Of a DNA stretch of 64,000 nt, positions 1 to 64,000 are shown piece after piece. Each line of letters begins with the position of its first letter. Position 1 is the first letter of the stretch. The notes under the pieces were generated by a model. That model saw only the letters and a program-made list of their open reading frames with translations. It was not told the origin of the DNA and ran no database searches. The position numbers and the translations under genes are program-made. Origin of the DNA: Desulfatitalea alkaliphila. GTDB taxonomy: Bacteria > Desulfobacterota > Desulfobacteria > Desulfobacterales > Desulfosarcinaceae. The stretch spans positions 62,001 to 126,000 of the forward strand of contig NZ_JALJRB010000005.1 of assembly GCF_022968795.1 (NCBI RefSeq), read 5' to 3'.

Positions 1-325
1 CAGCGGCTGGGAAGTGGAGGAGCTGGTGCTGCGTGACGTGCTGGCCGATTTCGCCGAGAAGGCCGAAGCGGCCAAGGCGCGCATTCTGGCGGGCCGCACC
101 TCGCCCATCGAATATTTCCTCAACCGCCGCCTGATGGATTTAGCGGCCCTGGCCCAGGCAATGGGCATCGGCAAGTGGCGGGTCAAACGCCACCTCAAAC
201 CGCGCGTCTTCAACAAGTTGAACGACAAGCTGCTGCAGCGCTACGCCAGCCTGTTCCGCATCGATATCGCCACGTTGAAACAGTTCAAGGAGATTCTCGC
301 CCGTGATCCTGATTCCCAATTTTAA
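1..325 (+). CDS. 3' end of an unidentified protein (partial)
   Basis: The reading frame is open from the first base of the window, so the true start lies upstream; GTG at 14 is only the first internal start-like codon. About 107 residues are visible. They are rich in Ala, Arg and Lys and contain a stretch near the middle (LMDLAALAQAMGIGKWRVKR) that looks like a helix-turn-helix, but I do not recognise the family. The frame overlaps the start of the next gene (303) by 23 bp on the same strand, which suggests translational coupling with the BtrH_N protein and so a place in the same cluster. No function is assigned. Confidence 0.6.
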   Translation, partial: SGWEVEELVLRDVLADFAEKAEAAKARILAGRTSPIEYFLNRRLMDLAALAQAMGIGKWRVKRHLKPRVFNKLNDKLLQRYASLFRIDIATLKQFKEILARDPDSQF

Positions 326-1310
326 GCACCAACATTTCGCCCATTGCGAAAGCGGCGTCATGTCGTCTCTGTTGCAGCACAAAGGCCTCACCCTCTCCGA
401 ACCCATGGTGTTCGGCCTTTCCGGCGCCCTGAGTTTCGCCTTTCTGCCTTTTCTCAAGTTCGGCAACATGCCCTTGGTCTCCTACCGCATGTTTCCAGGG
501 CACATCGTCAAGAAGTTCCCCAAACAGTTGGGGGTCGCCTACTTTCGCAAGACTTACCGCGATCCGGCCAAAGCCATGGCCGAACTGGACGATTTCCTAG
601 TGCAGGGCCAAATGGTGGGGCTGCAAACCTCGGCCTACCACACCACCTACTTCCCCCCGGAGATGCGTTTCCACTTCAACGCCCACAACATCATCGTGGT
701 GGGCAGGGAGAACAACGAATATATCGTCAGCGATCCGGTTTTCGACCAGCTCCAGCGCATTGCGCCGGAGGACCTGCAAAGTGCCCGCTTCGCCAAGGGG
801 CTCAGCGCACCCAAAGGGTTGGCCCACTTCCCCCTGGCGGTACCGGAGCAAATCGCGCTGACAGATCAGATCGCGCGGGCCATCAAGAAAACGGTCCATA
901 TGATGCTCTATGCACCGGTGCCCTGGATCGGCATCAAGGGCATCCGCTACCTAGCCCGCCGGGTGGGCAAGCTGGCCACCAAATCCGAGCCCCGCTATTT
1001 CCGTCTGTTTTTGGGCAACATCGTGCGCATGCAGGAGGAGATCGGCACCGGCGGCGGCGGTTTCCGCTTCATGTACGCCTCCTTCTTGCAGGAAGCCTTC
1101 GAAATCACCGGTTGGCCCGTGCTGCAGGAGGCCTCCGAACGCATGACGGCCGCCGGAGACCAGTGGCGCCGGTTTGCCCTGGAGGGCGCGCGATGGATTA
1201 AAAACAAGGGAACGGAAGGCGACCCGCAGTTGCCGGCCCGGCTGCTGCGGGAGTGCGCGGAAACGGAGAAAGAGATTTACCAAATGCTCAAAAAGGCCCA
1301 GCCGTCTTAA
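303..1310 (+). CDS. BtrH N-terminal domain / DUF4872 protein
   Basis: A 335-residue protein resembling the BtrH_N plus DUF4872 architecture. The N-terminal part (about residues 1-140) has the papain/C39-like pattern of this family: HCESGVMSSLL near residue 13, which would supply the nucleophile cysteine, and HNIIVVG near residue 127, which would supply the histidine. The C-terminal half is helical, as in DUF4872. BtrH is an acyltransferase that moves an acyl group from an acyl carrier protein to an amine in butirosin synthesis. A comparable acyl-ACP transfer role is an inference here, supported by the ACP and ketosynthase genes that converge on it from the other strand. It is separated from the convergent ketosynthase homologue by about 60 bp. 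Confidence 0.75.
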   Translation: MILIPNFKHQHFAHCESGVMSSLLQHKGLTLSEPMVFGLSGALSFAFLPFLKFGNMPLVSYRMFPGHIVKKFPKQLGVAYFRKTYRDPAKAMAELDDFLVQGQMVGLQTSAYHTTYFPPEMRFHFNAHNIIVVGRENNEYIVSDPVFDQLQRIAPEDLQSARFAKGLSAPKGLAHFPLAVPEQIALTDQIARAIKKTVHMMLYAPVPWIGIKGIRYLARRVGKLATKSEPRYFRLFLGNIVRMQEEIGTGGGGFRFMYASFLQEAFEITGWPVLQEASERMTAAGDQWRRFALEGARWIKNKGTEGDPQLPARLLRECAETEKEIYQMLKKAQPS

Positions 1311-1372
1311 GGGCTCGCGAAAAGACCGCAGGTGCGGCGCTATGACGGGCGGCACCCTTCAGGTGTATCGCT

Positions 1373-2269
1373 TTAATACTTCTCCACCACCAGCAGCACC
1401 AACTGATCGCGGAAATCTTTGTTGACATGCACCAGGCAACCCGTGGCGCCCTGCTCCAGAAAATGGGTCACGCCGCAGGCGGTGGCCGAGTCGAAATAAC
1501 CCCGCTCGGCGATATAATCCATGGGGACCGCGTCCGCCAAGGCTTGGCCGATGGTTTCACGGTCGGCGGCGTTCGGCAGGATGCCGTAGGATAGATGCAC
1601 CGTATCGGGCAGCGCCTGGCGCCCGATCCAAGCCGCGGCAGCGGCGGCGCTCTCAAAGGTGGCCGGTGGCCGCAGGGCGCCCAGGGCCCCTTGTGCCGTG
1701 CGGCGCAGCAGCAGCCAACTACTACCTTCGACCATCTCGTATTGACCGTAGGGCAGCTGAAACTTGGCTTCGAATTGATCCCGGGAGAAACAGGCTTCGT
1801 CCGCGCCACCGATCAGGGCCGATTGAATGCCGCCCATGGCCATGTCGCAGAAAGCCAGCTCCAGACCCCGCTCGAAGGAGAGTTGTTTGCTGGAGAAGGT
1901 GACGTTGCGCCCCGGCAGGCCCAGGCTCTGGGCCACATAGAAAGAGGCCGTGTTGCTCATGGTGTTGATAAAGTTGTAGGGCATGGGGAATTCGTGCTTG
2001 TGAAAGATCTGGTTGAGCACGGTTTCGGTGTCGCCCAGATTGCCGTTCTCAGTGGTCAGATAGATGGCGGTGGCCGGCGCCGGATCGTGTCCCTGCACGC
2101 AGCGGCACGCGCCGGCCAGGGCGATCAGCACAAAACGGTTGGCGCGCCGGAAATGAATGCGGGTGTAACGGCTCACCTCGGCCTTGATGGCCTTGACGTC
2201 CGCCACCGGCGGTCCCACGAAACTCCCATGACCATGGATGTGCATCATAAGCGGTGCGTCATCTCCCAT
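1373..2269 (-). CDS. Ketosynthase homologue lacking the active-site cysteine
   Basis: A 298-residue thiolase-fold protein of the beta-ketoacyl synthase type, shorter than a standard KAS II (about 410). Where a KAS has the nucleophile Cys in a TACSS-type turn, this protein reads NTMSNTASFY with no cysteine. Later motifs are also degenerate. It is therefore probably a non-condensing partner, like a chain-length factor, for the FabF-like KAS encoded immediately upstream; their reading frames overlap by 11 bp. The heterodimer is an inference from the KAS/CLF pattern. It is the last gene of the darA-darB-ACP-KAS run. The start taken is ATG at 2269; a second pair of ATG codons lies a few residues later. 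Confidence 0.7.
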   Translation of the reverse strand: MGDDAPLMMHIHGHGSFVGPPVADVKAIKAEVSRYTRIHFRRANRFVLIALAGACRCVQGHDPAPATAIYLTTENGNLGDTETVLNQIFHKHEFPMPYNFINTMSNTASFYVAQSLGLPGRNVTFSSKQLSFERGLELAFCDMAMGGIQSALIGGADEACFSRDQFEAKFQLPYGQYEMVEGSSWLLLRRTAQGALGALRPPATFESAAAAAAWIGRQALPDTVHLSYGILPNAADRETIGQALADAVPMDYIAERGYFDSATACGVTHFLEQGATGCLVHVNKDFRDQLVLLVVEKY

Positions 2270-3410
2270 TGCCGATCACCAGTGAAACGCAATTGCCGCC
2301 GAAGCCGAAATAGTTGAGCAGGAATATTCCACCGGAAACCGCCAAAGACTGCGTCAAGGGCGTCACCCCCAGCGCCTCGTCCGGCTCCTCGAACCCGGCC
2401 ATGGGGGGAATGAAGCCGTTGCGCGCCGCCTCGCTGAACAATACCAGTTCGATGACGCCGCAGGCCCCCACCGTGTGGCCGATGTAGGGCTTGAGCCCGG
2501 TCACCGGGGGCATTTGCCCGCCAAAGACCTGGCGCAGGCCGTTGCATTCGGTCTGATCGTTGTGGTAGCTGCCCGTGGCATGGGCCTTGACCGCGGCGAT
2601 TCGGGAAGGTGTGACCCCGGCGTTGGCCAACGCCTCGGTCATGACACCGGCGATGCGCCCGCCTTCCGGGTCGTGGGTGGTGACACTGAAGGTATCGCAC
2701 CCGTTGGCGCCGCCTAGGCAGGCAAAGGCATCCGGTGCCGGCATCTGGCGGTCCAGGATCACGGCGCCGCACCCCTCGCCCATGATGATGCCCTGGCGGC
2801 GGCGGTCGAAGGGACGATAGGGCGGCGGGGTGATCAGTTTGAGCGCCTCGAACCCGTAAAAGCCCAGGTGGCTGTACAGATCATAGCCCACCACCAGGGC
2901 CCGCGCCAACATCCCTTGGGCAATCATGCCGGCGGCGAACAGCAGGCCGTTGGCGCTGGAGGTACAGGCGGTGGTGAAGGTGTAACAGGGGCCGCGCATA
3001 TCGAAGCGGCGCCCGACTTCGTGGGCGATGTTGCCGTAGCCCGAGGAGGTTCGGGAAAGCACCTCGCGCTGGGTGCGGTAGTCCTCTTCGTAGATGGGAA
3101 TGTCGATGGAGGTGGAACCGAAGAAGATGGGCAGTTGCCGGACCTCTTCCGGCCGCAAGCCCGCGTCGGCGATGGCCCGGGCGATGGTGTCGTCCAGGAT
3201 GGCGTTGAAATAGGTTGCGCCGTCCTGCCCCGTATCGACCCGCTGTTGCGGCAAACGACAATAGGGGCGACTGTAATCCAGCCCGATCAGGTCCAGCGGG
3301 GTCTCCGCCACCCTTGTGCGGCCTTGGCGCATGTCCGCCATGATCCGCTCCGGGTCACCGCCCAGGGCGCACTGCACGGCTTTGCCGCGGATATAGACCT
3401 GGTGCTTCAC
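2259..3410 (-). CDS. Beta-ketoacyl-ACP synthase II (FabF-like)
   Basis: A 383-residue KAS with all catalytic residues: the nucleophile Cys in TTACTSSANG, the first His in KAHATGSYHNDQTE and the second His in GLKPYIGHTVGACG. It would condense an ACP-bound malonyl extender with an acyl starter in the cytoplasm. The start is set at GTG 3410 rather than the ATG at 3443: the GTG follows a GAGG ribosome site by five bases and begins just after the ACP stop codon, whereas the upstream ATG lies inside the ACP gene. It sits between the ACP gene and the cysteine-less KAS homologue, a typical layout for a small type II polyketide/aryl-lipid cluster. Confidence 0.85.
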   Translation of the reverse strand: MKHQVYIRGKAVQCALGGDPERIMADMRQGRTRVAETPLDLIGLDYSRPYCRLPQQRVDTGQDGATYFNAILDDTIARAIADAGLRPEEVRQLPIFFGSTSIDIPIYEEDYRTQREVLSRTSSGYGNIAHEVGRRFDMRGPCYTFTTACTSSANGLLFAAGMIAQGMLARALVVGYDLYSHLGFYGFEALKLITPPPYRPFDRRRQGIIMGEGCGAVILDRQMPAPDAFACLGGANGCDTFSVTTHDPEGGRIAGVMTEALANAGVTPSRIAAVKAHATGSYHNDQTECNGLRQVFGGQMPPVTGLKPYIGHTVGACGVIELVLFSEAARNGFIPPMAGFEEPDEALGVTPLTQSLAVSGGIFLLNYFGFGGNCVSLVIGNGR

Positions 3411-3417
3411 GCGAACC

Positions 3418-3708
3418 TCACGCCGGTTGGATGTGGTCGGCAAAACTGTTGATGCTCTTCATCACCCGGCGCATCTCCTTGCTGTCCCGGATGGCGATGC
3501 CGAAGGTGTTTTGAATGGCGATGGAAATCTGCAGGGCGTCGATGGAATCGAGCTCCAGGTTGGAGGCGCGGTCGAACAGGGGCGCTTCATCGTCGATATC
3601 GGAAAGCTCGATGTCCAGATCGCAATTGTCCACAATCAATTGTTTGATGCGGGTTTTTAAGGCTTCGTCCAGGGACCCCTTCATGTTGAATTGCACTACC
3701 CTTTCCAT
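3418..3708 (-). CDS. Acyl carrier protein
   Basis: A small acidic helical protein with the phosphopantetheine attachment motif LELDSIDAL, whose serine would carry the prosthetic group. The length, about 90-96 residues depending on the start, is that of a dedicated discrete ACP. The start is uncertain. ATG 3708 has no good ribosome site; an internal GTG and ATG about 5 and 9 codons later follow a GGAAAGG stretch. A longer upstream extension is alanine-rich and unlikely to be translated. The partners are presumably the KAS enzymes encoded on both sides. A gap of about 170 bp separates it from the upstream darB-like gene, so it may have its own promoter. Confidence 0.85.
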   Translation of the reverse strand: MERVVQFNMKGSLDEALKTRIKQLIVDNCDLDIELSDIDDEAPLFDRASNLELDSIDALQISIAIQNTFGIAIRDSKEMRRVMKSINSFADHIQPA

Positions 3709-3881
3709 GAGATGGCATCGGCCCACCGGTTGGTGCGCCCATGCGGCGGCCGGCGCCGCGACAGCCACGGAGGCCCCAGCGGGACCCCTGAATTAGACTT
3801 GCAGCGCAACGACGGCCGAACTTGGTTCATTAATAAGAAACGATGTTCGCCGTCAAGGATTATTAAAAACCACCGTCGTTG

Positions 3882-5024
3882 TCAGACCACCTTCAACATC
3901 ATGAAGCAGTGGGAAAACCGGGCGCTTTCGGGAATGAAACACAACAGCCGCTGCCCCGTGCGCAATTTGCCCGACCGATAAAGCTCATCGAGTATGATGT
4001 AGATGGCGGCGCTGCCGGTGTTGCCCTTGGTGGTAAGATTGGTGAACCACTTTTCGTAGGGAATTTCGAATCCCACCTGCCGCATGCCCTCATAAAAACG
4101 GGGCCGGAAATATCCGGAGGAGTAGTGAGGCAAAAACCAGTCCACGTCTTCCGGGGTCAGGCCATGTTTTTCGGCGGCATGGGTCAAGGTGCGCCCCATG
4201 GTCTCCACGATGTGTTTGTCCAGCAGCTTGATGTCCTGACGCACGTTGAACAGGTACGGTTTCTGGTCGGCGGGAATGGCTTCCACATTGCGCCAGCCGG
4301 CGGTGCCACCGCCTTCCAGCTTGACGCCGCCGCCGTACATGCAAGTTTCCAGCTCGCCGGCGAAACTCAAATGTTCGAACCACTCGATCTCCAGGGCCGG
4401 TCGGTCGGCGGGCCGCTGTCGCGACAAATACACGGCCCCCGCGCCGTCCGAAAGCATCCAGCGCAAGAAATCGGCGTCAAAGGCCCTGATGGGGTTCTTT
4501 TCCAGATCGTTGGCCGGATCGGCCATGGCTTGAAAAAAACCGGCCCGCATGAAGGAGGAGGCCAGTTCGGAACCGGTGGCCACGGCATTGTCGCTGAGGC
4601 CGGCGGCCACGTTGAGATAGGCGTATTTGAGGGCCGTGATTCCGGACAGACAGATGCCGGCGGTGGAGACCGCATCGCAGGGCGGCATGCCCAACTCGCC
4701 CAACACCATCAGGGCGTGACCGGGAAACAGCACATCGGCGCTGGTGGTGCCGCAGCAGAGGCATTGAATCTCTTTGGGTTGGAAACCCGCATGGGGTTTG
4801 AGACCCCGGATGGCTTCGGCGGTCAACCGGGCGTTGGAGTGGGTCAAGCGGCCGCTGGCCGGATCCACCGCATAATACCGCTGCTGAATCTGATTGTTGC
4901 GCAGCACGATTTTCTTGGTGCGCGACGGTAGGTTGTTGATGCGGCCCAACACCTCTTCGATGGCCTCGTTGTCGACGGGCGCGTTGGGCAGAAAGGCCGC
5001 TATGTCGGTAATGTAAACTGTCAT
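3882..5024 (-). CDS. darB: Beta-ketoacyl-ACP synthase III, DarB-like
   Basis: A 380-residue KAS III-fold enzyme. The catalytic triad is visible: Cys in STAGICLSGITALKYA, His in FLPHYSSGYF and Asn in TTKGNTGSAAIYI. The start ATG 5024 follows an AGGGA site by four bases; the open frame extends 35 codons upstream without a ribosome site. It is next to a DarA-like gene, and the DarA-DarB pair defines dialkylresorcinol biosynthesis, where DarB condenses two beta-keto or unsaturated acyl chains and DarA acts on the cyclic intermediate. The dialkylresorcinol assignment comes from this pairing, not from DarB alone, since generic FabH proteins share the same motifs. Confidence 0.75.
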   Translation of the reverse strand: MTVYITDIAAFLPNAPVDNEAIEEVLGRINNLPSRTKKIVLRNNQIQQRYYAVDPASGRLTHSNARLTAEAIRGLKPHAGFQPKEIQCLCCGTTSADVLFPGHALMVLGELGMPPCDAVSTAGICLSGITALKYAYLNVAAGLSDNAVATGSELASSFMRAGFFQAMADPANDLEKNPIRAFDADFLRWMLSDGAGAVYLSRQRPADRPALEIEWFEHLSFAGELETCMYGGGVKLEGGGTAGWRNVEAIPADQKPYLFNVRQDIKLLDKHIVETMGRTLTHAAEKHGLTPEDVDWFLPHYSSGYFRPRFYEGMRQVGFEIPYEKWFTNLTTKGNTGSAAIYIILDELYRSGKLRTGQRLLCFIPESARFSHCFMMLKVV

Positions 5025-5094
5025 CGTTTCCCTGTGTGTTTTCCTTATCCTATGTAGACGTGGCGGTTGGTGATGGGCCGCGGGAAGACCCGGT

Positions 5095-6027
5095 TCACCC
5101 CTCAAGGGGACCGGTCCTATTTTCGGCAAAGTGGGTGACCATCTTTAGGAGCTTCTCTTTTTTGAGGCGTTGCAACACTGCGGTGGCCACTGTCGCCACC
5201 GGGGCCAAAAGAAATACGGCGGTGAGCAGGTAGGCACGGAACAACCGCAAACGGCCGTTGCGGGCCGGATCGCCCGGTCCTCCCTTGCGGCGGATGAAAC
5301 GCGCCCACACCTGGAAAATCTTGGCGATGCGGAGTTCGAACAAAATGTAAGCGGGCACCACCGGGGCGGCACCCAGACGATTCAGGCGCGGTTGCAGGCC
5401 GGACCAGTCGCCGGAGGCCAGGGCCGCCTGCAATGGGCGGCCGAAGCGGGCGGTGGCGGCGATGTCCGCCTCGGAAACGCCGGGGCGCGGGAAAATGCCC
5501 AGAAAACGCTCCTTGCGGCCGGTGAGCATCCAATAGGCGATGGAGACCACGCCGGAAAGGTTGGCCGCCCGGTCCATGCGCACGATGTTGCCCGCCGGCC
5601 GGCCGCCGTTTTGCACGATGGCGGCCTTGACCTTCTCCTGGGCCAGCAGCCACATGTTGCGACAACCGATCAGGGTGATTACCGGCCGCCCCCGCATGAC
5701 CCGGGCCGCTTCGGGGGACTGCAGAAAGGCGGTCACCGGCAAGGAGGGGGAGAGGTACCAAACCGTATAGGCCAGGATCACCGCGTCGAAATCCGCGGCG
5801 GGGTCGAAGGTCGGCGGCGCCAGACGGCAGGGCCACTGTTGCACCGATTCCGGGAAAACGTCGGTGAACGCCAGGGCGGTCCAGGGAAAGGGATAAGCCG
5901 GCTGCGGCTGCAAGGCTTCCCGCACCACCGCCACATCCCCGGCGGCCTCCAGGGGGGCCAGCAGGTTGTCCAGAATCCGGGTCAACTGCCCGGTTTGGGA
6001 ATAGGAAACAACCAGAATGCGCTTCAT
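5095..6027 (-). CDS. darA: DarA-like flavodoxin-fold condensing enzyme partner
   Basis: A 310-residue protein starting MKRILVVSYSQTGQLTRI, the phosphate-binding loop of a flavodoxin-like fold and the characteristic opening of proteins annotated as dialkylresorcinol condensing enzyme DarA. A hydrophobic segment near residues 265-285 could anchor the C-terminus to the membrane. It is the first gene of the minus-strand run darA-darB-ACP-KAS-KAS homologue. No DarC-type aromatase is visible in the window, so the final product (cyclohexanone, resorcinol or something else) is open. The start ATG 6027 is preceded by AGGATG. Confidence 0.7.
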   Translation of the reverse strand: MKRILVVSYSQTGQLTRILDNLLAPLEAAGDVAVVREALQPQPAYPFPWTALAFTDVFPESVQQWPCRLAPPTFDPAADFDAVILAYTVWYLSPSLPVTAFLQSPEAARVMRGRPVITLIGCRNMWLLAQEKVKAAIVQNGGRPAGNIVRMDRAANLSGVVSIAYWMLTGRKERFLGIFPRPGVSEADIAATARFGRPLQAALASGDWSGLQPRLNRLGAAPVVPAYILFELRIAKIFQVWARFIRRKGGPGDPARNGRLRLFRAYLLTAVFLLAPVATVATAVLQRLKKEKLLKMVTHFAENRTGPLEG

Positions 6028-6250
6028 GACATCCTATTTCAGTTCAGTGCAAAGCAACCCTCAGCACCCGCTACCATCCCGCCGGAACCGCATTAAACCA
6101 AGTTCATCTATCGAATACACCCTGGAATGTCAATGTGGGAATGGGTGCGTGACAATGCAGTCGCATATCGCTTTGGCACGGGAGACGCGCCCTCCAAGCG
6201 GGCATATCGCGGGCATGGCCAGCGCCTTCACCCCATTGCAACCTTCGTCC

Positions 6251-6277
6251 CTGTAGGAGCGGGCCATGCCCGCGACC
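6251..6277. repeat. REP-like palindrome
   Basis: A GTAGGAGCGGGC stretch runs into CATGCCCGCGA, forming the inverted repeat GCGGGC-CAT-GCCCGC. This is the same head-plus-stem layout as the REP elements known from Pseudomonas genomes that RAYT transposases mobilise. A partial related unit (GCGGGCATATCGCGGGCATGG) lies at about 6199-6220. No RAYT gene is in the window. Confidence 0.55.
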
Positions 6278-6590
6278 GCCATACCGCGATGATCGTTTAG
6301 CATCGTTGAAGGTTGTATGGAGCGTTAAACGACCATTCTATTGTGCTTTCTGCTTAGGCCGGGTGTTTAGGCCGACGGTTGTTTGGTGCGTTGAACGACC
6401 CCCGGCGGGTGGGCCGGTGGAGCCGGGTGCTGCGCGTTTTGACGCCAAGGGGCCGTAATGGGGTGGGAAAATACCTTTTTGGCCGGCGCTGCTGTAGGGG
6501 ATTCCGCGTGATCAGCATCACAATCGATTGATGCAACCTTTCAACTCAAACACTCTCCAACTCCTCAAATCCATAATGGATAGAATTCCT

Positions 6591-6617
6591 TAACTTAAAA
6601 CTTAAAACTTTAAACTC
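6591..6617. repeat. ACTTAAAA octamer array, copy 1
   Basis: Tandem ACTTAAAA units preceded by GAATTC at 6583. Arrays of the same unit occur at 12740-12769 and 20957-20990; the third is also preceded by GAATTC. It lies just downstream of the ABC permease stop codon. Confidence 0.6.
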
Positions 6618-6651
6618 TTTTATTTCAAACCCTTAAACAAACTCCACAACC

Positions 6652-7962
6652 CTACCCATGTTGACGACGCTGACGTGTAGCGAGCAGAGCTGCGATCAAT
6701 GCGACGGCGGTGAACAGGAGCAACGCGGCGATGCGGCCGCTGATGGCGTATAAATCGCCGCCGCGGACGAACAGGGTCAGGAAGGCGTCATGGCCCCAGC
6801 CGAGGGGGGAGAGCAGGCTCAAGCGCTGCATGACGGGGGGCATGGCGAACACGGGCACCATCAGTCCTCCCAGGGCGGCGGCGATGACCACGGTGATGGG
6901 GCCCAGGGTGGTGGCTTGTTCATGGGTGCGGGACAGGGCGCCGAGCATCACGCCGAAGCCGGTGGCGGCCAAGGCGCTGCTCAACACCAGCAGGGCGAGG
7001 GCGCCGTGGGCGTTGCCCAAGGCCAGGGCCGGGGTTCCCAGGCGGGGCAGCAGCCAGTGGCCCACCATCAGAATCAGGCCGAACTGCAGCACACACACCG
7101 TTACATAGGCACCCAACTTGCCGCACAAGAGGGTCAGGCGGGCCACCGGCATGGTCATCAAGCGCGCGGTGATCCCCAGTTGCCGCTCCCGGATCATGCC
7201 TCCGGCCAGGGGGACGGCAACGAAGAACATGCCGAACAGGGCCCAGGCGGGCACATTCTGCTGCACGGCCGTGGGCAGGATGTCGCGGGGCGCCGCTTCG
7301 GCCACCGCGATCAGGGCATCCTCTTCGGCCGCCAATTGCAGCACCGGCAAGGATTGCCCACCGGGCATCTCTCCCATGCGGTCATTGAGTTGGGCGATGC
7401 GTTGGTTGAGGGCCTGCTCCAGGGTCCGCATGCGGGCCGCGGCCTGTACCGCCGCCAGGGATTGATGCAAAGCGCCGGTGATCGCCGCGCCATAGCCGCC
7501 GGTCAGCGTGGGATCCAAAAAGAGGGTGATTTCCGGCAGGACCGCCGGGAAAGGAGCTTCAGCCGTCTCGCCGGCCAGCAATGCCTCGACCTCTTGGGTG
7601 ATGCGTTGCTGCACCATGGCGGACATCCCTTCGGGCAACACCACACCGAAACGGTAATCCCCCCGCTGCACCGCATCGCGGGCCGCCGCCGCATCCAGTG
7701 CGTCGTCCGCCGGATGGTGCGCCACCGCCAACCGGGGCAAGCGGGCCATATGGGCCACCAACTCCCCGGCCAAGGTACCGCCGTCCTGGTCCACCACCAC
7801 CCCTTGCAGCCGTGTCCCCCCCTGGTCCTTGAACACATTGTCCTGCACCAGGGTGATCACCACCACCAGGACGGCGGGCATCGCAAAGAGCAGCAACACC
7901 CCGGAACGGTCCCGCGCCAGCAAACGCAATTCACGCAACCATGTGAACAAGAATCGATACAC
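6652..7962 (-). CDS. ABC-2 type transporter permease
   Basis: A 436-residue membrane protein of the ABC-2 export family. One N-terminal membrane helix (about residues 20-40) is followed by a large soluble loop of roughly 190 residues and then five or six hydrophobic segments, the arrangement of ABC2_membrane_3 proteins. GTG 7962 is preferred; an upstream in-frame TTG would add a glycine-rich leader encoded by the repeat tract. It pairs with the ATPase gene upstream, separated by about 90 bp of AC-rich repeat. Export of the neighbouring cluster's lipid product is plausible because ABC exporters accompany such clusters, but nothing in the sequence proves it. Confidence 0.8.
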   Translation of the reverse strand: MYRFLFTWLRELRLLARDRSGVLLLFAMPAVLVVVITLVQDNVFKDQGGTRLQGVVVDQDGGTLAGELVAHMARLPRLAVAHHPADDALDAAAARDAVQRGDYRFGVVLPEGMSAMVQQRITQEVEALLAGETAEAPFPAVLPEITLFLDPTLTGGYGAAITGALHQSLAAVQAAARMRTLEQALNQRIAQLNDRMGEMPGGQSLPVLQLAAEEDALIAVAEAAPRDILPTAVQQNVPAWALFGMFFVAVPLAGGMIRERQLGITARLMTMPVARLTLLCGKLGAYVTVCVLQFGLILMVGHWLLPRLGTPALALGNAHGALALLVLSSALAATGFGVMLGALSRTHEQATTLGPITVVIAAALGGLMVPVFAMPPVMQRLSLLSPLGWGHDAFLTLFVRGGDLYAISGRIAALLLFTAVALIAALLATRQRRQHG

Positions 7963-7980
7963 CCCACCCCCCGAACCCAA

Positions 7981-8047
7981 GCAACCCAACAAACCCTACC
8001 AACCCAACCAACTCAATAAACTCAATAAACTCAACAAACCCAACACC
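7981..8047. repeat. AC-rich imperfect repeat, copy 1
   Basis: A nearly G-free tract of CCAAC, CAACAAA and AACTCAAT units between the two ABC transporter genes. The same sequence family recurs at 34741-34806 and, inverted, at 34495-34585. Confidence 0.6.
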
Positions 8048-8053
8048 CTCCGC

Positions 8054-8824
8054 TCACCCATCCCGCAACTGCTTGCCGGTCAAACGCAGAAACAGGTCGT
8101 CCAGATCGGCACAGCCGGCGTGTTTTGCGATCAGCGCCGCAGGACTGCCGCAATCCAGGCGTTTTCCCCGGTCGATGATGGCCACGCGGGAAATGAGCCG
8201 GCGCGCTTCCTCCATATAGTGGGTGGTATAGACCATGGCCACACCGGCGTCCCGCAATCGGGCCAGGCTCTCCATGATCAGGTGGCGCGATTGGGCATCG
8301 ACCCCCACGGTGGGCTCGTCCAGAAAGAGCAACGGCGGACGGTGCAGAATGCCGGCCGCCAGGTTGGCCCGCCGCTTCATGCCCCCGGAAAAGCTGCCCA
8401 CCGGCGCGTCGGCCCGCTCGGTCAAACCGGCCAGGCGCAAGCCTTCCCGCACCCCCTCTTTGAGCGCCGCGCCGCGCAATCCGTACATACGTCCGAAATA
8501 GGTCAAATTCTCCGCTGCGCTGAGCCGGTCGAAGAGCGCCAGTTCCTGGGGAACGACACCGAAGTGACGGCGCACGCGCTCGGGGTGGGCCACGCCATCT
8601 ACGCCGCAGATGGACAGGCGCCCTGCCGTGGGACGCAGCAGGGTGCTCATGATGGAGATGGCGGTGGTTTTGCCGGCGCCGTTGGGCCCCAGCAATCCCA
8701 CAATCTCCCCGCGATGCACCGTCAGGTCAAGGCCGTCCAGGGCGGGCGCCGCCGAACCGGGGTACACCTTGGTCAAGCCGTGCACTTCCAGCACCGTCCC
8801 GTTATGATCGCCCTCGTTGTTCAC
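8054..8824 (-). CDS. ABC transporter ATP-binding protein
   Basis: A 256-residue ATPase with Walker A GPNGAGKTT (about residues 45-53), signature SFSGGM (about 143), Walker B LLFLDEPTVG (about 164) and the H-loop histidine in YTTHYMEEA. The DRA/CcmA-type sequence pattern fits ATPases paired with ABC-2 permeases that export lipids or drugs. The start is GTG 8824 with GAGGGG four bases upstream. It is the promoter-proximal gene of the two-gene exporter. The spacer upstream (8825-9253) separates it from a divergent membrane protein gene. Confidence 0.9.
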   Translation of the reverse strand: MNNEGDHNGTVLEVHGLTKVYPGSAAPALDGLDLTVHRGEIVGLLGPNGAGKTTAISIMSTLLRPTAGRLSICGVDGVAHPERVRRHFGVVPQELALFDRLSAAENLTYFGRMYGLRGAALKEGVREGLRLAGLTERADAPVGSFSGGMKRRANLAAGILHRPPLLFLDEPTVGVDAQSRHLIMESLARLRDAGVAMVYTTHYMEEARRLISRVAIIDRGKRLDCGSPAALIAKHAGCADLDDLFLRLTGKQLRDG

Positions 8825-9253
8825 GCGGCCCCTCGCCTTTCGTCACCGGTGCGGCGCCCGCAACAACGGGCCCCGGCACCAATATGGAAGCCTTCCTGAT
8901 AGCATGGATAACAACGACTGTTAAGATCCAAATCCAAATCGGGATCGGGATCGAGAACGAGAACGAGAACGAAAAAAACACGCCACAGCGCAATGTCCGA
9001 AAAACCCCAATTTCGATTCTGATGACAATCCCGATTTCGATAGCGATTGAAAATTCCGACTTTTTACGAGACCATCAAAATTGCACGGGAACGAAATCCC
9101 TCCCGGCGTATGGAACGGTTTGACCCGTCGGCGCGCGCCATATATAATCCCCCCATTTCAACTTGACCCGAAGATGCACTGCGCCGAAGGTTTCTCATTC
9201 GCGGTGCCGACCGTCGACGATGGTGGCTTTTCTCCCAACCCTTCACCCCTCTT
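8825..9253. other. Divergent intergenic region with hexamer element
   Basis: No gene is visible. The region must hold promoters for the minus-strand exporter and the plus-strand GATE protein, but I cannot identify them. The middle is occupied by the hexamer element described separately. Confidence 0.5.
8927..9045. repeat. Hexamer-array element, copy 1
   Basis: Tandem hexamers of the types AAATCC, GGGATC and GAACGA run from 8927 to 8972. An inverted tail, ATCCCGATTTCGATAGCG, lies at about 9028-9045. A second element with the same array type and the same TTTCGATAGCG tail is at 20791-20870. Confidence 0.6.
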
Positions 9254-10225
9254 GTGCCGATTGCCATGAACACTGCCGAATTCCGCAACACGTTGCGCTT
9301 GAGCCTGACCGCCGGTGTGCAGAAGGGATGGACCGGTTTCGTGTGGATGCTCAAGATTCTGGTGCCCATCTCCTTTCTGTCCATGCTGTTGGAGTACAGT
9401 GGGGTGTTGTACCGCCTCAATGCGGTGCTCGAACCGGCCATGGGCATATTGAGCCTGCCGCCCATGGCGGCGCTGCCGCTGGTGATCGGTATCGTCACCA
9501 ATATCTACGGGGGCATTGCCGCCATGGTGATGCTGCCGCTGACCATGGAGCAGATGACCCTGATCGCCATCTTTCTGCTCATTTCCCACAACATGATCCA
9601 GGAAGGCATCATTCAGGCCAAGTCGGGCATACACCCCATCAAGGCGACCGTCATCCGCCTGGTGGCCTCCGTGGTGACGGTGATGGTGTCGGCCCGCTTC
9701 ATGGATACCGGTTCCGTAAGCGCAACCGCCGCCCAGCTGACGGCGGCGGCCCCGTCCACCCTTCCATTTACCACCGTCCTCGGCCAATGGGCACTGGCCA
9801 TGCTCTATCTGAGCCTGAAGATTTTTCTGATCATCATGGTGTTGATGATCGTCCTGTCGGCCATGAAAAACTTCCACCTGCTCGGCTGGCTGATCCGGCT
9901 TTTGAGCCCTGTTTTACGAACACTGGGGCTCAACCAGCGGGTGGGCACCCTCTGGCTGACGGCCGCGGCCTTCGGCATCGCATATGGCGCGGCGGTGATA
10001 CTGGAAGAGGTACGGGAAGGCAACCTGACCAAGGACGAGCTGGAACGACTGCACATGTCCATTGGCATCAATCACTCCATGATCGAGGACCCGGCCCTGT
10101 TCATGGTGCTGGGCATCAGCGCCTTCTGGCTATGGGTGCCGCGGCTGATCACGGCCATCGTGGCCGTGCATCTTTTCGGGCTCTGGATCCGTTGGCGCAA
10201 TCGACGGGCGGAACAGGCCGGGTAA
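9254..10225 (+). CDS. GATE (nucleoside recognition) domain membrane protein
   Basis: A roughly 320-residue polytopic protein with about eight hydrophobic segments. The two halves (near residues 30-150 and 190-310) each carry the Gly/Asn-rich GATE-type pattern (IVTNIYGGIAAMVMLP; GIAYGAAVILEE) found in SpmA/SpmB and FeoB-like membrane proteins. The substrate is unknown. The start may be GTG 9254 or ATG 9266; neither has a strong ribosome site. It is a single gene transcribed towards the convergent 10240-11439 gene. Confidence 0.75.
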   Translation: MPIAMNTAEFRNTLRLSLTAGVQKGWTGFVWMLKILVPISFLSMLLEYSGVLYRLNAVLEPAMGILSLPPMAALPLVIGIVTNIYGGIAAMVMLPLTMEQMTLIAIFLLISHNMIQEGIIQAKSGIHPIKATVIRLVASVVTVMVSARFMDTGSVSATAAQLTAAAPSTLPFTTVLGQWALAMLYLSLKIFLIIMVLMIVLSAMKNFHLLGWLIRLLSPVLRTLGLNQRVGTLWLTAAAFGIAYGAAVILEEVREGNLTKDELERLHMSIGINHSMIEDPALFMVLGISAFWLWVPRLITAIVAVHLFGLWIRWRNRRAEQAG

Positions 10226-10239
10226 GGGCCCGCGCAAGA

Positions 10240-11439
10240 CTACTCCATGACCTCCACCCGCGGCACCTGATAGAGCCCCATCAACACCTCATCGAAGTAG
10301 TCGGGCAGGTAGCGATCCCACAGGCGAATGGGCAGCGACCCGATTGCGGTGCGGTTTGAGGCGGCGAAGGCGAAAAGGTAGGCGATCAGAAATTCGATGT
10401 TGCGGGCCAACTGACCGTTGTATTGCTGGGTGATGCGCTGCTGTTCGATGCGGTCTTCATGCATGCAACGCCCCAGCTCGCTTTCCAGCATCTCCTGGTA
10501 ATTGCACAGAATCACTTCCAGGTGCACATGTTCTTCGGCGGATAGTACAAAGGTCTTGAAACGCTCTTGTACCCGGGCCGGATCGAACCCGCCTTGCTGC
10601 ATCCGTTGCACCAGGGCCGCACTGAGGGGCTTTTCCGTCAAGGCGTCCCGGTCCGGTGTGTAGCGCACAATCAAATTGACCGCATTGTAGCGGCCGCGGT
10701 GCTCCTCGATCTCGATGATCCGGCACCGCTCCATGCGGGCGATCCGCTCCAGCAGGCGGGGGCGCTGGTCGTCCGGCACGATCATCTTGACGCCGGCCAC
10801 ATCCTGAATCACCAGTGGGGTGTCCGTGAAGATGGGCCGATCGTGCTTCAGATCCTCCAGCAAACGGGTTTCGGCGCCCAGGAACTCGGCGATCATCTCT
10901 TCGGGAGGGGTGATCAGGGCGTCCACCGGCACCCCTGCGCGCAGGGCCCGCTCCTTGGCCAGCAACTCGGCCCGGTCCTTGATGGTGACGTAGATCTGGT
11001 CGATGATGCGCCGCGCGATCTTCTCGGCCAGACGGCGCGAGCGCTTGATGCGGCCGGTACCGACCATGAGCGGCCCGTTCTCTTGTGATGTGAAATAGAG
11101 TATGCCGTGATAAGGGGTTTCCCGATAGAACATGCCCGGTTGGCGGCGGTAGGCGGCCACCATCTCGTCGATGCGCGCATTGTGCATCGGGCAGTGGGCC
11201 ACGATGGCGTCCTTGAGGTCGGCTTTGCGCCGCGAGGGACGCACGATCAGCGGACCGGCGTGCAATTGCCCGAATAGTTGTTCGCTGAACACCTTGAGGT
11301 AGCGCGACACATAGGCGTTGTTGAAATGCACCAGCCGCCGGATGGCATCGGCGTCGCCGGGTTCGACCCGATGGTACATCCAGCGGCGTATCAATTGCTG
11401 CAGTGCGCCGCGGTGCAGATAACCGGTGATGGTGATCAT
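10240..11439 (-). CDS. Conserved protein of unknown function
   Basis: A 399-residue soluble protein with no signal peptide or membrane helix. I do not recognise a family. A central segment (DVAGVKMIVPDD, then a stretch ending NAVNLIVRYTP) is weakly reminiscent of the RelA/SpoT nucleotidyltransferase core, but the catalytic signature is not evident. The C-terminal 100 residues are predicted helical. It starts 7 bp after the GAPDH stop with AGGG upstream and is the last gene of the operon PEP-synthase-like protein/GAPDH/this protein, so a role tied to lower glycolysis or its control is possible. Confidence 0.7.
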   Translation of the reverse strand: MITITGYLHRGALQQLIRRWMYHRVEPGDADAIRRLVHFNNAYVSRYLKVFSEQLFGQLHAGPLIVRPSRRKADLKDAIVAHCPMHNARIDEMVAAYRRQPGMFYRETPYHGILYFTSQENGPLMVGTGRIKRSRRLAEKIARRIIDQIYVTIKDRAELLAKERALRAGVPVDALITPPEEMIAEFLGAETRLLEDLKHDRPIFTDTPLVIQDVAGVKMIVPDDQRPRLLERIARMERCRIIEIEEHRGRYNAVNLIVRYTPDRDALTEKPLSAALVQRMQQGGFDPARVQERFKTFVLSAEEHVHLEVILCNYQEMLESELGRCMHEDRIEQQRITQQYNGQLARNIEFLIAYLFAFAASNRTAIGSLPIRLWDRYLPDYFDEVLMGLYQVPRVEVME

Positions 11440-11446
11440 GGATGCC

Positions 11447-12706
11447 CTACATGCCCTCGGCGACCGACACCGTGCGATCCCCCAGCAGATTCACATAGCT
11501 GCCCATTTCGTTGTCGTACCAACCATAGATCACCGCCTGGGTGACCCGGGGGCGGACGGTGGTGCTGTCCATGGTTTTCAACAGGGCTTCGGGGATTCCC
11601 GGCACCTTTTGCAGATCGATGGCCAGCTCGGCGGTGCGGGTGTGAATTTCATGCCCCTCGATGATGGCGGCGGCACGGGGCAACCCGATGATATCGCCGG
11701 AAACGTTCTGCTCCCGGGAAAAATGCAGATATCCGTTGGGATCCTCGGCGGCCGCCCGCTCGTAGATGGTGTGCAGCACCTCGCGGGTGACGCCGGGTCC
11801 GTCCGGCGACTCCTGGATGCTGAGCACCAGGATGATCAGCGATCCGGTGCTGGTGGGAATGCGTACCGACTCGGCGATGAAACCGATGCCTTTCATCTCC
11901 GGAATCACGAGACCCAAGGCCTCGGCGGCGCCGGTGGTGGTCAGGATGATGTTGTTGAGAATGCTGCGGTTCTTGCGCAGGTCGCTTTTGCCGCCCTTGG
12001 GAAGACGGTCCAGCACTTGCTGGGAACCGGTGGCGGCGTGCACCGTGGCCATCGAAGCCGAAAGGATCCGCGACGCGCCGAAGGCATCCATCACCGGTTT
12101 GATCATGTGGGCCAGACATGTGGTGGTGCAGGAAGCATTGGAGATCACTTTGTGGCGCCGCGGATCGTAGTGGCTTTCGTTGATGCCCATGACGGTGGTG
12201 ACCGCATCTTCCGGCATGGGGGTCGCCTTGGCCTTGATCTTGAAGGGCGCTGACAGGATCACCTTTTCGGCGCCGCACATCAGGTGGCCGCGCAAGGAAC
12301 CCTTGGCATGGTCGCCGGGCACGGTGGGGTCGAGAAACTGTCCGGTGGTGTCCACCACCAAAGGCACCCCCCACCGCCCCCAACCGATGGTACCGGGATT
12401 GCGTTCCTCTCGCAAAAAGCGCACCGGAACCCCGTCGACCCGCATGCTGCCTTCGGCCTCGTCAAGGTCCGTCACCACCGGCAGGCCCCGATAGCCATGC
12501 AGATAACCGTGCAAAGCACCATAAGTGGAATCGCGCTGCAGATAGTGGGCGATGTCGGCCAACCCGCCGCCGACGGGCCGGCCGACATTGACCACAATCT
12601 CATCGAAATATTTGCGCCCCACATGGTGCCAGAGGGTCAACTTACCGATCCGCCCGAAACCATTTATCCCCAACCGCCGCACTGCGATGTCTGCAATATC
12701 GTTCAT
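11447..12706 (-). CDS. gap: Glyceraldehyde-3-phosphate dehydrogenase
   Basis: A 419-residue enzyme, longer than the usual 330-340, that oxidises glyceraldehyde-3-phosphate with NAD(P). The NAD-binding start is LGINGFGRIGKL. The catalytic loop is SNASCTTTCLAH, with Cys followed by TTTC, and the substrate-loop motif TTTGAAEALG and C-terminal YGWYDNEMGSY are intact. Extra length comes from insertions in the NAD-binding half (about residues 40-130). ATG 12706 is preferred because GGGGGA lies four bases upstream; an ATG four codons earlier is alternative. It lies between the PEP-synthase-like gene and the unknown 399-residue protein. Confidence 0.9.
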   Translation of the reverse strand: MNDIADIAVRRLGINGFGRIGKLTLWHHVGRKYFDEIVVNVGRPVGGGLADIAHYLQRDSTYGALHGYLHGYRGLPVVTDLDEAEGSMRVDGVPVRFLREERNPGTIGWGRWGVPLVVDTTGQFLDPTVPGDHAKGSLRGHLMCGAEKVILSAPFKIKAKATPMPEDAVTTVMGINESHYDPRRHKVISNASCTTTCLAHMIKPVMDAFGASRILSASMATVHAATGSQQVLDRLPKGGKSDLRKNRSILNNIILTTTGAAEALGLVIPEMKGIGFIAESVRIPTSTGSLIILVLSIQESPDGPGVTREVLHTIYERAAAEDPNGYLHFSREQNVSGDIIGLPRAAAIIEGHEIHTRTAELAIDLQKVPGIPEALLKTMDSTTVRPRVTQAVIYGWYDNEMGSYVNLLGDRTVSVAEGM

Positions 12707-12739
12707 ACCATCCCCCATTCTAAAATGACCCCATCCTTC

Positions 12740-12769
12740 AACTTAACACTTAACACTTAAAACTTAAAA
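12740..12769. repeat. ACTTAAAA octamer array, copy 2
   Basis: ACTTAACACTTAACACTTAA continuing into AACTTAAAAC, located between the PEP-synthase-like gene and GAPDH, directly next to the GC-palindrome block. Confidence 0.6.
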
Positions 12770-12801
12770 CCCGCGCCGGCGCGCCCGGCGCGCCCGGCGC
12801 G
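12770..12801 (-). terminator. GC-palindrome block, possible attenuator or terminator
   Basis: Three overlapping GGCGCGCC-type palindromes lie two bases after the stop of the PEP-synthase-like gene. On the minus strand they can fold into a very GC-rich hairpin followed by GGGTTTTAAGTTTTAAG. This fits a terminator or attenuator between this gene and GAPDH, though the T-run is interrupted. Confidence 0.45.
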
Positions 12802-12803
12802 TT

Positions 12804-15800
12804 TCATGCCTCCTTGATCTTGATGCAGCCCGCGTAGACCGACCCTTCGCGCCCGTCGATGCTGATGGGGTCTCCCGAGCGCAGGGTGCGGGTGCCGAAG
12901 GTGATCACGCCGGCCCGCTCATCACAAACCATTTCCCCGCAGCCCACCACGCAGGTCTTTCCCAGCCGGTGGGCCACCACCGCGGCATGGGAGGTGACGC
13001 CGCCGCGGGCGGTGAGCAAACCGTCGGCGGCGAAGATCTCCCGGATGTCGTCGGGCACCGTGTCGCCACGGGCCAGAATCAGAGCGGTGCGGGGCTCCTT
13101 GTCCCGCCATTGTTCGATCTCTTCCAGGTTGAACACCAACCGGCCGCTCATGGCACCGGCGCTGATCCCGATGCCGTGGCCCAGGTAGGCGTCGGCCGGA
13201 ACATGGGCCGGATCGAAGGCCAGCACCCGTTTGCGTTCGCGAATGGCCATGTCCCGCGTCTGCAATAAATACAGATCCTCGGCCGACGGCGTTTCGAAAG
13301 TGAACTCCATCTCCTGGGGACTCCAGCCGCGGTGGAACACCAACTCCTGGGCCCAGTTCATCATGGTGGCGTAGATTTCCGGAAAGTGGGTCTCCAGGGT
13401 GATGTCGGTCTCGCGCATCTCGATCTCCTGCTGCTTGATGGAGATGGGCAGGGTTTGCACCAGGCCGGCCACCACATCCTCGCCCTGGTTCTCCACGGTG
13501 AAATCGCCCCAGAGACTCAGGTTTTCCCCCGACCAGCGCGGATTGTGGGTGAAAATCACCCCGGCCCCCGACTGCTGCGACAAATTGCCGAAGACCATGG
13601 TCTGCACGGTGATGGCCGTGCCCCAGTCATCGGAAATGCCCATGATCTGCCGGTAGGTCTCTGCCTTGGCCGAGTACCAGGAGTCCAACACGCTGCGGAT
13701 GGTGTGCTGCAGTTGTTCCAGCGGCGCCTCGGGAATCTCCAGGCCGGCGTCCAGAATGCGCTGCCGGTAACTCATGGCCACCTGTCGCATGTGATCGCCG
13801 CTGAACTCCTTTTTCAGAGGGATGCCCAGGGCTTTTTTATACTCGCCGATGATGGCGTCGAAATCGTCGCGCCGCAATCCGAGTCCCATGCCGAAGCATT
13901 GCAAAAAGCGGCGATAACTGTCCCAGGCGAACCAGGGGTTGCCGCTGCGGGCGGCCAGCCCCGCCGTGATGGTGGCGTTCATCCCCACGTTGAGATAGGT
14001 GTCCATCATGCCGGGCTGGGAAATGGACGATCCACTGCGCACCGAGAAGAGCAACGGATCGGCGGGATCGGCGAAGCGTTTGCCGCTGCGCTGTTCGAGG
14101 GCCTTGATGTGCCGGATCACCTGGGCGTTGAAATTCTCCAGGGCCGGCGGAAAGGTCTCGATGATCTCGCGACAGCGGAACACTTCGGTGGTGATGATGA
14201 AACCGGGCGGTACCGGCATGCCGAATTGCTGCAATTTGACCAGGTTGAGCCCCTTGTTACCCAGGAAGATGATGCCGGCCGCCAGCGGATTGGGTTGCTG
14301 CAAGGCGGTGACGGCCCGCTCGGGGTCGTAGTTGAGCAGCAAACGCAACTTCTCCTTGGGCAACTGGCTCGCCTGGTGAAACAGGGTGTTGAGAATGCGG
14401 CTCAGGAAACGATCGAGCTGCTGCAGGCCGGGCGATGTGGCGAGCCGGTCACGGAAGAAAATCTCCGAAGTGCGATGGCAAAGCCGCTCCCGATCCGTTC
14501 CCGGCGCGCAATCATTGGGCTTGTACTTGTCCAGGATATGCTCGGCGGGCGCGGTTTCCAGAATGCGCGTCAGGTGTTCGCCGTGGACCGTGTTGAAGTA
14601 GTCGTTGATGATGTTTTGGACCGCCTGGGCGAACCCTTTGAAAATGTCCAGGTACTGGGTGAAGCTGAAACCGCGGATTTCCAGCGAATGACTCAGCAGA
14701 TCCAATTCGCGCTCGTATTCGGCCGAGGCGATACCGTCGATTTGCAGCACCTTGTTGAACAGTTTGAGCCGGTCGTGGATCTGATGGCAGGTGGCCTTGG
14801 TGATGAAGCGCAAATCGATGGATTCGATCAACTCTTCGAACAGCACGTTGACCAGGGCCTCGATGCGCAAGGTGAGGCCCATGGCATCGAACTTGAGCTC
14901 GTTGTAGCTGCCGTACATGGAGGGAATGTCCACCGTGAAGTGGCGTTTTTTGTAGATGTTCTCCCGGATCTCGAACTGCTCGGGCGATAAAATGATCTCC
15001 TTGAGCACGCCCAGATAATCGAGCAACTTACCGAGCTTCGGCACCAGCGCATCGGTGTCCAGGGCCTCCTTGAGCAGTGCCAAACGGGGAAAGGCTTCGG
15101 CCGCCAGTTGATCCACATAGCGGCGCAGTTGCTTGAAGTCCAGGTTGTATTTGTGATTGAGCTGCTTGTGCAGCTCGACGAACAGCACCACCCGCTCGCG
15201 ATCGACATCACCACCGACTTGCAGCGCCGCCAGCCGGTCGCGCAATACCGTCTCGTCCATGGCCGGCAGATCGTCGGGCATGGCCACTGCGTCGGCGTCC
15301 AGCGCCTGCAGAACCTGGTGGATGCCGTCGATGTGGATCCCCTGACATTCAATCCGGTTGTATATGGACGGCGGCAGATGGGCTTGCAGGGGCTGTTTGT
15401 CCTTGGTGCGCCAGAAATGGAGCACCGCCTCCATCAGGTTCAGGATGCGGTTGCTACCCTCCACGTGGCTCTGCTTGCGCAGGAAGTGAATCAGCGGATC
15501 GCGCCGGTGACTGATCTCGTCGATACGGGTGGAGATGTCGCGCAGTTCGCCTTCGGCGCCGATGTCGTTGAAATAGACCGGAAAGAGACGGGCCAATTGT
15601 TTGACCAGGTTGTAGACCGGGGCGATATCGCTGTTGAACAGGCGGGTGAGGTCCCGGCCGAACAGATCGGTGTCGCGTATGAACACCCCGCTGATGGCCA
15701 GGTGGATGATCAGGTTGGAAAGCAGCCGACGGGCCCTTTTGGGTTGCAATCCCGCCAGGGTCAGCCAAACGCGGATATTCTGGATATGGGCCGGGTTGAC

Positions 15801-16985
15801 GCGAATCTGCCAGTCGTGGCCCACCCCTTGAATCCGGGGGGTCTGAAACCCGAGCTCGATGACGGCGCCAACAAACGCATCGATCAAATCACCGTCGTCG
15901 GTGCGGAAAATCTCCTGCCCCATGTTGAGCACGCAACTCAGGGCGGTGGTCGGAAAAAGATTCACGCTCTCTTGCAGAATGGCGAATGTCTTGCCGATCA
16001 ATTGACCGATGTAACGGCCGCTTTGCCGCGCGATCAATCCATTGAGGGTGCGATTGATGTCCCGCAGGGCATCCTCATGGATCAGGGACAATCCCTCGAT
16101 GCGCATGATGTGGAACAGAAAAAGCACCTTCCACGGCTGGCCCGGATCATCCCCGCCGACCGCCAACAATCGGTCGGGCACTTGGCGGTAGCACTGTACG
16201 ATGTCGTGATGGTCGCTCAAGCGGCAGAGGGCGTCCAGGGTGGCCCGCGCATCCAGGTCGGCGTGCCGTTCCAAACGCTTCAGTTCCTCTTGTTGGGCGC
16301 CCAGCGTGTCGTTGGTGATGGACACGAAAACCGATGCCACCTTCTCAGCGGCCGCCGGGTGCTCGGTTTCGGCCAAAAACCAGGCGAGTGGATCCTCCAG
16401 GGCGGTCCAATAGGACAAACCAAGCGCCAGGTAACGGACCAGCAACCGGTTGAGGGACGCGAACCCCTGCTGCTCCTCGCCGTTGGCCAGGCCTATGGCC
16501 CCGGCCAGGCGCTTGAGTCCGTAAAAACTGCTTACGAACAGTGTCAGCAGCGGTTCCGGCAGTTGATGCAGCCGGTCCAGGCTGTTGTTCAGCAAGACGG
16601 CGAAGCGATCATATTGATCGCCGGCGTTGCGGGCGATCTTTTCCAGAAAAAGCAGGAGGTTGTCGGCGGCATCCACCTTGACATCCGGAGGCGTATCGGC
16701 GGCCAGGGCCTCGAAAAACAGGTTGACCAACTGCTGGGCGGCGGCCGGCCCCGAGGGGTGGGCGCGCATCAAGTGGAAATGGTCCAGGGCGTAGCCGCGG
16801 GCACCATTGACAATGAACTGCCAGCTTTTGTAGGGGTGCGATACTTCTTTGAGAAATTCGTTGAGCCCCTCCAGCAAGCCATAGTAAGGCGCCATCACCG
16901 CTTGCAAGCTGCGGAAACGGGGCTCGATGGCCACCTCCACCTGGGTGCGGGCGAGGTTGACTTCCAAGGCTCTCGATTTGATCAT
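12804..16985 (-). CDS. PEP-synthase-like phosphotransfer protein without PEP-binding barrel
   Basis: A 1393-residue protein. Roughly residues 1-850 are helical and unrecognised. Residues about 900-1250 match the ATP-grasp domain of PEP synthase/PPDK (GNKGLNLVKLQQFGMPVPPGF, later FSVRSGSSISQPGMMDT). Near residue 1340 the swivelling phosphohistidine domain shows GGVTSHAAVVAHRLGKTC, with the catalytic His. The protein ends about 50 residues later, so the C-terminal TIM barrel that binds PEP/pyruvate is missing. It should autophosphorylate from ATP, but the acceptor is unknown. The start ATG 16985 has GGAGG five bases upstream. It heads an operon with GAPDH, which suggests a role in lower glycolysis/gluconeogenesis. 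Confidence 0.8.
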   Translation of the reverse strand: MIKSRALEVNLARTQVEVAIEPRFRSLQAVMAPYYGLLEGLNEFLKEVSHPYKSWQFIVNGARGYALDHFHLMRAHPSGPAAAQQLVNLFFEALAADTPPDVKVDAADNLLLFLEKIARNAGDQYDRFAVLLNNSLDRLHQLPEPLLTLFVSSFYGLKRLAGAIGLANGEEQQGFASLNRLLVRYLALGLSYWTALEDPLAWFLAETEHPAAAEKVASVFVSITNDTLGAQQEELKRLERHADLDARATLDALCRLSDHHDIVQCYRQVPDRLLAVGGDDPGQPWKVLFLFHIMRIEGLSLIHEDALRDINRTLNGLIARQSGRYIGQLIGKTFAILQESVNLFPTTALSCVLNMGQEIFRTDDGDLIDAFVGAVIELGFQTPRIQGVGHDWQIRVNPAHIQNIRVWLTLAGLQPKRARRLLSNLIIHLAISGVFIRDTDLFGRDLTRLFNSDIAPVYNLVKQLARLFPVYFNDIGAEGELRDISTRIDEISHRRDPLIHFLRKQSHVEGSNRILNLMEAVLHFWRTKDKQPLQAHLPPSIYNRIECQGIHIDGIHQVLQALDADAVAMPDDLPAMDETVLRDRLAALQVGGDVDRERVVLFVELHKQLNHKYNLDFKQLRRYVDQLAAEAFPRLALLKEALDTDALVPKLGKLLDYLGVLKEIILSPEQFEIRENIYKKRHFTVDIPSMYGSYNELKFDAMGLTLRIEALVNVLFEELIESIDLRFITKATCHQIHDRLKLFNKVLQIDGIASAEYERELDLLSHSLEIRGFSFTQYLDIFKGFAQAVQNIINDYFNTVHGEHLTRILETAPAEHILDKYKPNDCAPGTDRERLCHRTSEIFFRDRLATSPGLQQLDRFLSRILNTLFHQASQLPKEKLRLLLNYDPERAVTALQQPNPLAAGIIFLGNKGLNLVKLQQFGMPVPPGFIITTEVFRCREIIETFPPALENFNAQVIRHIKALEQRSGKRFADPADPLLFSVRSGSSISQPGMMDTYLNVGMNATITAGLAARSGNPWFAWDSYRRFLQCFGMGLGLRRDDFDAIIGEYKKALGIPLKKEFSGDHMRQVAMSYRQRILDAGLEIPEAPLEQLQHTIRSVLDSWYSAKAETYRQIMGISDDWGTAITVQTMVFGNLSQQSGAGVIFTHNPRWSGENLSLWGDFTVENQGEDVVAGLVQTLPISIKQQEIEMRETDITLETHFPEIYATMMNWAQELVFHRGWSPQEMEFTFETPSAEDLYLLQTRDMAIRERKRVLAFDPAHVPADAYLGHGIGISAGAMSGRLVFNLEEIEQWRDKEPRTALILARGDTVPDDIREIFAADGLLTARGGVTSHAAVVAHRLGKTCVVGCGEMVCDERAGVITFGTRTLRSGDPISIDGREGSVYAGCIKIKEA

Positions 16986-17094
16986 CCGTGCCTCCACAGG
17001 TACTGTATGGCATCGACCGTCATGGCAAGGCGGGATGAGAACAACTTACCAGAGCGACAGGATATATTCAAGCCGCGCGGCAGATCATCCCTCC

Positions 17095-17124
17095 TTGACA
17101 TTCACGACGCGCTGAACCTAAAAT
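17095..17124 (+). promoter_or_regulatory. Sigma-70-type promoter for the kinase/NtrC operon
   Basis: TTGACA at 17095-17100 and TAAAAT at 17119-17124, separated by 18 bp, in the divergent region upstream of the sensor kinase gene. The distance to the start codon (about 155 bp) leaves a long leader. Confidence 0.5.
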
Positions 17125-17278
17125 CAAACAATGATTTTGATTCCGTATCGGCGCCGTCCGATCGGTTCTCCTCCGATATGTATGTTACGCTTGCACTGAA
17201 CAACCATCGCCGGGCGACGGCCGAAGCCACCGCCGGCGTCCTGTCCATGATCGACAAAACCCCGGCCGGGGAGGTTCC

Positions 17279-18817
17279 ATGCGATCCGCCAGCACCATCG
17301 AGCACTGCTTGCTGCTTCGTGTGGGTGTGGTGGCCAAAGGCAGCCGCTGCCTGTCCATCGTGCGCCTGCTGGAATCGGTCAAGCCGACCCGGTTGCGGCT
17401 CCAACTGGTGGGATTGGCGCCCACCTCCCAATCCATCGCCTGCCTGAAATTCGCCGGCGAGGCGGGCATCCGCATCTGTGACGACTATGGCGAACTGCTG
17501 CGGATGCCGGCCCTGGACCTGATCATGGAAATGACCGGCGACCAGGAGGTCCTGATGGACCTGATGCGCCGCAAGCCCCCCTCCATGGCGGTACTGGACC
17601 TCCAGACCTCCATGCTGCTGTTCGATATCGCGCAGCAATACGAAATGGTGGCCAAGAAGGAGTCGGAAATCAGCCTGGCCACCTCCTTCGCCTCGGCCAT
17701 GCTGGAGGCTTCGCCCGACAGCGTCATGGTGATCGACCAGGATCTGCGCATCGTCCAATGCAACAGCCTGCCGCTGCTCAAGAGCCGTCCGGATCGCGAC
17801 AACATCGTCGGTCGCTACTGCTTCGAAGTGCTGCACGGCCTGCTGGGCCCCTGCGACGGGGCCGAACGCACCTGCCCGGTGCAGGAGACCTTCAGAACTC
17901 GGCGGCCGTCCCGTTCGGTGCATGAAATCGCCGTGGACGACGGCGAGACGCGGGTGTGCCATGTGACCAGCTATCCCCTTTTCAATCAGTTGAGCGAGAT
18001 TGTACGGGTGGTGGAGGTGGTGCGGGACATCAGCGAAGATCTGCGCACGCGGGTGGAGCGACGCGCCAAGGCGATCCAGGAGGACCTGACGCGGGTCGTC
18101 CAGGAGGATCGACTGGCCTCCCTGGGACGTTTGGTGGCCTCGGTCTGCCACGAAATCAACAACCCCATTGCCAGCATCGTCACCTTCAACAAGCTGGTGC
18201 TGGCCCACCTCCGGGAGGGCACCCTGCCCCCCGAGGGCCTGGCCGGATTCACCCGCTACCTGGAGTTGGCCGTCAAGGAGGCGATGCGCTGCGGCGACAT
18301 CGTCAAGAACCTGCTGAGCTTCGCCCGGCAGAAGAGCATCGAACCCAACGAGATCGACCTGGTGGAAATGGTTCAAACCATATTGCTGCTCACGGACCAC
18401 CAGTTGAGCATGGCCCAGGTGGAGACCGCCGTCCACCTGCCCGACCCGCCCCTCATCGCCTGGGGGGATTACGCCCTGATACAGCAGTGTTTGATGAACC
18501 TGGTGTTCAATGCCATGGAGTCCATGCACCGGGGCGGGCGCCTGACCATCAACGGGGGACGCCTGGCGGACCAGAAAAAAGTGTGGCTGGCCGTCGCCGA
18601 CACCGGCCAGGGCATCGCCCCCGAAACGTTGAATCGCATCTTCGATCCCTTCTACTCCACCAAGCTGGACGGCAAGGGCGTGGGGCTGGGCCTCTCCATG
18701 GTCTACGGTATCATTCGGGACCACAACGGCACCATCGAAGTGAACAGCGAGCCTGGCAAGGGCACGGAATTCAAGATCGTTCTGCCGGTGGTGCCCACCG
18801 CGCATCGGGCGGATTAG
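17279..18817 (+). CDS. PAS-domain sensor histidine kinase with Rossmann-like N-terminus
   Basis: A 512-residue kinase without clear membrane helices. Residues about 10-120 resemble a dinucleotide-binding domain (LRVGVVAKGSRCLSIVRLL, then LDLIMEMTGDQEVL), similar in outline to aspartate/homoserine dehydrogenase-type Rossmann folds. A PAS domain follows (about 140-260) with several cysteines (GPCDGAERTCPVQ). HisKA has the phospho-His in SVCHEINNP (about 300), and the ATPase has DTGQGI and GLGLSM. The start has GGGGAGG four bases before the ATG. It is followed after 9 bp by its NtrC-type regulator. Sensing of a nucleotide or redox state is an inference from the N-terminal fold. Confidence 0.85.
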   Translation: MRSASTIEHCLLLRVGVVAKGSRCLSIVRLLESVKPTRLRLQLVGLAPTSQSIACLKFAGEAGIRICDDYGELLRMPALDLIMEMTGDQEVLMDLMRRKPPSMAVLDLQTSMLLFDIAQQYEMVAKKESEISLATSFASAMLEASPDSVMVIDQDLRIVQCNSLPLLKSRPDRDNIVGRYCFEVLHGLLGPCDGAERTCPVQETFRTRRPSRSVHEIAVDDGETRVCHVTSYPLFNQLSEIVRVVEVVRDISEDLRTRVERRAKAIQEDLTRVVQEDRLASLGRLVASVCHEINNPIASIVTFNKLVLAHLREGTLPPEGLAGFTRYLELAVKEAMRCGDIVKNLLSFARQKSIEPNEIDLVEMVQTILLLTDHQLSMAQVETAVHLPDPPLIAWGDYALIQQCLMNLVFNAMESMHRGGRLTINGGRLADQKKVWLAVADTGQGIAPETLNRIFDPFYSTKLDGKGVGLGLSMVYGIIRDHNGTIEVNSEPGKGTEFKIVLPVVPTAHRAD

Positions 18818-18826
18818 GAAGAACAC

Positions 18827-20182
<1,356 letters not shown>

Positions 20183-20205
20183 CCCCCTGCGCCGGGAAGA
20201 CAAAC

Positions 20206-20772
20206 GTGCACCCATCCACCGCCGATCCCGCCACCGACGCCCTGCTGGACCTGATCCCTTTCGGCGAAATGGAGCCGGCGGCACTGACCGTGGTGGCCGC
20301 CAACCTGCAAGCCGTGGCCGGCCTGCCCACCCGCATCCGTGCCGTCCGGCCGACACCGGACGACGCCCTGATCGCCACCCGCCACCAGTTCGATGCGGTG
20401 AAAATCATCACGGCCCTTGACAGGGAGCCCCATGGCGCCCCTTTTCGCATGGGCATCTTGCAGCGCGACCTGTGCATCCCCATTCTGACCTATGTCTACG
20501 GCGAATCCCAATTGGGCGGCCATGCGGCGGTGATCTCCCTGCACCGCCTGCACCACATCGACCGCCGGATCACCGCCGAGCGCGGCGCCAAGATCGCCCT
20601 CCATGAAGCCGGCCACCTGCTGGGCCTGGAACACTGCCGCGAACCCGGCTGCCTGATGCGCTTCAGCAAACAGCTCGATCAACTCGACCTCCTGCCCATG
20701 CGTTTTTGCTCCGCCTGCGAGTACGAGACGGCCCGCCTGCTCAAGCGGGCATCGGTCAATCGCCGACCATGA
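20206..20772 (+). CDS. Archaemetzincin-type zinc metalloprotease
   Basis: A 188-residue cytoplasmic protease of the archaemetzincin family. The extended zinc motif HEAGHLLGLEHCREPGCLM (about residues 137-155) has the three zinc-binding histidines and the extra cysteines; a second zinc site is completed by FCSACEY (about 170). The length and motif spacing are those of the family. The start is GTG 20206 with GGGAAGA upstream. It follows the NtrC-type regulator by 23 bp, so it may be co-transcribed with it. The substrate is unknown. Confidence 0.88.
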   Translation: MHPSTADPATDALLDLIPFGEMEPAALTVVAANLQAVAGLPTRIRAVRPTPDDALIATRHQFDAVKIITALDREPHGAPFRMGILQRDLCIPILTYVYGESQLGGHAAVISLHRLHHIDRRITAERGAKIALHEAGHLLGLEHCREPGCLMRFSKQLDQLDLLPMRFCSACEYETARLLKRASVNRRP

Positions 20773-20790
20773 GGAAAGCCGTCGATGATC

Positions 20791-20870
20791 TCAAATCGAA
20801 ATCGAAATCGGGATCGGGATCGATGATTGCATATCCCTGTCCCGCGATGGTTGCCGCAATTTCGATAGCG
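20791..20870. repeat. Hexamer-array element, copy 2
   Basis: AAATCG units followed by GGATCG units (20791-20824) and then the tail TTTCGATAGCG ending at 20870, the same order of parts as at 8927-9045. Confidence 0.6.
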
Positions 20871-20956
20871 CGGGTGGCACTGGCAACCAGTTGCCGCTGC
20901 CACCCCCGACACCCCCCTCCCACACACCCACACACACATCTAACCGGCAGAATTCA

Positions 20957-20990
20957 TTAACTTAAAACTTAACACTTAAAACTTAAAACT
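20957..20990. repeat. ACTTAAAA octamer array, copy 3
   Basis: TTAACTTAAAACTTAACAC continuing as further octamers, preceded by GAATTC at 20950. It closely matches copy 1, including the flanking hexamer. Confidence 0.6.
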
Positions 20991-21155
20991 GCCCGTCAGG
21001 GCCCCAACATAAAACTGCCCGCCAGGGCGCACGTTCTTGCCGAGGGGGAATCGATGTGGTATGCCCCCCGGCAACCGCAAAGTGCGGGCACCGGCCGGCA
21101 CTGGACCGCCGTTGCCGGGCAGACAGGATTGAACGCACAACCAAACGGTGCCGCG

Positions 21156-22613
21156 ATGACCGAAAAGTGCAGTTATCACCCGACCAAGGCCGCGTGGTGG
21201 CAGTGCGCCCAATGTGCCAAATCCCTTTGCCCCGAGTGCATCATCCAGCGCAAGGGGGGGTACCTGGGCAACGAAACCCTTTTTCTGTGCCCCAAATGCC
21301 ATGTGCCGGCAACGGCTTTGCCGGCGGCCAACATGGTGGAACCGTTCTGGCAGCGGCTGCCCCGCATTTTCGCCTACCCTTTCACCTCCCTGCAAAGCAT
21401 ACTGCTGATACTCGGTTTGGCGCTGCTTTCGACCTTGTTCACCCACGCCGGGTTGTTGGGATTGCTATTCCGTTTCATTCCCTGGGCACTGATGATCAAA
21501 TACGCCTTCGAGGCACTGCGCCACACCGCCGAGGGGCGTTATCGCCCCCCGCCCCTGACCAATGCCGTGCTCAGTGAAAACTTCGGCATCGTATTCAAGC
21601 AAATCGCCCTGTTTTTCCTGCTGATCTTGTTCTTTGTCCTGTTCATCGCCCGCCTGCATCCGGTGTTCTGGGCCATTTTCGGCCTGGCCGTGCTGGTCGG
21701 CTTGCCGGCCATGATCACCATCCTGGCCATCAACGACAATCTGGGACAGGCGCTGAACCCGGTGTATTTCCTGGGCATGGCCGCGCGCACCGGTTGGGGC
21801 TATCTGGTGCTCGGCTTCTTCCTGCTTTTGCTGCTGGCGGCCCCCGGCGCCCTCGGTTACGCCGTCATCCGCCACCTGCCCGAAGGCGTGCAACTCTTCT
21901 TCTGGCTGGGCGCCCAGAACTACTACACATTGGTCTCTTACCATCTGATGGGCGCTTTCATTTTGCAGTACCATGACCGCCTGGACTATCCCGTGGACAT
22001 GGAAACGCTGTTGGCCTCCACCTTCCCCGGCGGACTACCCAACAGCGCCCGAACCGAACAGGAGGGTTCCGCCGCGGCAGCCGAAGAAGCGCTGCTGCAG
22101 GAAGCCGCCGTGTTGATTCAGGAGGGCAACCTGGATGCGGCCATCGATCTGATCGAGCAGCGCACCGAGGGCAGGATCGCCCACCTGCCGCTCTCGGAGC
22201 GCTATCTCGCCTTACTGAAAATGCGCGGGCGCGACGCAGCCCACGGCGCCCATGTGCCGCGGCACCTCGACCTGCTGGCGGCGGCGGGAGAACGGCAGCA
22301 GGCAGTCGCACTCTATGAAGCTTGTTTGGCGGGCAAGACCCCGCCCGCCGCCGCGGCCGACACGCTGTTCAAAATCGCCGGCTGGTTCAACGACAAGGGA
22401 GATGCCAAGCGGGCCGTGCAGACCTACAACCATTTGACCAAAAACCACCCCGGCGACGCATTGATTCCCAAGGCTTACTTTCGCGCCGCCCAGATTCTGC
22501 ACGAGAAGCTGATGCACAGCGACAAGGCACGCCAGGTCCTCACCGGCCTGATCGCCCGGTTTCCGGACCACGACATCGCCGCCTTCGCCCGCAACTACCT
22601 CAAACAGATGTGA
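21156..22613 (+). CDS. Zinc-ribbon membrane protein with TPR-like C-terminus
   Basis: A 485-residue protein. The N-terminus is a B-box/zinc-ribbon-like module (CSYHPTKAAWWQCAQCAKSLCPEC, then FLCPKCH). About five to six hydrophobic segments occupy residues 80-270. The C-terminal 200 residues are soluble and contain TPR-like helical pairs (LFKIAGWFNDKGDAKRAVQTYN; KARQVLTGLIARFPDHDIAAFAR). ATG 21156 is chosen because the zinc module begins immediately after it; the open frame upstream has no domain content. The function is unknown. Its 3' end overlaps the convergent rhomboid gene by 14 bp, and both proteins share the theme of membrane domain plus TPR tail. Confidence 0.75.
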   Translation: MTEKCSYHPTKAAWWQCAQCAKSLCPECIIQRKGGYLGNETLFLCPKCHVPATALPAANMVEPFWQRLPRIFAYPFTSLQSILLILGLALLSTLFTHAGLLGLLFRFIPWALMIKYAFEALRHTAEGRYRPPPLTNAVLSENFGIVFKQIALFFLLILFFVLFIARLHPVFWAIFGLAVLVGLPAMITILAINDNLGQALNPVYFLGMAARTGWGYLVLGFFLLLLLAAPGALGYAVIRHLPEGVQLFFWLGAQNYYTLVSYHLMGAFILQYHDRLDYPVDMETLLASTFPGGLPNSARTEQEGSAAAAEEALLQEAAVLIQEGNLDAAIDLIEQRTEGRIAHLPLSERYLALLKMRGRDAAHGAHVPRHLDLLAAAGERQQAVALYEACLAGKTPPAAAADTLFKIAGWFNDKGDAKRAVQTYNHLTKNHPGDALIPKAYFRAAQILHEKLMHSDKARQVLTGLIARFPDHDIAAFARNYLKQM

Positions 22614-24156
22614 GATCAGGGCGCGGGCGGCCGGCGTGCAGCACTTCGTTGGCCGCCCGGGCCTCGTCGGACATGGGATAGTGGTGCTGAATCAGTGCCA
22701 TGCACTGTTGCCAGGCATCCTCCCGGCCGCTGCGCCGAAACCCTTCCCCCAGCCGGAACAGGGCCATGGGCAAGGCGGGCAGAAGGGGGCTTTTTTTCAG
22801 CAAGGCCAACAGGATGCGCCGGGCCGTTGCCAGTTCACCGCACGCCACCAGGCAGTGACTCATGCGCAGGTACTGCACCGCGGCCAGTCGGGGCGGCTTG
22901 GCCGTGGCCATGTAATCCTGAAACAGCGCGCAGGCGCGGTCATGGTGCGCGGGCACCGCCAGCAGCAGGTCCAACAGTTGAGCGGTGGTTTGGTGGTAGG
23001 GGCCGCTGTCCGGCGCCTGCCGGTCGATGGTGTACAGATGTTGCTGGATGGAGATGTTGTCGGGATCGTGGGCCAGTGCCGTAACCAGCAACCGGCGCGC
23101 TTCGGGAAAGGCCAAGGCGCCCATCCGTTCCAGGGCCCTCTCCATCAAGGACGCCGCCGGATTCTCGGGCGCCACAGCCGCAAAGGACGGCGCATCCACG
23201 CAGCCCGGCACCACCCGTGCCGCCCAGGCCAGCACGGCACCACAGGCCAGGCCGCCGAAATGGGCGGCATAGGCCACGGCACTCCATTGGTCGAACAGCA
23301 ATTGAAAAAGCTCGTATCCCAACCACAAGGGTAACAGCCAGATGGCCGCGAAGGTCAGGTAGTGGAAATAGAATCCCAGGTTGAGAAAAATACGCACCTT
23401 CTTGCGGCCGTAAAACACCGCGAAGGCACCCATGATGCCGGCGATGGCGCCTGAAGCACCCACCAGGGGAATGCCGCTGTGGGGATTGAGCCACCAGAAG
23501 AAAGCTGTACCCGCCACGCCGCCCAGGAGATAAATCAGCGGGTAGACCACGTGGCGGCACCCATATTCGATCAAGCAGCCGATCAGCCACAAGAAGATCA
23601 TGTTGCCGATCAGATGGCCCCAGCCGCCATGCAGGAACATGGCCGAAAGAAGGGTGAACGGCCGCGGGTCGGCCGGCCGGAAGCCGTAATGATAGGTGAT
23701 CACCGCCGCCATGCGGGCATCGTATTCGGCCCGCAGGGCGCGCCATTGCCGAATGCGCGCATCGGTCGCATCCAGCACTTCGCCGGCGGCCAGGCGCTTG
23801 ATGAAACGCCCGTCCTCGGCGATGGCACGATAACAGTGCTGCCGCTCCTCCTCCCGCGCGCCCTGCGGCGAAACCGCCGCCGCGACTGCGGCCGCCTCCC
23901 CCTGATCGTGCAAGTACTGCCGGTAAATATCGCATTCCAGTCCGCCCAGGCCGGATGATTCATAGAACGCCCAAGCCTCTTCCCATCGCCGGTCGTCATC
24001 GTGTTGAAACACGACGAAGATAAAACAGTTGATAAGAATCAACCCGATGGTGATCAAAGGCGGGTGACGCCAACTGAAATTTTTGCTGAGGGGAACGGCA
24101 ATCATCGGTTCGGTTCGCATTCCAGCGGCAGCGCCCGGCGAAATGGGATTGCCCAT
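22600..24156 (-). CDS. Rhomboid family intramembrane serine protease with TPR-like tail
   Basis: A 518-residue protein. One membrane helix near residue 35 is followed by a soluble insertion of about 110 residues and then the six-helix rhomboid core: HGGWGHLIGNM, catalytic Ser in GASGAIAG, and catalytic His in AYAAHFGGLACG. The C-terminal 200 residues are helical and TPR-like. It would cleave membrane-embedded substrates. The start is ATG 24156 with GGGGATGG upstream, but ATG codons 13 and 18 are possible. It is convergent with the zinc-ribbon/TPR gene, overlapping its end by 14 bp. Confidence 0.88.
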   Translation of the reverse strand: MGNPISPGAAAGMRTEPMIAVPLSKNFSWRHPPLITIGLILINCFIFVVFQHDDDRRWEEAWAFYESSGLGGLECDIYRQYLHDQGEAAAVAAAVSPQGAREEERQHCYRAIAEDGRFIKRLAAGEVLDATDARIRQWRALRAEYDARMAAVITYHYGFRPADPRPFTLLSAMFLHGGWGHLIGNMIFLWLIGCLIEYGCRHVVYPLIYLLGGVAGTAFFWWLNPHSGIPLVGASGAIAGIMGAFAVFYGRKKVRIFLNLGFYFHYLTFAAIWLLPLWLGYELFQLLFDQWSAVAYAAHFGGLACGAVLAWAARVVPGCVDAPSFAAVAPENPAASLMERALERMGALAFPEARRLLVTALAHDPDNISIQQHLYTIDRQAPDSGPYHQTTAQLLDLLLAVPAHHDRACALFQDYMATAKPPRLAAVQYLRMSHCLVACGELATARRILLALLKKSPLLPALPMALFRLGEGFRRSGREDAWQQCMALIQHHYPMSDEARAANEVLHAGRPRPDLTSV

Positions 24157-24284
24157 GGTTGCAGACCATCCCCGTGAAGGCCGCCGGACCCCATTGCCAC
24201 GCGCCAGGTTCGATCAATCAGTAAAATCGCTGATCATGCGCTTGTCAATACAAAAACCGATGTGCCGCAGCTGGGTGGGCGCGG

Positions 24285-26606
24285 TCATGGGGTACCGGTG
24301 AAATCGAAACTGAGTTGGGTCTGGTACTTTTCGATCCGTTTGAAGATCTCCTTGAGCATGGTGCGTTCCACCGGAGGGAGTTGCTTGGGGTTGATGTGGT
24401 TGTCGGGCGGTTGCCGGTCATTGACGATGGCCGCCACCTGGTGCGAAAACCGCATTTGCATCAAAAATCCGTAGGCCAGGTCCAGCTCGTTGGCGGCTTC
24501 CTCGGAGAACACGCCGAGCTGTCGCAATTGAGCGATACGCTCAATGGTGTTGGTGGCATCGACCCGATGCTTCAGACCATAGACGCGGGCGATGTCCACA
24601 ATGGGCATGACCGCCGCCTTGAGGTCCAGTGCATTGCGGTGTTCCCCTTTGGAGGCCACCACGAAGTTGCGAAAAAACCCCAGGGGCGGTTTGAAATGGA
24701 GGGCATTTTCAACAAGGTGGCGGAAGAAACCGGACCAGCCGGTCAAGGCATCCAGCAGATAACGGCGCAGTTCGACCAATAGCGCGCCATCGCCGTAGCC
24801 GCAGCGAAAATCGAAAAAGATGCTCGCCTCCAGCAAATCCTTGGGGTCCGCGGCATGGATCCATGATTGGAAGTAATTTTTCCATGCAGCGAGGGGTTGG
24901 CACCAGCGGGGATTCATGGCCATCACCTCCCCTTCGCAGAAGGCATAACCCGCGCGGTCCAACATGTTGCAGACCCGTTCGCCGAATTGCAGAAAATAGC
25001 GCTGCGCCCGCTCCAGGGCCCCATCCTCTTCAATATCCTGAAACACGATGGCGTTGTCCTGGTCGGTTTTCAGTGTCTGTTCCCGGCGGCCCTCACTGCC
25101 CAGCACCATGAAAGCGAAGGGCACCGGCGGCGGCTCCATCTCCGCCAGCACGAAGGCGACAATACGCTGCAGCACGGCGTCCGAGACGGTGGTGATCATG
25201 CGGGTGATGTTTTTGGCCTTGGCCCCGCTGTGCATCAATCCCTGAATCAGGCGCGCCAGCTGATCCGAAATGTTCATGATGTCGTCCGGCGCCCGGGCGG
25301 ACAGGATCTCACGCACCAGGAACAGGGGTGACCGGGTTTGGGCATTGATCAAGTCGCGGTTGGTGATGATGCCCACGACCTCCCCATTGGGATCGGTAAC
25401 GGCCAAGTGTTTGACATTGGCCTGTGTCATGGCCAACAAGGCCTCGAAAACCAGGGCGCCGGCGGCGACGGATTGCAAGGGGAAGGACATGATCTGCGCG
25501 ACGGGGCTGGCAATTTCCAGGCCCTTGGCGATCACCTTGTTGCGCAAATCGTGATCGGTGACCAAACCCACCTGGCCTGCGGACGCATCACGCACCAGAA
25601 TGGCGCTGCACCGGTGGCGGCTCATGGCCTCCGCGGCCTGTTGAATCGTGTCGCGCCCATCGCAGGCCACCAGCTCCTTGGCGATGAATTGGTGCACGGG
25701 TTGATCGAAAAGCTGTACGCCCTCTTCGCCGGGGTGCAAACTGCGGGCGATGATGGAGGCGTAGGTACGATTGAGCATCCGCTTGCCGAAGATGTCGGTA
25801 AAATACTCCGTGAGCACTCCGTGCTGCCGACACAACGCGAGAAACACCGGCGCCGGCAAAGTGAAAAAGAAGCAATCCTCCACCGTCCGCAGTGTGCGCA
25901 CCGACTTGCCGTCGTTCATCAACAAGGAGATGCCACCGTAGATATCCCCTTCACCCAAGGGCGCGGCCATGGTTTTACGGCCGGCTTCTTCATAGAAAAT
26001 TTCCGCGGCGCCCCGCTGGACGATGTAGAGTCGGTCCACCTTGGACACCCCCTGATAGAGCATGGTCCGGTCCCGCGGCGAATAGCGCATGGAGAGCTGC
26101 CCGGCCGTTTGCTCGATGATGTCGTCGGGCAGAAAAGAGAAGGGGGCGACGGCGGACAGGAATTGGAAGGCCTGGCTTTCGGTCACCTTGACGGCATAGG
26201 CCTCGTCGGCCATACGCTTGGCGAAGGCGTCCACGAACTGTTGCCGGAAGGCTTGCTCGACATCGCAAAGTTGCAGAAAGTCATCGGCGGGCAATAGCAA
26301 CACGACGGCCGCTTCCAGTACCCGCACAGTGCGAATGGACATCCTGCCGTTCATCAACAGGGAGATGCCGCCATAAACATCCCCGGGCCGCAGGGACAAG
26401 GTCAGAATCTTTTTGCCCCCCTCCTCGAAATACGCCTCCAGCATGCCCTCCTTTAGCATATACAAACCGGCGAGCCTGGTTTTGCCCTGGGTGGCCAGCA
26501 GGGTGCCTTCCGGGTAGGTCTCGGATTTCAAACAGGATCTGATCCGCTCGTGCTGGGCCGCGGACAAAACGGACAGCGCGCCTACGGAGGCGACAAAGGG
26601 GTCCAT
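24285..26606 (-). CDS. cNMP-binding/CBS/DUF294 nucleotidyltransferase-like protein
   Basis: A 773-residue cytoplasmic regulator. Two cyclic-nucleotide-binding folds come first (about residues 12-135 and 155-275, each with PGDVYGGISLLMN or GDIYGGISLLMN). A CBS pair follows (about 305-425), then a DUF294 nucleotidyltransferase-like domain with GSEGRREQTLKTDQDNA near residue 500, the pattern of GlnD/GlnE-type nucleotidyltransferases, and a helical DUF294 C-terminal domain. ATG 26606 has GGAG upstream. It closes the acetate operon after the exonuclease fusion. Such proteins recur beside acs and acetate permease genes, so control of acetate activation is likely, but the target is unknown. Confidence 0.88.
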   Translation of the reverse strand: MDPFVASVGALSVLSAAQHERIRSCLKSETYPEGTLLATQGKTRLAGLYMLKEGMLEAYFEEGGKKILTLSLRPGDVYGGISLLMNGRMSIRTVRVLEAAVVLLLPADDFLQLCDVEQAFRQQFVDAFAKRMADEAYAVKVTESQAFQFLSAVAPFSFLPDDIIEQTAGQLSMRYSPRDRTMLYQGVSKVDRLYIVQRGAAEIFYEEAGRKTMAAPLGEGDIYGGISLLMNDGKSVRTLRTVEDCFFFTLPAPVFLALCRQHGVLTEYFTDIFGKRMLNRTYASIIARSLHPGEEGVQLFDQPVHQFIAKELVACDGRDTIQQAAEAMSRHRCSAILVRDASAGQVGLVTDHDLRNKVIAKGLEIASPVAQIMSFPLQSVAAGALVFEALLAMTQANVKHLAVTDPNGEVVGIITNRDLINAQTRSPLFLVREILSARAPDDIMNISDQLARLIQGLMHSGAKAKNITRMITTVSDAVLQRIVAFVLAEMEPPPVPFAFMVLGSEGRREQTLKTDQDNAIVFQDIEEDGALERAQRYFLQFGERVCNMLDRAGYAFCEGEVMAMNPRWCQPLAAWKNYFQSWIHAADPKDLLEASIFFDFRCGYGDGALLVELRRYLLDALTGWSGFFRHLVENALHFKPPLGFFRNFVVASKGEHRNALDLKAAVMPIVDIARVYGLKHRVDATNTIERIAQLRQLGVFSEEAANELDLAYGFLMQMRFSHQVAAIVNDRQPPDNHINPKQLPPVERTMLKEIFKRIEKYQTQLSFDFTGTP

Positions 26607-26697
26607 GGGGCTGCTCCAATGGTGGCGGTTCAATATCCAGGATCGCGATATCCATCTTATACGAACGGGTCGAGGCCGTGCAACCCCGATCGACCTA

Positions 26698-26830
26698 GTG
26701 TCCATCCGGAAATGGTGGATTGCGGTTCAGATCAAGGCCGCAGCGCTTTTGAAACCGCAGGCGTAGTAGGGGATTTCAAAAATGCGAGAACGCGGAGATG
26801 GGCCGCAAGACGCCGTTTCCGGATGGACAC
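26698..26830. mobile_element. MITE-like element with perfect 15-bp terminal inverted repeats
   Basis: The left end GTGTCCATCCGGAAA (26698-26712) is the exact reverse complement of the right end TTTCCGGATGGACAC (26816-26830). Inside, TTTTGAAA and TTTCAAAA form a second nested inverted pair. The 133-bp unit encodes nothing and begins 3 bp beyond the stop codon of the exonuclease fusion, inside the acetate operon. Confidence 0.6.
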
Positions 26831-26833
26831 GAC

Positions 26834-28342
26834 TTAGTACTTCATCCGGGCCCATAGCGTGTTTTGCGAAGCGACCAGGGCGTCCTTGAGGGTAACGATG
26901 TTCATTTCGGCCAGCAGGGGGATCAGTTTCAAAAACAGTTCGGCGGCGATCAAGGCATCGCCCAGGGCGGTGTGCCTCCCGGCCACCGGAACCCCGATCC
27001 GGGCGGCGACCGCCTCCAGGCTATGGTTGCGATGCCACGGATGTACTACCGCCGCCAGCATCAGGGTGTCCAGCACGGGCTGGTTGAAGGACAAGCCGGT
27101 GCGCGCCTCTTGAAGTTGCAGCATGCGCATGTCGAAGGACGCGTTGTGGGCCACCAGGACGCTGTCTGCGGCGAAGCGATGAAATTGGGGCAACACCTGG
27201 TCGATGACCGGTCGATCCTTGAGCATGGCGTCGTCAATGCCATGAATTCGGGTGGCGGCCGCGGGTACCGGCCTCAGGGGATTCACCAGCCGGTCGAAAA
27301 TTTCCTCCCGCAGCAGGCGGCCGTTGACAATGCGCACCGCACCGATGGCGACAATGGCATCGCCGCCGCGCGGGTCGAGACCGGTGGTTTCGGTATCGAA
27401 TGCGGTACAGGCGATATCGCTCAAGGGCTGCTGCTCCAGGACCGGCAACCGGCCGGACCGGCGAAACAGATCAAAATCGAAATACGGGTCCGCCGTGGCG
27501 GGCGGCGCCGGACCGTATCCATTCGCCGGCTGTGCGGCAACCGGTTGGTTCTCATCGACCGTCAGAACGAACCCGTGCCATTGCCGCCGGCGGTTGAAAA
27601 TCGGCATCACTTCCAAACGCAGCAGCCGGTCATGGGGCCCGGCCTGCAGAAAATCGGCCATTTGGCAGGATGGGTCCCCGGGCGCCGTCCGCCCGGATTT
27701 TTCAATGGCCTGCAGGATGTCTTCCTTCTCGAACAGATCGAAAACCGAACGCCCCAACCCCACATAGCAACCCGGTGAAACCGCCCCGCCGGGCGCATCC
27801 AGTGGGACGGACAACAATTGCATGGCGCGGCGATTGTAGAGCAACACCCTGCCGTCGTCATCGCATACCAGCAGCGCCTTGGGCAGTTCGGCGATCACAC
27901 CGGACAGAAAATCCTTTTCCGCATCCAAAGCGTCCTTGAGCACACGGTATTTGTCCCGGACCTCCTGGTCGTAGGCCTCGAACCGGTCGGCGGCCTCGTT
28001 GACGGCCCGCACCAGTCGGGCCACATCGGCGCCGGCCTCGATGCGGATACGGTGGCTGCGATTGACCCTGTGGATCAGGGTCACCTCGTCGGCGATTTTG
28101 TTGACCGGAATGATGTAATTGTTCAAAAAACCGTCCAACAGAAAGCCGATGGCGACCAGCAGCAGTATGAAGAGACTGAAGGGGTAGGTCGGGTGGCGCT
28201 TTACGATGTCCAGCAAAAAGGCCTTTTCGGCGGGCGACAGGGCATGCCAGAACAGCGCCGTCACCCCCACGAACACCAACAGGGTGACGCCGATGGAAAA
28301 GGCCACGAACCACCAGAACTTGTTGCTGGGATGCATAGGCAT
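26834..28342 (-). CDS. Membrane-anchored PAS domain fused to a DnaQ-like 3'-5' exonuclease
   Basis: A 502-residue protein. Two membrane helices (about residues 10-30 and 52-72) are followed by a HAMP-like linker and a coiled region. A PAS domain spans about residues 145-265. A DEDDh exonuclease (about 310-490) follows, with the metal-binding motifs DTETTGLD, HNASFDMRM and HTALGDA. This joins the input half of a sensor kinase to a nuclease output. It lies in the acetate operon between the symporter accessory gene and the DUF294 gene; similar exonucleases accompany DUF294 and acetate permease genes elsewhere. The ATG 28342 ribosome site (AGAGG) lies inside a hairpin. Confidence 0.85.
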   Translation of the reverse strand: MPMHPSNKFWWFVAFSIGVTLLVFVGVTALFWHALSPAEKAFLLDIVKRHPTYPFSLFILLLVAIGFLLDGFLNNYIIPVNKIADEVTLIHRVNRSHRIRIEAGADVARLVRAVNEAADRFEAYDQEVRDKYRVLKDALDAEKDFLSGVIAELPKALLVCDDDGRVLLYNRRAMQLLSVPLDAPGGAVSPGCYVGLGRSVFDLFEKEDILQAIEKSGRTAPGDPSCQMADFLQAGPHDRLLRLEVMPIFNRRRQWHGFVLTVDENQPVAAQPANGYGPAPPATADPYFDFDLFRRSGRLPVLEQQPLSDIACTAFDTETTGLDPRGGDAIVAIGAVRIVNGRLLREEIFDRLVNPLRPVPAAATRIHGIDDAMLKDRPVIDQVLPQFHRFAADSVLVAHNASFDMRMLQLQEARTGLSFNQPVLDTLMLAAVVHPWHRNHSLEAVAARIGVPVAGRHTALGDALIAAELFLKLIPLLAEMNIVTLKDALVASQNTLWARMKY

Positions 28343-28348
28343 CGATCG

Positions 28349-28393
28349 CCTCTCCCCCGCTGCCGCCGGGGGAGAGGGGTTGTCACGACAACC
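28349..28393 (-). promoter_or_regulatory. Two leader hairpins covering the exonuclease ribosome site
   Basis: CCTCTCCCCC and GGGGGAGAGG (28349-28377) form a perfect 10-bp stem with a 9-base loop. Next to it, GGTTGTC-AC-GACAACC (28378-28393) forms a 7-bp stem. On the transcribed minus strand the purine arm GGGGGAGAGG is also the only ribosome-binding site for ATG 28342, so the stem would hide it. Confidence 0.5.
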
Positions 28394-28408
28394 AATGGTA
28401 AGGTTTCA

Positions 28409-28495
28409 TCATCCCCACAGGCCCCAGCCGAAGCTGGCCGTGAAGAAGATGGCAAACAGGACCAGGCCGATCATCCACCAATCTTCTATTTTCAT
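28409..28495 (-). CDS. Small symporter accessory protein
   Basis: A 28-codon frame, MKIEDWWMIGLVLFAIFFT followed by a short aromatic/glycine tail: one hydrophobic helix with a charged N-terminus. GGAG lies nine bases upstream of the ATG, and the gene starts 28 bp after the symporter stop on the same strand. It fits the very short single-helix proteins annotated as symporter small accessory proteins next to sodium:solute symporters. A structural or stabilising role in the membrane is an inference from that family. Confidence 0.65.
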   Translation of the reverse strand: MKIEDWWMIGLVLFAIFFTASFGWGLWG

Positions 28496-28523
28496 GGTGT
28501 GACACTCCTTTCATTGAAGTACC

Positions 28524-30314
28524 CTAAGCCTCCTTGACCACGATCATCAGATCCACCTCGGCGCGCTGGATCTGAACCTCGTGGGTAGTGGCCATTTCCG
28601 CTTTGAAGCAAAGGGCCCACATCACGATGACGCCCACGATCCACCAGGCGATCTGCCAGGACCAAAGGGGCGTGAAGCCGGCGAAGGCGAAAGCCCAATT
28701 GCCCAGGATGCAGGCCGGTCCGATGGCAAAAATGTACCAGACCGGCACAACGATCTTCATGGTGTTGCGCCAGGCCTGGCCGGCTTCCGAAGGTGCATCG
28801 GCGCTGTCCAGATAACGGCGGATCTCGATCTGGCGCTGGACGGTCTCCTCGTCATCCTTGATGCCGATACCGCGACACAGATAGGCCACGGCAAGGCCGG
28901 CGGCCACGCCCCAGAAGGCCGAGTGCATGGAAAGCGGGTTGGGCCAGACGTAGTAAGTGAGAAACACCGCCACCATGCCGGCCACCACCCCCAGGGCCGC
29001 ACCCACGCTGGGAAAGCGGAAGCCCCAAATGACCCCCAGCAGCAGCACGTACATGACGAAGCCGAAGGCGGTGGCCAGCGCCCCCAGTATCACCAAGGCG
29101 GCCGTTGAGTTCAGCCCCACCACCAGTGCCGCCGCGGTGACCACGGTGGCCAGCAGCCGGTTGACCCAGATCTGCTCGGCGTGGCCCGCTTCCTGTTTGC
29201 GGATGTAGCGCCAGTAGACATCCCGCAGGAGAATGGAGCCGCCGGTGTTGATGTAGGGTGCGGCGGTGGAGTGGATCGCCGCGATGGCGCCCATGAAGAC
29301 AACGCCCAGCACGAACGGCGGCAGGAACTGGGTCATCAGTTTGGGCACCACCTCGCTGTCCCGGGCGAGCACTAGCACCCCCTCCATCTCCAATATACGA
29401 GCGCCCATGCCCTGGAATGCGGTGAAGAAGAACAGGGCGAACCCCACCACGAAGGTGGACATGAAGGCCTGCTGCCAGGCCAGCGGCTTGGGCGACTTGA
29501 TGCCGAAGGTCCACATGGTGAAGGCCGGTGAGGACTGGATGCCCATGAGGGCGAACATGTAGGTCAGACACATCAGGGCCGTCCAGGGCACCTCCCCGGC
29601 GGCGCCGCCCAGGCCGAAATTGATCACCCGCGGCACCTCCAGGTAACGCTTGTCCAGGTTGGCGATCTTTTCCGACAAGACGCCCCAGCCGCCGATCTCG
29701 GGCGCCGTGATCACATAAAACCCCAGCAGGATGATGCCGCCCACCAGCAGCAGAAACTGGATCACCCCGACCCAGGCCGATGCTTTCATGCCGCCGGTGC
29801 ACACATAGAACCAGACGATGAAAGCCATGAAAATTGCGCCGAAGGCCACCGGCACGCCGGCCACCCAATGGAACAGCGCCGCCGCGGCCATGAGCTGCAC
29901 GGCGGAGTAGAACATGGAGTAGAGAAACGCCGTTAGCACCACCAGCCAGCGCACCGCCTCGTTGTTGTAATAGTAGGCGTACATATCGCCGGGGGTAATG
30001 AAACCGTAGCGCTTGCCCAGCAACCAGGTGCGCTTGGAAAAGAAGGCGCCGGTAATGGGAATGGTCAGCACGTAGAAGGAAGCGAAGGCATAGGCCAGAC
30101 CGTCGCGCCAGATCAGGCCGGGATGGCCGATGAAGGTCCAGCCGGAAAAAGAAGCCGCGGTGGCGGCCATCAAAAAAGCGATGAAGGGAATGGAACGGCC
30201 CGCGATGGCGTACCCGGACGAGGTCTTTTCCGAAAAATAGCCCTTCATCCCCATGTAAACGCAGTAGATGATGTAAAGGCCGAGCATGATGTAAACCCAA
30301 GTCACGCCGCTCAT
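28524..30314 (-). CDS. Sodium:solute symporter (acetate permease-like)
   Basis: A 596-residue inner-membrane carrier of the SSS family with about thirteen hydrophobic segments. The N-terminal YAIAGRSIPFIAFLMAATAASFSGWTFIGHPG region matches the substrate/sodium site of the family. ATG 30314 with AGGAGG five bases upstream is preferred; the open frame continues 31 codons further without a ribosome site. Its position directly downstream of acs on the same strand (gap about 100 bp), with the DUF294 and exonuclease genes following, suggests uptake of acetate or another short carboxylate. Substrate specificity cannot be read from sequence. Confidence 0.88.
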   Translation of the reverse strand: MSGVTWVYIMLGLYIIYCVYMGMKGYFSEKTSSGYAIAGRSIPFIAFLMAATAASFSGWTFIGHPGLIWRDGLAYAFASFYVLTIPITGAFFSKRTWLLGKRYGFITPGDMYAYYYNNEAVRWLVVLTAFLYSMFYSAVQLMAAAALFHWVAGVPVAFGAIFMAFIVWFYVCTGGMKASAWVGVIQFLLLVGGIILLGFYVITAPEIGGWGVLSEKIANLDKRYLEVPRVINFGLGGAAGEVPWTALMCLTYMFALMGIQSSPAFTMWTFGIKSPKPLAWQQAFMSTFVVGFALFFFTAFQGMGARILEMEGVLVLARDSEVVPKLMTQFLPPFVLGVVFMGAIAAIHSTAAPYINTGGSILLRDVYWRYIRKQEAGHAEQIWVNRLLATVVTAAALVVGLNSTAALVILGALATAFGFVMYVLLLGVIWGFRFPSVGAALGVVAGMVAVFLTYYVWPNPLSMHSAFWGVAAGLAVAYLCRGIGIKDDEETVQRQIEIRRYLDSADAPSEAGQAWRNTMKIVVPVWYIFAIGPACILGNWAFAFAGFTPLWSWQIAWWIVGVIVMWALCFKAEMATTHEVQIQRAEVDLMIVVKEA

Positions 30315-30417
30315 AGGATCCTCCTGGTTGGTATGTTGTTCCGATTGTGGAAGAACGTTGCTGCTAATGTTGTAGACCATCACCCCCTTTCCGATTTCCG
30401 GCTGCACTCAGGCAACG

Positions 30418-32451
30418 TCAGCCCTGCACCATCCGCCGGATCTCATCGACGATGTCGGGATTGGCCAGGGTGGTGACATCACCCGCGTCCTGGTTGTTGG
30501 AAAGCGCGCCCAACACCCGGCGCATGATCTTGCCGGAACGGGTCTTGGGCATGTCCTTGACGATCCACACCTTGCGCGGCTTGGCGATTTTGCCGATGGC
30601 ATCGCACACCGCATCGGACACTTTGCGCGCCAGGCCGTCGTGCACCTCGAAACCCGGTTTGAGGGACACATACAGATCGGGCTCCTTGCCCTTGATCTCG
30701 TGGGCCACCGGCACGACGGCGGCTTCGGCCACCTCCGGCACCATCAAGGCGGCCGATTCGATCTCCTTGGTGCCCAGGCGGTGCCCGGAAACATTGATCA
30801 CATCGTCGATACGCCCCAGGATGCGGATGTATCCATCGGGCGCCTCCACCGCCGCGTCGCCGGTCAAGTAAGGCCAGTCGCGCCAATCTTTGCTCTGGGG
30901 ATCCTTGCAGTAGCGCTCGTAGTATTGGCGTACATACCGTTCCCGGTCGCCCCAAATGGTTTGAAAAGCCCCCGGCCATGGGTTCTGGATGCAGATGTTG
31001 CCCGCCTTGCCGGCCCCCTGGGGCAGCACATGGCCCTCATCGTCGTAAATGATGGTGTGGATGCCCGGCATGCCGGGGCCCGCGCTGCCGGGCTTCATCG
31101 GTTTGATGGCGGGCAGGGTGCTGCACAGAAAGCCCCCGGTTTCCGTCTGCCACCAGGTGTCCACGATCACCGCTTCGCCTTTGCCGACCTCGTTATAATA
31201 CCAGCGCCACACCTCCGGCTCGATGGGCTCGCCCACCGTGGTCATGTGCTTGAAATGGTAATTGTACTTTCGAGGCTCCTCGGGCCCGATCTTGCGCAGC
31301 GCGCGAATGGCGGTGGGTGCCGTGTGGAAGATGTTGACATCCAGATCCTGGGCGATGCGCCATGACCGGCCTGCATCCGGAAAGGTGGGCACCCCTTCGT
31401 AGACCACCGTCGAAGCGCATACGGCCAGGGGACCGTAGACGATGTAGGAATGGCCGGTGATCCAGCCGATATCCGCCATGCACCAGTAGACATCCTCGGG
31501 ATGGATGTCCTGTACATACTTGGAAGTGGCCGCGACATAGGCCAAATAGCCGCCCGTGCTGTGCTGGCAGCCCTTGGGTTTGCCGGTGGTCCCGCTGGTG
31601 TACATGAGGAAAAGAGGCGCCTCGGCCGGCATGGGCACCGGATCGATGCGTGCGCCGTAATATTTCGGCAGCACATCGTTGACCACGTGGTCCCGATCGG
31701 GCACCAGGGGGGTGGCGGCGGAATACTTGCCGGGATAGCGCTGCCACACCAGCACCTTGTCCACCGCGCGGCCCTGTTTGGCCGCCACCTCGCAGGCCAC
31801 GTCGGCATTCTTCTTGTGGTCCAGCAAGGTGCCCCCGCGCCAATAGGCATCCATGGTGATCAGCACCCGACTGCCGGAGTCCACGATGCGGTCGGCGCAG
31901 GCCTGGCCGGAAAAACCGCCGAACACCTGGGAGTGGATCACCCCCAAACGGGCACATGCCAGCATGGTGATGGGCAGCTCCGCCACCATGGGCAAATGCA
32001 GGGTCACCCGGTCGCCGGCCTTCAAACCGCAAAAATCGCGCAGCAACGCGGCGAATTCGTTCACCCGGACGTAGAGGGTCTGATAGGTGATGTGTTCGTA
32101 CTTTTCGCCCATGGGCTCGGGCACGAAGTGGATGGCGGTCTTGTTCTTGTGGCGCGCCAGATGCCGATCCACGCAATTGTAGGCGGCGTTGATCTTGCCG
32201 CCCACGAACCATTTCCAGCAGGGGGCGTCGCTGGTGTCCAAAATGGTGTGCCAGTATTCGTACCAATCGAGCAAATCGGCATACGCTTTGAAACAGTTGG
32301 GAAAATTTTCCAGGCGAAAGCGATCGTAAATGGCCTCGTCGGTCATGTTGGCCTGGGCGATGAAACGCGCACTGGGATGAAAATAGGCCTCCTCCTGCCA
32401 ATGAACGGCGATTTGCGCTTCCGATGTTTCGACAATCTCTTTTTCTGCCAT
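30418..32451 (-). CDS. acs: Acetyl-CoA synthetase
   Basis: A 677-residue AMP-forming synthetase: acetate plus ATP plus CoA to acetyl-CoA. The ATP motif is YTSGTTGKPKG. The core continues with DTWWQTETGG and YLTGDAA. The hinge/C-terminal motif is SGHRLGTKEIES, and the catalytic, acetylatable lysine is in KTRSGKIMRR near the C-terminus. The length is typical. ATG 32451 has AGAGG six bases upstream. It is the first gene of the acetate module. The roughly 670-bp upstream spacer is unusually long and probably holds its promoter. Confidence 0.95.
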   Translation of the reverse strand: MAEKEIVETSEAQIAVHWQEEAYFHPSARFIAQANMTDEAIYDRFRLENFPNCFKAYADLLDWYEYWHTILDTSDAPCWKWFVGGKINAAYNCVDRHLARHKNKTAIHFVPEPMGEKYEHITYQTLYVRVNEFAALLRDFCGLKAGDRVTLHLPMVAELPITMLACARLGVIHSQVFGGFSGQACADRIVDSGSRVLITMDAYWRGGTLLDHKKNADVACEVAAKQGRAVDKVLVWQRYPGKYSAATPLVPDRDHVVNDVLPKYYGARIDPVPMPAEAPLFLMYTSGTTGKPKGCQHSTGGYLAYVAATSKYVQDIHPEDVYWCMADIGWITGHSYIVYGPLAVCASTVVYEGVPTFPDAGRSWRIAQDLDVNIFHTAPTAIRALRKIGPEEPRKYNYHFKHMTTVGEPIEPEVWRWYYNEVGKGEAVIVDTWWQTETGGFLCSTLPAIKPMKPGSAGPGMPGIHTIIYDDEGHVLPQGAGKAGNICIQNPWPGAFQTIWGDRERYVRQYYERYCKDPQSKDWRDWPYLTGDAAVEAPDGYIRILGRIDDVINVSGHRLGTKEIESAALMVPEVAEAAVVPVAHEIKGKEPDLYVSLKPGFEVHDGLARKVSDAVCDAIGKIAKPRKVWIVKDMPKTRSGKIMRRVLGALSNNQDAGDVTTLANPDIVDEIRRMVQG

Positions 32452-33124
32452 GTTGCACCTCTCCCCGGCATTATCGGTGAATAGCTGCTGACCCTGCCCT
32501 TTCGCGGCCCTGCCGCGGCCTGGTTCGACCTCCTTTCGTCCTGCGCGGGTTTGCCGAACGGCCGCGCCCGACACGGCCAGCCGGCAGGCAAGTCCGCCCC
32601 CGCGTCCTATGACCGGCCCACGCCGACCGGTTGCAGGCCTCCGTAGATTGGCCGCCTGGCGCACAAACACCTATCGGTGCGCTTGCCGGATTGCCCCTGG
32701 GGCCACCCCGTGCCGCGCAATGTTGTCAACCGGCACAGACGGGCACGGCGGCGACCTTTGGTGCTTGCAACCGACCTGGATCTCGAACTTTACAAAAAGC
32801 GGACAGCCCCGGTATCAGGCGATCATCACAAAGAGGAAGCGTACGGCGTTCACAGGCGAAAAACCGTTTGATGGTCTGCGATCATTTCCACATTGACGGG
32901 AAGGACTCCGTTGCATAACGCGCTTTCCACTGGAATACAGAGGGGGTTGGTGGACGTCTTGATATTTTGTGACTTGTATTTTTTATTTATACGGCGTATT
33001 CATATTGTTAACTGCATTTGTTCATAGGGTTTGTCAAGCAATAATTTCCATCCCGCCCCGCCCACTTTGGCGTTGGTCCCATGGCCCTTGAAATGTCGGT
33101 TGATTCGTGAACAAAGGAGACCGA
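32452..33124. other. Long divergent spacer upstream of acs
   Basis: No credible gene on either strand. The acs-proximal half is GC-rich; bases from about 32940 to 33040 are distinctly AT-rich and probably contain promoters for acs (minus) and the small zinc-ribbon gene (plus). I searched by eye for a -24/-12 sigma-54 pattern facing acs and did not find a good one. Confidence 0.5.
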
Positions 33125-33349
33125 ATGATGATGGCGGAAAAGCAGGTTATCTGCAAATGCGGCCATCCTTCCTTGATGCGGTCCGGCAAGGATTGGTGCG
33201 CAAAATGCGGCAGGCCCCTGTTTTACGAAGGCAGGGACCGCGGCCGGCACCGCCGCAACACCCTTTTCGTCACCGCCGCGCTGCTCGCCGGCATTGGCAT
33301 GGTGGTCTATCTGTTCATGGAAATGATCGTCGCCCATATCGGGGGGTAA
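33125..33349 (+). CDS. Small zinc-ribbon membrane protein
   Basis: A 74-residue protein. Two cysteine pairs (CKCGHPS and CAKCGRP, about residues 10-31) form a zinc ribbon; a basic stretch and one C-terminal membrane helix (about 48-70) follow. AAGGAG lies five bases before the first of three consecutive ATG codons, which fixes the start at 33125 rather than the GTG at 33107. It is a single gene between two minus-strand operons. The function is unknown. Confidence 0.7.
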   Translation: MMMAEKQVICKCGHPSLMRSGKDWCAKCGRPLFYEGRDRGRHRRNTLFVTAALLAGIGMVVYLFMEMIVAHIGG

Positions 33350-33490
33350 TCCTGTCTCCGCCCCATGGGACGCCTCTTTCCTCACTGCCTCACCCTGCCG
33401 GTGGTTGAAGCCAAAGCTCCCATGGTTTGTGGGCGAGTCCCGGCAAACCGCCGGCGACCCGCCTGTCGCCACCGACGAATAGTGAAACCC

Positions 33491-34408
33491 CTACACCAGA
33501 AACTCGCCCACCAGTCGGTCCCAATCGGCGTTGGGCACGCTGCCGTAGATGTCGCTGAGGGCCTCGCCGCCGGTGGCCGCCAGGCGGTAGCCGGCGGTTT
33601 CGCTCAGTACGCTGGTGAGCCGTTGGGACTCGTCGTCCATCCAGGCGTTGCTCTCGCTGCCGAAGAACAGATTCTTCAAGTTGCGGCGCAGGTTGCTGGG
33701 TTGAATCACCATGAACCAGCCTTCGCCGTAGGGAGAGCGGTTGGCCGTCTCGGCGCGCGCGCTCAGTTTGGCGTTGACCGCCACCACCTTGCCGTCCACC
33801 GGGCTCAACGGTTGGGCCGTGTGGCCGCCGCGGCCGATCTTGGCCTGGGGACGGTCCTGGGCGACGGCCTGGCCCAGCTTGGGCAGTTCGATGCGGTCCT
33901 GGGGGCCCAGTAGACGCAGGGCGAAGTCATCCATGCCCACCCGCACCCGGCCGCCATACTCCACCCGCGCCCAGGTGTGGCCGTGGTGATAGTAATAATC
34001 CCGCGCCACGTTGAAACCGGAAGCCTGCTCGCACAAGGGCTCTCCCAAGGGGGTCCGGATACCGTTGTCTTCCAGCATCTGGTCGTAGGGGCAGCGCACG
34101 CAGTCGTAGCCGTGACCACACAGTTTGTAAGCCACCCGCCCGCTGAGCATGTGGCGGCATTTGCGCTGGTTCATCAGCATGCGCAACCGCACCGGCCGCG
34201 GATCGGCGGCGGGGGCTGCATCACCGCGCCCGCGCGCTTCGAAATCGGCCTGCACCTTGCGATCGAAGGCGCACCCCAGGCAATCAAAAGCATTAATACA
34301 GGCAATGGGCTTCACCACGCCGGCGCGGCTCCAGACACATTGATTATTGGTCAGACCGTAGATGAACGGCTGCCCGCTTTTGCTTCCTTTGAAAGTTTGC
34401 CCGGTCAT
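33491..34408 (-). CDS. GcvH-like protein with cysteine-rich N-terminus, no lipoyl lysine
   Basis: A 305-residue protein. The N-terminal 110 residues carry many cysteines, including CLGCAFD and CVRCPYD, suited to bind a metal or cluster. Residues about 140-260 resemble glycine cleavage H protein (HHGHTWARVEYGGRVRVGMDDFALRLLG, then SPVDGKVVAVN). In GcvH the lipoylated lysine sits just before the turn (ESVKA); the aligned stretch here is KIGRGGHTAQP with glycine at that position. ATG 34408 has AAGGAGG five bases upstream. It is downstream of the HdrA-like gene, beyond a strong terminator, so it may be transcribed on its own. A non-lipoyl role in the Hdr system is an inference. Confidence 0.75.
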   Translation of the reverse strand: MTGQTFKGSKSGQPFIYGLTNNQCVWSRAGVVKPIACINAFDCLGCAFDRKVQADFEARGRGDAAPAADPRPVRLRMLMNQRKCRHMLSGRVAYKLCGHGYDCVRCPYDQMLEDNGIRTPLGEPLCEQASGFNVARDYYYHHGHTWARVEYGGRVRVGMDDFALRLLGPQDRIELPKLGQAVAQDRPQAKIGRGGHTAQPLSPVDGKVVAVNAKLSARAETANRSPYGEGWFMVIQPSNLRRNLKNLFFGSESNAWMDDESQRLTSVLSETAGYRLAATGGEALSDIYGSVPNADWDRLVGEFLV

Positions 34409-34494
34409 ATGCGCCTCCTTGGGTTGGGAGTGGACATCTGAAGATGCTCGCCTGTTACCCTCCCAATTAGCAGGAACCGGGCCAAGTTGGTATT

Positions 34495-34585
34495 TTGAGT
34501 TTGTTGAGTTTGTTGAGTTTGTTGTGTTGGTGGGGGTTTTTGGGGTTTGTTGGGTTGGTGGTGTCTGTTGGGTTGGTTGAGTTTT
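34495..34585. repeat. TTTGTTGAG nonamer array (GT-rich)
   Basis: Three exact tandem TTTGTTGAG units followed by degenerate GGTTTGTTGGGTTGG copies. It is the reverse-complement type of the AC-rich tract at 34741-34806, so the two form opposing arms around the terminator. Confidence 0.65.
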
Positions 34586-34652
34586 ATGCAGCCTGCGCTT
34601 GATGCAAATTGTTGCACTATTAACGGCACATGGATGCAACCTTCTGTTCTGC

Positions 34653-34691
34653 GGAAGAAAAACAGGGGTGATGCGAATCGCATCACCCCTG
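34653..34691 (-). terminator. Strong intrinsic terminator of the hdr operon
   Basis: A perfect inverted repeat, CAGGGGTGATGCGA and its complement with one central base (34663-34691). On the minus strand it is followed by TTTTTCTTCC. It lies about 115 bp beyond the HdrA-like stop codon. Confidence 0.85.
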
Positions 34692-34740
34692 TGGCACATT
34701 GCAACACCCTTTCAACGTAAACGGTCACAATTCACTAAAA

Positions 34741-34806
34741 CCAACAACCCACATCAACCCTGCCAACCCAACAAACTCAACAAACTCTTCCAACTCAACA
34801 AACCCG
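34741..34806. repeat. AC-rich imperfect repeat, copy 2
   Basis: CCAACCCAACAAACTCAACA and related units, almost without G, abutting the stop codon of the HdrA-like gene. The same family as 7981-8047. Confidence 0.6.
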
Positions 34807-37800
34807 CTACCCTTGCTCGAACAGCGCATGGGCTTTTGCGATGAGCTGGTCGTCGGTGAAGTGTTTGAGGGTGATGGCCTTGCCCGGGCACTCGGAGACG
34901 CAGGTGCCGCAGCCGTGGCACAGGGCCGGATCGATCACCGCGTGGGAGTGCTCGTCGATGTGGGGGATGTGGTAGGGGCAACTGCGCACGCAGGTGAGGC
35001 ATGCGGCGCAAAGCCCCGCATCCACGACGGCCACCACCCCGCCCATCAGGACTGCCTCCTTGGAGAGCAGGGTCATGGCCCGGGCGGCGGCCGCCTTGGC
35101 CTGGGCGATGCTCTCTTCCATCGGTTTGGGATAGTGGGCCAGTCCGGCCAGGAAGATCCCCTCGGAAGAGAAATCCACTGGACGCAGCTTGGCATGGGCT
35201 TCGACCAGGAAGCCGTCGTCGTTGACCGGCACCTTGAAGAGTTCGTAGAGCCGGTTGTTTTTGGTCGCCTCGATGCCGGCCGCCAGGATCAGCAGATCGG
35301 GCTTGATGCGGATGGGCCGGCGCAGCACGTGATCGGTGACGGTGAGCAGCAATTGGTCCTGGTCGGCCATGGCCACGCTGGGCAATTTCTCCGGGTCGAA
35401 ACGGATGAAGATCACTCCCTTGGCGCGGGCTTCCTGGTAAAGCTTTTCACGGAAACCGTAGGCCCGGATGTCGCGGTAGAGAATGAACACCTTCATGGCC
35501 GGGTTCTTCTCTTTGAGCGCCAAAGCCGCTTTTAGACTGTGAGTGCAGCAAATCTTACTGCAGTAGGGCCGCTCTTCGGTTCGTGATCCCACGCACTGGA
35601 TGAACACGGCGCACTTGGCGGTAATCAGCCGCTGCTCATCGCGGTTGAAGGCGGCGTCCAGATCGAGATGGGTCAGCACGTTGGGGTGCTTGCCGTAGAG
35701 ATACTCGGTGGGTTTGTACTCCACTGCCCCGACGGCCAGCAGGGCCGCGCCGTGGGCGATTTCCAGTGTACGGCCGCCGCCGTCGGTGAGGGTGGAGGTC
35801 ATGTTGCCCATGGCGCCGTGGGTGGCCGTCACTTCGGTGTCCAGGTGCAGATGGATCCGGGGGTGTTGGCGGGTGCGCTCGATGAGATCTGCCAGGTAAA
35901 CGGCCAGGTCCTCGCCCTGCCAGGTGGCGCGCAGGTGCCGGGCGTTGCCGCCCAACCGGCCTTGCTTTTCCACCAGGTGCACCTCACACCCCTGTTCGGC
36001 AATGCCCAGGGCCGCCTCCATGCCGGCCACCCCGCCGCCGACCACCAGGGCGGTTTTGGTGATGGGCACGGACACATGATAGAGCGGTTCAATGAAAGTT
36101 GCTTTGGCCACGGCCATGCGCACCAGCTCCTTGGCCTTCCGGGTGGCCTTTTCGGGGTTGTTCATGTGCACCCAGGTGTTCTGATCGCGGATGTTGGCCA
36201 TTTCGAACAGATACTTGTTCAGGCCGGCCTCGCGGATGGTTTCCTGGAACAGCGGCTCATGGGTACGCGGCGAGCAGGAGGCCACCACCACGCGGTTGAT
36301 CTGCTTTTCCTGGATCACCGCCTTCATGTGGTCCTGGGTGTCCTGGGAACAACTGAAAAGATTGTCCTCCACATGCACCACGTAGGGCAGAGACTTGGCA
36401 TAGTCGCGCACCGCCGGCACATCGGCCACGCCGCCGATGTTGATGCCGCAGTTGCAGACAAAGACCCCCACCCGAACGGGCTGGCCTTCAATATCGGTTT
36501 CCGGCGGCAGCTCCCTGGTTTGGGTCAGGGACCAGCGAGCGGCCGCCAGACGTTCGCCGGCGCAGGCCGCCGCGGCCGAAGCCTCCATGACCGAGTGGGG
36601 AATGTCCTTGGGTTCCTGAAAGGCCCCGCAAACATAAATGCCGTCCCGAGAGGTATTCACTGGCGCGGTGTCGCGGGTTTGAACGAAGCCGTAGGGGTTG
36701 AGATCGATGCCCAGGCGGCCGGCCAGGGCCACCGCTTCGGGGTCGGCGGTCAGGCCGACGGAGAGTACCACCAGGTCGTAGCGCTCCTCGGCGGTCTTGC
36801 CGGCTTCGGTGGCGTAGACAATGCGTAACTGCTCGCCTTCCGCCGGATAGACCGAATGGATGCGCGAACGCACCATGCGCACACCGTGCTCATTCTGGGC
36901 GCGCAGGTTGTATTTGTCAAAATCTTTGCCGAAGGTGCGCATGTCCATGAAGAAGATGGTCGCATCCAGGGGGCTGCTGCTGTGCTCCTTGGCGATCACC
37001 GCCTGCTTGTTGGCGTACATGCAGCACACCGAAGAACAGTAGCCATTGTCGCAGTGGTTGATGTCCCGCGACCCCACGCACTGCAGAAAGGCGATCTTTC
37101 TGGGTTCCTTGTGGTCCGAGGGACGCACCAGGTGGCCGGCAAAGGGACCCGAGGCCGAGAGCATGCGCTCGAACTCCAGGCTGGTCACCACGTTGGGATG
37201 GTTGGCGTAGCTGTAGGTTTCGTAAAGCGTGGGATCGTAGGGCACGAACCCCGGCGCGAGAATGACGGCGCCCACCTTGACTTCCCGGGTGCGGGCGATC
37301 TGGCGATGGTCCACCGCGCCGGCCAGGCAGGCCTTGACACACATGTAACACTCGGAACAGACCCCGCAGGCAAGGCAGCGCGCCCCTTCGGCGCGGGCCA
37401 GGTTTTCGTCGAAACCCAACTGGACTTCTTCGAAGCCGGCCACCCGCTGTTCGACCGCCCGGTGGGGCATGAGCGCCCGGGCCGCAATGGCATGTCCCTG
37501 CAGCGGCACATCAGTGACCGCCTCCAAGGCCTGGCCGCGGCCCTCCTGCAGATCCACACCCTCGATGTAGCGTTGGATGGAAATGGCCGCCTGTTTTCCG
37601 GCTTCGATGGCTTCCACCACCGTGGCCGGACCGGTGACCGCGTCGCCGCCGGCGAAGATGTCGGCGTCCCGGGTTTGCAAACTGACCGGATCCACGTTCA
37701 TGGTGCCCCAGTCCGTGAGGGTGCAGGCGCACTCGTCGGTCAGGCAGGCCCAGTCGCTCTCCTGGCCGATGGCCGGCACCACGGCATCCACCTCGATGAT

Positions 37801-39237
37801 GAACTCCGAGCCGGCGATGGGCTCGGGCCTCCGGCGGCCGCTGGGGTCGGGTTCGCCCAGTTCCATCCGGATACATTCGATCCCCGTGACCCGCCCGTTG
37901 TCGGCGATGACCCGCACCGGGTTGGTCAGGGTCATGATCTCGATGCCTTCGTCGCGGCACTCGGCGATCTCGTCGGCGCTGGCGGGCATTTCCGCCTCGG
38001 ATCGGCGGTAGATGATAAACGGCTGCTGCGACCCTTTGCGCAGAGCGGTGCGCACGGCGTCCATGGCCACGTTGCCGCCGCCGATCACCGCCACCCGGTC
38101 GCCCAAGGATACCGTTTCGCCCAGGTTGATGCGACGCAGGTAGTCCATACCCGGATAGACCCCTTCGAATTCCTCGCCTTCGATGCCCAGCACCTTGCAC
38201 TCCTGGGCGCCGATGCCCATAAAGAAGGCCTTGTAGCCCTGCTCGCGCAGTTGGCCGATGGTGACCGTCTTGCCGATCTCCACACCGGTCTTGAATTCGA
38301 CCCCCAGGTCGCGGATGGTCTGAATTTCGGCCGCGATCACATCCCGCGGCAGACGGTATTCGGGGATGCCCAGCACCAGCATGCCGCCGAGCACGTCGTG
38401 CTTTTCGAACACGGTGACCGCATAGCCCTCGATGGCCAGAAAGTAAGCGCAGCTCAATCCCGCCGGTCCCGAACCGATCACGGCCACCTTCTGGTTTTTG
38501 GCGGCCTTCTTCTCCGGCAGGTAGCGGGTTTCGGACCCCATATCGATGTCGGCCAGATAGCGGTGCAGGTGCATGATGTCCAGGGGCTGGTCCACTTTGG
38601 CACGGGTGCAGGCGCCTTCGCAAGGATGGTGGCACACCCGGCCGCACACTCCGGGAAAGGGGTGGGCTTCCTTGAAAAGGGCGATGGCGTCGCGGTAGTT
38701 GCCCTGGTTCATCAGGGCGATCCAGCCCTGGACCCCCACATTGGCCGGGCAGGTGGCTTTGCACGGCGCGGTGCCCTTCTTCTCGATGGCAAAGGCCCCG
38801 GGCATGGCCTGGGGATAGAGTTTGTAGGCCGCCTTGCGGGCCTGCAACCCTTCGTCGAAACGGTTGGGCACCTCGATGGGACACACTTTGGCACACTCGC
38901 CGCAGGCGGTGCATTTCTCCATGTCCACAAAACGCGGCTGCTCGCGCACCTGCACGGTGAAGGCGCCCGGTTCGCCGTCGATACCCTCCACCGTGGCCAT
39001 GGTGAGCATTTCGATGTTCAGGTGGCGGCCGGCCTCCACCAGCTTGGGAGAGATGATGCACATGGAGCAATCGTTGGTGGGAAAGGTCTTGTCCAGCTGG
39101 GCCATCTTGCCGCCGATGGCCGAATTGCGCTCCACAAGATAGACCTTGAATCCCGATTCGGCCAGGTCCAGGGAGGCCTGGATGCCGGCGATGCCGCCGC
39201 CGACCACCATCACCGCGCCGGTTGTCTCTTGTGTCAT
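34807..39237 (-). CDS. Giant HdrA-like flavoprotein with embedded GltD/NfnB-type module
   Basis: A 1476-residue cytoplasmic electron-transfer flavoprotein. Order of parts: an HdrA-type FAD motif (VVGGGIAG, 11-18), a [4Fe-4S] motif (CTACGECAKVCP, 109-120), a glutamate-synthase-small-subunit-like module with cysteines at 159-210 plus FAD (VAVIGSGPAG, 251-260) and NAD(P) (VAVIGGGNVA, 382-391) sites, then an HdrA-like segment with CVGSRDINHCDNGYCSSVCC, a second HdrA unit (VVGGGVAG, about 1130), and two C-terminal ferredoxin motifs (CAACLTCVRSCP, CHGCGTCVSECP). It resembles HdrL/HdrA2-type proteins and could link NAD(P)H, ferredoxin and disulfide-type acceptors, possibly by flavin bifurcation. Its ATG overlaps the stop of the HdrD-like gene by 4 bp (ATGA). 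Confidence 0.88.
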   Translation of the reverse strand: MTQETTGAVMVVGGGIAGIQASLDLAESGFKVYLVERNSAIGGKMAQLDKTFPTNDCSMCIISPKLVEAGRHLNIEMLTMATVEGIDGEPGAFTVQVREQPRFVDMEKCTACGECAKVCPIEVPNRFDEGLQARKAAYKLYPQAMPGAFAIEKKGTAPCKATCPANVGVQGWIALMNQGNYRDAIALFKEAHPFPGVCGRVCHHPCEGACTRAKVDQPLDIMHLHRYLADIDMGSETRYLPEKKAAKNQKVAVIGSGPAGLSCAYFLAIEGYAVTVFEKHDVLGGMLVLGIPEYRLPRDVIAAEIQTIRDLGVEFKTGVEIGKTVTIGQLREQGYKAFFMGIGAQECKVLGIEGEEFEGVYPGMDYLRRINLGETVSLGDRVAVIGGGNVAMDAVRTALRKGSQQPFIIYRRSEAEMPASADEIAECRDEGIEIMTLTNPVRVIADNGRVTGIECIRMELGEPDPSGRRRPEPIAGSEFIIEVDAVVPAIGQESDWACLTDECACTLTDWGTMNVDPVSLQTRDADIFAGGDAVTGPATVVEAIEAGKQAAISIQRYIEGVDLQEGRGQALEAVTDVPLQGHAIAARALMPHRAVEQRVAGFEEVQLGFDENLARAEGARCLACGVCSECYMCVKACLAGAVDHRQIARTREVKVGAVILAPGFVPYDPTLYETYSYANHPNVVTSLEFERMLSASGPFAGHLVRPSDHKEPRKIAFLQCVGSRDINHCDNGYCSSVCCMYANKQAVIAKEHSSSPLDATIFFMDMRTFGKDFDKYNLRAQNEHGVRMVRSRIHSVYPAEGEQLRIVYATEAGKTAEERYDLVVLSVGLTADPEAVALAGRLGIDLNPYGFVQTRDTAPVNTSRDGIYVCGAFQEPKDIPHSVMEASAAAACAGERLAAARWSLTQTRELPPETDIEGQPVRVGVFVCNCGINIGGVADVPAVRDYAKSLPYVVHVEDNLFSCSQDTQDHMKAVIQEKQINRVVVASCSPRTHEPLFQETIREAGLNKYLFEMANIRDQNTWVHMNNPEKATRKAKELVRMAVAKATFIEPLYHVSVPITKTALVVGGGVAGMEAALGIAEQGCEVHLVEKQGRLGGNARHLRATWQGEDLAVYLADLIERTRQHPRIHLHLDTEVTATHGAMGNMTSTLTDGGGRTLEIAHGAALLAVGAVEYKPTEYLYGKHPNVLTHLDLDAAFNRDEQRLITAKCAVFIQCVGSRTEERPYCSKICCTHSLKAALALKEKNPAMKVFILYRDIRAYGFREKLYQEARAKGVIFIRFDPEKLPSVAMADQDQLLLTVTDHVLRRPIRIKPDLLILAAGIEATKNNRLYELFKVPVNDDGFLVEAHAKLRPVDFSSEGIFLAGLAHYPKPMEESIAQAKAAAARAMTLLSKEAVLMGGVVAVVDAGLCAACLTCVRSCPYHIPHIDEHSHAVIDPALCHGCGTCVSECPGKAITLKHFTDDQLIAKAHALFEQG

Positions 39238-40538
39238 GACGGTTCCTCCTTATGCAAGCCGAAGTCCTTGAGGTCGTCCCCCAGGTAGGTGCGCTCGTTC
39301 TCGCCCAGGACACCCATGGCCAGGCACATGATGGTCCAGATGTGGACCACGTTGTAGTGACCGCCATAATGATGCCCGATGTCTTCGATCTGGGCGTGGC
39401 AGTTGTGGCAGGGGGCGAATACATAGGTCGCGCCGGTCTCCTGGATCTGATCGAATTTTACTTTGCCATAGGCCCGCCGCTGATCGGTGAAACCGGCCTG
39501 CAGTGCGCCCCCACCCCCGCCGCAGCAGTAGTTGTTGATGCCGTTGGGCACCATGTCGATGAAGTTCTCCTCGCCCACGATGGTCCGGATAACGAAGCGC
39601 ATGTCGTCGGCCATCTTCTGCCCCCATGTTTTACGCACCATATTGCAGGGATCCTGGGCCGTGAACTTGATCTTCAGATCTTTGTTCCAGTCGCTGTTGA
39701 CTTTCAGCTTACCTTCCCTGATCCATTGCGCGTAGAGGGTGATGAGGGTGGTGAACTCGAACTTGTGATCGATTTTGAATTTTCGCAATCCTTCCAGGAT
39801 TGCAAAGAATGAGTGCCCTCACTCCGTATTGACCACCACCGGACACTTGAGCGTGTTGTCGATGTGATAGACAAACTCCTCTAGTATATAACGCCAACCT
39901 TCATCGTCGGCCAGAAAGAGACAATAGTTTTCCCCACCCCACATGACCGAGGGATAGGTCCAGTCGGCGCCCACGGCATGCAGAATTTTCCACAAAGGGG
40001 CCAGTTCGTCCGGTTCGGTGACCGGTTCGCGGGAGTTCTGGTTGATGGCATAGTAAGCGCCCGGACGATCCACGCTGACCTGCAGATCCTGGAAGCGAGG
40101 ATCGGTCATCTGGATCTCCTCGGCCACATCTTCCACCGTCCAGATGAAGTCCTCGGTGGGCACCCCCATGGCGTTGCCGGCCCGAATGTGCATGTCGCAG
40201 GAGCCGAGGATCCCCTTGGGCCGCTTCTCCCGCGGCCAGCCGGCGCGCATGTTGTAGACCAGCTTGGGAATATCGACCTTCATGGGGCAGGCGTTGATGC
40301 AGCGGGTGCACATGGTGCACACCCAGGCCCAGGGCGTTTTGGCGATCTCTTCGTCCAGGCCGAGCACGACCATGCGCACCAGTTTGCGCGGATCCATATC
40401 GAAAAGCTCAGAGGCCGGGCACCCGGCGGTACAGGTGCCGCAGGTGAGGCACAAATCCAGATTGGCCGCCGGAACACGATCCAGGACCAGGGCCTTGAAG
40501 TCAGGCGCCATTTCGTTGATCTCGATGGGCAAGGACAT
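39234..40538 (-). CDS. HdrD-like Fe-S/CCG-domain oxidoreductase, probable selenoprotein
   Basis: Read through the single in-frame UGA at 39819-39821, this is one 434-residue protein. The N-terminus has two [4Fe-4S] motifs (CLTCGTCTAGCP, CTMCTRCINACP). The C-terminus is a CCG domain (CNMVR, CCGGGGG, CHNCH). The UGA falls in PVVVNTE-UGA-GHSFF, where CCG proteins of this type usually have Glu-Cys-Gly-His, so selenocysteine replaces a cluster- or substrate-binding cysteine. The frame is unbroken on both sides. A hairpin downstream fits the bacterial SECIS rules. Without readthrough the distal part would start at a TTG inside the hairpin with no proper ribosome site. It is the electron-transfer partner of the HdrA-like protein encoded next. 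Confidence 0.85.
39781..39821 (-). promoter_or_regulatory. Bacterial SECIS element after in-frame UGA
   Basis: On the minus strand, UGA (39821-39819) is followed 22 nt later by an apical loop UGGAA (39796-39792). The loop is closed by a perfect 7-bp stem, GCAAUCC/GGAUUGC, that extends three more pairs including one wobble. The bacterial SECIS rules expect the loop 16-37 nt from the UGA, 3-14 nt long, with G in one of its first two positions; all are met. Confidence 0.8.
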
Positions 40539-40806
40539 GGTGGGACCTCCACATTGGATGAAGGGTTGGTTCGGCTGCCTTGCGCGGGAACTGGCCGGGC
40601 AGGGAAAAGCGGCGATGGGGCACCGCCAAGGGGTTAAGGCAACCGGGGGTTGGGCTGCGGTTGCACCGACAGCCGGCCGGCAATGGCCGCCGGTACAACA
40701 CGAAAGGTTCGACTCACCTCCTGGATCATTTCAAGCATCACATGTAAAGACGCACCGGGGTGCGTTGCCGTCAACACGCACCGCCACGATGGGCTGCGGC
40801 GGCCTG

Positions 40807-41685
40807 TCAGCGCAGATTGGCCGCATCCAGATAGGGTTGCAGTTTCTCTTCGCCGCCCAGGGTGATGATATGCAAACCCTGGCACATCTCCCGCAGCCCT
40901 CTGGCCAAGTCGCCGAACAACTCGATGCTGGCCTGCCGTTTATCCGTGGCCTTGTCCAGCTTCTGGATCACCCAATCGGGCACCAGACCCGCTTTGAAAT
41001 GGCGGTTGATGAAGCGCGCCATGGCGGCGTTGCGCAGCAACAGCACTTCGGCAATCACCGGCACGCCCAAGGGTGCCACCTGGCGCATGAACTTCTCGAA
41101 CTGCTCCAGATCGAAGATGGGGGTAGTGAGAAAGTAACCGGCGCCCATCATCTTCAAGTTCTCCATGCTGTACAGCCCCTTCTTGGGCAACTGTTTGCCC
41201 CAGGGGGATTCGATGCCGGATCCCAGGGTGAAATCGAAGGCTTCCCCCAGATCGGCGCCGTCGATGCTGCGACCGTCGCGCAGATGCTGCAGCACGGAGC
41301 TTAGTTTGCCCGCATCCACATGGAAGAACATCTCCTCCTGCACGCTGTCGCCGGAGATGCGATAATCCTCGGTGAACACCAGCAGGTTCTCGATGCCCGA
41401 CTGGTGGGCCAGGGTCAGATCCTTCTGCAGTTGGATGCGGTTCTTGTCCCGCGTGGTGGTCTGATAAATGGGGCTGAACCGGTTCTGCCGCAGCAACTCG
41501 CAAGTGTGTATGCTGTCGCCCACCACCCCTTGCAGATCCACATCGGTCACCGCGACACCGTCGACCCGGCCGCGGATTCGTTTCATGCGCTCCACCAGCT
41601 TTTCGGGAGAATCGTCGCCCAAGGGGGTCTGCACCTCGGACGTGACCACGAATTTTCTGTTGCCCAGAGCCTCCTTGAGTTTCAT
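40807..41685 (-). CDS. metF: Methylenetetrahydrofolate reductase (MetF family)
   Basis: A 292-residue TIM-barrel enzyme of the MetF family that interconverts methylene- and methyl-tetrahydrofolate. The early motif TSEVQTPLGDD contains the catalytic glutamate region; DSIHTCELLRQNRFSPIYQTTTRDKNRIQLQKDL and GAGYFLTTPIFDLEQFEKFM are family-typical. It has no C-terminal extension and no own NAD(P)H domain fusion. It lies between the HTH/receiver regulator and the HdrD-like gene on one strand. MetF next to Hdr-type proteins is a recurring arrangement in anaerobes with the Wood-Ljungdahl pathway, where the Hdr proteins supply electrons. Confidence 0.88.
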   Translation of the reverse strand: MKLKEALGNRKFVVTSEVQTPLGDDSPEKLVERMKRIRGRVDGVAVTDVDLQGVVGDSIHTCELLRQNRFSPIYQTTTRDKNRIQLQKDLTLAHQSGIENLLVFTEDYRISGDSVQEEMFFHVDAGKLSSVLQHLRDGRSIDGADLGEAFDFTLGSGIESPWGKQLPKKGLYSMENLKMMGAGYFLTTPIFDLEQFEKFMRQVAPLGVPVIAEVLLLRNAAMARFINRHFKAGLVPDWVIQKLDKATDKRQASIELFGDLARGLREMCQGLHIITLGGEEKLQPYLDAANLR

Positions 41686-41722
41686 GGCTGGCCTCCTTTC
41701 CTAAAGGTCCGCTTGGGATTGT

Positions 41723-42295
41723 TCATTGCAGCTCCAGCAGCCGGGCAACCTCTTCCTTGAGTTGGGGCAGCGGCAGCGGTTTGGAAAAGCACACATCCGC
41801 ACCGTGGGACTTCATTTCCTTGAACTTCTCCTCGTCCAGGTAGGCCGACAGCACAACGATCTTGGTGTTTTTGGTGTCCGGGTTGGATTTGATCTTGCGG
41901 CACACCTCATTGCCCTTGATGTCGGGCATCATGATATCCAGAATCAGCAGGTCCGGCTTGAAGTGGTTGACCTGCAAGCCGGCTTCGAAGCCGTCGGCCG
42001 CCGATATCACCTCGTAATCGAACTCGTCCTCTTCCAGTGATTGAACGATGGTTTCCACGATGATCGGATCGTCGTCCACCACCAGAATGCGCTTGTGCGC
42101 CTGTTGAGGCGCCTCGTCGGGGATGGGGATGCCCTGGCGCTTCATGAACGCCTCAAGATCCATCCACTTGATCCGCCGATGGCCGCCGACCGTTTTGTAC
42201 GCCTTGATATGCCCGGCCTCGATCCAATTGATGATCGACTTGGAGGAGACCTGGCACAACTGGCTGGCCTTGTAGACCGTTAACGTGTCTTCCAT
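41723..42295 (-). CDS. MerR/excisionase-type HTH fused to a receiver domain
   Basis: A 190-residue regulator. Residues 1-55 are an excisionase/MerR-like winged HTH (TVYKASQLCQVSSKSIINWIEAGHI, KTVGGHRRI). Residues about 68-188 are a CheY-like receiver: VVDDDP acidic pocket, phospho-Asp in LLILDIMMPD, and the Lys in CFSKPLP. ATG 42295 has AAGGGGG seven bases upstream. The order is the reverse of most response regulators, with the DNA-binding part first. It is the first gene of the MetF/Hdr operon, behind a good sigma-70 promoter, and a sensor kinase lies directly upstream, so the pair probably controls this operon. Confidence 0.88.
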   Translation of the reverse strand: MEDTLTVYKASQLCQVSSKSIINWIEAGHIKAYKTVGGHRRIKWMDLEAFMKRQGIPIPDEAPQQAHKRILVVDDDPIIVETIVQSLEEDEFDYEVISAADGFEAGLQVNHFKPDLLILDIMMPDIKGNEVCRKIKSNPDTKNTKIVVLSAYLDEEKFKEMKSHGADVCFSKPLPLPQLKEEVARLLELQ

Positions 42296-42808
42296 CTGAG
42301 CACCCCCTTTGTTGGATGGTCCGGCTTCCCTTGGTTGCTGCAGGCTGCCGCATCCGTCGCGGCCGACCTTGCGGAGCGGCCCGCATAAAAAGGACCATCG
42401 TGGTTGGCCTATCCTGATTTCCTTTAAAACCCAAATCCCCATCCTTGTCAATAGTAATTTTCATAAAATCTATAATAACTAAACTTATATACTCATTATT
42501 CCGCTATTAGATTTGATATTTTTATGTTTTTATAGTTTTTTCTGTTTTAATACTGAACAGCGCTTCCCCTTCGAGCTGCCGCCGCAAAAGCGAAACCAGC
42601 CGGGATCCATAGGTAAATCCAGGATGGGAGGGACCCAGGTGAATCGGCCGACCTTGCCGGCGGATATATTCTATGTTGGGAAATTATAGGTGGGGTGGGT
42701 GCGGGTCACGGACCCATGGCAAGCGGCAAGGTGGGGCCGACGCAAAGCTTGTTGCCCGCGGTTCTCTTCGGCGGGTTCATGGAATACCGTTTCATATGCC
42801 GTAGGCTA
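42296..42808. other. AT-rich control region upstream of the MetF/Hdr operon
   Basis: No gene. Bases about 42455-42560 are strongly AT-rich compared with everything nearby and lie directly upstream of the mapped promoter, so they may act as an UP element or a binding region. The rest, up to the kinase stop, shows nothing recognisable. Confidence 0.55.
42423..42451 (-). promoter_or_regulatory. Sigma-70-type promoter of the MetF/Hdr operon
   Basis: On the minus strand, TTGACA (42451-42446) and TTTAAA (42428-42423) are 17 bp apart, with an AT-rich tract upstream. The expected transcript start is about 120 bp before ATG 42295. Confidence 0.6.
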
Positions 42809-44674
42809 TCAAGCGGTGGGGGCGTTGTCGGCGGTCTTGGGCAGTTCCACATCTCCCTGCACCACCGGCAGGATGATTTTGAAGGTGGTGCCGACACCCA
42901 CCTTGCTCTCCACCTGGATGTCGCCGCCGTGATCCTTGACAAAGCCATAGCAGACCGACAGTCCCAGGCCGACCCCGCGAGCGCTTTCGGTCTTGGTGGT
43001 GAAAAAGGTATCGAAGATTTTGTCCAGGTGTTCGGGGCGGATGCCGCTGCCGGTATCGCCGATCTCCACCCGCACGTGGCCGCCGTTGCCGCTGGTGGTC
43101 ACCGTCAGGCGCCCGCCCTGGGGCATGGCATCCTTGGCATTGGAGACCATATTGAGCATCACCTGCCGCAACTGGTTCTTGGAGGCCGACACCGGCCGCA
43201 ATCCTTCGCCCAAAGACACCTGCAACTTGATATCCACCTCGCGCAGCTGCTTCTCGTGCAGCAGCATGATCTCGTCCACGATGGTGTTGATGTCCACCGG
43301 CCTGCGCTCTTCCTGATCCGGCTTGGAAAAGGAGAGCATCTTGCGCAGCATGTCCGCCAGCCGCACCGTCTCGGACAGCGCCATGTCCAGCAGGCGGCGG
43401 CGCTTGTTGTCGGGCCGGATTTCGGTCTTCATCAGCTCCAGCGTGTTCATGATACCGTACAGGGGGTTGTTCAGCTCATGGGCCAGCTGGGAGGTCAAGC
43501 GGCCCATGGCGGCCAGCTTCTCCGATTGCAGCAACTGCTCCTGGGTGCGGCTCAACTGGCGCTCCATGGCCAGCCGTTCGCCCAGATCGACGAAAAAGCC
43601 CACCGAGGCCGTCTCGCCGCCGTCCTTATCATAGATGATGGAGGCCGACATGGTGCCCTCCACCGCACGGCCGTCCTTGTGCATGAAGGTCAAAGGGTAG
43701 CCACGCAGTTTGCCCTTGCCGCCATACTCCGGACTGCGCATCATGCGCATCAACTCGTAGGCCATGCCTTCGCTGTACAGTTGGCGCACATCCTCGCCCA
43801 TCAGCTCATCGGCGGTGTACCCCAAGGTCTCCTCGGCGCCCTTGTTCCAGATGATCACCCGGCCCTGCATGTCCGCGCCGATGATGGCGTTGGGGGAACT
43901 TTGAATGATGTTGTTGAGAAAATCCCGCCCTTCCTCGATCTTGCGCTGCATGCGCACGATCTGGGTCTGATCGACGCAGATGCCTTCGTAGCCGACCACC
44001 TGTCCGGCCGGATTGGTCCGTGTGTGCGCGGTCAAGAGCACCGGGATGGTGGAGCCGTCCTTGCGCTTGAACTCCACCGGATAGTTGACCACGTGGCCGT
44101 CGTCCTCGATCATCTGCTGAAAGGCGATCCGATCCTCGGGCCGCACATACAGATCCCGCTGGATGGACATGTTCAGAAACTCATCCTTGTCGCTGTATCC
44201 CAGCATCTCCAGCAAAGCGTGGTTGGCATTGAGAAAGCGCCCCTCCTTGGAACTGGTGTACACCCCCGCGGCCACATGCTCGAACAGCCGCCGGTAGTCC
44301 TGCTCCGTGGCCCGCAACTGCAACTCCTGGTCCTTGCGCCGGGTGATGTCCCGGTAAATGTTAAGCTTGGAAATGGAGCCGTCCAGATTCTTGATGGGCA
44401 CCTCGATGATCCGGTAGGTCTTGTTCTGCCGCGGAATATAAACCTCCGAATGAACCCCCATCCCATCCTCGAACACCTCCTTGGCCCGGCACCAGGGACA
44501 CATCACCTCGCTCTGGTTGACCACCTGGTAACACGGCTTGCCCAAACCCGGCCCGAACTGCCGGACCATGGCGTCGTTCATGAACTCCACCGTGTGATCC
44601 TCACGGGTGATATAAATCCCATCCTCCATGGCGTTGAGGATGTCATACAAATTGCTGTGATTGTCGGGCGTCAT
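42809..44674 (-). CDS. Multi-PAS sensor histidine kinase
   Basis: A 621-residue soluble kinase with three successive PAS domains (about residues 5-125, 130-255 and 255-375). The first contains CPWCRAKEVFEDG, a cysteine pair that could bind a metal or sense redox. HisKA has SQLAHELNNPLYG (phospho-His, about 400), and the ATPase has NAKDAMP, DTGSGI and GVGLGLSV. ATG 44674 has GAGGT six bases upstream. It is transcribed towards the HTH-receiver regulator of the MetF/Hdr operon, about 510 bp away, and is its likely partner. Confidence 0.88.
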   Translation of the reverse strand: MTPDNHSNLYDILNAMEDGIYITREDHTVEFMNDAMVRQFGPGLGKPCYQVVNQSEVMCPWCRAKEVFEDGMGVHSEVYIPRQNKTYRIIEVPIKNLDGSISKLNIYRDITRRKDQELQLRATEQDYRRLFEHVAAGVYTSSKEGRFLNANHALLEMLGYSDKDEFLNMSIQRDLYVRPEDRIAFQQMIEDDGHVVNYPVEFKRKDGSTIPVLLTAHTRTNPAGQVVGYEGICVDQTQIVRMQRKIEEGRDFLNNIIQSSPNAIIGADMQGRVIIWNKGAEETLGYTADELMGEDVRQLYSEGMAYELMRMMRSPEYGGKGKLRGYPLTFMHKDGRAVEGTMSASIIYDKDGGETASVGFFVDLGERLAMERQLSRTQEQLLQSEKLAAMGRLTSQLAHELNNPLYGIMNTLELMKTEIRPDNKRRRLLDMALSETVRLADMLRKMLSFSKPDQEERRPVDINTIVDEIMLLHEKQLREVDIKLQVSLGEGLRPVSASKNQLRQVMLNMVSNAKDAMPQGGRLTVTTSGNGGHVRVEIGDTGSGIRPEHLDKIFDTFFTTKTESARGVGLGLSVCYGFVKDHGGDIQVESKVGVGTTFKIILPVVQGDVELPKTADNAPTA

Positions 44675-44826
44675 GGGGGCACCTCGCAGGGTTGGCGGAA
44701 AGATCGGCACCGGCGCACCAAACACCACCGGCGACCACACTTCATCCATACGGGCAAACCCGGAAGGGTGTCAAGTTGGCGCTGCGAGAATCCCGGATCG
44801 AGAAGCAATGGCGCTGTTGTGAATTT

Positions 44827-44865
44827 GGGCCAGGGGTTCCCGGTCATGCAGGGAGCCCCTGGCCC
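44827..44865. terminator. Long hairpin after the esterase gene
   Basis: GGGCCAGGGGTTCCC pairs with GGGAGCCCCTGGCCC (15 bp, one wobble) around a 9-base loop. It lies downstream of the esterase stop. There is no T-run on either strand, so it is either a non-canonical terminator or another structured element. Confidence 0.4.
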
Positions 44866-44945
44866 AGGGCGGGATGGACTTGAACGCGAGACTTACAGGG
44901 TTGTCGATTCACAATTGGGTGCAAGCCTATATAGACACAAAACAC

Positions 44946-47900
44946 TTAATCCCATGCTTCGGCAAGACCCGTTCTCACCTCGAGCGGTGCGTCAATCCGC
45001 ACATAGGTGTCATTTGCTGTCGTATACGGCGGCCATTCGAACTCCGCAAGGCTGGGATCGCCCGTCTTGGCGAAATTGGACCACATGTCCATGGTTGCCT
45101 CCGCAACCTCCCGATCTTCCGCGGTCCACCACTCGTCCTGACCCGGTGTGTAAAGATGCGATGGGTAATTGAAGAGGTATTGGAGTTCGGCACCATGCAC
45201 AATCGGAAGCGCTCCACGGCTGAACTTGTAAACATACTGATTTTCCGCAACATGATCGGCGCGGAAAGGCATGGATGCAATTAAACCATCAATCAGGTGC
45301 GCATTGTCTTCGCTCGTACAACCCGACATGAACGGCACGTCGGATGGCAAGCCATCCACAATGGAATCATAACTTGTTTTGGAGGCGTAGTGATCATCGA
45401 CGGTGGGCCGGTAAACACCCCGATCGATATCGTTCGCAATTTCCGCCTGTATAATGGCCGTCCAAGGCAATGCACGGGCCTCCTCGATGGATGCAACACC
45501 CAACAGCCCGAAGAGCATTTCTCCGAGGGCTTCGGAATTGGCTTTCACCGATTCGGGCGTCGAAACAGGATCCGGCACGTATTGCCCGGCCATGGAGATC
45601 GCTTTATGGAAAAGCCCCTGCGCCATGGGCGACATCATCAAGGAAACAACCTTGCCGCCGCCGCCGGACTGACCGAAAATGGTGACATTGTCCGGGTCAC
45701 CACCAAACATGGCGATGTTTTCCTGAATCCACTCAAGGGCCACAATCAGGTCCATTTGGCCGTAATTCCCGGAGCCTTCATACACCGTCTCCGCTGCGAG
45801 CCAGGGATGGGCCAGGTATCCGAGTGCGCCCAGACGGTGGTTGACGGAAACCAGCACAACATCTTTGTCGGTAATGCCTGCCGGGTTGTTATAAAGTGGG
45901 GTGTTGGCTGTCAAAATGGTGAAGGCACCCCCGTGGAACCACACCATCACCGGCAAATCGGAAGCACCTCTCGGCGCCGTAATATTCAGATGCAGACAAT
46001 CTTCGCTGATTGCGCCTCGGCCGTCCAAGTAGGTCCGCAACGCCGGGTTTTGCGGCGCCTGGTTGCCCCAAGCCGTTGCTTCGCGCACGCCCGTCCAAGG
46101 TGCCAATGGTTGCGGCGGTCTCCAGCGCAGATCGCCCACGGGCGGCTGCGCGTAAGGAATACCCAGCCATTGCCAAGTATTCGCGTTCGGGCCATAGCCC
46201 CTCAGCGCACCTTGGGTCGTCTCAATCGTGATTCTGTCACTCAGGCTCGCAACCAACTGATCCCGTGCCTCAACGGCCGGTTTCAATGTGCGAGCCCTGG
46301 GATTGGCGTCCGTAAACACCTCCGCATCGTTGAGGTCGGACAACAGCTCCGTGACGTTTGGATCGGTTGCAAACGCAGCAGCAGCCTGGTTGAAGACAAT
46401 GGCTCTTGCCTCGGATGCCACAACGTCATGGATGGCCGACGGGATTTGAATGCCATTGTTGTTGTCCCCATCGGCATCCAAAGTTTGAAGCAGGCGGGCG
46501 ATATTGATCACCTCCTGATCGGATATGTCACCCGAGGGAACAAGATCCACGGGTGTTATCTCGTCGACGCCGGGGGCAGTGCCCAGCGGGACACCACCAA
46601 CCAAAAAGGTGACCGCTTCGCCAGGCATATAGCGGAACGTCCCGGAAGCATCCGTCCGTGCCGCCACCAGACGCGGTGTACTATAGCTCAACCCCGACAC
46701 GGGGCTGTTGGCAAAGACACCCGTGAGCGCAAACCCTTCCATCAGGCCGTTTCTCATCGCGATGGTACCATCCTGGGCGATTTCCAGAAATTCTTCAGCG
46801 GCACTCGTCAGCGGCTGCCAATCAACCTCGCCCGGAATCCCGGGGTTTCCGGTGCGGGCAAAATTGGTCCACATGGTCATCATTGTATCTGCGATTTGCT
46901 CATCCGCATCGGTCCACTCGATGGGCATCGACGGATCATGGCCGATGATCGGAATCGATCTGTTGAAGACATAGGGCAGCTCGCCACTATGGGGCGTCAA
47001 AAACCCCTGTTCGGCGGCGGCGTCGGTAACACGGCTGAACACGAAGGCAAATACATCCGACTCGAAGTTGTCCGCCATCCACGGCAATTCACGGGGGAAC
47101 ACTTCGAGGTTATGAGGATTGTCCGCCTGGGTGATACCTTCCAGCACCGGCACATCATTTTGCAAACCCGCCTCGAAAATGTTGCGCAAAGTATCCGGCA
47201 AATACCAACCATCCACGTTCGGCATCAGTTCCGCCCAACCCGGCACGCTTCTTGAGACCGCTTCGATTTCCACCCAACTTCTGGACCGCATTGCGGCAAG
47301 GACATCATCCGCGTCGTCGACACCAAGTGCGGCCGACAGAGACGCACCATAGGCTTCAGCTTGCTCAAGAGTGATTTGTTGGGTCGGGCAGGTGTACCGG
47401 CTGCTTTGGACGATGGCCTTGTGAAAAAGCCCGGTCGCAAGAGGGCTCGCCAGCAAAAAGTGCACCTTGCCACCGCCGCCGGATTGACCGAAAATCGTCA
47501 CATTGCCAGGGTTCCCACCGAAAGCCTCGATGTTGGCCTGGACCCACTCAAGGGCCGCGACCAAATCCATCTGGCCGTAATTGCCCGATCCGCTATAGCC
47601 CGATTCTTCGGAAAGCGCTGGATGGGCAAGATAGCCGAAAGGGCCCAGTCGATGGTTGACCGTAACCAGAACGACCCCCTTGGTGGGAAGGGAATCGGGG
47701 TTGTTGTATAATTTTGTGTTGCCGGTGAGGACACGGAAACCGCCGCCGTGCAACCAAACCATAACAGGCAGATTCTCGGCATCCCGGGGGGCCGTGATGT
47801 TCAAGTATAAACAATCTTCACTCATGCCGCCCTCACCGTACACCACCCAGGTGGGCGGAGAGGGCGCCTGATTGCCCCAGGCGGTGGCTTCGCGAACGCC

Positions 47901-48677
47901 CTCCCACGGCGCGGGAGGTTGCGGCGGCCGCCAGCGCAAATCGCCCACAGGCGGTTGTGCGTAAGGAACCCCCAGCCACTGCCAGGTGTCATCGGTGGCA
48001 CCGTAGCCACGCAGCATTCCATATGAGGTTTCAACAACCACCCTGTCGCTGCGAGAAGCCTCGAGGTGATCCAGCGCTTGGGTCGCGGTCTTCAAGGACC
48101 GGGGGATTGGATTGGCATCGAGAAAAACATTTGCCGCGTTGAGGTCGGCAAGCAGATCCATGACAATGGGATCGTTCGTAAAGTTTTCCGATGATTGGTT
48201 GAAATCGATTTGGCCCGCCGCTGAAACAATACCCGCGATGTCTTCGGTAATCTGCATCCCGTTGTTAAGGTCGCCGTCGGCATCCAAGGTTTGCAGCAGG
48301 CGCACGATATTGGTGACTTGAAGATTGGTCGAATCGACTGCCCCCTCTACGATGTCGACGGGGGTGACCACTTCTTGCGCCGAAGCGGTGCCGATGACAA
48401 AATCGCCAATGGAAAAGGTAACCGCATCACCATTCTTGAAGTACCGGAAAGTGCCATCTTCATCCGTAACACCTTCATAGCCCCTGGTGGAATAGGAAAG
48501 CCCCTGCACAGGACTGTCCAAAAAGACACCGCTCAAGGTCGGCCCACCCGATGGCGGATCAGGGTCTGATGAAGAGCTGCACCCGCTTGCGATGATCAAT
48601 ACCAACCCGAGAAACAGAACAGAGAAACGGATTCCGCATTTACCGCGAGGAAAAGATCGGTTGAACGATTTTCTCAT
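44946..48677 (-). CDS. Lipoprotein with two tandem carboxylesterase type-B units
   Basis: A 1243-residue secreted lipoprotein. The signal peptide ends in a lipobox (LIIASGC, about residues 27-33). The body is an internal duplication: each half has a roughly 120-residue module (VFLDSPVQGLSYST / VFANSPVSGLSYST, both with RLLQTLDADGD) and then a carboxylesterase (WLGVPYAQPPVGDLRW / WLGIPYAQPPVGDLRW; SEDCLYLNI / SEDCLHLNI; nucleophile Ser in IFGQSGGGGKV in both). Both active sites look intact. Base composition is less GC-rich than that of its neighbours, which hints at acquisition. It is probably controlled by the sigma-54 activator encoded upstream. Confidence 0.88.
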   Translation of the reverse strand: MRKSFNRSFPRGKCGIRFSVLFLGLVLIIASGCSSSSDPDPPSGGPTLSGVFLDSPVQGLSYSTRGYEGVTDEDGTFRYFKNGDAVTFSIGDFVIGTASAQEVVTPVDIVEGAVDSTNLQVTNIVRLLQTLDADGDLNNGMQITEDIAGIVSAAGQIDFNQSSENFTNDPIVMDLLADLNAANVFLDANPIPRSLKTATQALDHLEASRSDRVVVETSYGMLRGYGATDDTWQWLGVPYAQPPVGDLRWRPPQPPAPWEGVREATAWGNQAPSPPTWVVYGEGGMSEDCLYLNITAPRDAENLPVMVWLHGGGFRVLTGNTKLYNNPDSLPTKGVVLVTVNHRLGPFGYLAHPALSEESGYSGSGNYGQMDLVAALEWVQANIEAFGGNPGNVTIFGQSGGGGKVHFLLASPLATGLFHKAIVQSSRYTCPTQQITLEQAEAYGASLSAALGVDDADDVLAAMRSRSWVEIEAVSRSVPGWAELMPNVDGWYLPDTLRNIFEAGLQNDVPVLEGITQADNPHNLEVFPRELPWMADNFESDVFAFVFSRVTDAAAEQGFLTPHSGELPYVFNRSIPIIGHDPSMPIEWTDADEQIADTMMTMWTNFARTGNPGIPGEVDWQPLTSAAEEFLEIAQDGTIAMRNGLMEGFALTGVFANSPVSGLSYSTPRLVAARTDASGTFRYMPGEAVTFLVGGVPLGTAPGVDEITPVDLVPSGDISDQEVINIARLLQTLDADGDNNNGIQIPSAIHDVVASEARAIVFNQAAAAFATDPNVTELLSDLNDAEVFTDANPRARTLKPAVEARDQLVASLSDRITIETTQGALRGYGPNANTWQWLGIPYAQPPVGDLRWRPPQPLAPWTGVREATAWGNQAPQNPALRTYLDGRGAISEDCLHLNITAPRGASDLPVMVWFHGGAFTILTANTPLYNNPAGITDKDVVLVSVNHRLGALGYLAHPWLAAETVYEGSGNYGQMDLIVALEWIQENIAMFGGDPDNVTIFGQSGGGGKVVSLMMSPMAQGLFHKAISMAGQYVPDPVSTPESVKANSEALGEMLFGLLGVASIEEARALPWTAIIQAEIANDIDRGVYRPTVDDHYASKTSYDSIVDGLPSDVPFMSGCTSEDNAHLIDGLIASMPFRADHVAENQYVYKFSRGALPIVHGAELQYLFNYPSHLYTPGQDEWWTAEDREVAEATMDMWSNFAKTGDPSLAEFEWPPYTTANDTYVRIDAPLEVRTGLAEAWD

Positions 48678-48820
48678 GAAGAGCCCCTCCTTTTCAAATG
48701 AGCGTTACGGGTTCAGTGGGCGAATTCAAGATGGGCATAGCGCATCACCCACGATTGAGCGAAACGGTATGGGAGACAGGAAAGGGAAGACCGCAGCACG
48801 CATCGATGCGCCTTGGTTGA

Positions 48821-48836
48821 TGCAAAACCAGGACCA
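48821..48836 (-). promoter_or_regulatory. Sigma-54 (-24/-12) promoter of the esterase gene
   Basis: On the minus strand the sequence reads TGGTCCTGGTTTTGCA, with GG and GC separated by the required 10 bp and a TTTGCA -12 element. It lies about 145 bp upstream of the esterase start and about 100-145 bp downstream of the paired palindromes, the usual enhancer distance. Confidence 0.6.
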
Positions 48837-48936
48837 GGCTGGGAATTATCGGAAGAAATGCAAAAAACACATTCAATGCAAACGAGTAGCTCAGACGCAC
48901 ATTTGAGAAAGGAGGGGACCGGGGAAGGGTACCGGG

Positions 48937-48981
48937 TGTGACATGTCACAATAGTGCCCTGAAAGAGTGTGACATGTCACA
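48937..48981. promoter_or_regulatory. Paired palindromic operators (probable activator sites)
   Basis: Two identical perfect palindromes, TGTGACATGTCACA, at 48937-48950 and 48968-48981. Centre-to-centre distance is 31 bp, about three helical turns, so both face the same side of the DNA. They lie between the activator gene and the sigma-54 promoter. Confidence 0.75.
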
Positions 48982-48989
48982 TTCATCAT

Positions 48990-50753
48990 TCAATAGGTTT
49001 CGGACGACAGGACGCCGTTGATTCTGCGATAAATGGTTCTTCGGTTGATGCCGAGCAGCCGCGCGGCCTTGGACTTGTTCCCATCCGTCATCTTCAATGC
49101 CGCCAATATCTCCTGAGCGGGCACAGGGGATTTTCTTTGGCCGTCGGCAAAGGTGTGCTGGTCGGTTCGCTCATGCTCCCTTATTTCGCTTGGGAATTGA
49201 TCCAGGGTTAAAAAATTTCCGTTGGACAGCACAAAGGCGTGCTCTATTGCATGTTCCAACTCCCTGACATTGCCCGGCCAAGGATAACCCATAAGTATGG
49301 GGAGAACCCCGTTCGCGACACCCTTGATGGTTTTGTTATACTTTCGATTGAACAAGCGGCAGAAATGCTCCACCAGCAGCGGCAAGTCCTCTGAACGTTC
49401 GCGCAAAGGCGGCAAGACAACCTCAACGACCTTTAGTCGAAAATAAAGATCCTCTCGAAACCTGCCATTCCGTACCTGCTCCTTCAAATCCTTGTTCGTG
49501 GAGGCAATCACACGCACATCGACATTTCTCGAAAGAGACTCTCCAACACGCTCATAGGCCTTTTCCTGTAGAACACGCAGTAGCTTTAGTTGAATGAGAG
49601 GCGTGACATCGCCGATTTCATCCATCAAGATGCTACCATTGTTTGCAGCTTGGAATCGCCCTTGCCTGTTCTTGAAGGCGCCCGTATATGCGCCTTTAAC
49701 ATGACCAAAAAGCTCACTTTCAAGCAAACTTTCTGAAAGTGCCGAACAATTTACGGCAACAAATGGTTCACAAGACCTTTTGCCGCCGTAGTGAAGCGCT
49801 TTTGCTACAAGTTCTTTTCCTGTACCGCTTTCCCCGCTGATCAGGACAGTGGTCTCCAGGTCGGTTAATTTTGCCAAAAGGTCGTAGATTTCTTGCATTT
49901 TTTTACTTTTTCCAATGATATCCTGAAAGCGATGCTTGGCGTTCAATTCTGTTTCGCGGCCAACCAGCTTGGTCATATCCCGCAAGACCAGCACGGCCCC
50001 CATGAATTCATCATTCAGCCCCAAAAGGGGAGAACCGGTTACATGAACGACTTGCTCCGGCCTATCGTATCGGTGGCAATAAACCGGGCACTCTTTCATC
50101 GTGGACTTACTCGACAATGTTGCCTTCAACACGGCTTGACAGGACTTGCTGCAAGAAACCATCGACTGCGAAAAGGGTGTTCCGGTGCATACTTCCGAAA
50201 AAATCGAGCAAAGTCGCATCGTTTCGTTGTTAACATCGATGAGGTTGCCATGAACATCAACGGCTATGATCCCCTCCTCTACACTCCCCAAAATCGCCTC
50301 CAAGCGAGACCTATGGTCCGTCAGCGCTTTTTCTCTTTTTTTCCGATCTGTTATATCACTCCATATGCCACGAAATCCAACGACACGGCCTTTTTCCACC
50401 TTTGGCGAAATGGAACACTCTACGATTCTCTTCTCACCATTTTTGAGCAAAATGTCATGCGTGAAATTCTTCAACGGCAATCTGGAAGTGTAAACCCTGT
50501 TGTAGGCACGATAGACGTGCCTAATTGTGGTTTGGTCCAGGAATTCCTTATAATTCATCCCTACAAGCTCTTCTCGTGAGCGGCGGGTCATGGTTAGGGT
50601 CGCCTGGTTGGCAAAAGTAATATTTCCTGCAAGATCGAATTCCGTATACCCATCCGGCATTTCATCAATCACTCGACGATATTGCATTTGGGCTTCCTTG
50701 AAGTCCTCTACTATATCGTGGTGCTTTTCAGGCGCAATGAATCGATACTCCAT
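48990..50753 (-). CDS. PAS-domain sigma-54-dependent transcriptional activator
   Basis: A 587-residue activator. Two PAS domains (about residues 20-140 and 145-265) are followed by the AAA+ domain (about 290-520) with Walker A GESGTGKE, sigma-54 loop GAYTGA and the ILMDEIGD Walker B. The C-terminal Fis-type HTH is NKSKAARLLGINRRTIYRRI. It has no receiver domain, so it should respond directly through its PAS domains. ATG 50753 lies nine bases after GGAAGG. It ends 9 bp before the paired palindromes that precede the esterase gene, its likely target. Confidence 0.9.
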   Translation of the reverse strand: MEYRFIAPEKHHDIVEDFKEAQMQYRRVIDEMPDGYTEFDLAGNITFANQATLTMTRRSREELVGMNYKEFLDQTTIRHVYRAYNRVYTSRLPLKNFTHDILLKNGEKRIVECSISPKVEKGRVVGFRGIWSDITDRKKREKALTDHRSRLEAILGSVEEGIIAVDVHGNLIDVNNETMRLCSIFSEVCTGTPFSQSMVSCSKSCQAVLKATLSSKSTMKECPVYCHRYDRPEQVVHVTGSPLLGLNDEFMGAVLVLRDMTKLVGRETELNAKHRFQDIIGKSKKMQEIYDLLAKLTDLETTVLISGESGTGKELVAKALHYGGKRSCEPFVAVNCSALSESLLESELFGHVKGAYTGAFKNRQGRFQAANNGSILMDEIGDVTPLIQLKLLRVLQEKAYERVGESLSRNVDVRVIASTNKDLKEQVRNGRFREDLYFRLKVVEVVLPPLRERSEDLPLLVEHFCRLFNRKYNKTIKGVANGVLPILMGYPWPGNVRELEHAIEHAFVLSNGNFLTLDQFPSEIREHERTDQHTFADGQRKSPVPAQEILAALKMTDGNKSKAARLLGINRRTIYRRINGVLSSETY

Positions 50754-51631
50754 TTTGCTCAGCCTTCCCTCGACAAAAGTTTCCGGCAACTATTTAGCGC
50801 AGACGCGAAACCGATTTCCTTCCCGCACAGGTCCAAGATCCCGTCAACCGTTCAACCGTTCATTGCGCATACACATCCGAATACCGGTGCATCCATCCCA
50901 ATCCAGATGAACTGTAACGCATTGACGGCACAGCACTTGAATGCCTTTTACAGGCATGGAAATTGAAATTCCGCCAATTTCGTGATCCCGCTATTGCCAC
51001 CCTCGCGGTCACGGGCCTCAAACGACCCATTTGCGACACTTGACAGCGGCTGACCATAAGGCGGACCAGAAAATGGCTTTGGGTGGTGCCCCACTGCCAA
51101 GACCGCGACATTGGGAAAAGTTCCACTTCTGGTTACTACTCGAGCAATGCGAACCGCAAAAAAGTCGCGCCGACAACCAAGAAGGATGCGTTTGTAAAAC
51201 AGGATTAAATGACAAACAGATGCCCTTGGTCGCCCACGCCGTGTATCACCTGCAGCGTCAAGACCGGGCGGTACCAGTGCTGCCGTCATTGATATCAATA
51301 CTACCATTGCCGAGCCCATCCCGCAAGCCTTGAACAAAGGCGAAACCACGAAACGAGCAATAATCCTGGCAACTTCCGACGCTCAGTCATATCGCTGAAT
51401 CGTCGATGGGAGGGCGAGTTGCTGAAAGGCCAACCTCCCCGCCACCTGCACCTATACAGGCGGCATAATCGTGGTCAACCAACCTGAAATATGAGAATAA
51501 TGGCCATCACCGGCGCTACGATGCACTGAGCCGCAACTCCGACCGTCGGCCGGAGCACACCGGAGGGGCCGACAAGGGCTAATATTTATCTTGCACCCCC
51601 TTCCGGTTTTTGTTATTAGAGGGTTCTTTAT
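50754..51631. other. Gene-poor spacer before the tRNA genes
   Basis: Nearly 880 bp without a convincing gene. Short open frames exist but lack ribosome sites and family-like sequence. A minus-strand frame near 51349 begins with a signal-peptide-like stretch and may be the relic of a decayed gene. The tRNA promoter occupies the last 40 bp. Confidence 0.5.
51591..51619 (+). promoter_or_regulatory. Promoter of the tRNA-His gene
   Basis: TTGCAC (51591-51596) and TATTAG (51614-51619) with 17-bp spacing. The expected start is a few bases before the tRNA. Confidence 0.6.
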
Positions 51632-51708
51632 GGTGGGTGTAGCTCAGTTGGTAGAGCGCTTGGTTGTGGCCCAAGTGGTCGTGGGTTCAAGTCCCATCAC
51701 TCACCCCA
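51632..51708 (+). tRNA. tRNA-His (anticodon GTG)
   Basis: The cloverleaf closes completely. The acceptor stem is GTGGGTG/CACTCAC with the extra 5' G and discriminator C that are diagnostic of histidine tRNA. The anticodon loop contains GTG, the T-loop is TTCAAGT, and CCA is encoded in the gene. Confidence 0.95.
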
Positions 51709-51720
51709 TTCCAAACAGAA

Positions 51721-51765
51721 AAGACCATTGTCGCGCCACACTGGCCGCAATGGTCTTGTCGTTTT
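51721..51765 (+). terminator. Hairpin between the two tRNA genes
   Basis: AAGACCATTG and CAATGGTCTT form a 10-bp stem with a 17-base loop, followed by GTCGTTTT. It is a plausible intrinsic terminator or processing hairpin. Confidence 0.6.
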
Positions 51766-51771
51766 CACCCA

Positions 51772-51849
<78 letters not shown>

Positions 51850-52306
51850 CTTTTTTCGGTTGGTTTAAAGCTTCCTGATTTCCTGTTTTGGCCTGACGGC
51901 GGTTTCACCGGACGCCAGAGCACTTCAGATATATTCTTATCGGCTCAACCATATTATTCGTTCTTGTACTCGTTCTCGTCCTCGTCCTCGTACTCGATAC
52001 TCTCGCAAACCTGCATCAGTGTCGATGACATCTTTACCGGCATTGAGACGATAGGAACAAAAAAAGTTTTACTGACACGGTATACATCCAGTCTTGCATG
52101 GTGGAACATTTTGCGCCTTTTGCACCTATTCGAGTACGCGTACGATAACCGCCCCTTCGGGGCTGAGTACGCGTACGAATATCTTGGATCGTCAACAATG
52201 GTTATACCGCCAGCATGAATCTGCATGTTCTGAAGGTGCTTTCCGCATACAAAAGATCGGGATTCTTTGTGAAACGATATGGTCTTCACTTTCCGGCGCA
52301 AAATCG
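51850..52306. other. Spacer with hexamer array and duplicated palindrome
   Basis: No gene. The region holds hexamer array copy 3 (51958-52005) and, at 52131-52180, two copies of GAGTACGCGTACGA flanking the hairpin GCCCC-TTC-GGGGC. Confidence 0.55.
51958..52005. repeat. Hexamer array, copy 3
   Basis: Tandem TACTCG, TTCTCG and TCCTCG hexamers. On the minus strand these read GAACGAG/GAGGACGAG, the same type of unit as at 8950-8972. Confidence 0.6.
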
Positions 52307-52795
52307 CTAATTGCCGAACGCGGGACCCGATGGCCCCAAGTGGCAAGAATAGCATCCGAACCCTCTACGGGTGATGATGCTGAAGGTTTTTTTGTCCAAT
52401 GCGGCGGCCATTTGCGGAACCAGTCGATCGAGCTTCAGCCGGGTGGTGTCGGGGTGATTCTGCAATTCCGGCCCCAGCAGCAACTTTCCGCTCAACCTGG
52501 GAAGGTAGGCTGTGGGCATGTGGAATATTTCGGCCATGTACTCGGAACCGTGGCACAAACTGCAATCGACGTCATTGAAGCGTGCCGGCCGCCATGCCCC
52601 GAAGATTTCGGAAGCCAGAGGCACAACAACGGTTTGCATGTGGGCCCTGCGAGCACTGAAATCCAAATCATCCCAAGCCATTCGATTTGCAGGCGTTTCC
52701 GATTCTGCCGCTTGCCATGTGCACCCCGTCAATACAACCATCACCGATACAAAACACGCCATGCACCAAATCAAGTGCCGATTTGTATTCTTCAT
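52307..52795 (-). CDS. Dihaem c-type cytochrome lipoprotein
   Basis: A 162-residue exported protein. The signal peptide ends in a lipobox (VVLTGC, about residues 20-25), so it should be membrane-anchored outside the inner membrane. Two haem c attachment motifs are present: CSLCH (about residue 79) and CYSCH near the C-terminus. No family beyond cytochrome c is recognised. GGAAGA lies upstream of the ATG. It is the last gene of a three-gene minus-strand run with a MoaD-like protein and a small protein, with gaps of about 35 and 67 bp. It probably accepts or donates electrons in the periplasm. Confidence 0.8.
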   Translation of the reverse strand: MKNTNRHLIWCMACFVSVMVVLTGCTWQAAESETPANRMAWDDLDFSARRAHMQTVVVPLASEIFGAWRPARFNDVDCSLCHGSEYMAEIFHMPTAYLPRLSGKLLLGPELQNHPDTTRLKLDRLVPQMAAALDKKTFSIITRRGFGCYSCHLGPSGPAFGN

Positions 52796-52862
52796 TTCGT
52801 CTTCCCGTCACTCCTTTCAAGCGGCACGGCGTCCTAATGTCTCCATCGCCAAACCGTTTCGT

Positions 52863-53099
52863 TCACATCCCTCCCACCGGCGGCACAAAGGCCAATCGGT
52901 CTCCGTTGTGCACCCGATCCGCCATTGCGGCGCGCCTACCATTTAGAAATATCATATGGACCCCCGAAGGCGAAATACCGGTCGATGCCATTACGCTTTC
53001 AACCGTTGCGTCCGGAGCTTCATCCAGGTGTGTCTCCTGTTGGTGGTCACAGCCTGTCTCTTTTGCCAGTCCTGCAAAACATCGTATGGATACGGTCAT
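52863..53099 (-). CDS. MoaD/ThiS-like ubiquitin-fold sulfur carrier
   Basis: A 78-residue beta-grasp protein. It opens with MTVSIRCFAGLAKETG and carries the DGDRL-like segment NGDRLAFVPPVGG typical of MoaD. The C-terminus is GGM rather than the usual terminal GG, so one residue would have to be removed before thiocarboxylation, or the protein works differently. AAAGGAG lies before ATG 53099. Such carriers serve molybdenum or tungsten cofactor synthesis. The Mo oxidoreductase about 1.5 kb away is a possible beneficiary, but this carrier may instead belong to a tungsten enzyme elsewhere. Confidence 0.78.
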   Translation of the reverse strand: MTVSIRCFAGLAKETGCDHQQETHLDEAPDATVESVMASTGISPSGVHMIFLNGRRAAMADRVHNGDRLAFVPPVGGM

Positions 53100-53133
53100 T
53101 GTGACACTCCTTTATTTAGAAATAGGGTTACCC

Positions 53134-53310
53134 TTACCCCCGTATATTTAAATTCCCGGCGTAGCGCCCGACGATGGATGCCTCCACGCACTCTTCATGT
53201 AATGGCGGCGCAGCGGACCGGTTATCGGTGTCCGCGGTGTGGGGACAAAAGTATTGGTTACCCGCCTCGTCCGTTGTCATTGCGAAGATTGTATCGTTTT
53301 CGTTCATCAT
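53134..53310 (-). CDS. Small protein upstream of the MoaD-like gene
   Basis: A 58-residue hydrophilic protein (MMNENDTIFAMTTDEAGNQ, then FCPH and a second cysteine near residue 42). GAGGAGG lies just upstream of ATG 53310, a very strong ribosome site, and the MoaD-like gene follows 34 bp later, so it is almost certainly translated. I do not recognise a family. The Cys/His content could bind a metal. Confidence 0.6.
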   Translation of the reverse strand: MMNENDTIFAMTTDEAGNQYFCPHTADTDNRSAAPPLHEECVEASIVGRYAGNLNIRG

Positions 53311-53667
53311 GGGACCTCCTCGTTCATATCTGAATGCCAACAGGCTTATCACGTTTGATTTGTCATTAAGATCGATATGAACCGGGGTTGGTGCAATGTG
53401 GGACGAATGGTGTCACAATGAGGTTCAAAACCTGCTATTAGCTGGAAGTGCGCAACGGGCTTCGACCGGCAAGGCAGGAACTACGAAAACGTGGCGGCAA
53501 CCGAACCGGGGGGGCACGCTGCGCAAAGGATGAAGAAAGGGGCCGGCGGCGACATTGATAGAAAACACCGGAGGAGGGCCGATTCAATCATCTGCCGCCC
53601 CCCCTGCGGTGTCTTTGATTATTAAGTGGAAATCGACGGTTGCGGCAAACGGCCGCAACCCGCGCCG
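53311..53667. other. Spacer between rubrerythrin and the small-protein operon
   Basis: No gene. A perfect 9-bp hairpin, GGTTGCGGC-AAACG-GCCGCAACC (53638-53660), lies 7 bp beyond the rubrerythrin stop and may terminate that transcript, although no T-run follows. The other end should hold the promoter for the small protein/MoaD/cytochrome genes. Confidence 0.5.
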
Positions 53668-54243
53668 CTACCAGTTTTCCGCCAGGAGTTCGAAATACCC
53701 TTGGGGCATGACGCAAGCCGGGCACTTGGACGGGGCCTCGGTCCCTTCGTGCAGGTACCCGCAATTGCGGCAGCGCCATACGGTGGCCGCTTCGCGGGCA
53801 AAGGTGCGCTCCGCGATCAGGTTGGCGGCCAGTTCGCGGTACCGCTTTTCATGCTGCTTTTCGGAAACACAGATGGCCTCCCAGGTGTCGGCGGCCCGTT
53901 CGAACCCTTCCTCCCGCGCCGTCCGGGCGAATCCGGGGTAGAGTTCACTGTGTTCGAAACGCTCCCCCTCGGCGGCGGCCAGGAGGTTGTCATAGGTGCC
54001 CCGGATGACCCCCGAGGGAAAGGCGCCGGTGATTTCCAGCTCGCCGCCGTTGAAAAACTTGAAAAATCGCAGGGCGTGCTCGCACTCCTGATCGGCGGTC
54101 TCGTCGAAAATGGTGGCGATCTGAACAAATCCCTCTTCAAAGGCGTGCCGCGCAAAGTAGGTGTACCGGTTGCGGGCTTGGGACTCGCCGGCAAAGGAGA
54201 GCATCAGATTACGGGCGGTTCGGCTGTCACGAAATTTTGCCAT
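53668..54243 (-). CDS. rbr: Rubrerythrin
   Basis: A 191-residue peroxide-reducing di-iron protein. The four-helix domain carries the iron ligands in GESQARNRYTYFARHA, ADQECEHALRF, and ICVSEKQHEKRY. The C-terminal rubredoxin-type FeS4 site is WRCRNCGYLHEGTEAPSKCPAC. ATG 54243 with AGGAG five bases upstream is chosen; an upstream extension is arginine-rich and spurious. It follows a small ferredoxin gene by 14 bp, its probable electron donor. The role is protection of an anaerobe from peroxide. Confidence 0.93.
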   Translation of the reverse strand: MAKFRDSRTARNLMLSFAGESQARNRYTYFARHAFEEGFVQIATIFDETADQECEHALRFFKFFNGGELEITGAFPSGVIRGTYDNLLAAAEGERFEHSELYPGFARTAREEGFERAADTWEAICVSEKQHEKRYRELAANLIAERTFAREAATVWRCRNCGYLHEGTEAPSKCPACVMPQGYFELLAENW

Positions 54244-54257
54244 GGCGGCTCCTTGGC

Positions 54258-54449
54258 CTACTCTTCGATCTCGATGGCATCGGCGCCGCACTCTTCCGCC
54301 GCCTGGCGCACCAGCGCCTCGTACTTCTCCGGTATCACGTCGAACTTGACCACGGACAGCAGTTGATCTTCATCGTACGCGAACACTTCGGGACACAGAT
54401 TGTTGCAGTTGCGATCGCCCATACATTGCTTGGTCACACGTGCCTTCAT
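54258..54449 (-). CDS. Small single-cluster ferredoxin
   Basis: A 63-residue ferredoxin. The cluster motif is CMGDRNCNNLCPEVF with a distant Cys in AAEECGADAI. Aspartate stands where the second of the four consecutive cysteines usually is (CxxDxxCxxxCP), as in some one-cluster ferredoxins that hold a [3Fe-4S] or Asp-ligated [4Fe-4S] cluster. AAAGGAG precedes the ATG. It is co-transcribed with rubrerythrin (14-bp gap). Confidence 0.88.
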   Translation of the reverse strand: MKARVTKQCMGDRNCNNLCPEVFAYDEDQLLSVVKFDVIPEKYEALVRQAAEECGADAIEIEE

Positions 54450-54580
54450 AAGGTTCTCCTTTGTGTCGTCGGTGAAAAAGATTGCGAAAACTGGTTCAAG
54501 TAAAGGTCATCGACGGATGATTGTCAAGTTGAACGATGACACCTGTTTCTCGTTGTTTGATTCTCGTGAATGGGAAAAAA

Positions 54581-56815
54581 TTACATTGCCGACGCGACGG
54601 CCTCCACCCGGCAGGGGACGTAACGATGCATGGGGGTGCCGACAAAGTCCCGATGGGTGTTCTTGGTCAATCGATTGACGTTGACGCCATAAACCGTCCC
54701 GTCATGGACCAGGCCGAAACCGTGCGGCAGGATCACTTGGCCCTCGGCGGCATCGGTCGTCACTTCGGCCTCGATGATCTCCTCCCCTGCTTCGGTGATC
54801 ACTTTCACCATCTGCTGGTCGGAGATGCCCAGTGCCGCCGCATCCGAAGGGTGTATGGCCAAAGTGCAAGCCCTTTTTCCCTTGTTCCAGTCGGGATCCC
54901 GCATGCCGGTGTTGGCGTTCATGTCCATGTGCCTGCCGGCCATCAGAATCAGGGGAAAGCGATTGTCGGGCATGAGCCACCGCGCTTCGTCGGTGGGATT
55001 GACGGTTTTGATCCAATCCGCCACTTCCGGGTTGTGGAGTCGAATTCTTTTATTCGGGGTCGAAAGGTTGGCCGCCAGATTCTTTTCCGGATCGCGTATC
55101 CCGATCAACACCCCTTCGGGATGATCCATGACCGCCTGACAGATCGACAGGCCCTGTTGCGGCCCCTCGGGAAATCCCGCCTTTGCCGCCGCCTCGCGGC
55201 CGGCTTTGGAAAGCTGCATGAATGCGGGCAGCACGCCGGCCAGGTGCACCGACCCCATGGCAGGACCGAGTGTTTTGGCAATGACGAAGTTCAGCACTTT
55301 TCCGGCTTCGGGCGTGGCGGTCAGGTAAGCCATCAATTCCCGGCCGTAGCCCATCAGGTTGCCGCTTTTGGCCGCATCGTACAATGTATCGGGAATCGGG
55401 GGAATGATGCCCATCGCGTCGGCCAGCAGGGTGTAGATCTCGCCGTTTTCCTTTTGCTCGCCCTCCGGCGCCACCACCGGCGCCGTCATGCGGGCGTGGA
55501 TGTCGGAAAACCCCTGGCCGGGGAATCCGTCCCAGCACTCGAAACCGGTCTTGCAGGGAAGCACATAGTGGGCCAGGGCGGCCGTTTCGCTCATGACGAT
55601 GTCGGCCACCACCAGTAGATCCAGGGTTTGGAAGGCCTTTTCGTAGGCCGTCGTGTCGGCATAGGAGCGCAAGGGGTTGGTGGCATAGCAGAGCACGGCC
55701 CGCAGGCGTTCGGGATGGTCATGCATGATTTCTTCCGGCAGGACATTGGGTGGGAACATGCCGTTGATGGCGGGGATATCCGTCTTCAGTGTGCGCCACA
55801 CCTTCGGATCCCTGGGGTCCCGCCCGGGTCCGCCGCCGAGCAAGTAATTGCCGCCGGGCACGCCGATACGCCCGCAAAGGGTCAGCAGCACGACGATCAA
55901 ATAGGAGACCAGGGCACTGTGCCGGTTCATCAGGATGCCGAGGTCGTCCAATACACTCGACCGCCGCGTGGCGAGCGCTTTGCAGACCTCCACCACCGTC
56001 TGATATTCGAGGCCACAAAGCTTCAATGCGGCTTTCACGTCGAAATCGGCAAACCACGGCAGGATATCGTCCAGACCGTCCGCATGCCGCTCACCATAGG
56101 CCTTGTTGTACAAACCTTGATCGAGCAAGATGGCGATCATGGCTTTGATCAGAAGGGCATCGGTACCGGGGCGGATCGCCAGGTGGACATCGGCGATCCG
56201 GGCGGTTTCCGAATCCCGCGGGTCCACAACGACCAGCAGCCGATCCGGATCCTTGGACATGCGTGTCAATCGTCGCCGGGCCTGCTGAAAATGGTGGCTC
56301 ATCATGGGATTTTTGCCGATCAGCATCAGCACATCGCAATTTTCGAAATCGGATTCCATCTGGATGTTCTGATTGCCGAAGGTCAGCCCGTGGGCCCAGT
56401 ACCGGCCGGCAAACTCCTGGTTGGCGGCGGAGTAGTTCCAGCGGGAACCCAATCGACGCATCAGCCGGATGGGAAAGGGCATACTCAAGAAACTGAATTC
56501 ACCACCGCCGACCAGGGATGCCAGTGCACGCGGGCCGTGTTGATCACGGATGGCCTTCAGCTTTTCCGCGATTTCGCCGATCGCCCGGTCCCAGGAGATC
56601 CGCTCGAAGCGGTCCTTCACTTTCTTCAGGGGATACAGCACCCGGTCCTTGTTGTGCTGATGATAGGCGACGTTCAAACCTTTGCGGCAGATATAACCCT
56701 CACTGAACGGGCTATCCTTGTCGCCGCGCACCTTGGCGATGCGATTGTCTTCCACCCGGACTTCCAGCCCGCACCGATTGGCGCACAATACACAAGCGGT
56801 TTTCTTCCATGTCAT
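54581..56815 (-). CDS. Molybdopterin oxidoreductase (DMSO reductase family)
   Basis: A 744-residue catalytic subunit. The N-terminal [4Fe-4S] motif is CVLCANRCGLEV with the fourth cysteine in YICRKG. Cofactor-binding segments typical of the family follow (GKNPMMSHHF, VVDPRDSETARIADVHLAIRPGTDALLIKA), and the C-terminal dinucleotide domain begins near MAGRHMDMN. There is no Tat-type signal, so it is cytoplasmic. No partner Fe-S or membrane subunit gene is adjacent. Length and lack of partners recall acetylene hydratase-like and other soluble members, but the substrate cannot be assigned. AAGGAGG precedes ATG. It follows the HxlR regulator by about 50 bp, and the two are probably one operon. Confidence 0.85.
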   Translation of the reverse strand: MTWKKTACVLCANRCGLEVRVEDNRIAKVRGDKDSPFSEGYICRKGLNVAYHQHNKDRVLYPLKKVKDRFERISWDRAIGEIAEKLKAIRDQHGPRALASLVGGGEFSFLSMPFPIRLMRRLGSRWNYSAANQEFAGRYWAHGLTFGNQNIQMESDFENCDVLMLIGKNPMMSHHFQQARRRLTRMSKDPDRLLVVVDPRDSETARIADVHLAIRPGTDALLIKAMIAILLDQGLYNKAYGERHADGLDDILPWFADFDVKAALKLCGLEYQTVVEVCKALATRRSSVLDDLGILMNRHSALVSYLIVVLLTLCGRIGVPGGNYLLGGGPGRDPRDPKVWRTLKTDIPAINGMFPPNVLPEEIMHDHPERLRAVLCYATNPLRSYADTTAYEKAFQTLDLLVVADIVMSETAALAHYVLPCKTGFECWDGFPGQGFSDIHARMTAPVVAPEGEQKENGEIYTLLADAMGIIPPIPDTLYDAAKSGNLMGYGRELMAYLTATPEAGKVLNFVIAKTLGPAMGSVHLAGVLPAFMQLSKAGREAAAKAGFPEGPQQGLSICQAVMDHPEGVLIGIRDPEKNLAANLSTPNKRIRLHNPEVADWIKTVNPTDEARWLMPDNRFPLILMAGRHMDMNANTGMRDPDWNKGKRACTLAIHPSDAAALGISDQQMVKVITEAGEEIIEAEVTTDAAEGQVILPHGFGLVHDGTVYGVNVNRLTKNTHRDFVGTPMHRYVPCRVEAVASAM

Positions 56816-56863
56816 GATCGCCCTCCTTGATGGTGAACCGGCCGCCCTTGGGCCGTCTGCGCC

Positions 56864-57517
56864 CTATTGCCGAATACCGAAGATGTTTTTGAACACATCG
56901 ATCTCTTCCCGGTCGCCTTCGATCCGCAGGGATCGCGCAAGGCGGCTGCGCTCGCTTCGAGGCGATGAGAAGATGGTCGCCCAGTTTTCAAGGGTTGTCG
57001 TGACCGTGACGGCGGCACCAACGGCAGTGTCATCCTGTCGCCGGCTGAACCACCGCCCTTCATCGTAGCAAAGCAGATAGGTTGCCGAAGGGAATCGCAC
57101 GGCCCAACGGGTATCGCAGGGCAACCGGCGCCCCTTTTTGTTGAGCGCATAGGTCAGCCCACGCATCATTTGGTCGGGATGGACCACCTCCCCGGGCTGC
57201 GGCGGCCGCATGGCCCAGCGGAAACCCCAATCCATGAGCGCCTCGATAACGGGCCCGAGTTCGCGACCCGCGGCGGTCAGCTGGTACCACACTTCGCGCC
57301 GCCCGGATTGTTTGTCGCGCGCGACAATGCCGGCGGCTTCCAAATCCCGCAAACGCCGCGTGAGCCATTTGGGGGTAATGTTGTTCAGGTAGTGGAGCAG
57401 GTCGGTGAACCGCTGCGGGCCATGCAACAGGTCACGAATGATGAGCAAGGCCCACTTGTCGCCGATCTTTTCGAGACTGCGGGCCACCGGGCAAAAATGG
57501 AGATAGGATTGGGCCAT
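56864..57517 (-). CDS. HxlR-family transcriptional regulator
   Basis: A 217-residue regulator. The N-terminal 110 residues are the HxlR winged helix: CPVARSLEKIGDKWALLIIRDLL, with the conserved early cysteine, and ITPKWLTRRLRDLEAAGIV. The C-terminal 100 residues are an extra domain of unknown type, so the protein is about twice the usual size. A promoter and an overlapping palindromic operator lie directly upstream, implying autorepression. It is co-transcribed with the molybdopterin oxidoreductase gene, which is its probable target. Confidence 0.88.
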   Translation of the reverse strand: MAQSYLHFCPVARSLEKIGDKWALLIIRDLLHGPQRFTDLLHYLNNITPKWLTRRLRDLEAAGIVARDKQSGRREVWYQLTAAGRELGPVIEALMDWGFRWAMRPPQPGEVVHPDQMMRGLTYALNKKGRRLPCDTRWAVRFPSATYLLCYDEGRWFSRRQDDTAVGAAVTVTTTLENWATIFSSPRSERSRLARSLRIEGDREEIDVFKNIFGIRQ

Positions 57518-57538
57518 CGAACATCCTTTATATTGGAT

Positions 57539-57555
57539 AGTATCTTTTAGATACT
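57539..57555. promoter_or_regulatory. Palindromic HxlR operator
   Basis: Perfect arms AGTATCT and AGATACT separated by three bases. The palindrome covers the -10 element of the HxlR promoter. Confidence 0.7.
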
Positions 57556-57576
57556 ACGATGCAAGTGGGATGTCAA
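57548..57576 (-). promoter_or_regulatory. Promoter of the HxlR/Mo-oxidoreductase operon
   Basis: On the minus strand, TTGACA (57576-57571) and TATCTA (57553-57548) have 17-bp spacing, about 30 bp upstream of the HxlR start codon. Confidence 0.7.
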
Positions 57577-57841
57577 CGCGGAAAAACAGGTGCGGTGTGT
57601 GGACAAAGGCGCACCCCGGCAGCGGTTCCGTCCATTCAATGTGCGCGAATGGCGAAGGCGGTTTTTGGGGCGGATGGGGTTTCTCTATTTGCGTCAGCCC
57701 TCTAAATGAAATGTGGTTATGCACAAAGCCCAAGAAAGATGAGAAGCGGGCAAAAGCCGTATCGAATCTATTGCCGGAGGCTTCCCCATCCCGTTCGGAC
57801 TGGAAGCCTGCATCTCCTCTAATATCCAGAATACCCTCGGA

Positions 57842-58225
57842 CTACCTTGCCGACAGTTCGCCTAATCGTGCCTTCACTGTTGCCCTGGCCTTCTCGGTTG
57901 CATCTTGATCCCATACGATGGTGGCACCTTTTTTGAAGCATTCGGCCAACGCTTCCCGAGGCGGCACCGGTCGAAGCATACCAGGGAGCACCAAGTCGCA
58001 ATCCGCCGCGTTCAATACATAACGATAATCGCGCACAGCAGGGTTCATTTCAGCATAGCCCCCCTTTTTCGTTTGCAACATGGGCGCATGGGGCTCGTGT
58101 GTCTTGAGGCCGATGTCGACGAGCGCCGCGCACCCCGGAAGGCTTCGGATCGATCGATGGTGGTGCAGGTAAACAGGAGAAAGGTACTTGTATTCGTCCT
58201 TAAAGGGCAGACAGTAAGAAGTCAA
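57842..58225 (-). CDS. Doubtful open frame, possible gene fragment
   Basis: A 127-codon frame starting at TTG without a ribosome site. The C-terminal half has a protein-like composition (NAADCDLVLPGMLRP, KGATIVWDQDATEKARATV), but I recognise no family. It could be the 3' remnant of a larger gene whose 5' part has been lost, in keeping with the gene-poor surroundings. Confidence 0.3.
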   Translation of the reverse strand: MTSYCLPFKDEYKYLSPVYLHHHRSIRSLPGCAALVDIGLKTHEPHAPMLQTKKGGYAEMNPAVRDYRYVLNAADCDLVLPGMLRPVPPREALAECFKKGATIVWDQDATEKARATVKARLGELSAR

Positions 58226-58270
58226 GCAAAAACATTGGTTTGGAATGACTTCGGCTGGACATTTCCCCTT

Positions 58271-59371
58271 TCAACCCTGGAAAATTGACAAGCGCTGCTT
58301 AAGGGACATTGCCCGGTAAAGAATCTCGGCCCGTCCGGCCGCCTGCAGCTTTCGGGAGAGCTGTTTCAGATGCTTCTTGACCCCGTCCACGCTGATGGCC
58401 ATGGCCATGGCGATATGGCGGTTGGTGTATCCCAACGGCAGAAAAGACAGCACCTGGATCTCCCGCTCGGTCAGCCCGGCCTTGGTGAGGATCGAAAAGT
58501 TCTCCGAAGGCGCCTCGACGGCGAAGCAAAGCAACAGCACCGGTGTGGCCAAGGGGCCCTGGATCACACACGCTTCGCAAACGACCCGCCCCATGGGTGA
58601 AGGCAAGGCATAGGTCCATGGGCCGGCCAAGTGGCCCGGCCGCCAGCTTGCAGCAACGCAATTGACCACCCACTGCCAAATCGGTTCGGGCAGCGGTGCC
58701 GCCGTCCGAGCACCAAAGGCCCGTTTGAAAAAGGCGCGTGTGCCCGGCAGTATGTCCAAGACCGCCAGGCGCTGGTCCAACACCACGGCGAAGCGGTTCT
58801 TTGCGCCCATCAGCTTTTCATAAGTGACACGTTGCAGGGCATTGTCCTGGTGGAGAAGAACCTGCTTCGAGGCCATGATCAAGACGGGGGCCAATCCTTC
58901 ATAGAAGCATTTTTCTTCGGTTGTAAAATGCTTGCGCGGTTCGCAGCGGTTCAGGTTGATGGCCACAAGCCGCTGGTCGTCCTTGACGGTGTTCAGGCTC
59001 ATGACATGGGCCGTGTCCGCGTAACGCAGCGCAAAATCGCGGCAGTAGTTTTCGATTTCGTCGGAAGAGTCCCTGAATTCATGGGAGCGGATGACATGCC
59101 CGGCTTCATTGAGCAGATTGCGCTGCCGGAAACTGTCCAGATGTGCAATCTCCTGATACTTCTCATCCCAATTGAAAGGCAGGTGGGGGTTGGTGGTCAC
59201 CGATGTCGCGGCGCCCTGCATTGAAGCGCTGTAAAACCCGACCCAATCCACGGGGATGAAGCGGCGCAGGGTTTGCTCGATCACCAAGGCGATTTCCGTG
59301 TAGTTCTCCATTTCCGCAATGGCGGTGCTCAGTTCGATGGCGGCTTCGGGAATTCTTGCGATCAAGTCCAT
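58271..59371 (-). CDS. LuxR-type regulator with GAF-like N-terminus
   Basis: A 366-residue protein. Residues about 15-170 look like a GAF-type sensor (MENYTEIALVIEQTLRRFIPVDWVGFYSAS). The C-terminal 65 residues are a LuxR helix-turn-helix (LTEREIQVLSFLPLGYTNRHIAMAMAISVDGVKKHLKQLSRKL). No receiver domain is present. ATG 59371 has AGGAG six bases upstream; the longer open frame upstream is not supported. It lies 31 bp downstream of the first of two paralogous kinases and is likely co-transcribed with them. Confidence 0.85.
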   Translation of the reverse strand: MDLIARIPEAAIELSTAIAEMENYTEIALVIEQTLRRFIPVDWVGFYSASMQGAATSVTTNPHLPFNWDEKYQEIAHLDSFRQRNLLNEAGHVIRSHEFRDSSDEIENYCRDFALRYADTAHVMSLNTVKDDQRLVAINLNRCEPRKHFTTEEKCFYEGLAPVLIMASKQVLLHQDNALQRVTYEKLMGAKNRFAVVLDQRLAVLDILPGTRAFFKRAFGARTAAPLPEPIWQWVVNCVAASWRPGHLAGPWTYALPSPMGRVVCEACVIQGPLATPVLLLCFAVEAPSENFSILTKAGLTEREIQVLSFLPLGYTNRHIAMAMAISVDGVKKHLKQLSRKLQAAGRAEILYRAMSLKQRLSIFQG

Positions 59372-59402
59372 AAAACGCTCCTGCGGTTGGCATGCGGTTG
59401 GA

Positions 59403-61064
59403 TCACACCAATGGCGTGAACGGCGGCTCGTTCGTAGCCGGTGGTGCCGCGGTATCCGAATTTTCAGTCTTCGCGGCCCGAATGGGCAATACCACCCGGA
59501 GAAGCGCACCTTGGCCATTCGCGCCCATAGCCGCGATGCGACCCCCGCAGGCGACGACCATCTTTCGACATGCACTCAAGCCCAACCCCATGCCGGCATG
59601 TGGTTTGGTGGAATAAAACGGTTGAAACACCTTTTCGCAATCCTCTTGCGCAATGCCCACCCCATCGTCGCCCACCTCGATCAGTGCCTCGCTGCCTTGG
59701 CGGGCCACCCGTATTCGTATCTCGCCGCGGCCGCGGCCCGTTGCATGGATCGCATCCCGTGCATTCAACATAAGATTCTGCAGCACCGAATGGATCTGCC
59801 CCGGCTGCGCCGGGACAAACACCCCGTCGGCGATATCCAATTGAAAAGCGATACCTTGTCGGCCCCAGGTCGTTCCATAAATATCGACCAGCTCCCTGAC
59901 AATCTTGCCCGGATCGCAAATGGTGCGGATCCCGGATTGTTGCAACATGGCATAGTCCATTAACCGATCGGCAACATTCAATCCGCGTTGCACCGCCTGA
60001 TCGATCGATTTCAGGGAACCCCGAACGCCCCTGCGGGTCTCGTAAAGCCCGCGCAAGGTTTGCACCGCCACCTTGCGTTCATCCAGTGAGAGGCCATATG
60101 CGCACCGAAAACAGTCCAGCAGTTGCCCCATGGGGTTTTCATCGCCCACGTCTTGCGTCAACCGCTCCACCTGCCGCAACCGCAGTTGCGCCGCCCCCAA
60201 GGTGTTGCGAATCTCATGAGCCATGCCCCCGGCGATGAAACCTTCCGTCATCATGCGCTCCCGGGCCAGCAATTGCTGTTGCATGGCTTCGATCCGTTCG
60301 GTCCGGGATTGGATGATGCGCTCCTGGTTCAAAATGGTCCGCCGGTGCTCCTCCTGGATCTCTTCGGCCTTTGTTATTGCATTTCGCACTGCGGGAATAT
60401 TGAATACCAGGGCGCGGTACATCCGCTGCCAAAACGCCGGATAGCGATGGTGCAATTCAAAATCGACCACTTTGAAGTGCGCATCCCTCTTCTGCCATTG
60501 GACATCGATTTCGGTGGCCCCGGCCAGCACGGCATAAGCGTGAAACACGCCCGCGTGCCAATCCATCCCGAAATCGACCATTTGAATACCCTCGTGGTGC
60601 ACCAAGCGTATGACGGTCCGCACCCGGCTGCTGTGGAGCAGATAGGTGTCTTTGGTACGGTTGAACTTCCGGGACTCTCTGACGATTGTTTTCAGCAGAT
60701 GTTGGGTGCCGATCAGCGGGGCGATGATCGCCGCACGCCGGATGGGGTGCGCCAAATGCGCCAGCCGGCCAATGGTGTACCCCGGTCGGGGTTCCGGGAT
60801 GCGCGTCTCGATGGCTTTGTAAAAGACCATCATGAAACGATTGGAAAACCAATAGCGCGCGTCCGCGAGGTGTTGCAGGGAAACGGGTTCCAGTGCACCT
60901 GTTTGCAGATTGTGCAACAGAAAAGGGCCGCCCCGGTTGATCTCGGCCATCATGGCCGCCAAATCGATATCAGGATGGTGTTGCCTCAAGTAACGGATCA
61001 CCCATAGGGTGTTCAGTCCCGATATCTGTGCGGGCATCGTCGCCGACTGAACATCAAAGTCCAT
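59403..61064 (-). CDS. Histidine kinase, paralogue A
   Basis: A 553-residue cytoplasmic kinase. Residues about 1-230 are an uncharacterised input region shared with paralogue B (LWVIRYLRQHHPDIDL, YWFSNRFMMVFYKAIETRIPEPR, MDWHAGVFHAYAVLAGA). A coiled coil (about 235-280) leads to an atypical HisKA with phospho-His in AGGMAHEIRNTLGAAQL and an ATPase with NARDAI, DDGVGI and GMGLGLSACRKMV. ATG 61064 begins 4 bp after the stop of paralogue B, so translation is coupled. Confidence 0.85.
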   Translation of the reverse strand: MDFDVQSATMPAQISGLNTLWVIRYLRQHHPDIDLAAMMAEINRGGPFLLHNLQTGALEPVSLQHLADARYWFSNRFMMVFYKAIETRIPEPRPGYTIGRLAHLAHPIRRAAIIAPLIGTQHLLKTIVRESRKFNRTKDTYLLHSSRVRTVIRLVHHEGIQMVDFGMDWHAGVFHAYAVLAGATEIDVQWQKRDAHFKVVDFELHHRYPAFWQRMYRALVFNIPAVRNAITKAEEIQEEHRRTILNQERIIQSRTERIEAMQQQLLARERMMTEGFIAGGMAHEIRNTLGAAQLRLRQVERLTQDVGDENPMGQLLDCFRCAYGLSLDERKVAVQTLRGLYETRRGVRGSLKSIDQAVQRGLNVADRLMDYAMLQQSGIRTICDPGKIVRELVDIYGTTWGRQGIAFQLDIADGVFVPAQPGQIHSVLQNLMLNARDAIHATGRGRGEIRIRVARQGSEALIEVGDDGVGIAQEDCEKVFQPFYSTKPHAGMGLGLSACRKMVVACGGRIAAMGANGQGALLRVVLPIRAAKTENSDTAAPPATNEPPFTPLV

Positions 61065-61068
61065 GGCG

Positions 61069-62706
61069 TCACCCGGACTGCGGATCGCGCACTGCCGCGG
61101 ACGGAAACAGGAGCCGAAAGGTCGCGCCTCCACCGGCATCGCTTTGGACTTCCATCCGGCCACCGCAACCGGCGACGATTTTGCGACAGGCACTCAACCC
61201 CAAGCCCATGCCCCTGTGGGGTTTGGTTGAAAAAAAGGGCTCAAAGATCCGCTCCAGCAAATCGGCATCGATTCCCACGCCATCGTCCGCCACTTCGATC
61301 ACCGTTTCAGGGCCTGCGCGTTCGACACGCAAGCGGATGCGGCCTCGATCGCGACCGGTTTCCACAATCGCGTCCCGGGCATTGAGCAGCAAATTCTGCA
61401 GCACCGAATGAATGCGCTCCGGCGCCCCGCGCACCTCGGCCCCGTCGCTGAGCGCCAGGTCCAGGGCGATGCCTTGCCGCGCCCATTCTTCCCCGTAAAT
61501 GCCCGCCAAATCCGTTGCGATGTGACTCACATCGGCACTTCGGCCACCGTCCTCAACGCTGAGCGTGGCATAATCCATCACCCGATTGGCAATGGCCAGC
61601 CCCCGTTGAACGGCCCGGTCGATCTGTGCCAAAGCGCCGTGGATCCGCTGACGGTTCTCATGCAAAACGCGAATGGCTTGCACAGCCGCCCGCTGGTCGT
61701 CCGGCGCTGTTGCGTCGGCCCGTGTGATGAAGGCCAACAAACGGGCCAGGGAAGGATCGCCGGCATTTTGATCCACCGCCACGGCCGCCTGCCGCAGCCG
61801 CAACTGCGCCGCCCCCAGGGTGTTGCGAATTTCATGGGCCATGCCTCCGGCAATGTAGGTTTCCGTCATCATGCGCTCCTGGGCCAGCAATTGCTGCTGC
61901 ATGGCTTCGATCCGTTCGGTGCGCGCCTTGATGATGTTCTCCTGGTTCAAGATGGTGCGGCGATGTTCCTCCTGAATCTCTTCTGCCTTTTGCAGCGCCT
62001 CTTTAACAGCGGGAAGATTGAACACAAAGGCCCGCAACAATCGCTGCGGCAGCCACGGGTTCCGGTAGCGGATTTCAAAATCGACGGTTTTCAAATCGGG
62101 ATCCCGACCTTCCCACCGGATCTCCACATCGCGGGCACCGGTCAGGGCGGCATAGGCATGAAACACGCCCGCATGCCAATCCATGGCGAAATCGTCGACC
62201 ATGATGCCCACATAATGCACCAGCCGAATCACCGTACGGGTCTTCCGGTTCTCCAGCAGCAGAATATCTTTGGTTCGGTTGAACTTGTTGGATTCCTTGA
62301 CAATGCGTTTGAGCAGTTGCCGGGGCCCGACCAAGGGGGCCAAGAAGAAAGCGGATCGACGAACCGGGTGGGATTGGTGCGCGATGCGGCCGATGGTGTA
62401 CCCCAGTCGGGGTTCGGGAATACGGGTTTTGATCGCCTTGTAGAAGGCCATCATGAAGCGGTTGGAGAACCAATAGCGCCCATCGACCAAATGCTCGATG
62501 GCCACTGGCTCGCACTGTTGGGTTCGCAGGTTGACCACAGAGAACGGTATCGGTTTGTTCACGGCCGCGAGCATGGCCGGCAGATCGATCTCTGGATGAT
62601 GCTCCTGCAAATAGCGGATGATCCAGACGGTGTTCAGCGCCGACACTTGCAAGGGCATGGGTTTTGCGGCGTTATCGCCCTCCGGGGTGGGTGCTGCCCG
62701 TGTCAC
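61069..62706 (-). CDS. Histidine kinase, paralogue B
   Basis: A 545-residue kinase with the same architecture as paralogue A, clearly a tandem duplicate: the input region (VWIIRYLQEHHPEIDL, YWFSNRFMMAFYKAIKTRIPEPR, MDWHAGVFHAYAALTGA), the coil (RTERIEAMQQQLLA) and the phosphorylation site (AGGMAHEIRNTLGAAQLRLRQ) match closely, while the N-terminal 15 residues and the dimerisation region differ. The start is GTG 62706, 14 bp beyond the stop of the zinc-finger/receiver gene. The input region has no recognised fold. Confidence 0.85.
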   Translation of the reverse strand: MTRAAPTPEGDNAAKPMPLQVSALNTVWIIRYLQEHHPEIDLPAMLAAVNKPIPFSVVNLRTQQCEPVAIEHLVDGRYWFSNRFMMAFYKAIKTRIPEPRLGYTIGRIAHQSHPVRRSAFFLAPLVGPRQLLKRIVKESNKFNRTKDILLLENRKTRTVIRLVHYVGIMVDDFAMDWHAGVFHAYAALTGARDVEIRWEGRDPDLKTVDFEIRYRNPWLPQRLLRAFVFNLPAVKEALQKAEEIQEEHRRTILNQENIIKARTERIEAMQQQLLAQERMMTETYIAGGMAHEIRNTLGAAQLRLRQAAVAVDQNAGDPSLARLLAFITRADATAPDDQRAAVQAIRVLHENRQRIHGALAQIDRAVQRGLAIANRVMDYATLSVEDGGRSADVSHIATDLAGIYGEEWARQGIALDLALSDGAEVRGAPERIHSVLQNLLLNARDAIVETGRDRGRIRLRVERAGPETVIEVADDGVGIDADLLERIFEPFFSTKPHRGMGLGLSACRKIVAGCGGRMEVQSDAGGGATFRLLFPSAAVRDPQSG

Positions 62707-62720
62707 GCGTGCATCCCCGT

Positions 62721-63458
62721 TCAGGCCGGCAAACGCGATGGGAAACCCGCCGCACGACGCACGCAGTCCAGCAGCCGGTCCGGATCGTCCTTGGTCACAT
62801 AGCCGAAGGGCCGGTAACGGCTTTCGATGTCTTCGCGCACAAAATCACCGGGATAACCCGTGTTGAAGATGATGGGAGCTGAATGTCCCGCGGCCCTCAA
62901 ACGGTCGGCCACATCCAGCCCGTTGAGGTCGGCCATCTTGATATCCAAAACAATGGTGCGGATATTTTCGTCAATGCGCCGAAGCGCTTCACGCCCACTG
63001 CCGCAGGCGGTGACATGAAACTCCATCGCCAAGGTATCGGTAAGGGCGCTGAGGTAGAGCACATTGTCGTCCACAATGAGCACGTGGGGCCGCGGATCGG
63101 CAGGTGCCGCCTTCGGCTTTATGCCCAGGGAGGCCTCCACGGCCGCCAGTTCCGCCTCGAAGCCGCCGAGGGTGTCGCTATTGCCGGCAGGGGCGGATTG
63201 TATCCACTCTTTTTGCGCCGCCTGGCTGCGAACCATAGATTGCCCGGACGCCCCAACTTGCAGCGCCACCAGCTGCCTGCAATGCGGACAGTCGGCCAAG
63301 TGGGCCACCATCCACGACAGGTCCGATGCGGACAATCCACCGTCCATATAGGTGGCCACCAGGACCTCGCCGGGGCACTCCGGTGACGGCGACCGATCCA
63401 TCCGGTCATCCGCCAGGCAACCCAGCAAGCGTTCAAACGTTTTCTCCGAGGGATCCAT
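62721..63458 (-). CDS. Anti-sigma-type zinc finger fused to a receiver domain
   Basis: A 245-residue protein. The N-terminal 65 residues resemble the zinc-binding anti-sigma domain (HxxxCxxC in MVAHLADCPHCRQLVAL). Residues about 125-240 are a CheY-like receiver: LIVDDN, phospho-Asp in TIVLDIKMADL, Lys in YVTKDD. ATG 63458 has GGAG nine bases upstream; in-frame starts up to 63590 are possible. It lies between an ECF sigma factor (upstream) and two histidine kinases (downstream). The natural reading is a phosphorylation-controlled anti-sigma factor. Confidence 0.8.
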   Translation of the reverse strand: MDPSEKTFERLLGCLADDRMDRSPSPECPGEVLVATYMDGGLSASDLSWMVAHLADCPHCRQLVALQVGASGQSMVRSQAAQKEWIQSAPAGNSDTLGGFEAELAAVEASLGIKPKAAPADPRPHVLIVDDNVLYLSALTDTLAMEFHVTACGSGREALRRIDENIRTIVLDIKMADLNGLDVADRLRAAGHSAPIIFNTGYPGDFVREDIESRYRPFGYVTKDDPDRLLDCVRRAAGFPSRLPA

Positions 63459-63618
63459 ATCCACCATCTCCGCGGGCGGACGGTTCAGCTCGCGATAGCA
63501 CTCCTGCCGCAGGCGAATTCCATTAGGAAAACAAATCCAAATCATTCCGACGTTACCAAAAAAACTCCGCCGGATATTACTCTTGGACACACAACCGATC
63601 CCATTCTTACAAGAAATC

Positions 63619-64000
63619 TTACAAAAAGCCGGCCTTGCGCACCTGATCCCGCAAACGCGCCTTGATCCGAAAGATTCGGGTATAGAGCGCGCCTTTGCTC
63701 AATCGGCACACCTCGGCCGCCGCATCGTATCCAAGGCCGTCCTCGAAAATCAGGCGAAAGGCCAACCGGTCCATATCGGGCAGTTGCGCCACGGCCTCGC
63801 GCAGGAATGCAACCGCCTCCCGATGCATCAATGCCTCATCTGCCGGCAATCGATCGTCCGCCATGGCGCTCTCCCGCTCCTCCAAGGATGCATCGGCAGA
63901 GCGGGACCGCTTCAGATGGTTCAGTACGCGCCGCACGGCCACAGTGTGCAGCCAGGTGCGCAAGGAACAACCATTGCGCCCTTGAAATGAACGCAGTTTA
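63619..64000 (-). CDS. ECF-type sigma factor (partial, 5' end outside window)
   Basis: The frame continues to the window edge. The visible part has the end of region 2 (SFQGRNGCSLRTWLHTVAVRR) and a complete region 4 (AVAQLPDMDRLAFRLIFEDG, then LGYDAAAEVCRLSKGALYTRIFRIKARL). It has the compact layout of an extracytoplasmic-function sigma factor. The zinc-finger/receiver protein encoded next on the same strand is its probable regulator. Confidence 0.85.
   Translation of the reverse strand, partial: KLRSFQGRNGCSLRTWLHTVAVRRVLNHLKRSRSADASLEERESAMADDRLPADEALMHREAVAFLREAVAQLPDMDRLAFRLIFEDGLGYDAAAEVCRLSKGALYTRIFRIKARLRDQVRKAGFL

Follow-up and report, generated by a model that had tools for sequence, protein, structure and literature searches.

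Organization of the locus

The window, i.e. the whole stretch of 64,000 nucleotides that was analysed, carries on its minus strand a 434-codon gene composed of two same-frame pieces, 40538-39819 and 39818-39237, that are joined at a UGA corresponding to codon 240. The junction codons read GAG-TGA-GGG-CAC, with the TGA at 39821-39819 of the minus strand, and the fused product comprises 434 residues, with selenocysteine (Sec) predicted at position 240, ahead of a stop TGA (39236-39234) that shares bases with the start codon of the gene behind it (ATGA). A preliminary description of this DNA had placed two frames, 39819-40538 and 39234-39788, in the same phase with only the TGA at 39821-39819 between them, and had proposed a single 434-residue product with residue 240 at the UGA; codon reading and translation bear out both points. 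The features of the locus are as follows.

33491..34699, minus strand: GcvH-domain protein downstream of HdrL, from the domain search
34807..39237, minus strand: long HdrA-type flavoprotein of the 'HdrL' type, 1476 aa; its ATG overlaps the selenoprotein stop
39237..39818, minus strand: 3′ part of the putative selenoprotein gene, codons 241-434, with the complete C-terminal CCG motif (C298, C338-C339, C377 and C380; PF02754 at residues 293-384)
39782..39806, minus strand: SECIS-like hairpin; core stem 39802-39786, loop GGA 39795-39793
39819..39821, minus strand: UGA codon 240, predicted to be read as selenocysteine; motif Asn-Thr-Glu-Sec-Gly-His
39819..40538, minus strand: 5′ part of the putative selenoprotein gene, codons 1-239 and the UGA, with an ATG start at 40538; HdrC-like two-[4Fe-4S] part and degenerate N-terminal half of an HdrB-like part
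40807..41685, minus strand: methylenetetrahydrofolate reductase-family protein, a divergent MetF (PF02219, 81 bits); gene order kept in relatives
41723..42451, minus strand: response regulator with an HTH_17 domain; upstream domain pair shared with Desulfocicer (locus L114)

A glutamate-synthase-like (GltD) NAD(P)H domain is inserted in HdrL. The response regulator possibly regulates the cluster. The true start of the GcvH-domain protein is probably internal, and whether this protein belongs with the cluster is uncertain.

The window is 60% G+C and has 20 pairs, the selenoprotein gene counted in, of same-frame stop-free stretches (≥180 and ≥150 codons) that are split by a single stop of any kind. 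The open-frame layout by itself is thus weak evidence for read-through, and chance is ruled out instead because the UGA column and a hairpin beyond it are conserved.

Codon 240 and the downstream hairpin are conserved

Homologues were sought in genomes with a query of 435 aa, also used for the profile and PDB scans, in which the terminal stop was included as a residue. Codon 240 is UGA in 49 of 70 aligned homologues, nearly all of them from other genomes, and Cys in the other 21; in the tree set (n = 106) it is TGA in 65 rows, TGC in 32 and TGT in nine, and no other codon occurs. Sec and Cys loci of the tree set cluster phylogenetically. Many homologues have TAG or TAA, besides TGA, within the matched stretch. 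The preliminary description had likened Glu-UGA-Gly-His to the Glu-Cys-Gly-His of CCG-domain proteins and had expected Cys or Sec at this column, and the homologues agree: ECGH lies at the Sec column both in the genome's own DsrK and in a further DsrK-related protein that it encodes (L158). As judged from these alignments, the predicted Sec240 replaces the Cys found in these two proteins.

Recognition of bacterial SECIS elements depends on the spacing from the UGA and on a G in the loop. The hairpin starts 16 nt past the UGA and has a core stem of 7 bp with the loop GGA (6 bp if the loop is taken as UGGAA), extended to an 11 bp stem (39806-39782) in the minimum-free-energy fold. Its loop begins 23 nt past the UGA, or 22 nt with the loop as UGGAA, in keeping with the 22 nt originally proposed. 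In the tree set, 63 of the 65 Sec rows form all seven core pairs, versus 1 of 41 Cys rows, and the loop begins with G in 49 of 49 Sec homologues. Among 315 cells, 99.4% are paired; four of the seven pairs in the stem are invariant, and two pairs show compensatory changes on both sides. The covariation score is reached by none of 500 shuffles. Two of five covariation measures do not exceed the 500 shuffles; the count of pairs with changes on both sides is equalled by 393 of 500 and that of further pair types by 500 of 500. The Rfam scan of the region returned no family at its cut-off, with one chance match at 10.3 bits versus 45.

The UGA could, in principle, be a mutation or an assembly error, leaving a pseudogene or two separate short genes. 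Single stops between long stop-free stretches are common in this G+C-rich window, as counted above, and a TTG could formally start the downstream piece. That TTG (39788), however, sits in the 3′ arm of the conserved hairpin, as the preliminary description had noticed; protein conservation in the homologue alignment runs unbroken across UGA-240, and GC3 is alike on both sides (0.787 and 0.789). A sequencing error is unlikely because the same UGA recurs in other genomes, and conservation of this codon in the 49 homologues and 65 tree-set rows rules out both an error and a pseudogene, so that we regard this explanation as highly improbable. Least probable of all is decoding of the UGA as another amino acid without selenium, by code reassignment or a suppressor: the frame is indeed open once TGA counts as a residue, but the gene itself terminates in TGA, which rules out genome-wide reassignment, the UGA is accompanied by a SECIS-like hairpin, the genome has the complete set of Sec genes, and homologues without UGA have Cys, the usual counterpart of Sec.

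The preliminary description had pointed to selA, selB, selC and selD, and all four are found in the genome above their family cut-offs (SelA 605 bits, SelB 380, SelD 367 and tRNA-Sec 73.5). A SelA match is absent in 3 of 97 relatives, which are 65-88% complete, and one of these three (G090) carries UGA copies. The Cys/Sec column, the kept hairpin and the genomic machinery together strongly support read-through, and UGA-240 is almost certainly read as selenocysteine: SelB with Sec-tRNA(Sec) would recognise the hairpin just past UGA-240, leading to insertion of selenocysteine. As a separate observation, the SelD gene of this genome itself carries an in-frame TGA.

Architecture of the protein and position of Sec240

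PF02754 matches in a single stretch (residues 293-384, 41.9 bits). Two complete CCG motifs (C...CC...CxxC) are absent; only the C-terminal motif is complete, and the N-terminal half retains the invariant residues C206 and U240. PDB matches overall are EtfD, HdrB and HdrC, and HdrC chains are the best PDB sequence matches, consistent with an HdrC-like dicluster part. By sequence comparison, the protein joins an HdrC-like dicluster part and an HdrB-like CCG part in one chain. The name 'HdrD-like' given to it initially is therefore fair as regards this fusion, with the qualification that one of the two CCG motifs is incomplete.

Among named families, HmcF, TmcB and DsrK score best, and their profiles align over most of the protein; DsrK further has ECGH at the Sec column in this genome. 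Membership in these families is rejected, however, as the protein scores far under the curated NCBIfam cut-offs (173.9 of 750, 153.9 of 735 and 105.1 of 400 bits, respectively). DsrK, HmcF and TmcB are parts of membrane complexes in sulfate respiration. The phage collection gave no match and PHROG no family, and the plasmid search a single distant match at 23% identity.

In the predicted model (pLDDT 82.4), U240 comes directly before helix 241-253, and C377 holds the corresponding place before helix 378-390. Because this position mirrors Cys377 of the C-terminal CCG motif, we infer that Sec240 may be a cluster ligand, or a redox partner of the invariant Cys206.

Relation to a known selenoprotein family

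The preliminary description had considered this a new type of selenoprotein, a claim that published selenoprotein tables and the HdrD4 listing rule out. A 2026 review lists an 'Fe-S oxidoreductase-like protein, PTHR43551, motif UGH', gives a family member a WP accession and calls the relation of the family to its operon partners unclear (PMC13188914). The family was counted as 'GlpC' in 2006 (PMC1794560), and a 2009 paper lists HdrD4 of Desulfobacterium autotrophicum among the selenoproteins (PMC2702500). The window protein probably adds a member to this family, published in 2006 or earlier. UGH at 240-242 in a CCG-domain iron-sulfur protein agrees with the published motif, and the likeness extends to iron-sulfur oxidoreductase character, deltaproteobacterial hosts and hdrA/frhD-type neighbours; the match is one of motif and description, as distinct from member sequences or PTHR43551/COG0247 models. 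The neighbours differ in that the window has a methylene-THF reductase gene and an HdrA with a GltD insert, whereas the passages on 'GlpC' give F420-type hydrogenase genes.

Compared by description, HdrD4 of D. autotrophicum HRM2 resembles the window protein in being HdrCB-like, soluble and on record as a selenoprotein, and HRM2 HdrL is likewise an Hdr/glutamate-synthase fusion (PMC2702500). The HRM2 HdrL genes, in contrast, are followed by mvhD, and a link of HdrD4 with MetF is absent from the passages seen (PMC2702500).

Linkage with methylene-THF reductase genes

Of the 18 loci in the close Sec clade, 17 have MetF upstream and 17 have HdrL downstream; contig ends account for the absent genes, and the order MetF-HdrD(U)-HdrL is common to several genera. 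In nine of the close-Sec loci, mvhD-metV-metF follow next, with the domains confirmed for L108 and L114; clusters with MetV and MvhD occur in Desulfocicer, Desulfamplus and others. Among loci L101-L147, the DNA covered contains MetF or MetV in 21 of 23 Sec loci versus 0 of 24 Cys loci, counts that are not independent given the phylogenetic clustering of the two kinds of loci. This context does not depend on Sec, because one Cys orthologue (L091) retains it complete. A methylene-THF reductase gene was not found in the DNA covered around the Sec paralogues L093 and L095 of the same genome or the Sec loci L140 and L144, of which L095 and L140 are truncated by contig ends.

Neither mvhD nor metV lies beside the window copy. 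In the same genome these genes are found on two other contigs (C78 and C89), beside other HdrL copies, and the genome encodes CdhC and three MetV loci.

Among the closest described systems is MetVF-HdrBCA-MvhD of Moorella thermoacetica and Sporomusa ovata, which also combines MetF, MetV, MvhD, HdrBC-like and HdrA genes; the Moorella HdrA has the same GltD insertion as the window HdrL (PMC9430772). In our system, HdrB and HdrC are fused, Sec is predicted at codon 240, an extra divergent MetF lies upstream, and MetV and MvhD are not beside the window copy. An hdrC-hdrB fusion in a cluster of this type is described for Chloroflexi DscP3 (PMC5736913).

A candidate subunit of an Hdr-type methylene-THF reductase

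Because the selenoprotein gene adjoins folate-enzyme genes, a job in one-carbon metabolism is suggested. MetF and a GltD-insert HdrA are encoded together with an HdrBC-like subunit both in the window and in relatives, and the selenoprotein may accordingly be viewed, from gene order and domain content, as the fused HdrC-HdrB subunit of an Hdr-type methylene-THF reductase. We assign a probability of roughly 0.6 to this account as a whole.

Alternatively, the protein would be a selenoprotein, but HdrD-HdrL would act without MetF as a soluble heterodisulfide, DsrC-trisulfide or ferredoxin/NAD(P)H oxidoreductase, next to a methylene-THF reductase gene that is incidental. Many paralogues (24 Cys loci and some Sec loci) indeed have no such gene nearby, the top named families HmcF, TmcB and DsrK are electron-transfer proteins, and the window MetF is divergent (81 bits to PF02219, versus 151 for the second MetF of L114), so its activity is uncertain. 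Set against this, the MetF-HdrD(U)-HdrL order is kept across several genera, mvhD-metV-metF completes nine loci, and the GltD insertion is shared by the HdrA of the proposed Moorella methylene-THF reductase complex (PMC9430772). We consider an incidental gene unlikely, and favour the methylene-THF reductase subunit.

More tentatively, sulfate-reducing Desulfobacterales might catalyse the methylene-THF reductase step of the Wood-Ljungdahl pathway with a complex that depends on selenium and possibly bifurcates electrons. Its fused HdrC-HdrB subunit with Sec, joined in some species by a Sec-containing MvhD, would pass electrons between NAD(P)H and MetF, with Sec240 standing in for a cluster Cys of a CCG domain or forming a selenenylsulfide with Cys206. 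Chemistry of this kind at the methylene-THF reductase step is not described in the literature searched. That literature, with most subscription journals outside it, likewise contains no tie of Sec-HdrD to MetF or MetV in the passages covered; relative to it, what is new is the genomic context, in which close Sec relatives are flanked by a methylene-THF reductase gene and a long hdrA.

A gene caller blind to Sec would divide this subunit into two. The repeated linkage with methylene-THF reductase genes gives the Sec family a concrete, testable function and, if the assignment holds, the availability of selenium would bear on how sulfate reducers oxidize acetate or fix CO2.

Conservation of the in-frame UGA

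The gene for the selenoprotein candidate HdrD(U) is a single frame of 434 codons on the minus strand (40538 to 39237), with a sole in-frame TGA at 39821–39819 (codon 240; context Glu-UGA-Gly-His) and a terminator (TGA, 39236–39234) that shares bases with the ATG of the next gene. As the window holds 20 pairs of long same-frame stretches with one intervening stop of any kind, this gene among them, such a layout would not be remarkable by itself. On re-reading the frame and codon 240, the coordinates, hairpin, spacing and TTG start inside the hairpin given in the preliminary description were all found to be correct.

HdrD(U) has matches in all 97 genomes searched (own and relatives, E ≤ 0.001), distant paralogues counted. 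Among 150 of the matches listed, an in-frame TGA is present in 120 and absent from 30, its position being verified in those rows whose sequences were retrieved. At residue level we compared 70 homologues, 30 from the search and 40 hand-picked. Residue 240, whose alignment with cysteine the preliminary description had proposed to check, carries UGA in 49 of these 70 and Cys codons in the other 21, with no third state and the motif NTE-[U/C]-GH throughout; the 49:21 ratio is not a frequency, because part of the set was chosen, 20 of the hand-picked loci being weighted to rows without TGA. A scan of contigs from named organisms gave 49 loci, or 48 once L148 (a 31-residue match on a Clostridiaceae contig) was set aside; column 240 is readable in 47 (24 Sec, 23 Cys), and the 48th, L123, whose contig equals in length that of the Cys row L033, was taken as a Cys row. 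In two of the 47, L140 and L144, the motif is ETE-U-GH rather than NTE-U-GH. Desulfatitalea sp. SH-MAG143 supplies the nearest locus, with 97% identity. On a tree of 106 rows after duplicate removal (65 Sec, 41 Cys; trait region omitted), the Sec/Cys state requires 5 changes versus a shuffled mean of 32.8, and two rows with Cys, L031 and L044, fall inside the window's Sec clade. The genome itself (G000) holds two more Sec paralogues (L041 and L043, G000:C7:97289-98542 and G000:C38:20244-21464) and a Cys paralogue (G000:C23:14973-16193).

The selenocysteine machinery, which the preliminary description had proposed to look for, is all present in the genome: SelA (605 bits), SelB (380), SelD (367) and tRNA-Sec (73.5 bits, cut-off 47). 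Of 97 relatives, 94 have a SelA match, 92 of them exceeding the cut-off; those with none are G026, G059 and G090 (completeness 65–88%); G090 carries UGA copies, and its missing SelA match is taken as genome incompleteness. As the genome's own selD (G000:C16:32576-33502) has an in-frame TGA, SelD is probably itself a selenoprotein.

The SECIS hairpin

Counted from the first base of the UGA, a 7-bp stem pairs positions 20–26 with 30–36, and 99.4% of its 315 cells are paired in the 49 Sec rows (45 distinct). Both-side changes occur at two pairs (A-U with G-C; U-A with G-C), L140 and L144 adding A-U at the top pair, and four of the seven pairs are invariant. In none of 500 shuffles did the number of paired cells, the number of cells with both-side changes or the covariation score come up to the value observed; the numbers of pairs with both-side change and of further pair types do not discriminate, as 393 and 500 of the 500 shuffles match them. 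Shifting the pairing partner abolishes stem pairing. In the 106-row set, all seven pairs form in 63 of 65 Sec rows (six in the other two) and in one of 41 Cys rows (L120), the remainder forming one to five. Mean folding energy over the 42 nt past the UGA is −12.1 in the 49 Sec rows versus −8.9 in the 21 Cys rows. The hairpin also constrains the protein: the residues from its 3′ arm are Gly-Leu in 49/49 Sec rows and 4/21 Cys rows. The sequence itself shows the UGA conservation, the hairpin covariation, the machinery and the gene order, and the reading of UGA-240 as Sec is nearly certain.

Domain architecture

Pfam places a two-cluster ferredoxin part at residues 27–88 and a single CCG domain at 293–384, and PDB sequence matches assign the N-terminal part to HdrC and the C-terminal part to HdrB. 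The best NCBIfam models, HmcF, TmcB and DsrK, all score far under their cut-offs. The predicted model (pLDDT 82.4, pTM 0.85) resembles EtfD (9ojn) and HdrB and HdrC chains in a structure search. All cysteines of the C-terminal CCG motif are in place (C298, C338-C339, C377, C380), and the N-terminal half retains C206 and U240, invariant in 46/46 rows with Sec scored as Cys. As the model places U240 immediately before helix 241–253, like C377 before helix 378–390, U240 would stand in for the leading Cys of a CxxC cluster motif. Column 240 is Cys in the genome's own DsrK (L157) and in L158, an own-genome protein matching the DsrK model at 198 bits, under cut-off.

Genomic context and the proposed link to MTHFR

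Genes around HdrD(U) and elsewhere in the window
Upstream, same strand: divergent MTHFR-family gene (PF02219)
Upstream, same strand: response regulator
Downstream: HdrL (HdrA with an inserted GltD part), 1476 residues
33491–34699, minus: GcvH-domain protein downstream of HdrL; by eye, N-terminal part contains Cys, and the ORF's leader is low-complexity, T/N/Q-rich and probably untranslated
30418–32670, minus: acetate-CoA ligase, downstream of the cluster, same strand
28524–30407, minus: sodium/solute symporter-family protein, likewise
44946–48677, minus: 1243-residue protein, by eye apparently two tandem carboxylesterase-like repeats behind a lipoprotein-like signal; an NCBIfam match at 1e-20 was not found

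In the close Sec clade (18 loci, L100–L106 and L108–L118), MetF lies upstream in 17 (the exception, L118, has only 375 bases upstream) and HdrL downstream in 17 (in L106 the sequence ends first). In nine (L105, L108–L111, L114–L117) mvhD, metV and a second metF come next, and domain matches confirm this in L108 and L114. In L114 (Desulfocicer vacuolatum) and L108 (Desulfamplus), mvhD (mvhD/FlpD) carries its own in-frame UGA (L114:13798 and L108:14151, plus strand; FCCQY-U-AYAAGD) in the same operon as HdrD(U), so that this operon probably encodes two selenoproteins. Other Sec clades (L137, L138, L141, L142) likewise adjoin HdrL, mvhD, metV and metF.

MetF or MetV is found on the flanking DNA of 21/23 Sec versus 0/24 Cys loci (L101–L147; flank lengths differ, L123 counted as Cys), and MetV within 10 kb of 31/120 Sec versus 0/30 Cys matches among those listed for both proteins, counts that are not phylogenetically independent. 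The link is not strict: at least one Cys match, L091 (G056:C83), has a MetV outside the MetV matches listed and carries a complete MTHFR cluster, and the own-genome Sec paralogues L093 and L095 have no MTHFR cluster in reach. Neither mvhD nor metV lies beside the window's HdrD(U) or beside three loci of its genus (L085, L086, L098); the genome's own copies of both lie on contigs C78 and C89, beside other HdrL genes.

Relation to known proteins and proposed role

The proposal that HdrD(U) is a new type of selenoprotein fails against the literature. A Sec Fe-S oxidoreductase (GlpC) family, counted in 2006 (PMC1794560), is listed in later reviews (PMC9312934, PMC13188914), the 2026 review (PMC13188914) giving its motif as UGH with citation of a 2004 paper; HdrD4 is on the selenoprotein list of Desulfobacterium autotrophicum HRM2, where HdrL is also described (PMC2702500); and a marine deltaproteobacterium counts an Fe-S oxidoreductase among its Sec proteins (PMC8318568). 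None appears among the five genes with UGA described in Desulfococcus multivorans (PMC5109826). An Hdr-type MTHFR has been proposed for Moorella (PMC9430772) and studied in Sporomusa (PMC6085437), and an hdrC-hdrB fusion lies within an hdrABC-mvhD-metVF cluster in one deep-sea Chloroflexi bacterium and reportedly also in some sulfate reducers (PMC5736913). The available portions of this literature make no mention of Sec in a fused HdrC-HdrB MTHFR subunit.

HdrD(U) as a Sec-containing fused HdrC-HdrB subunit of an Hdr-type MTHFR is the best explanation, with a probability of roughly 0.6 as a whole; it is held there because it includes the MTHFR role, itself a fair hypothesis, and because room is needed for a selenoprotein whose pairing with HdrL works without MetF, the neighbouring MTHFR gene being incidental. 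In the preferred explanation, Sec would be inserted at UGA-240 in vivo, and HdrD(U) would act as the HdrBC equivalent by analogy with Moorella and Sporomusa. The pathway may run in the oxidative direction, as suggested by the acetate-CoA ligase and symporter genes, which are in keeping with acetate use, and by the CdhC encoded in the genome.
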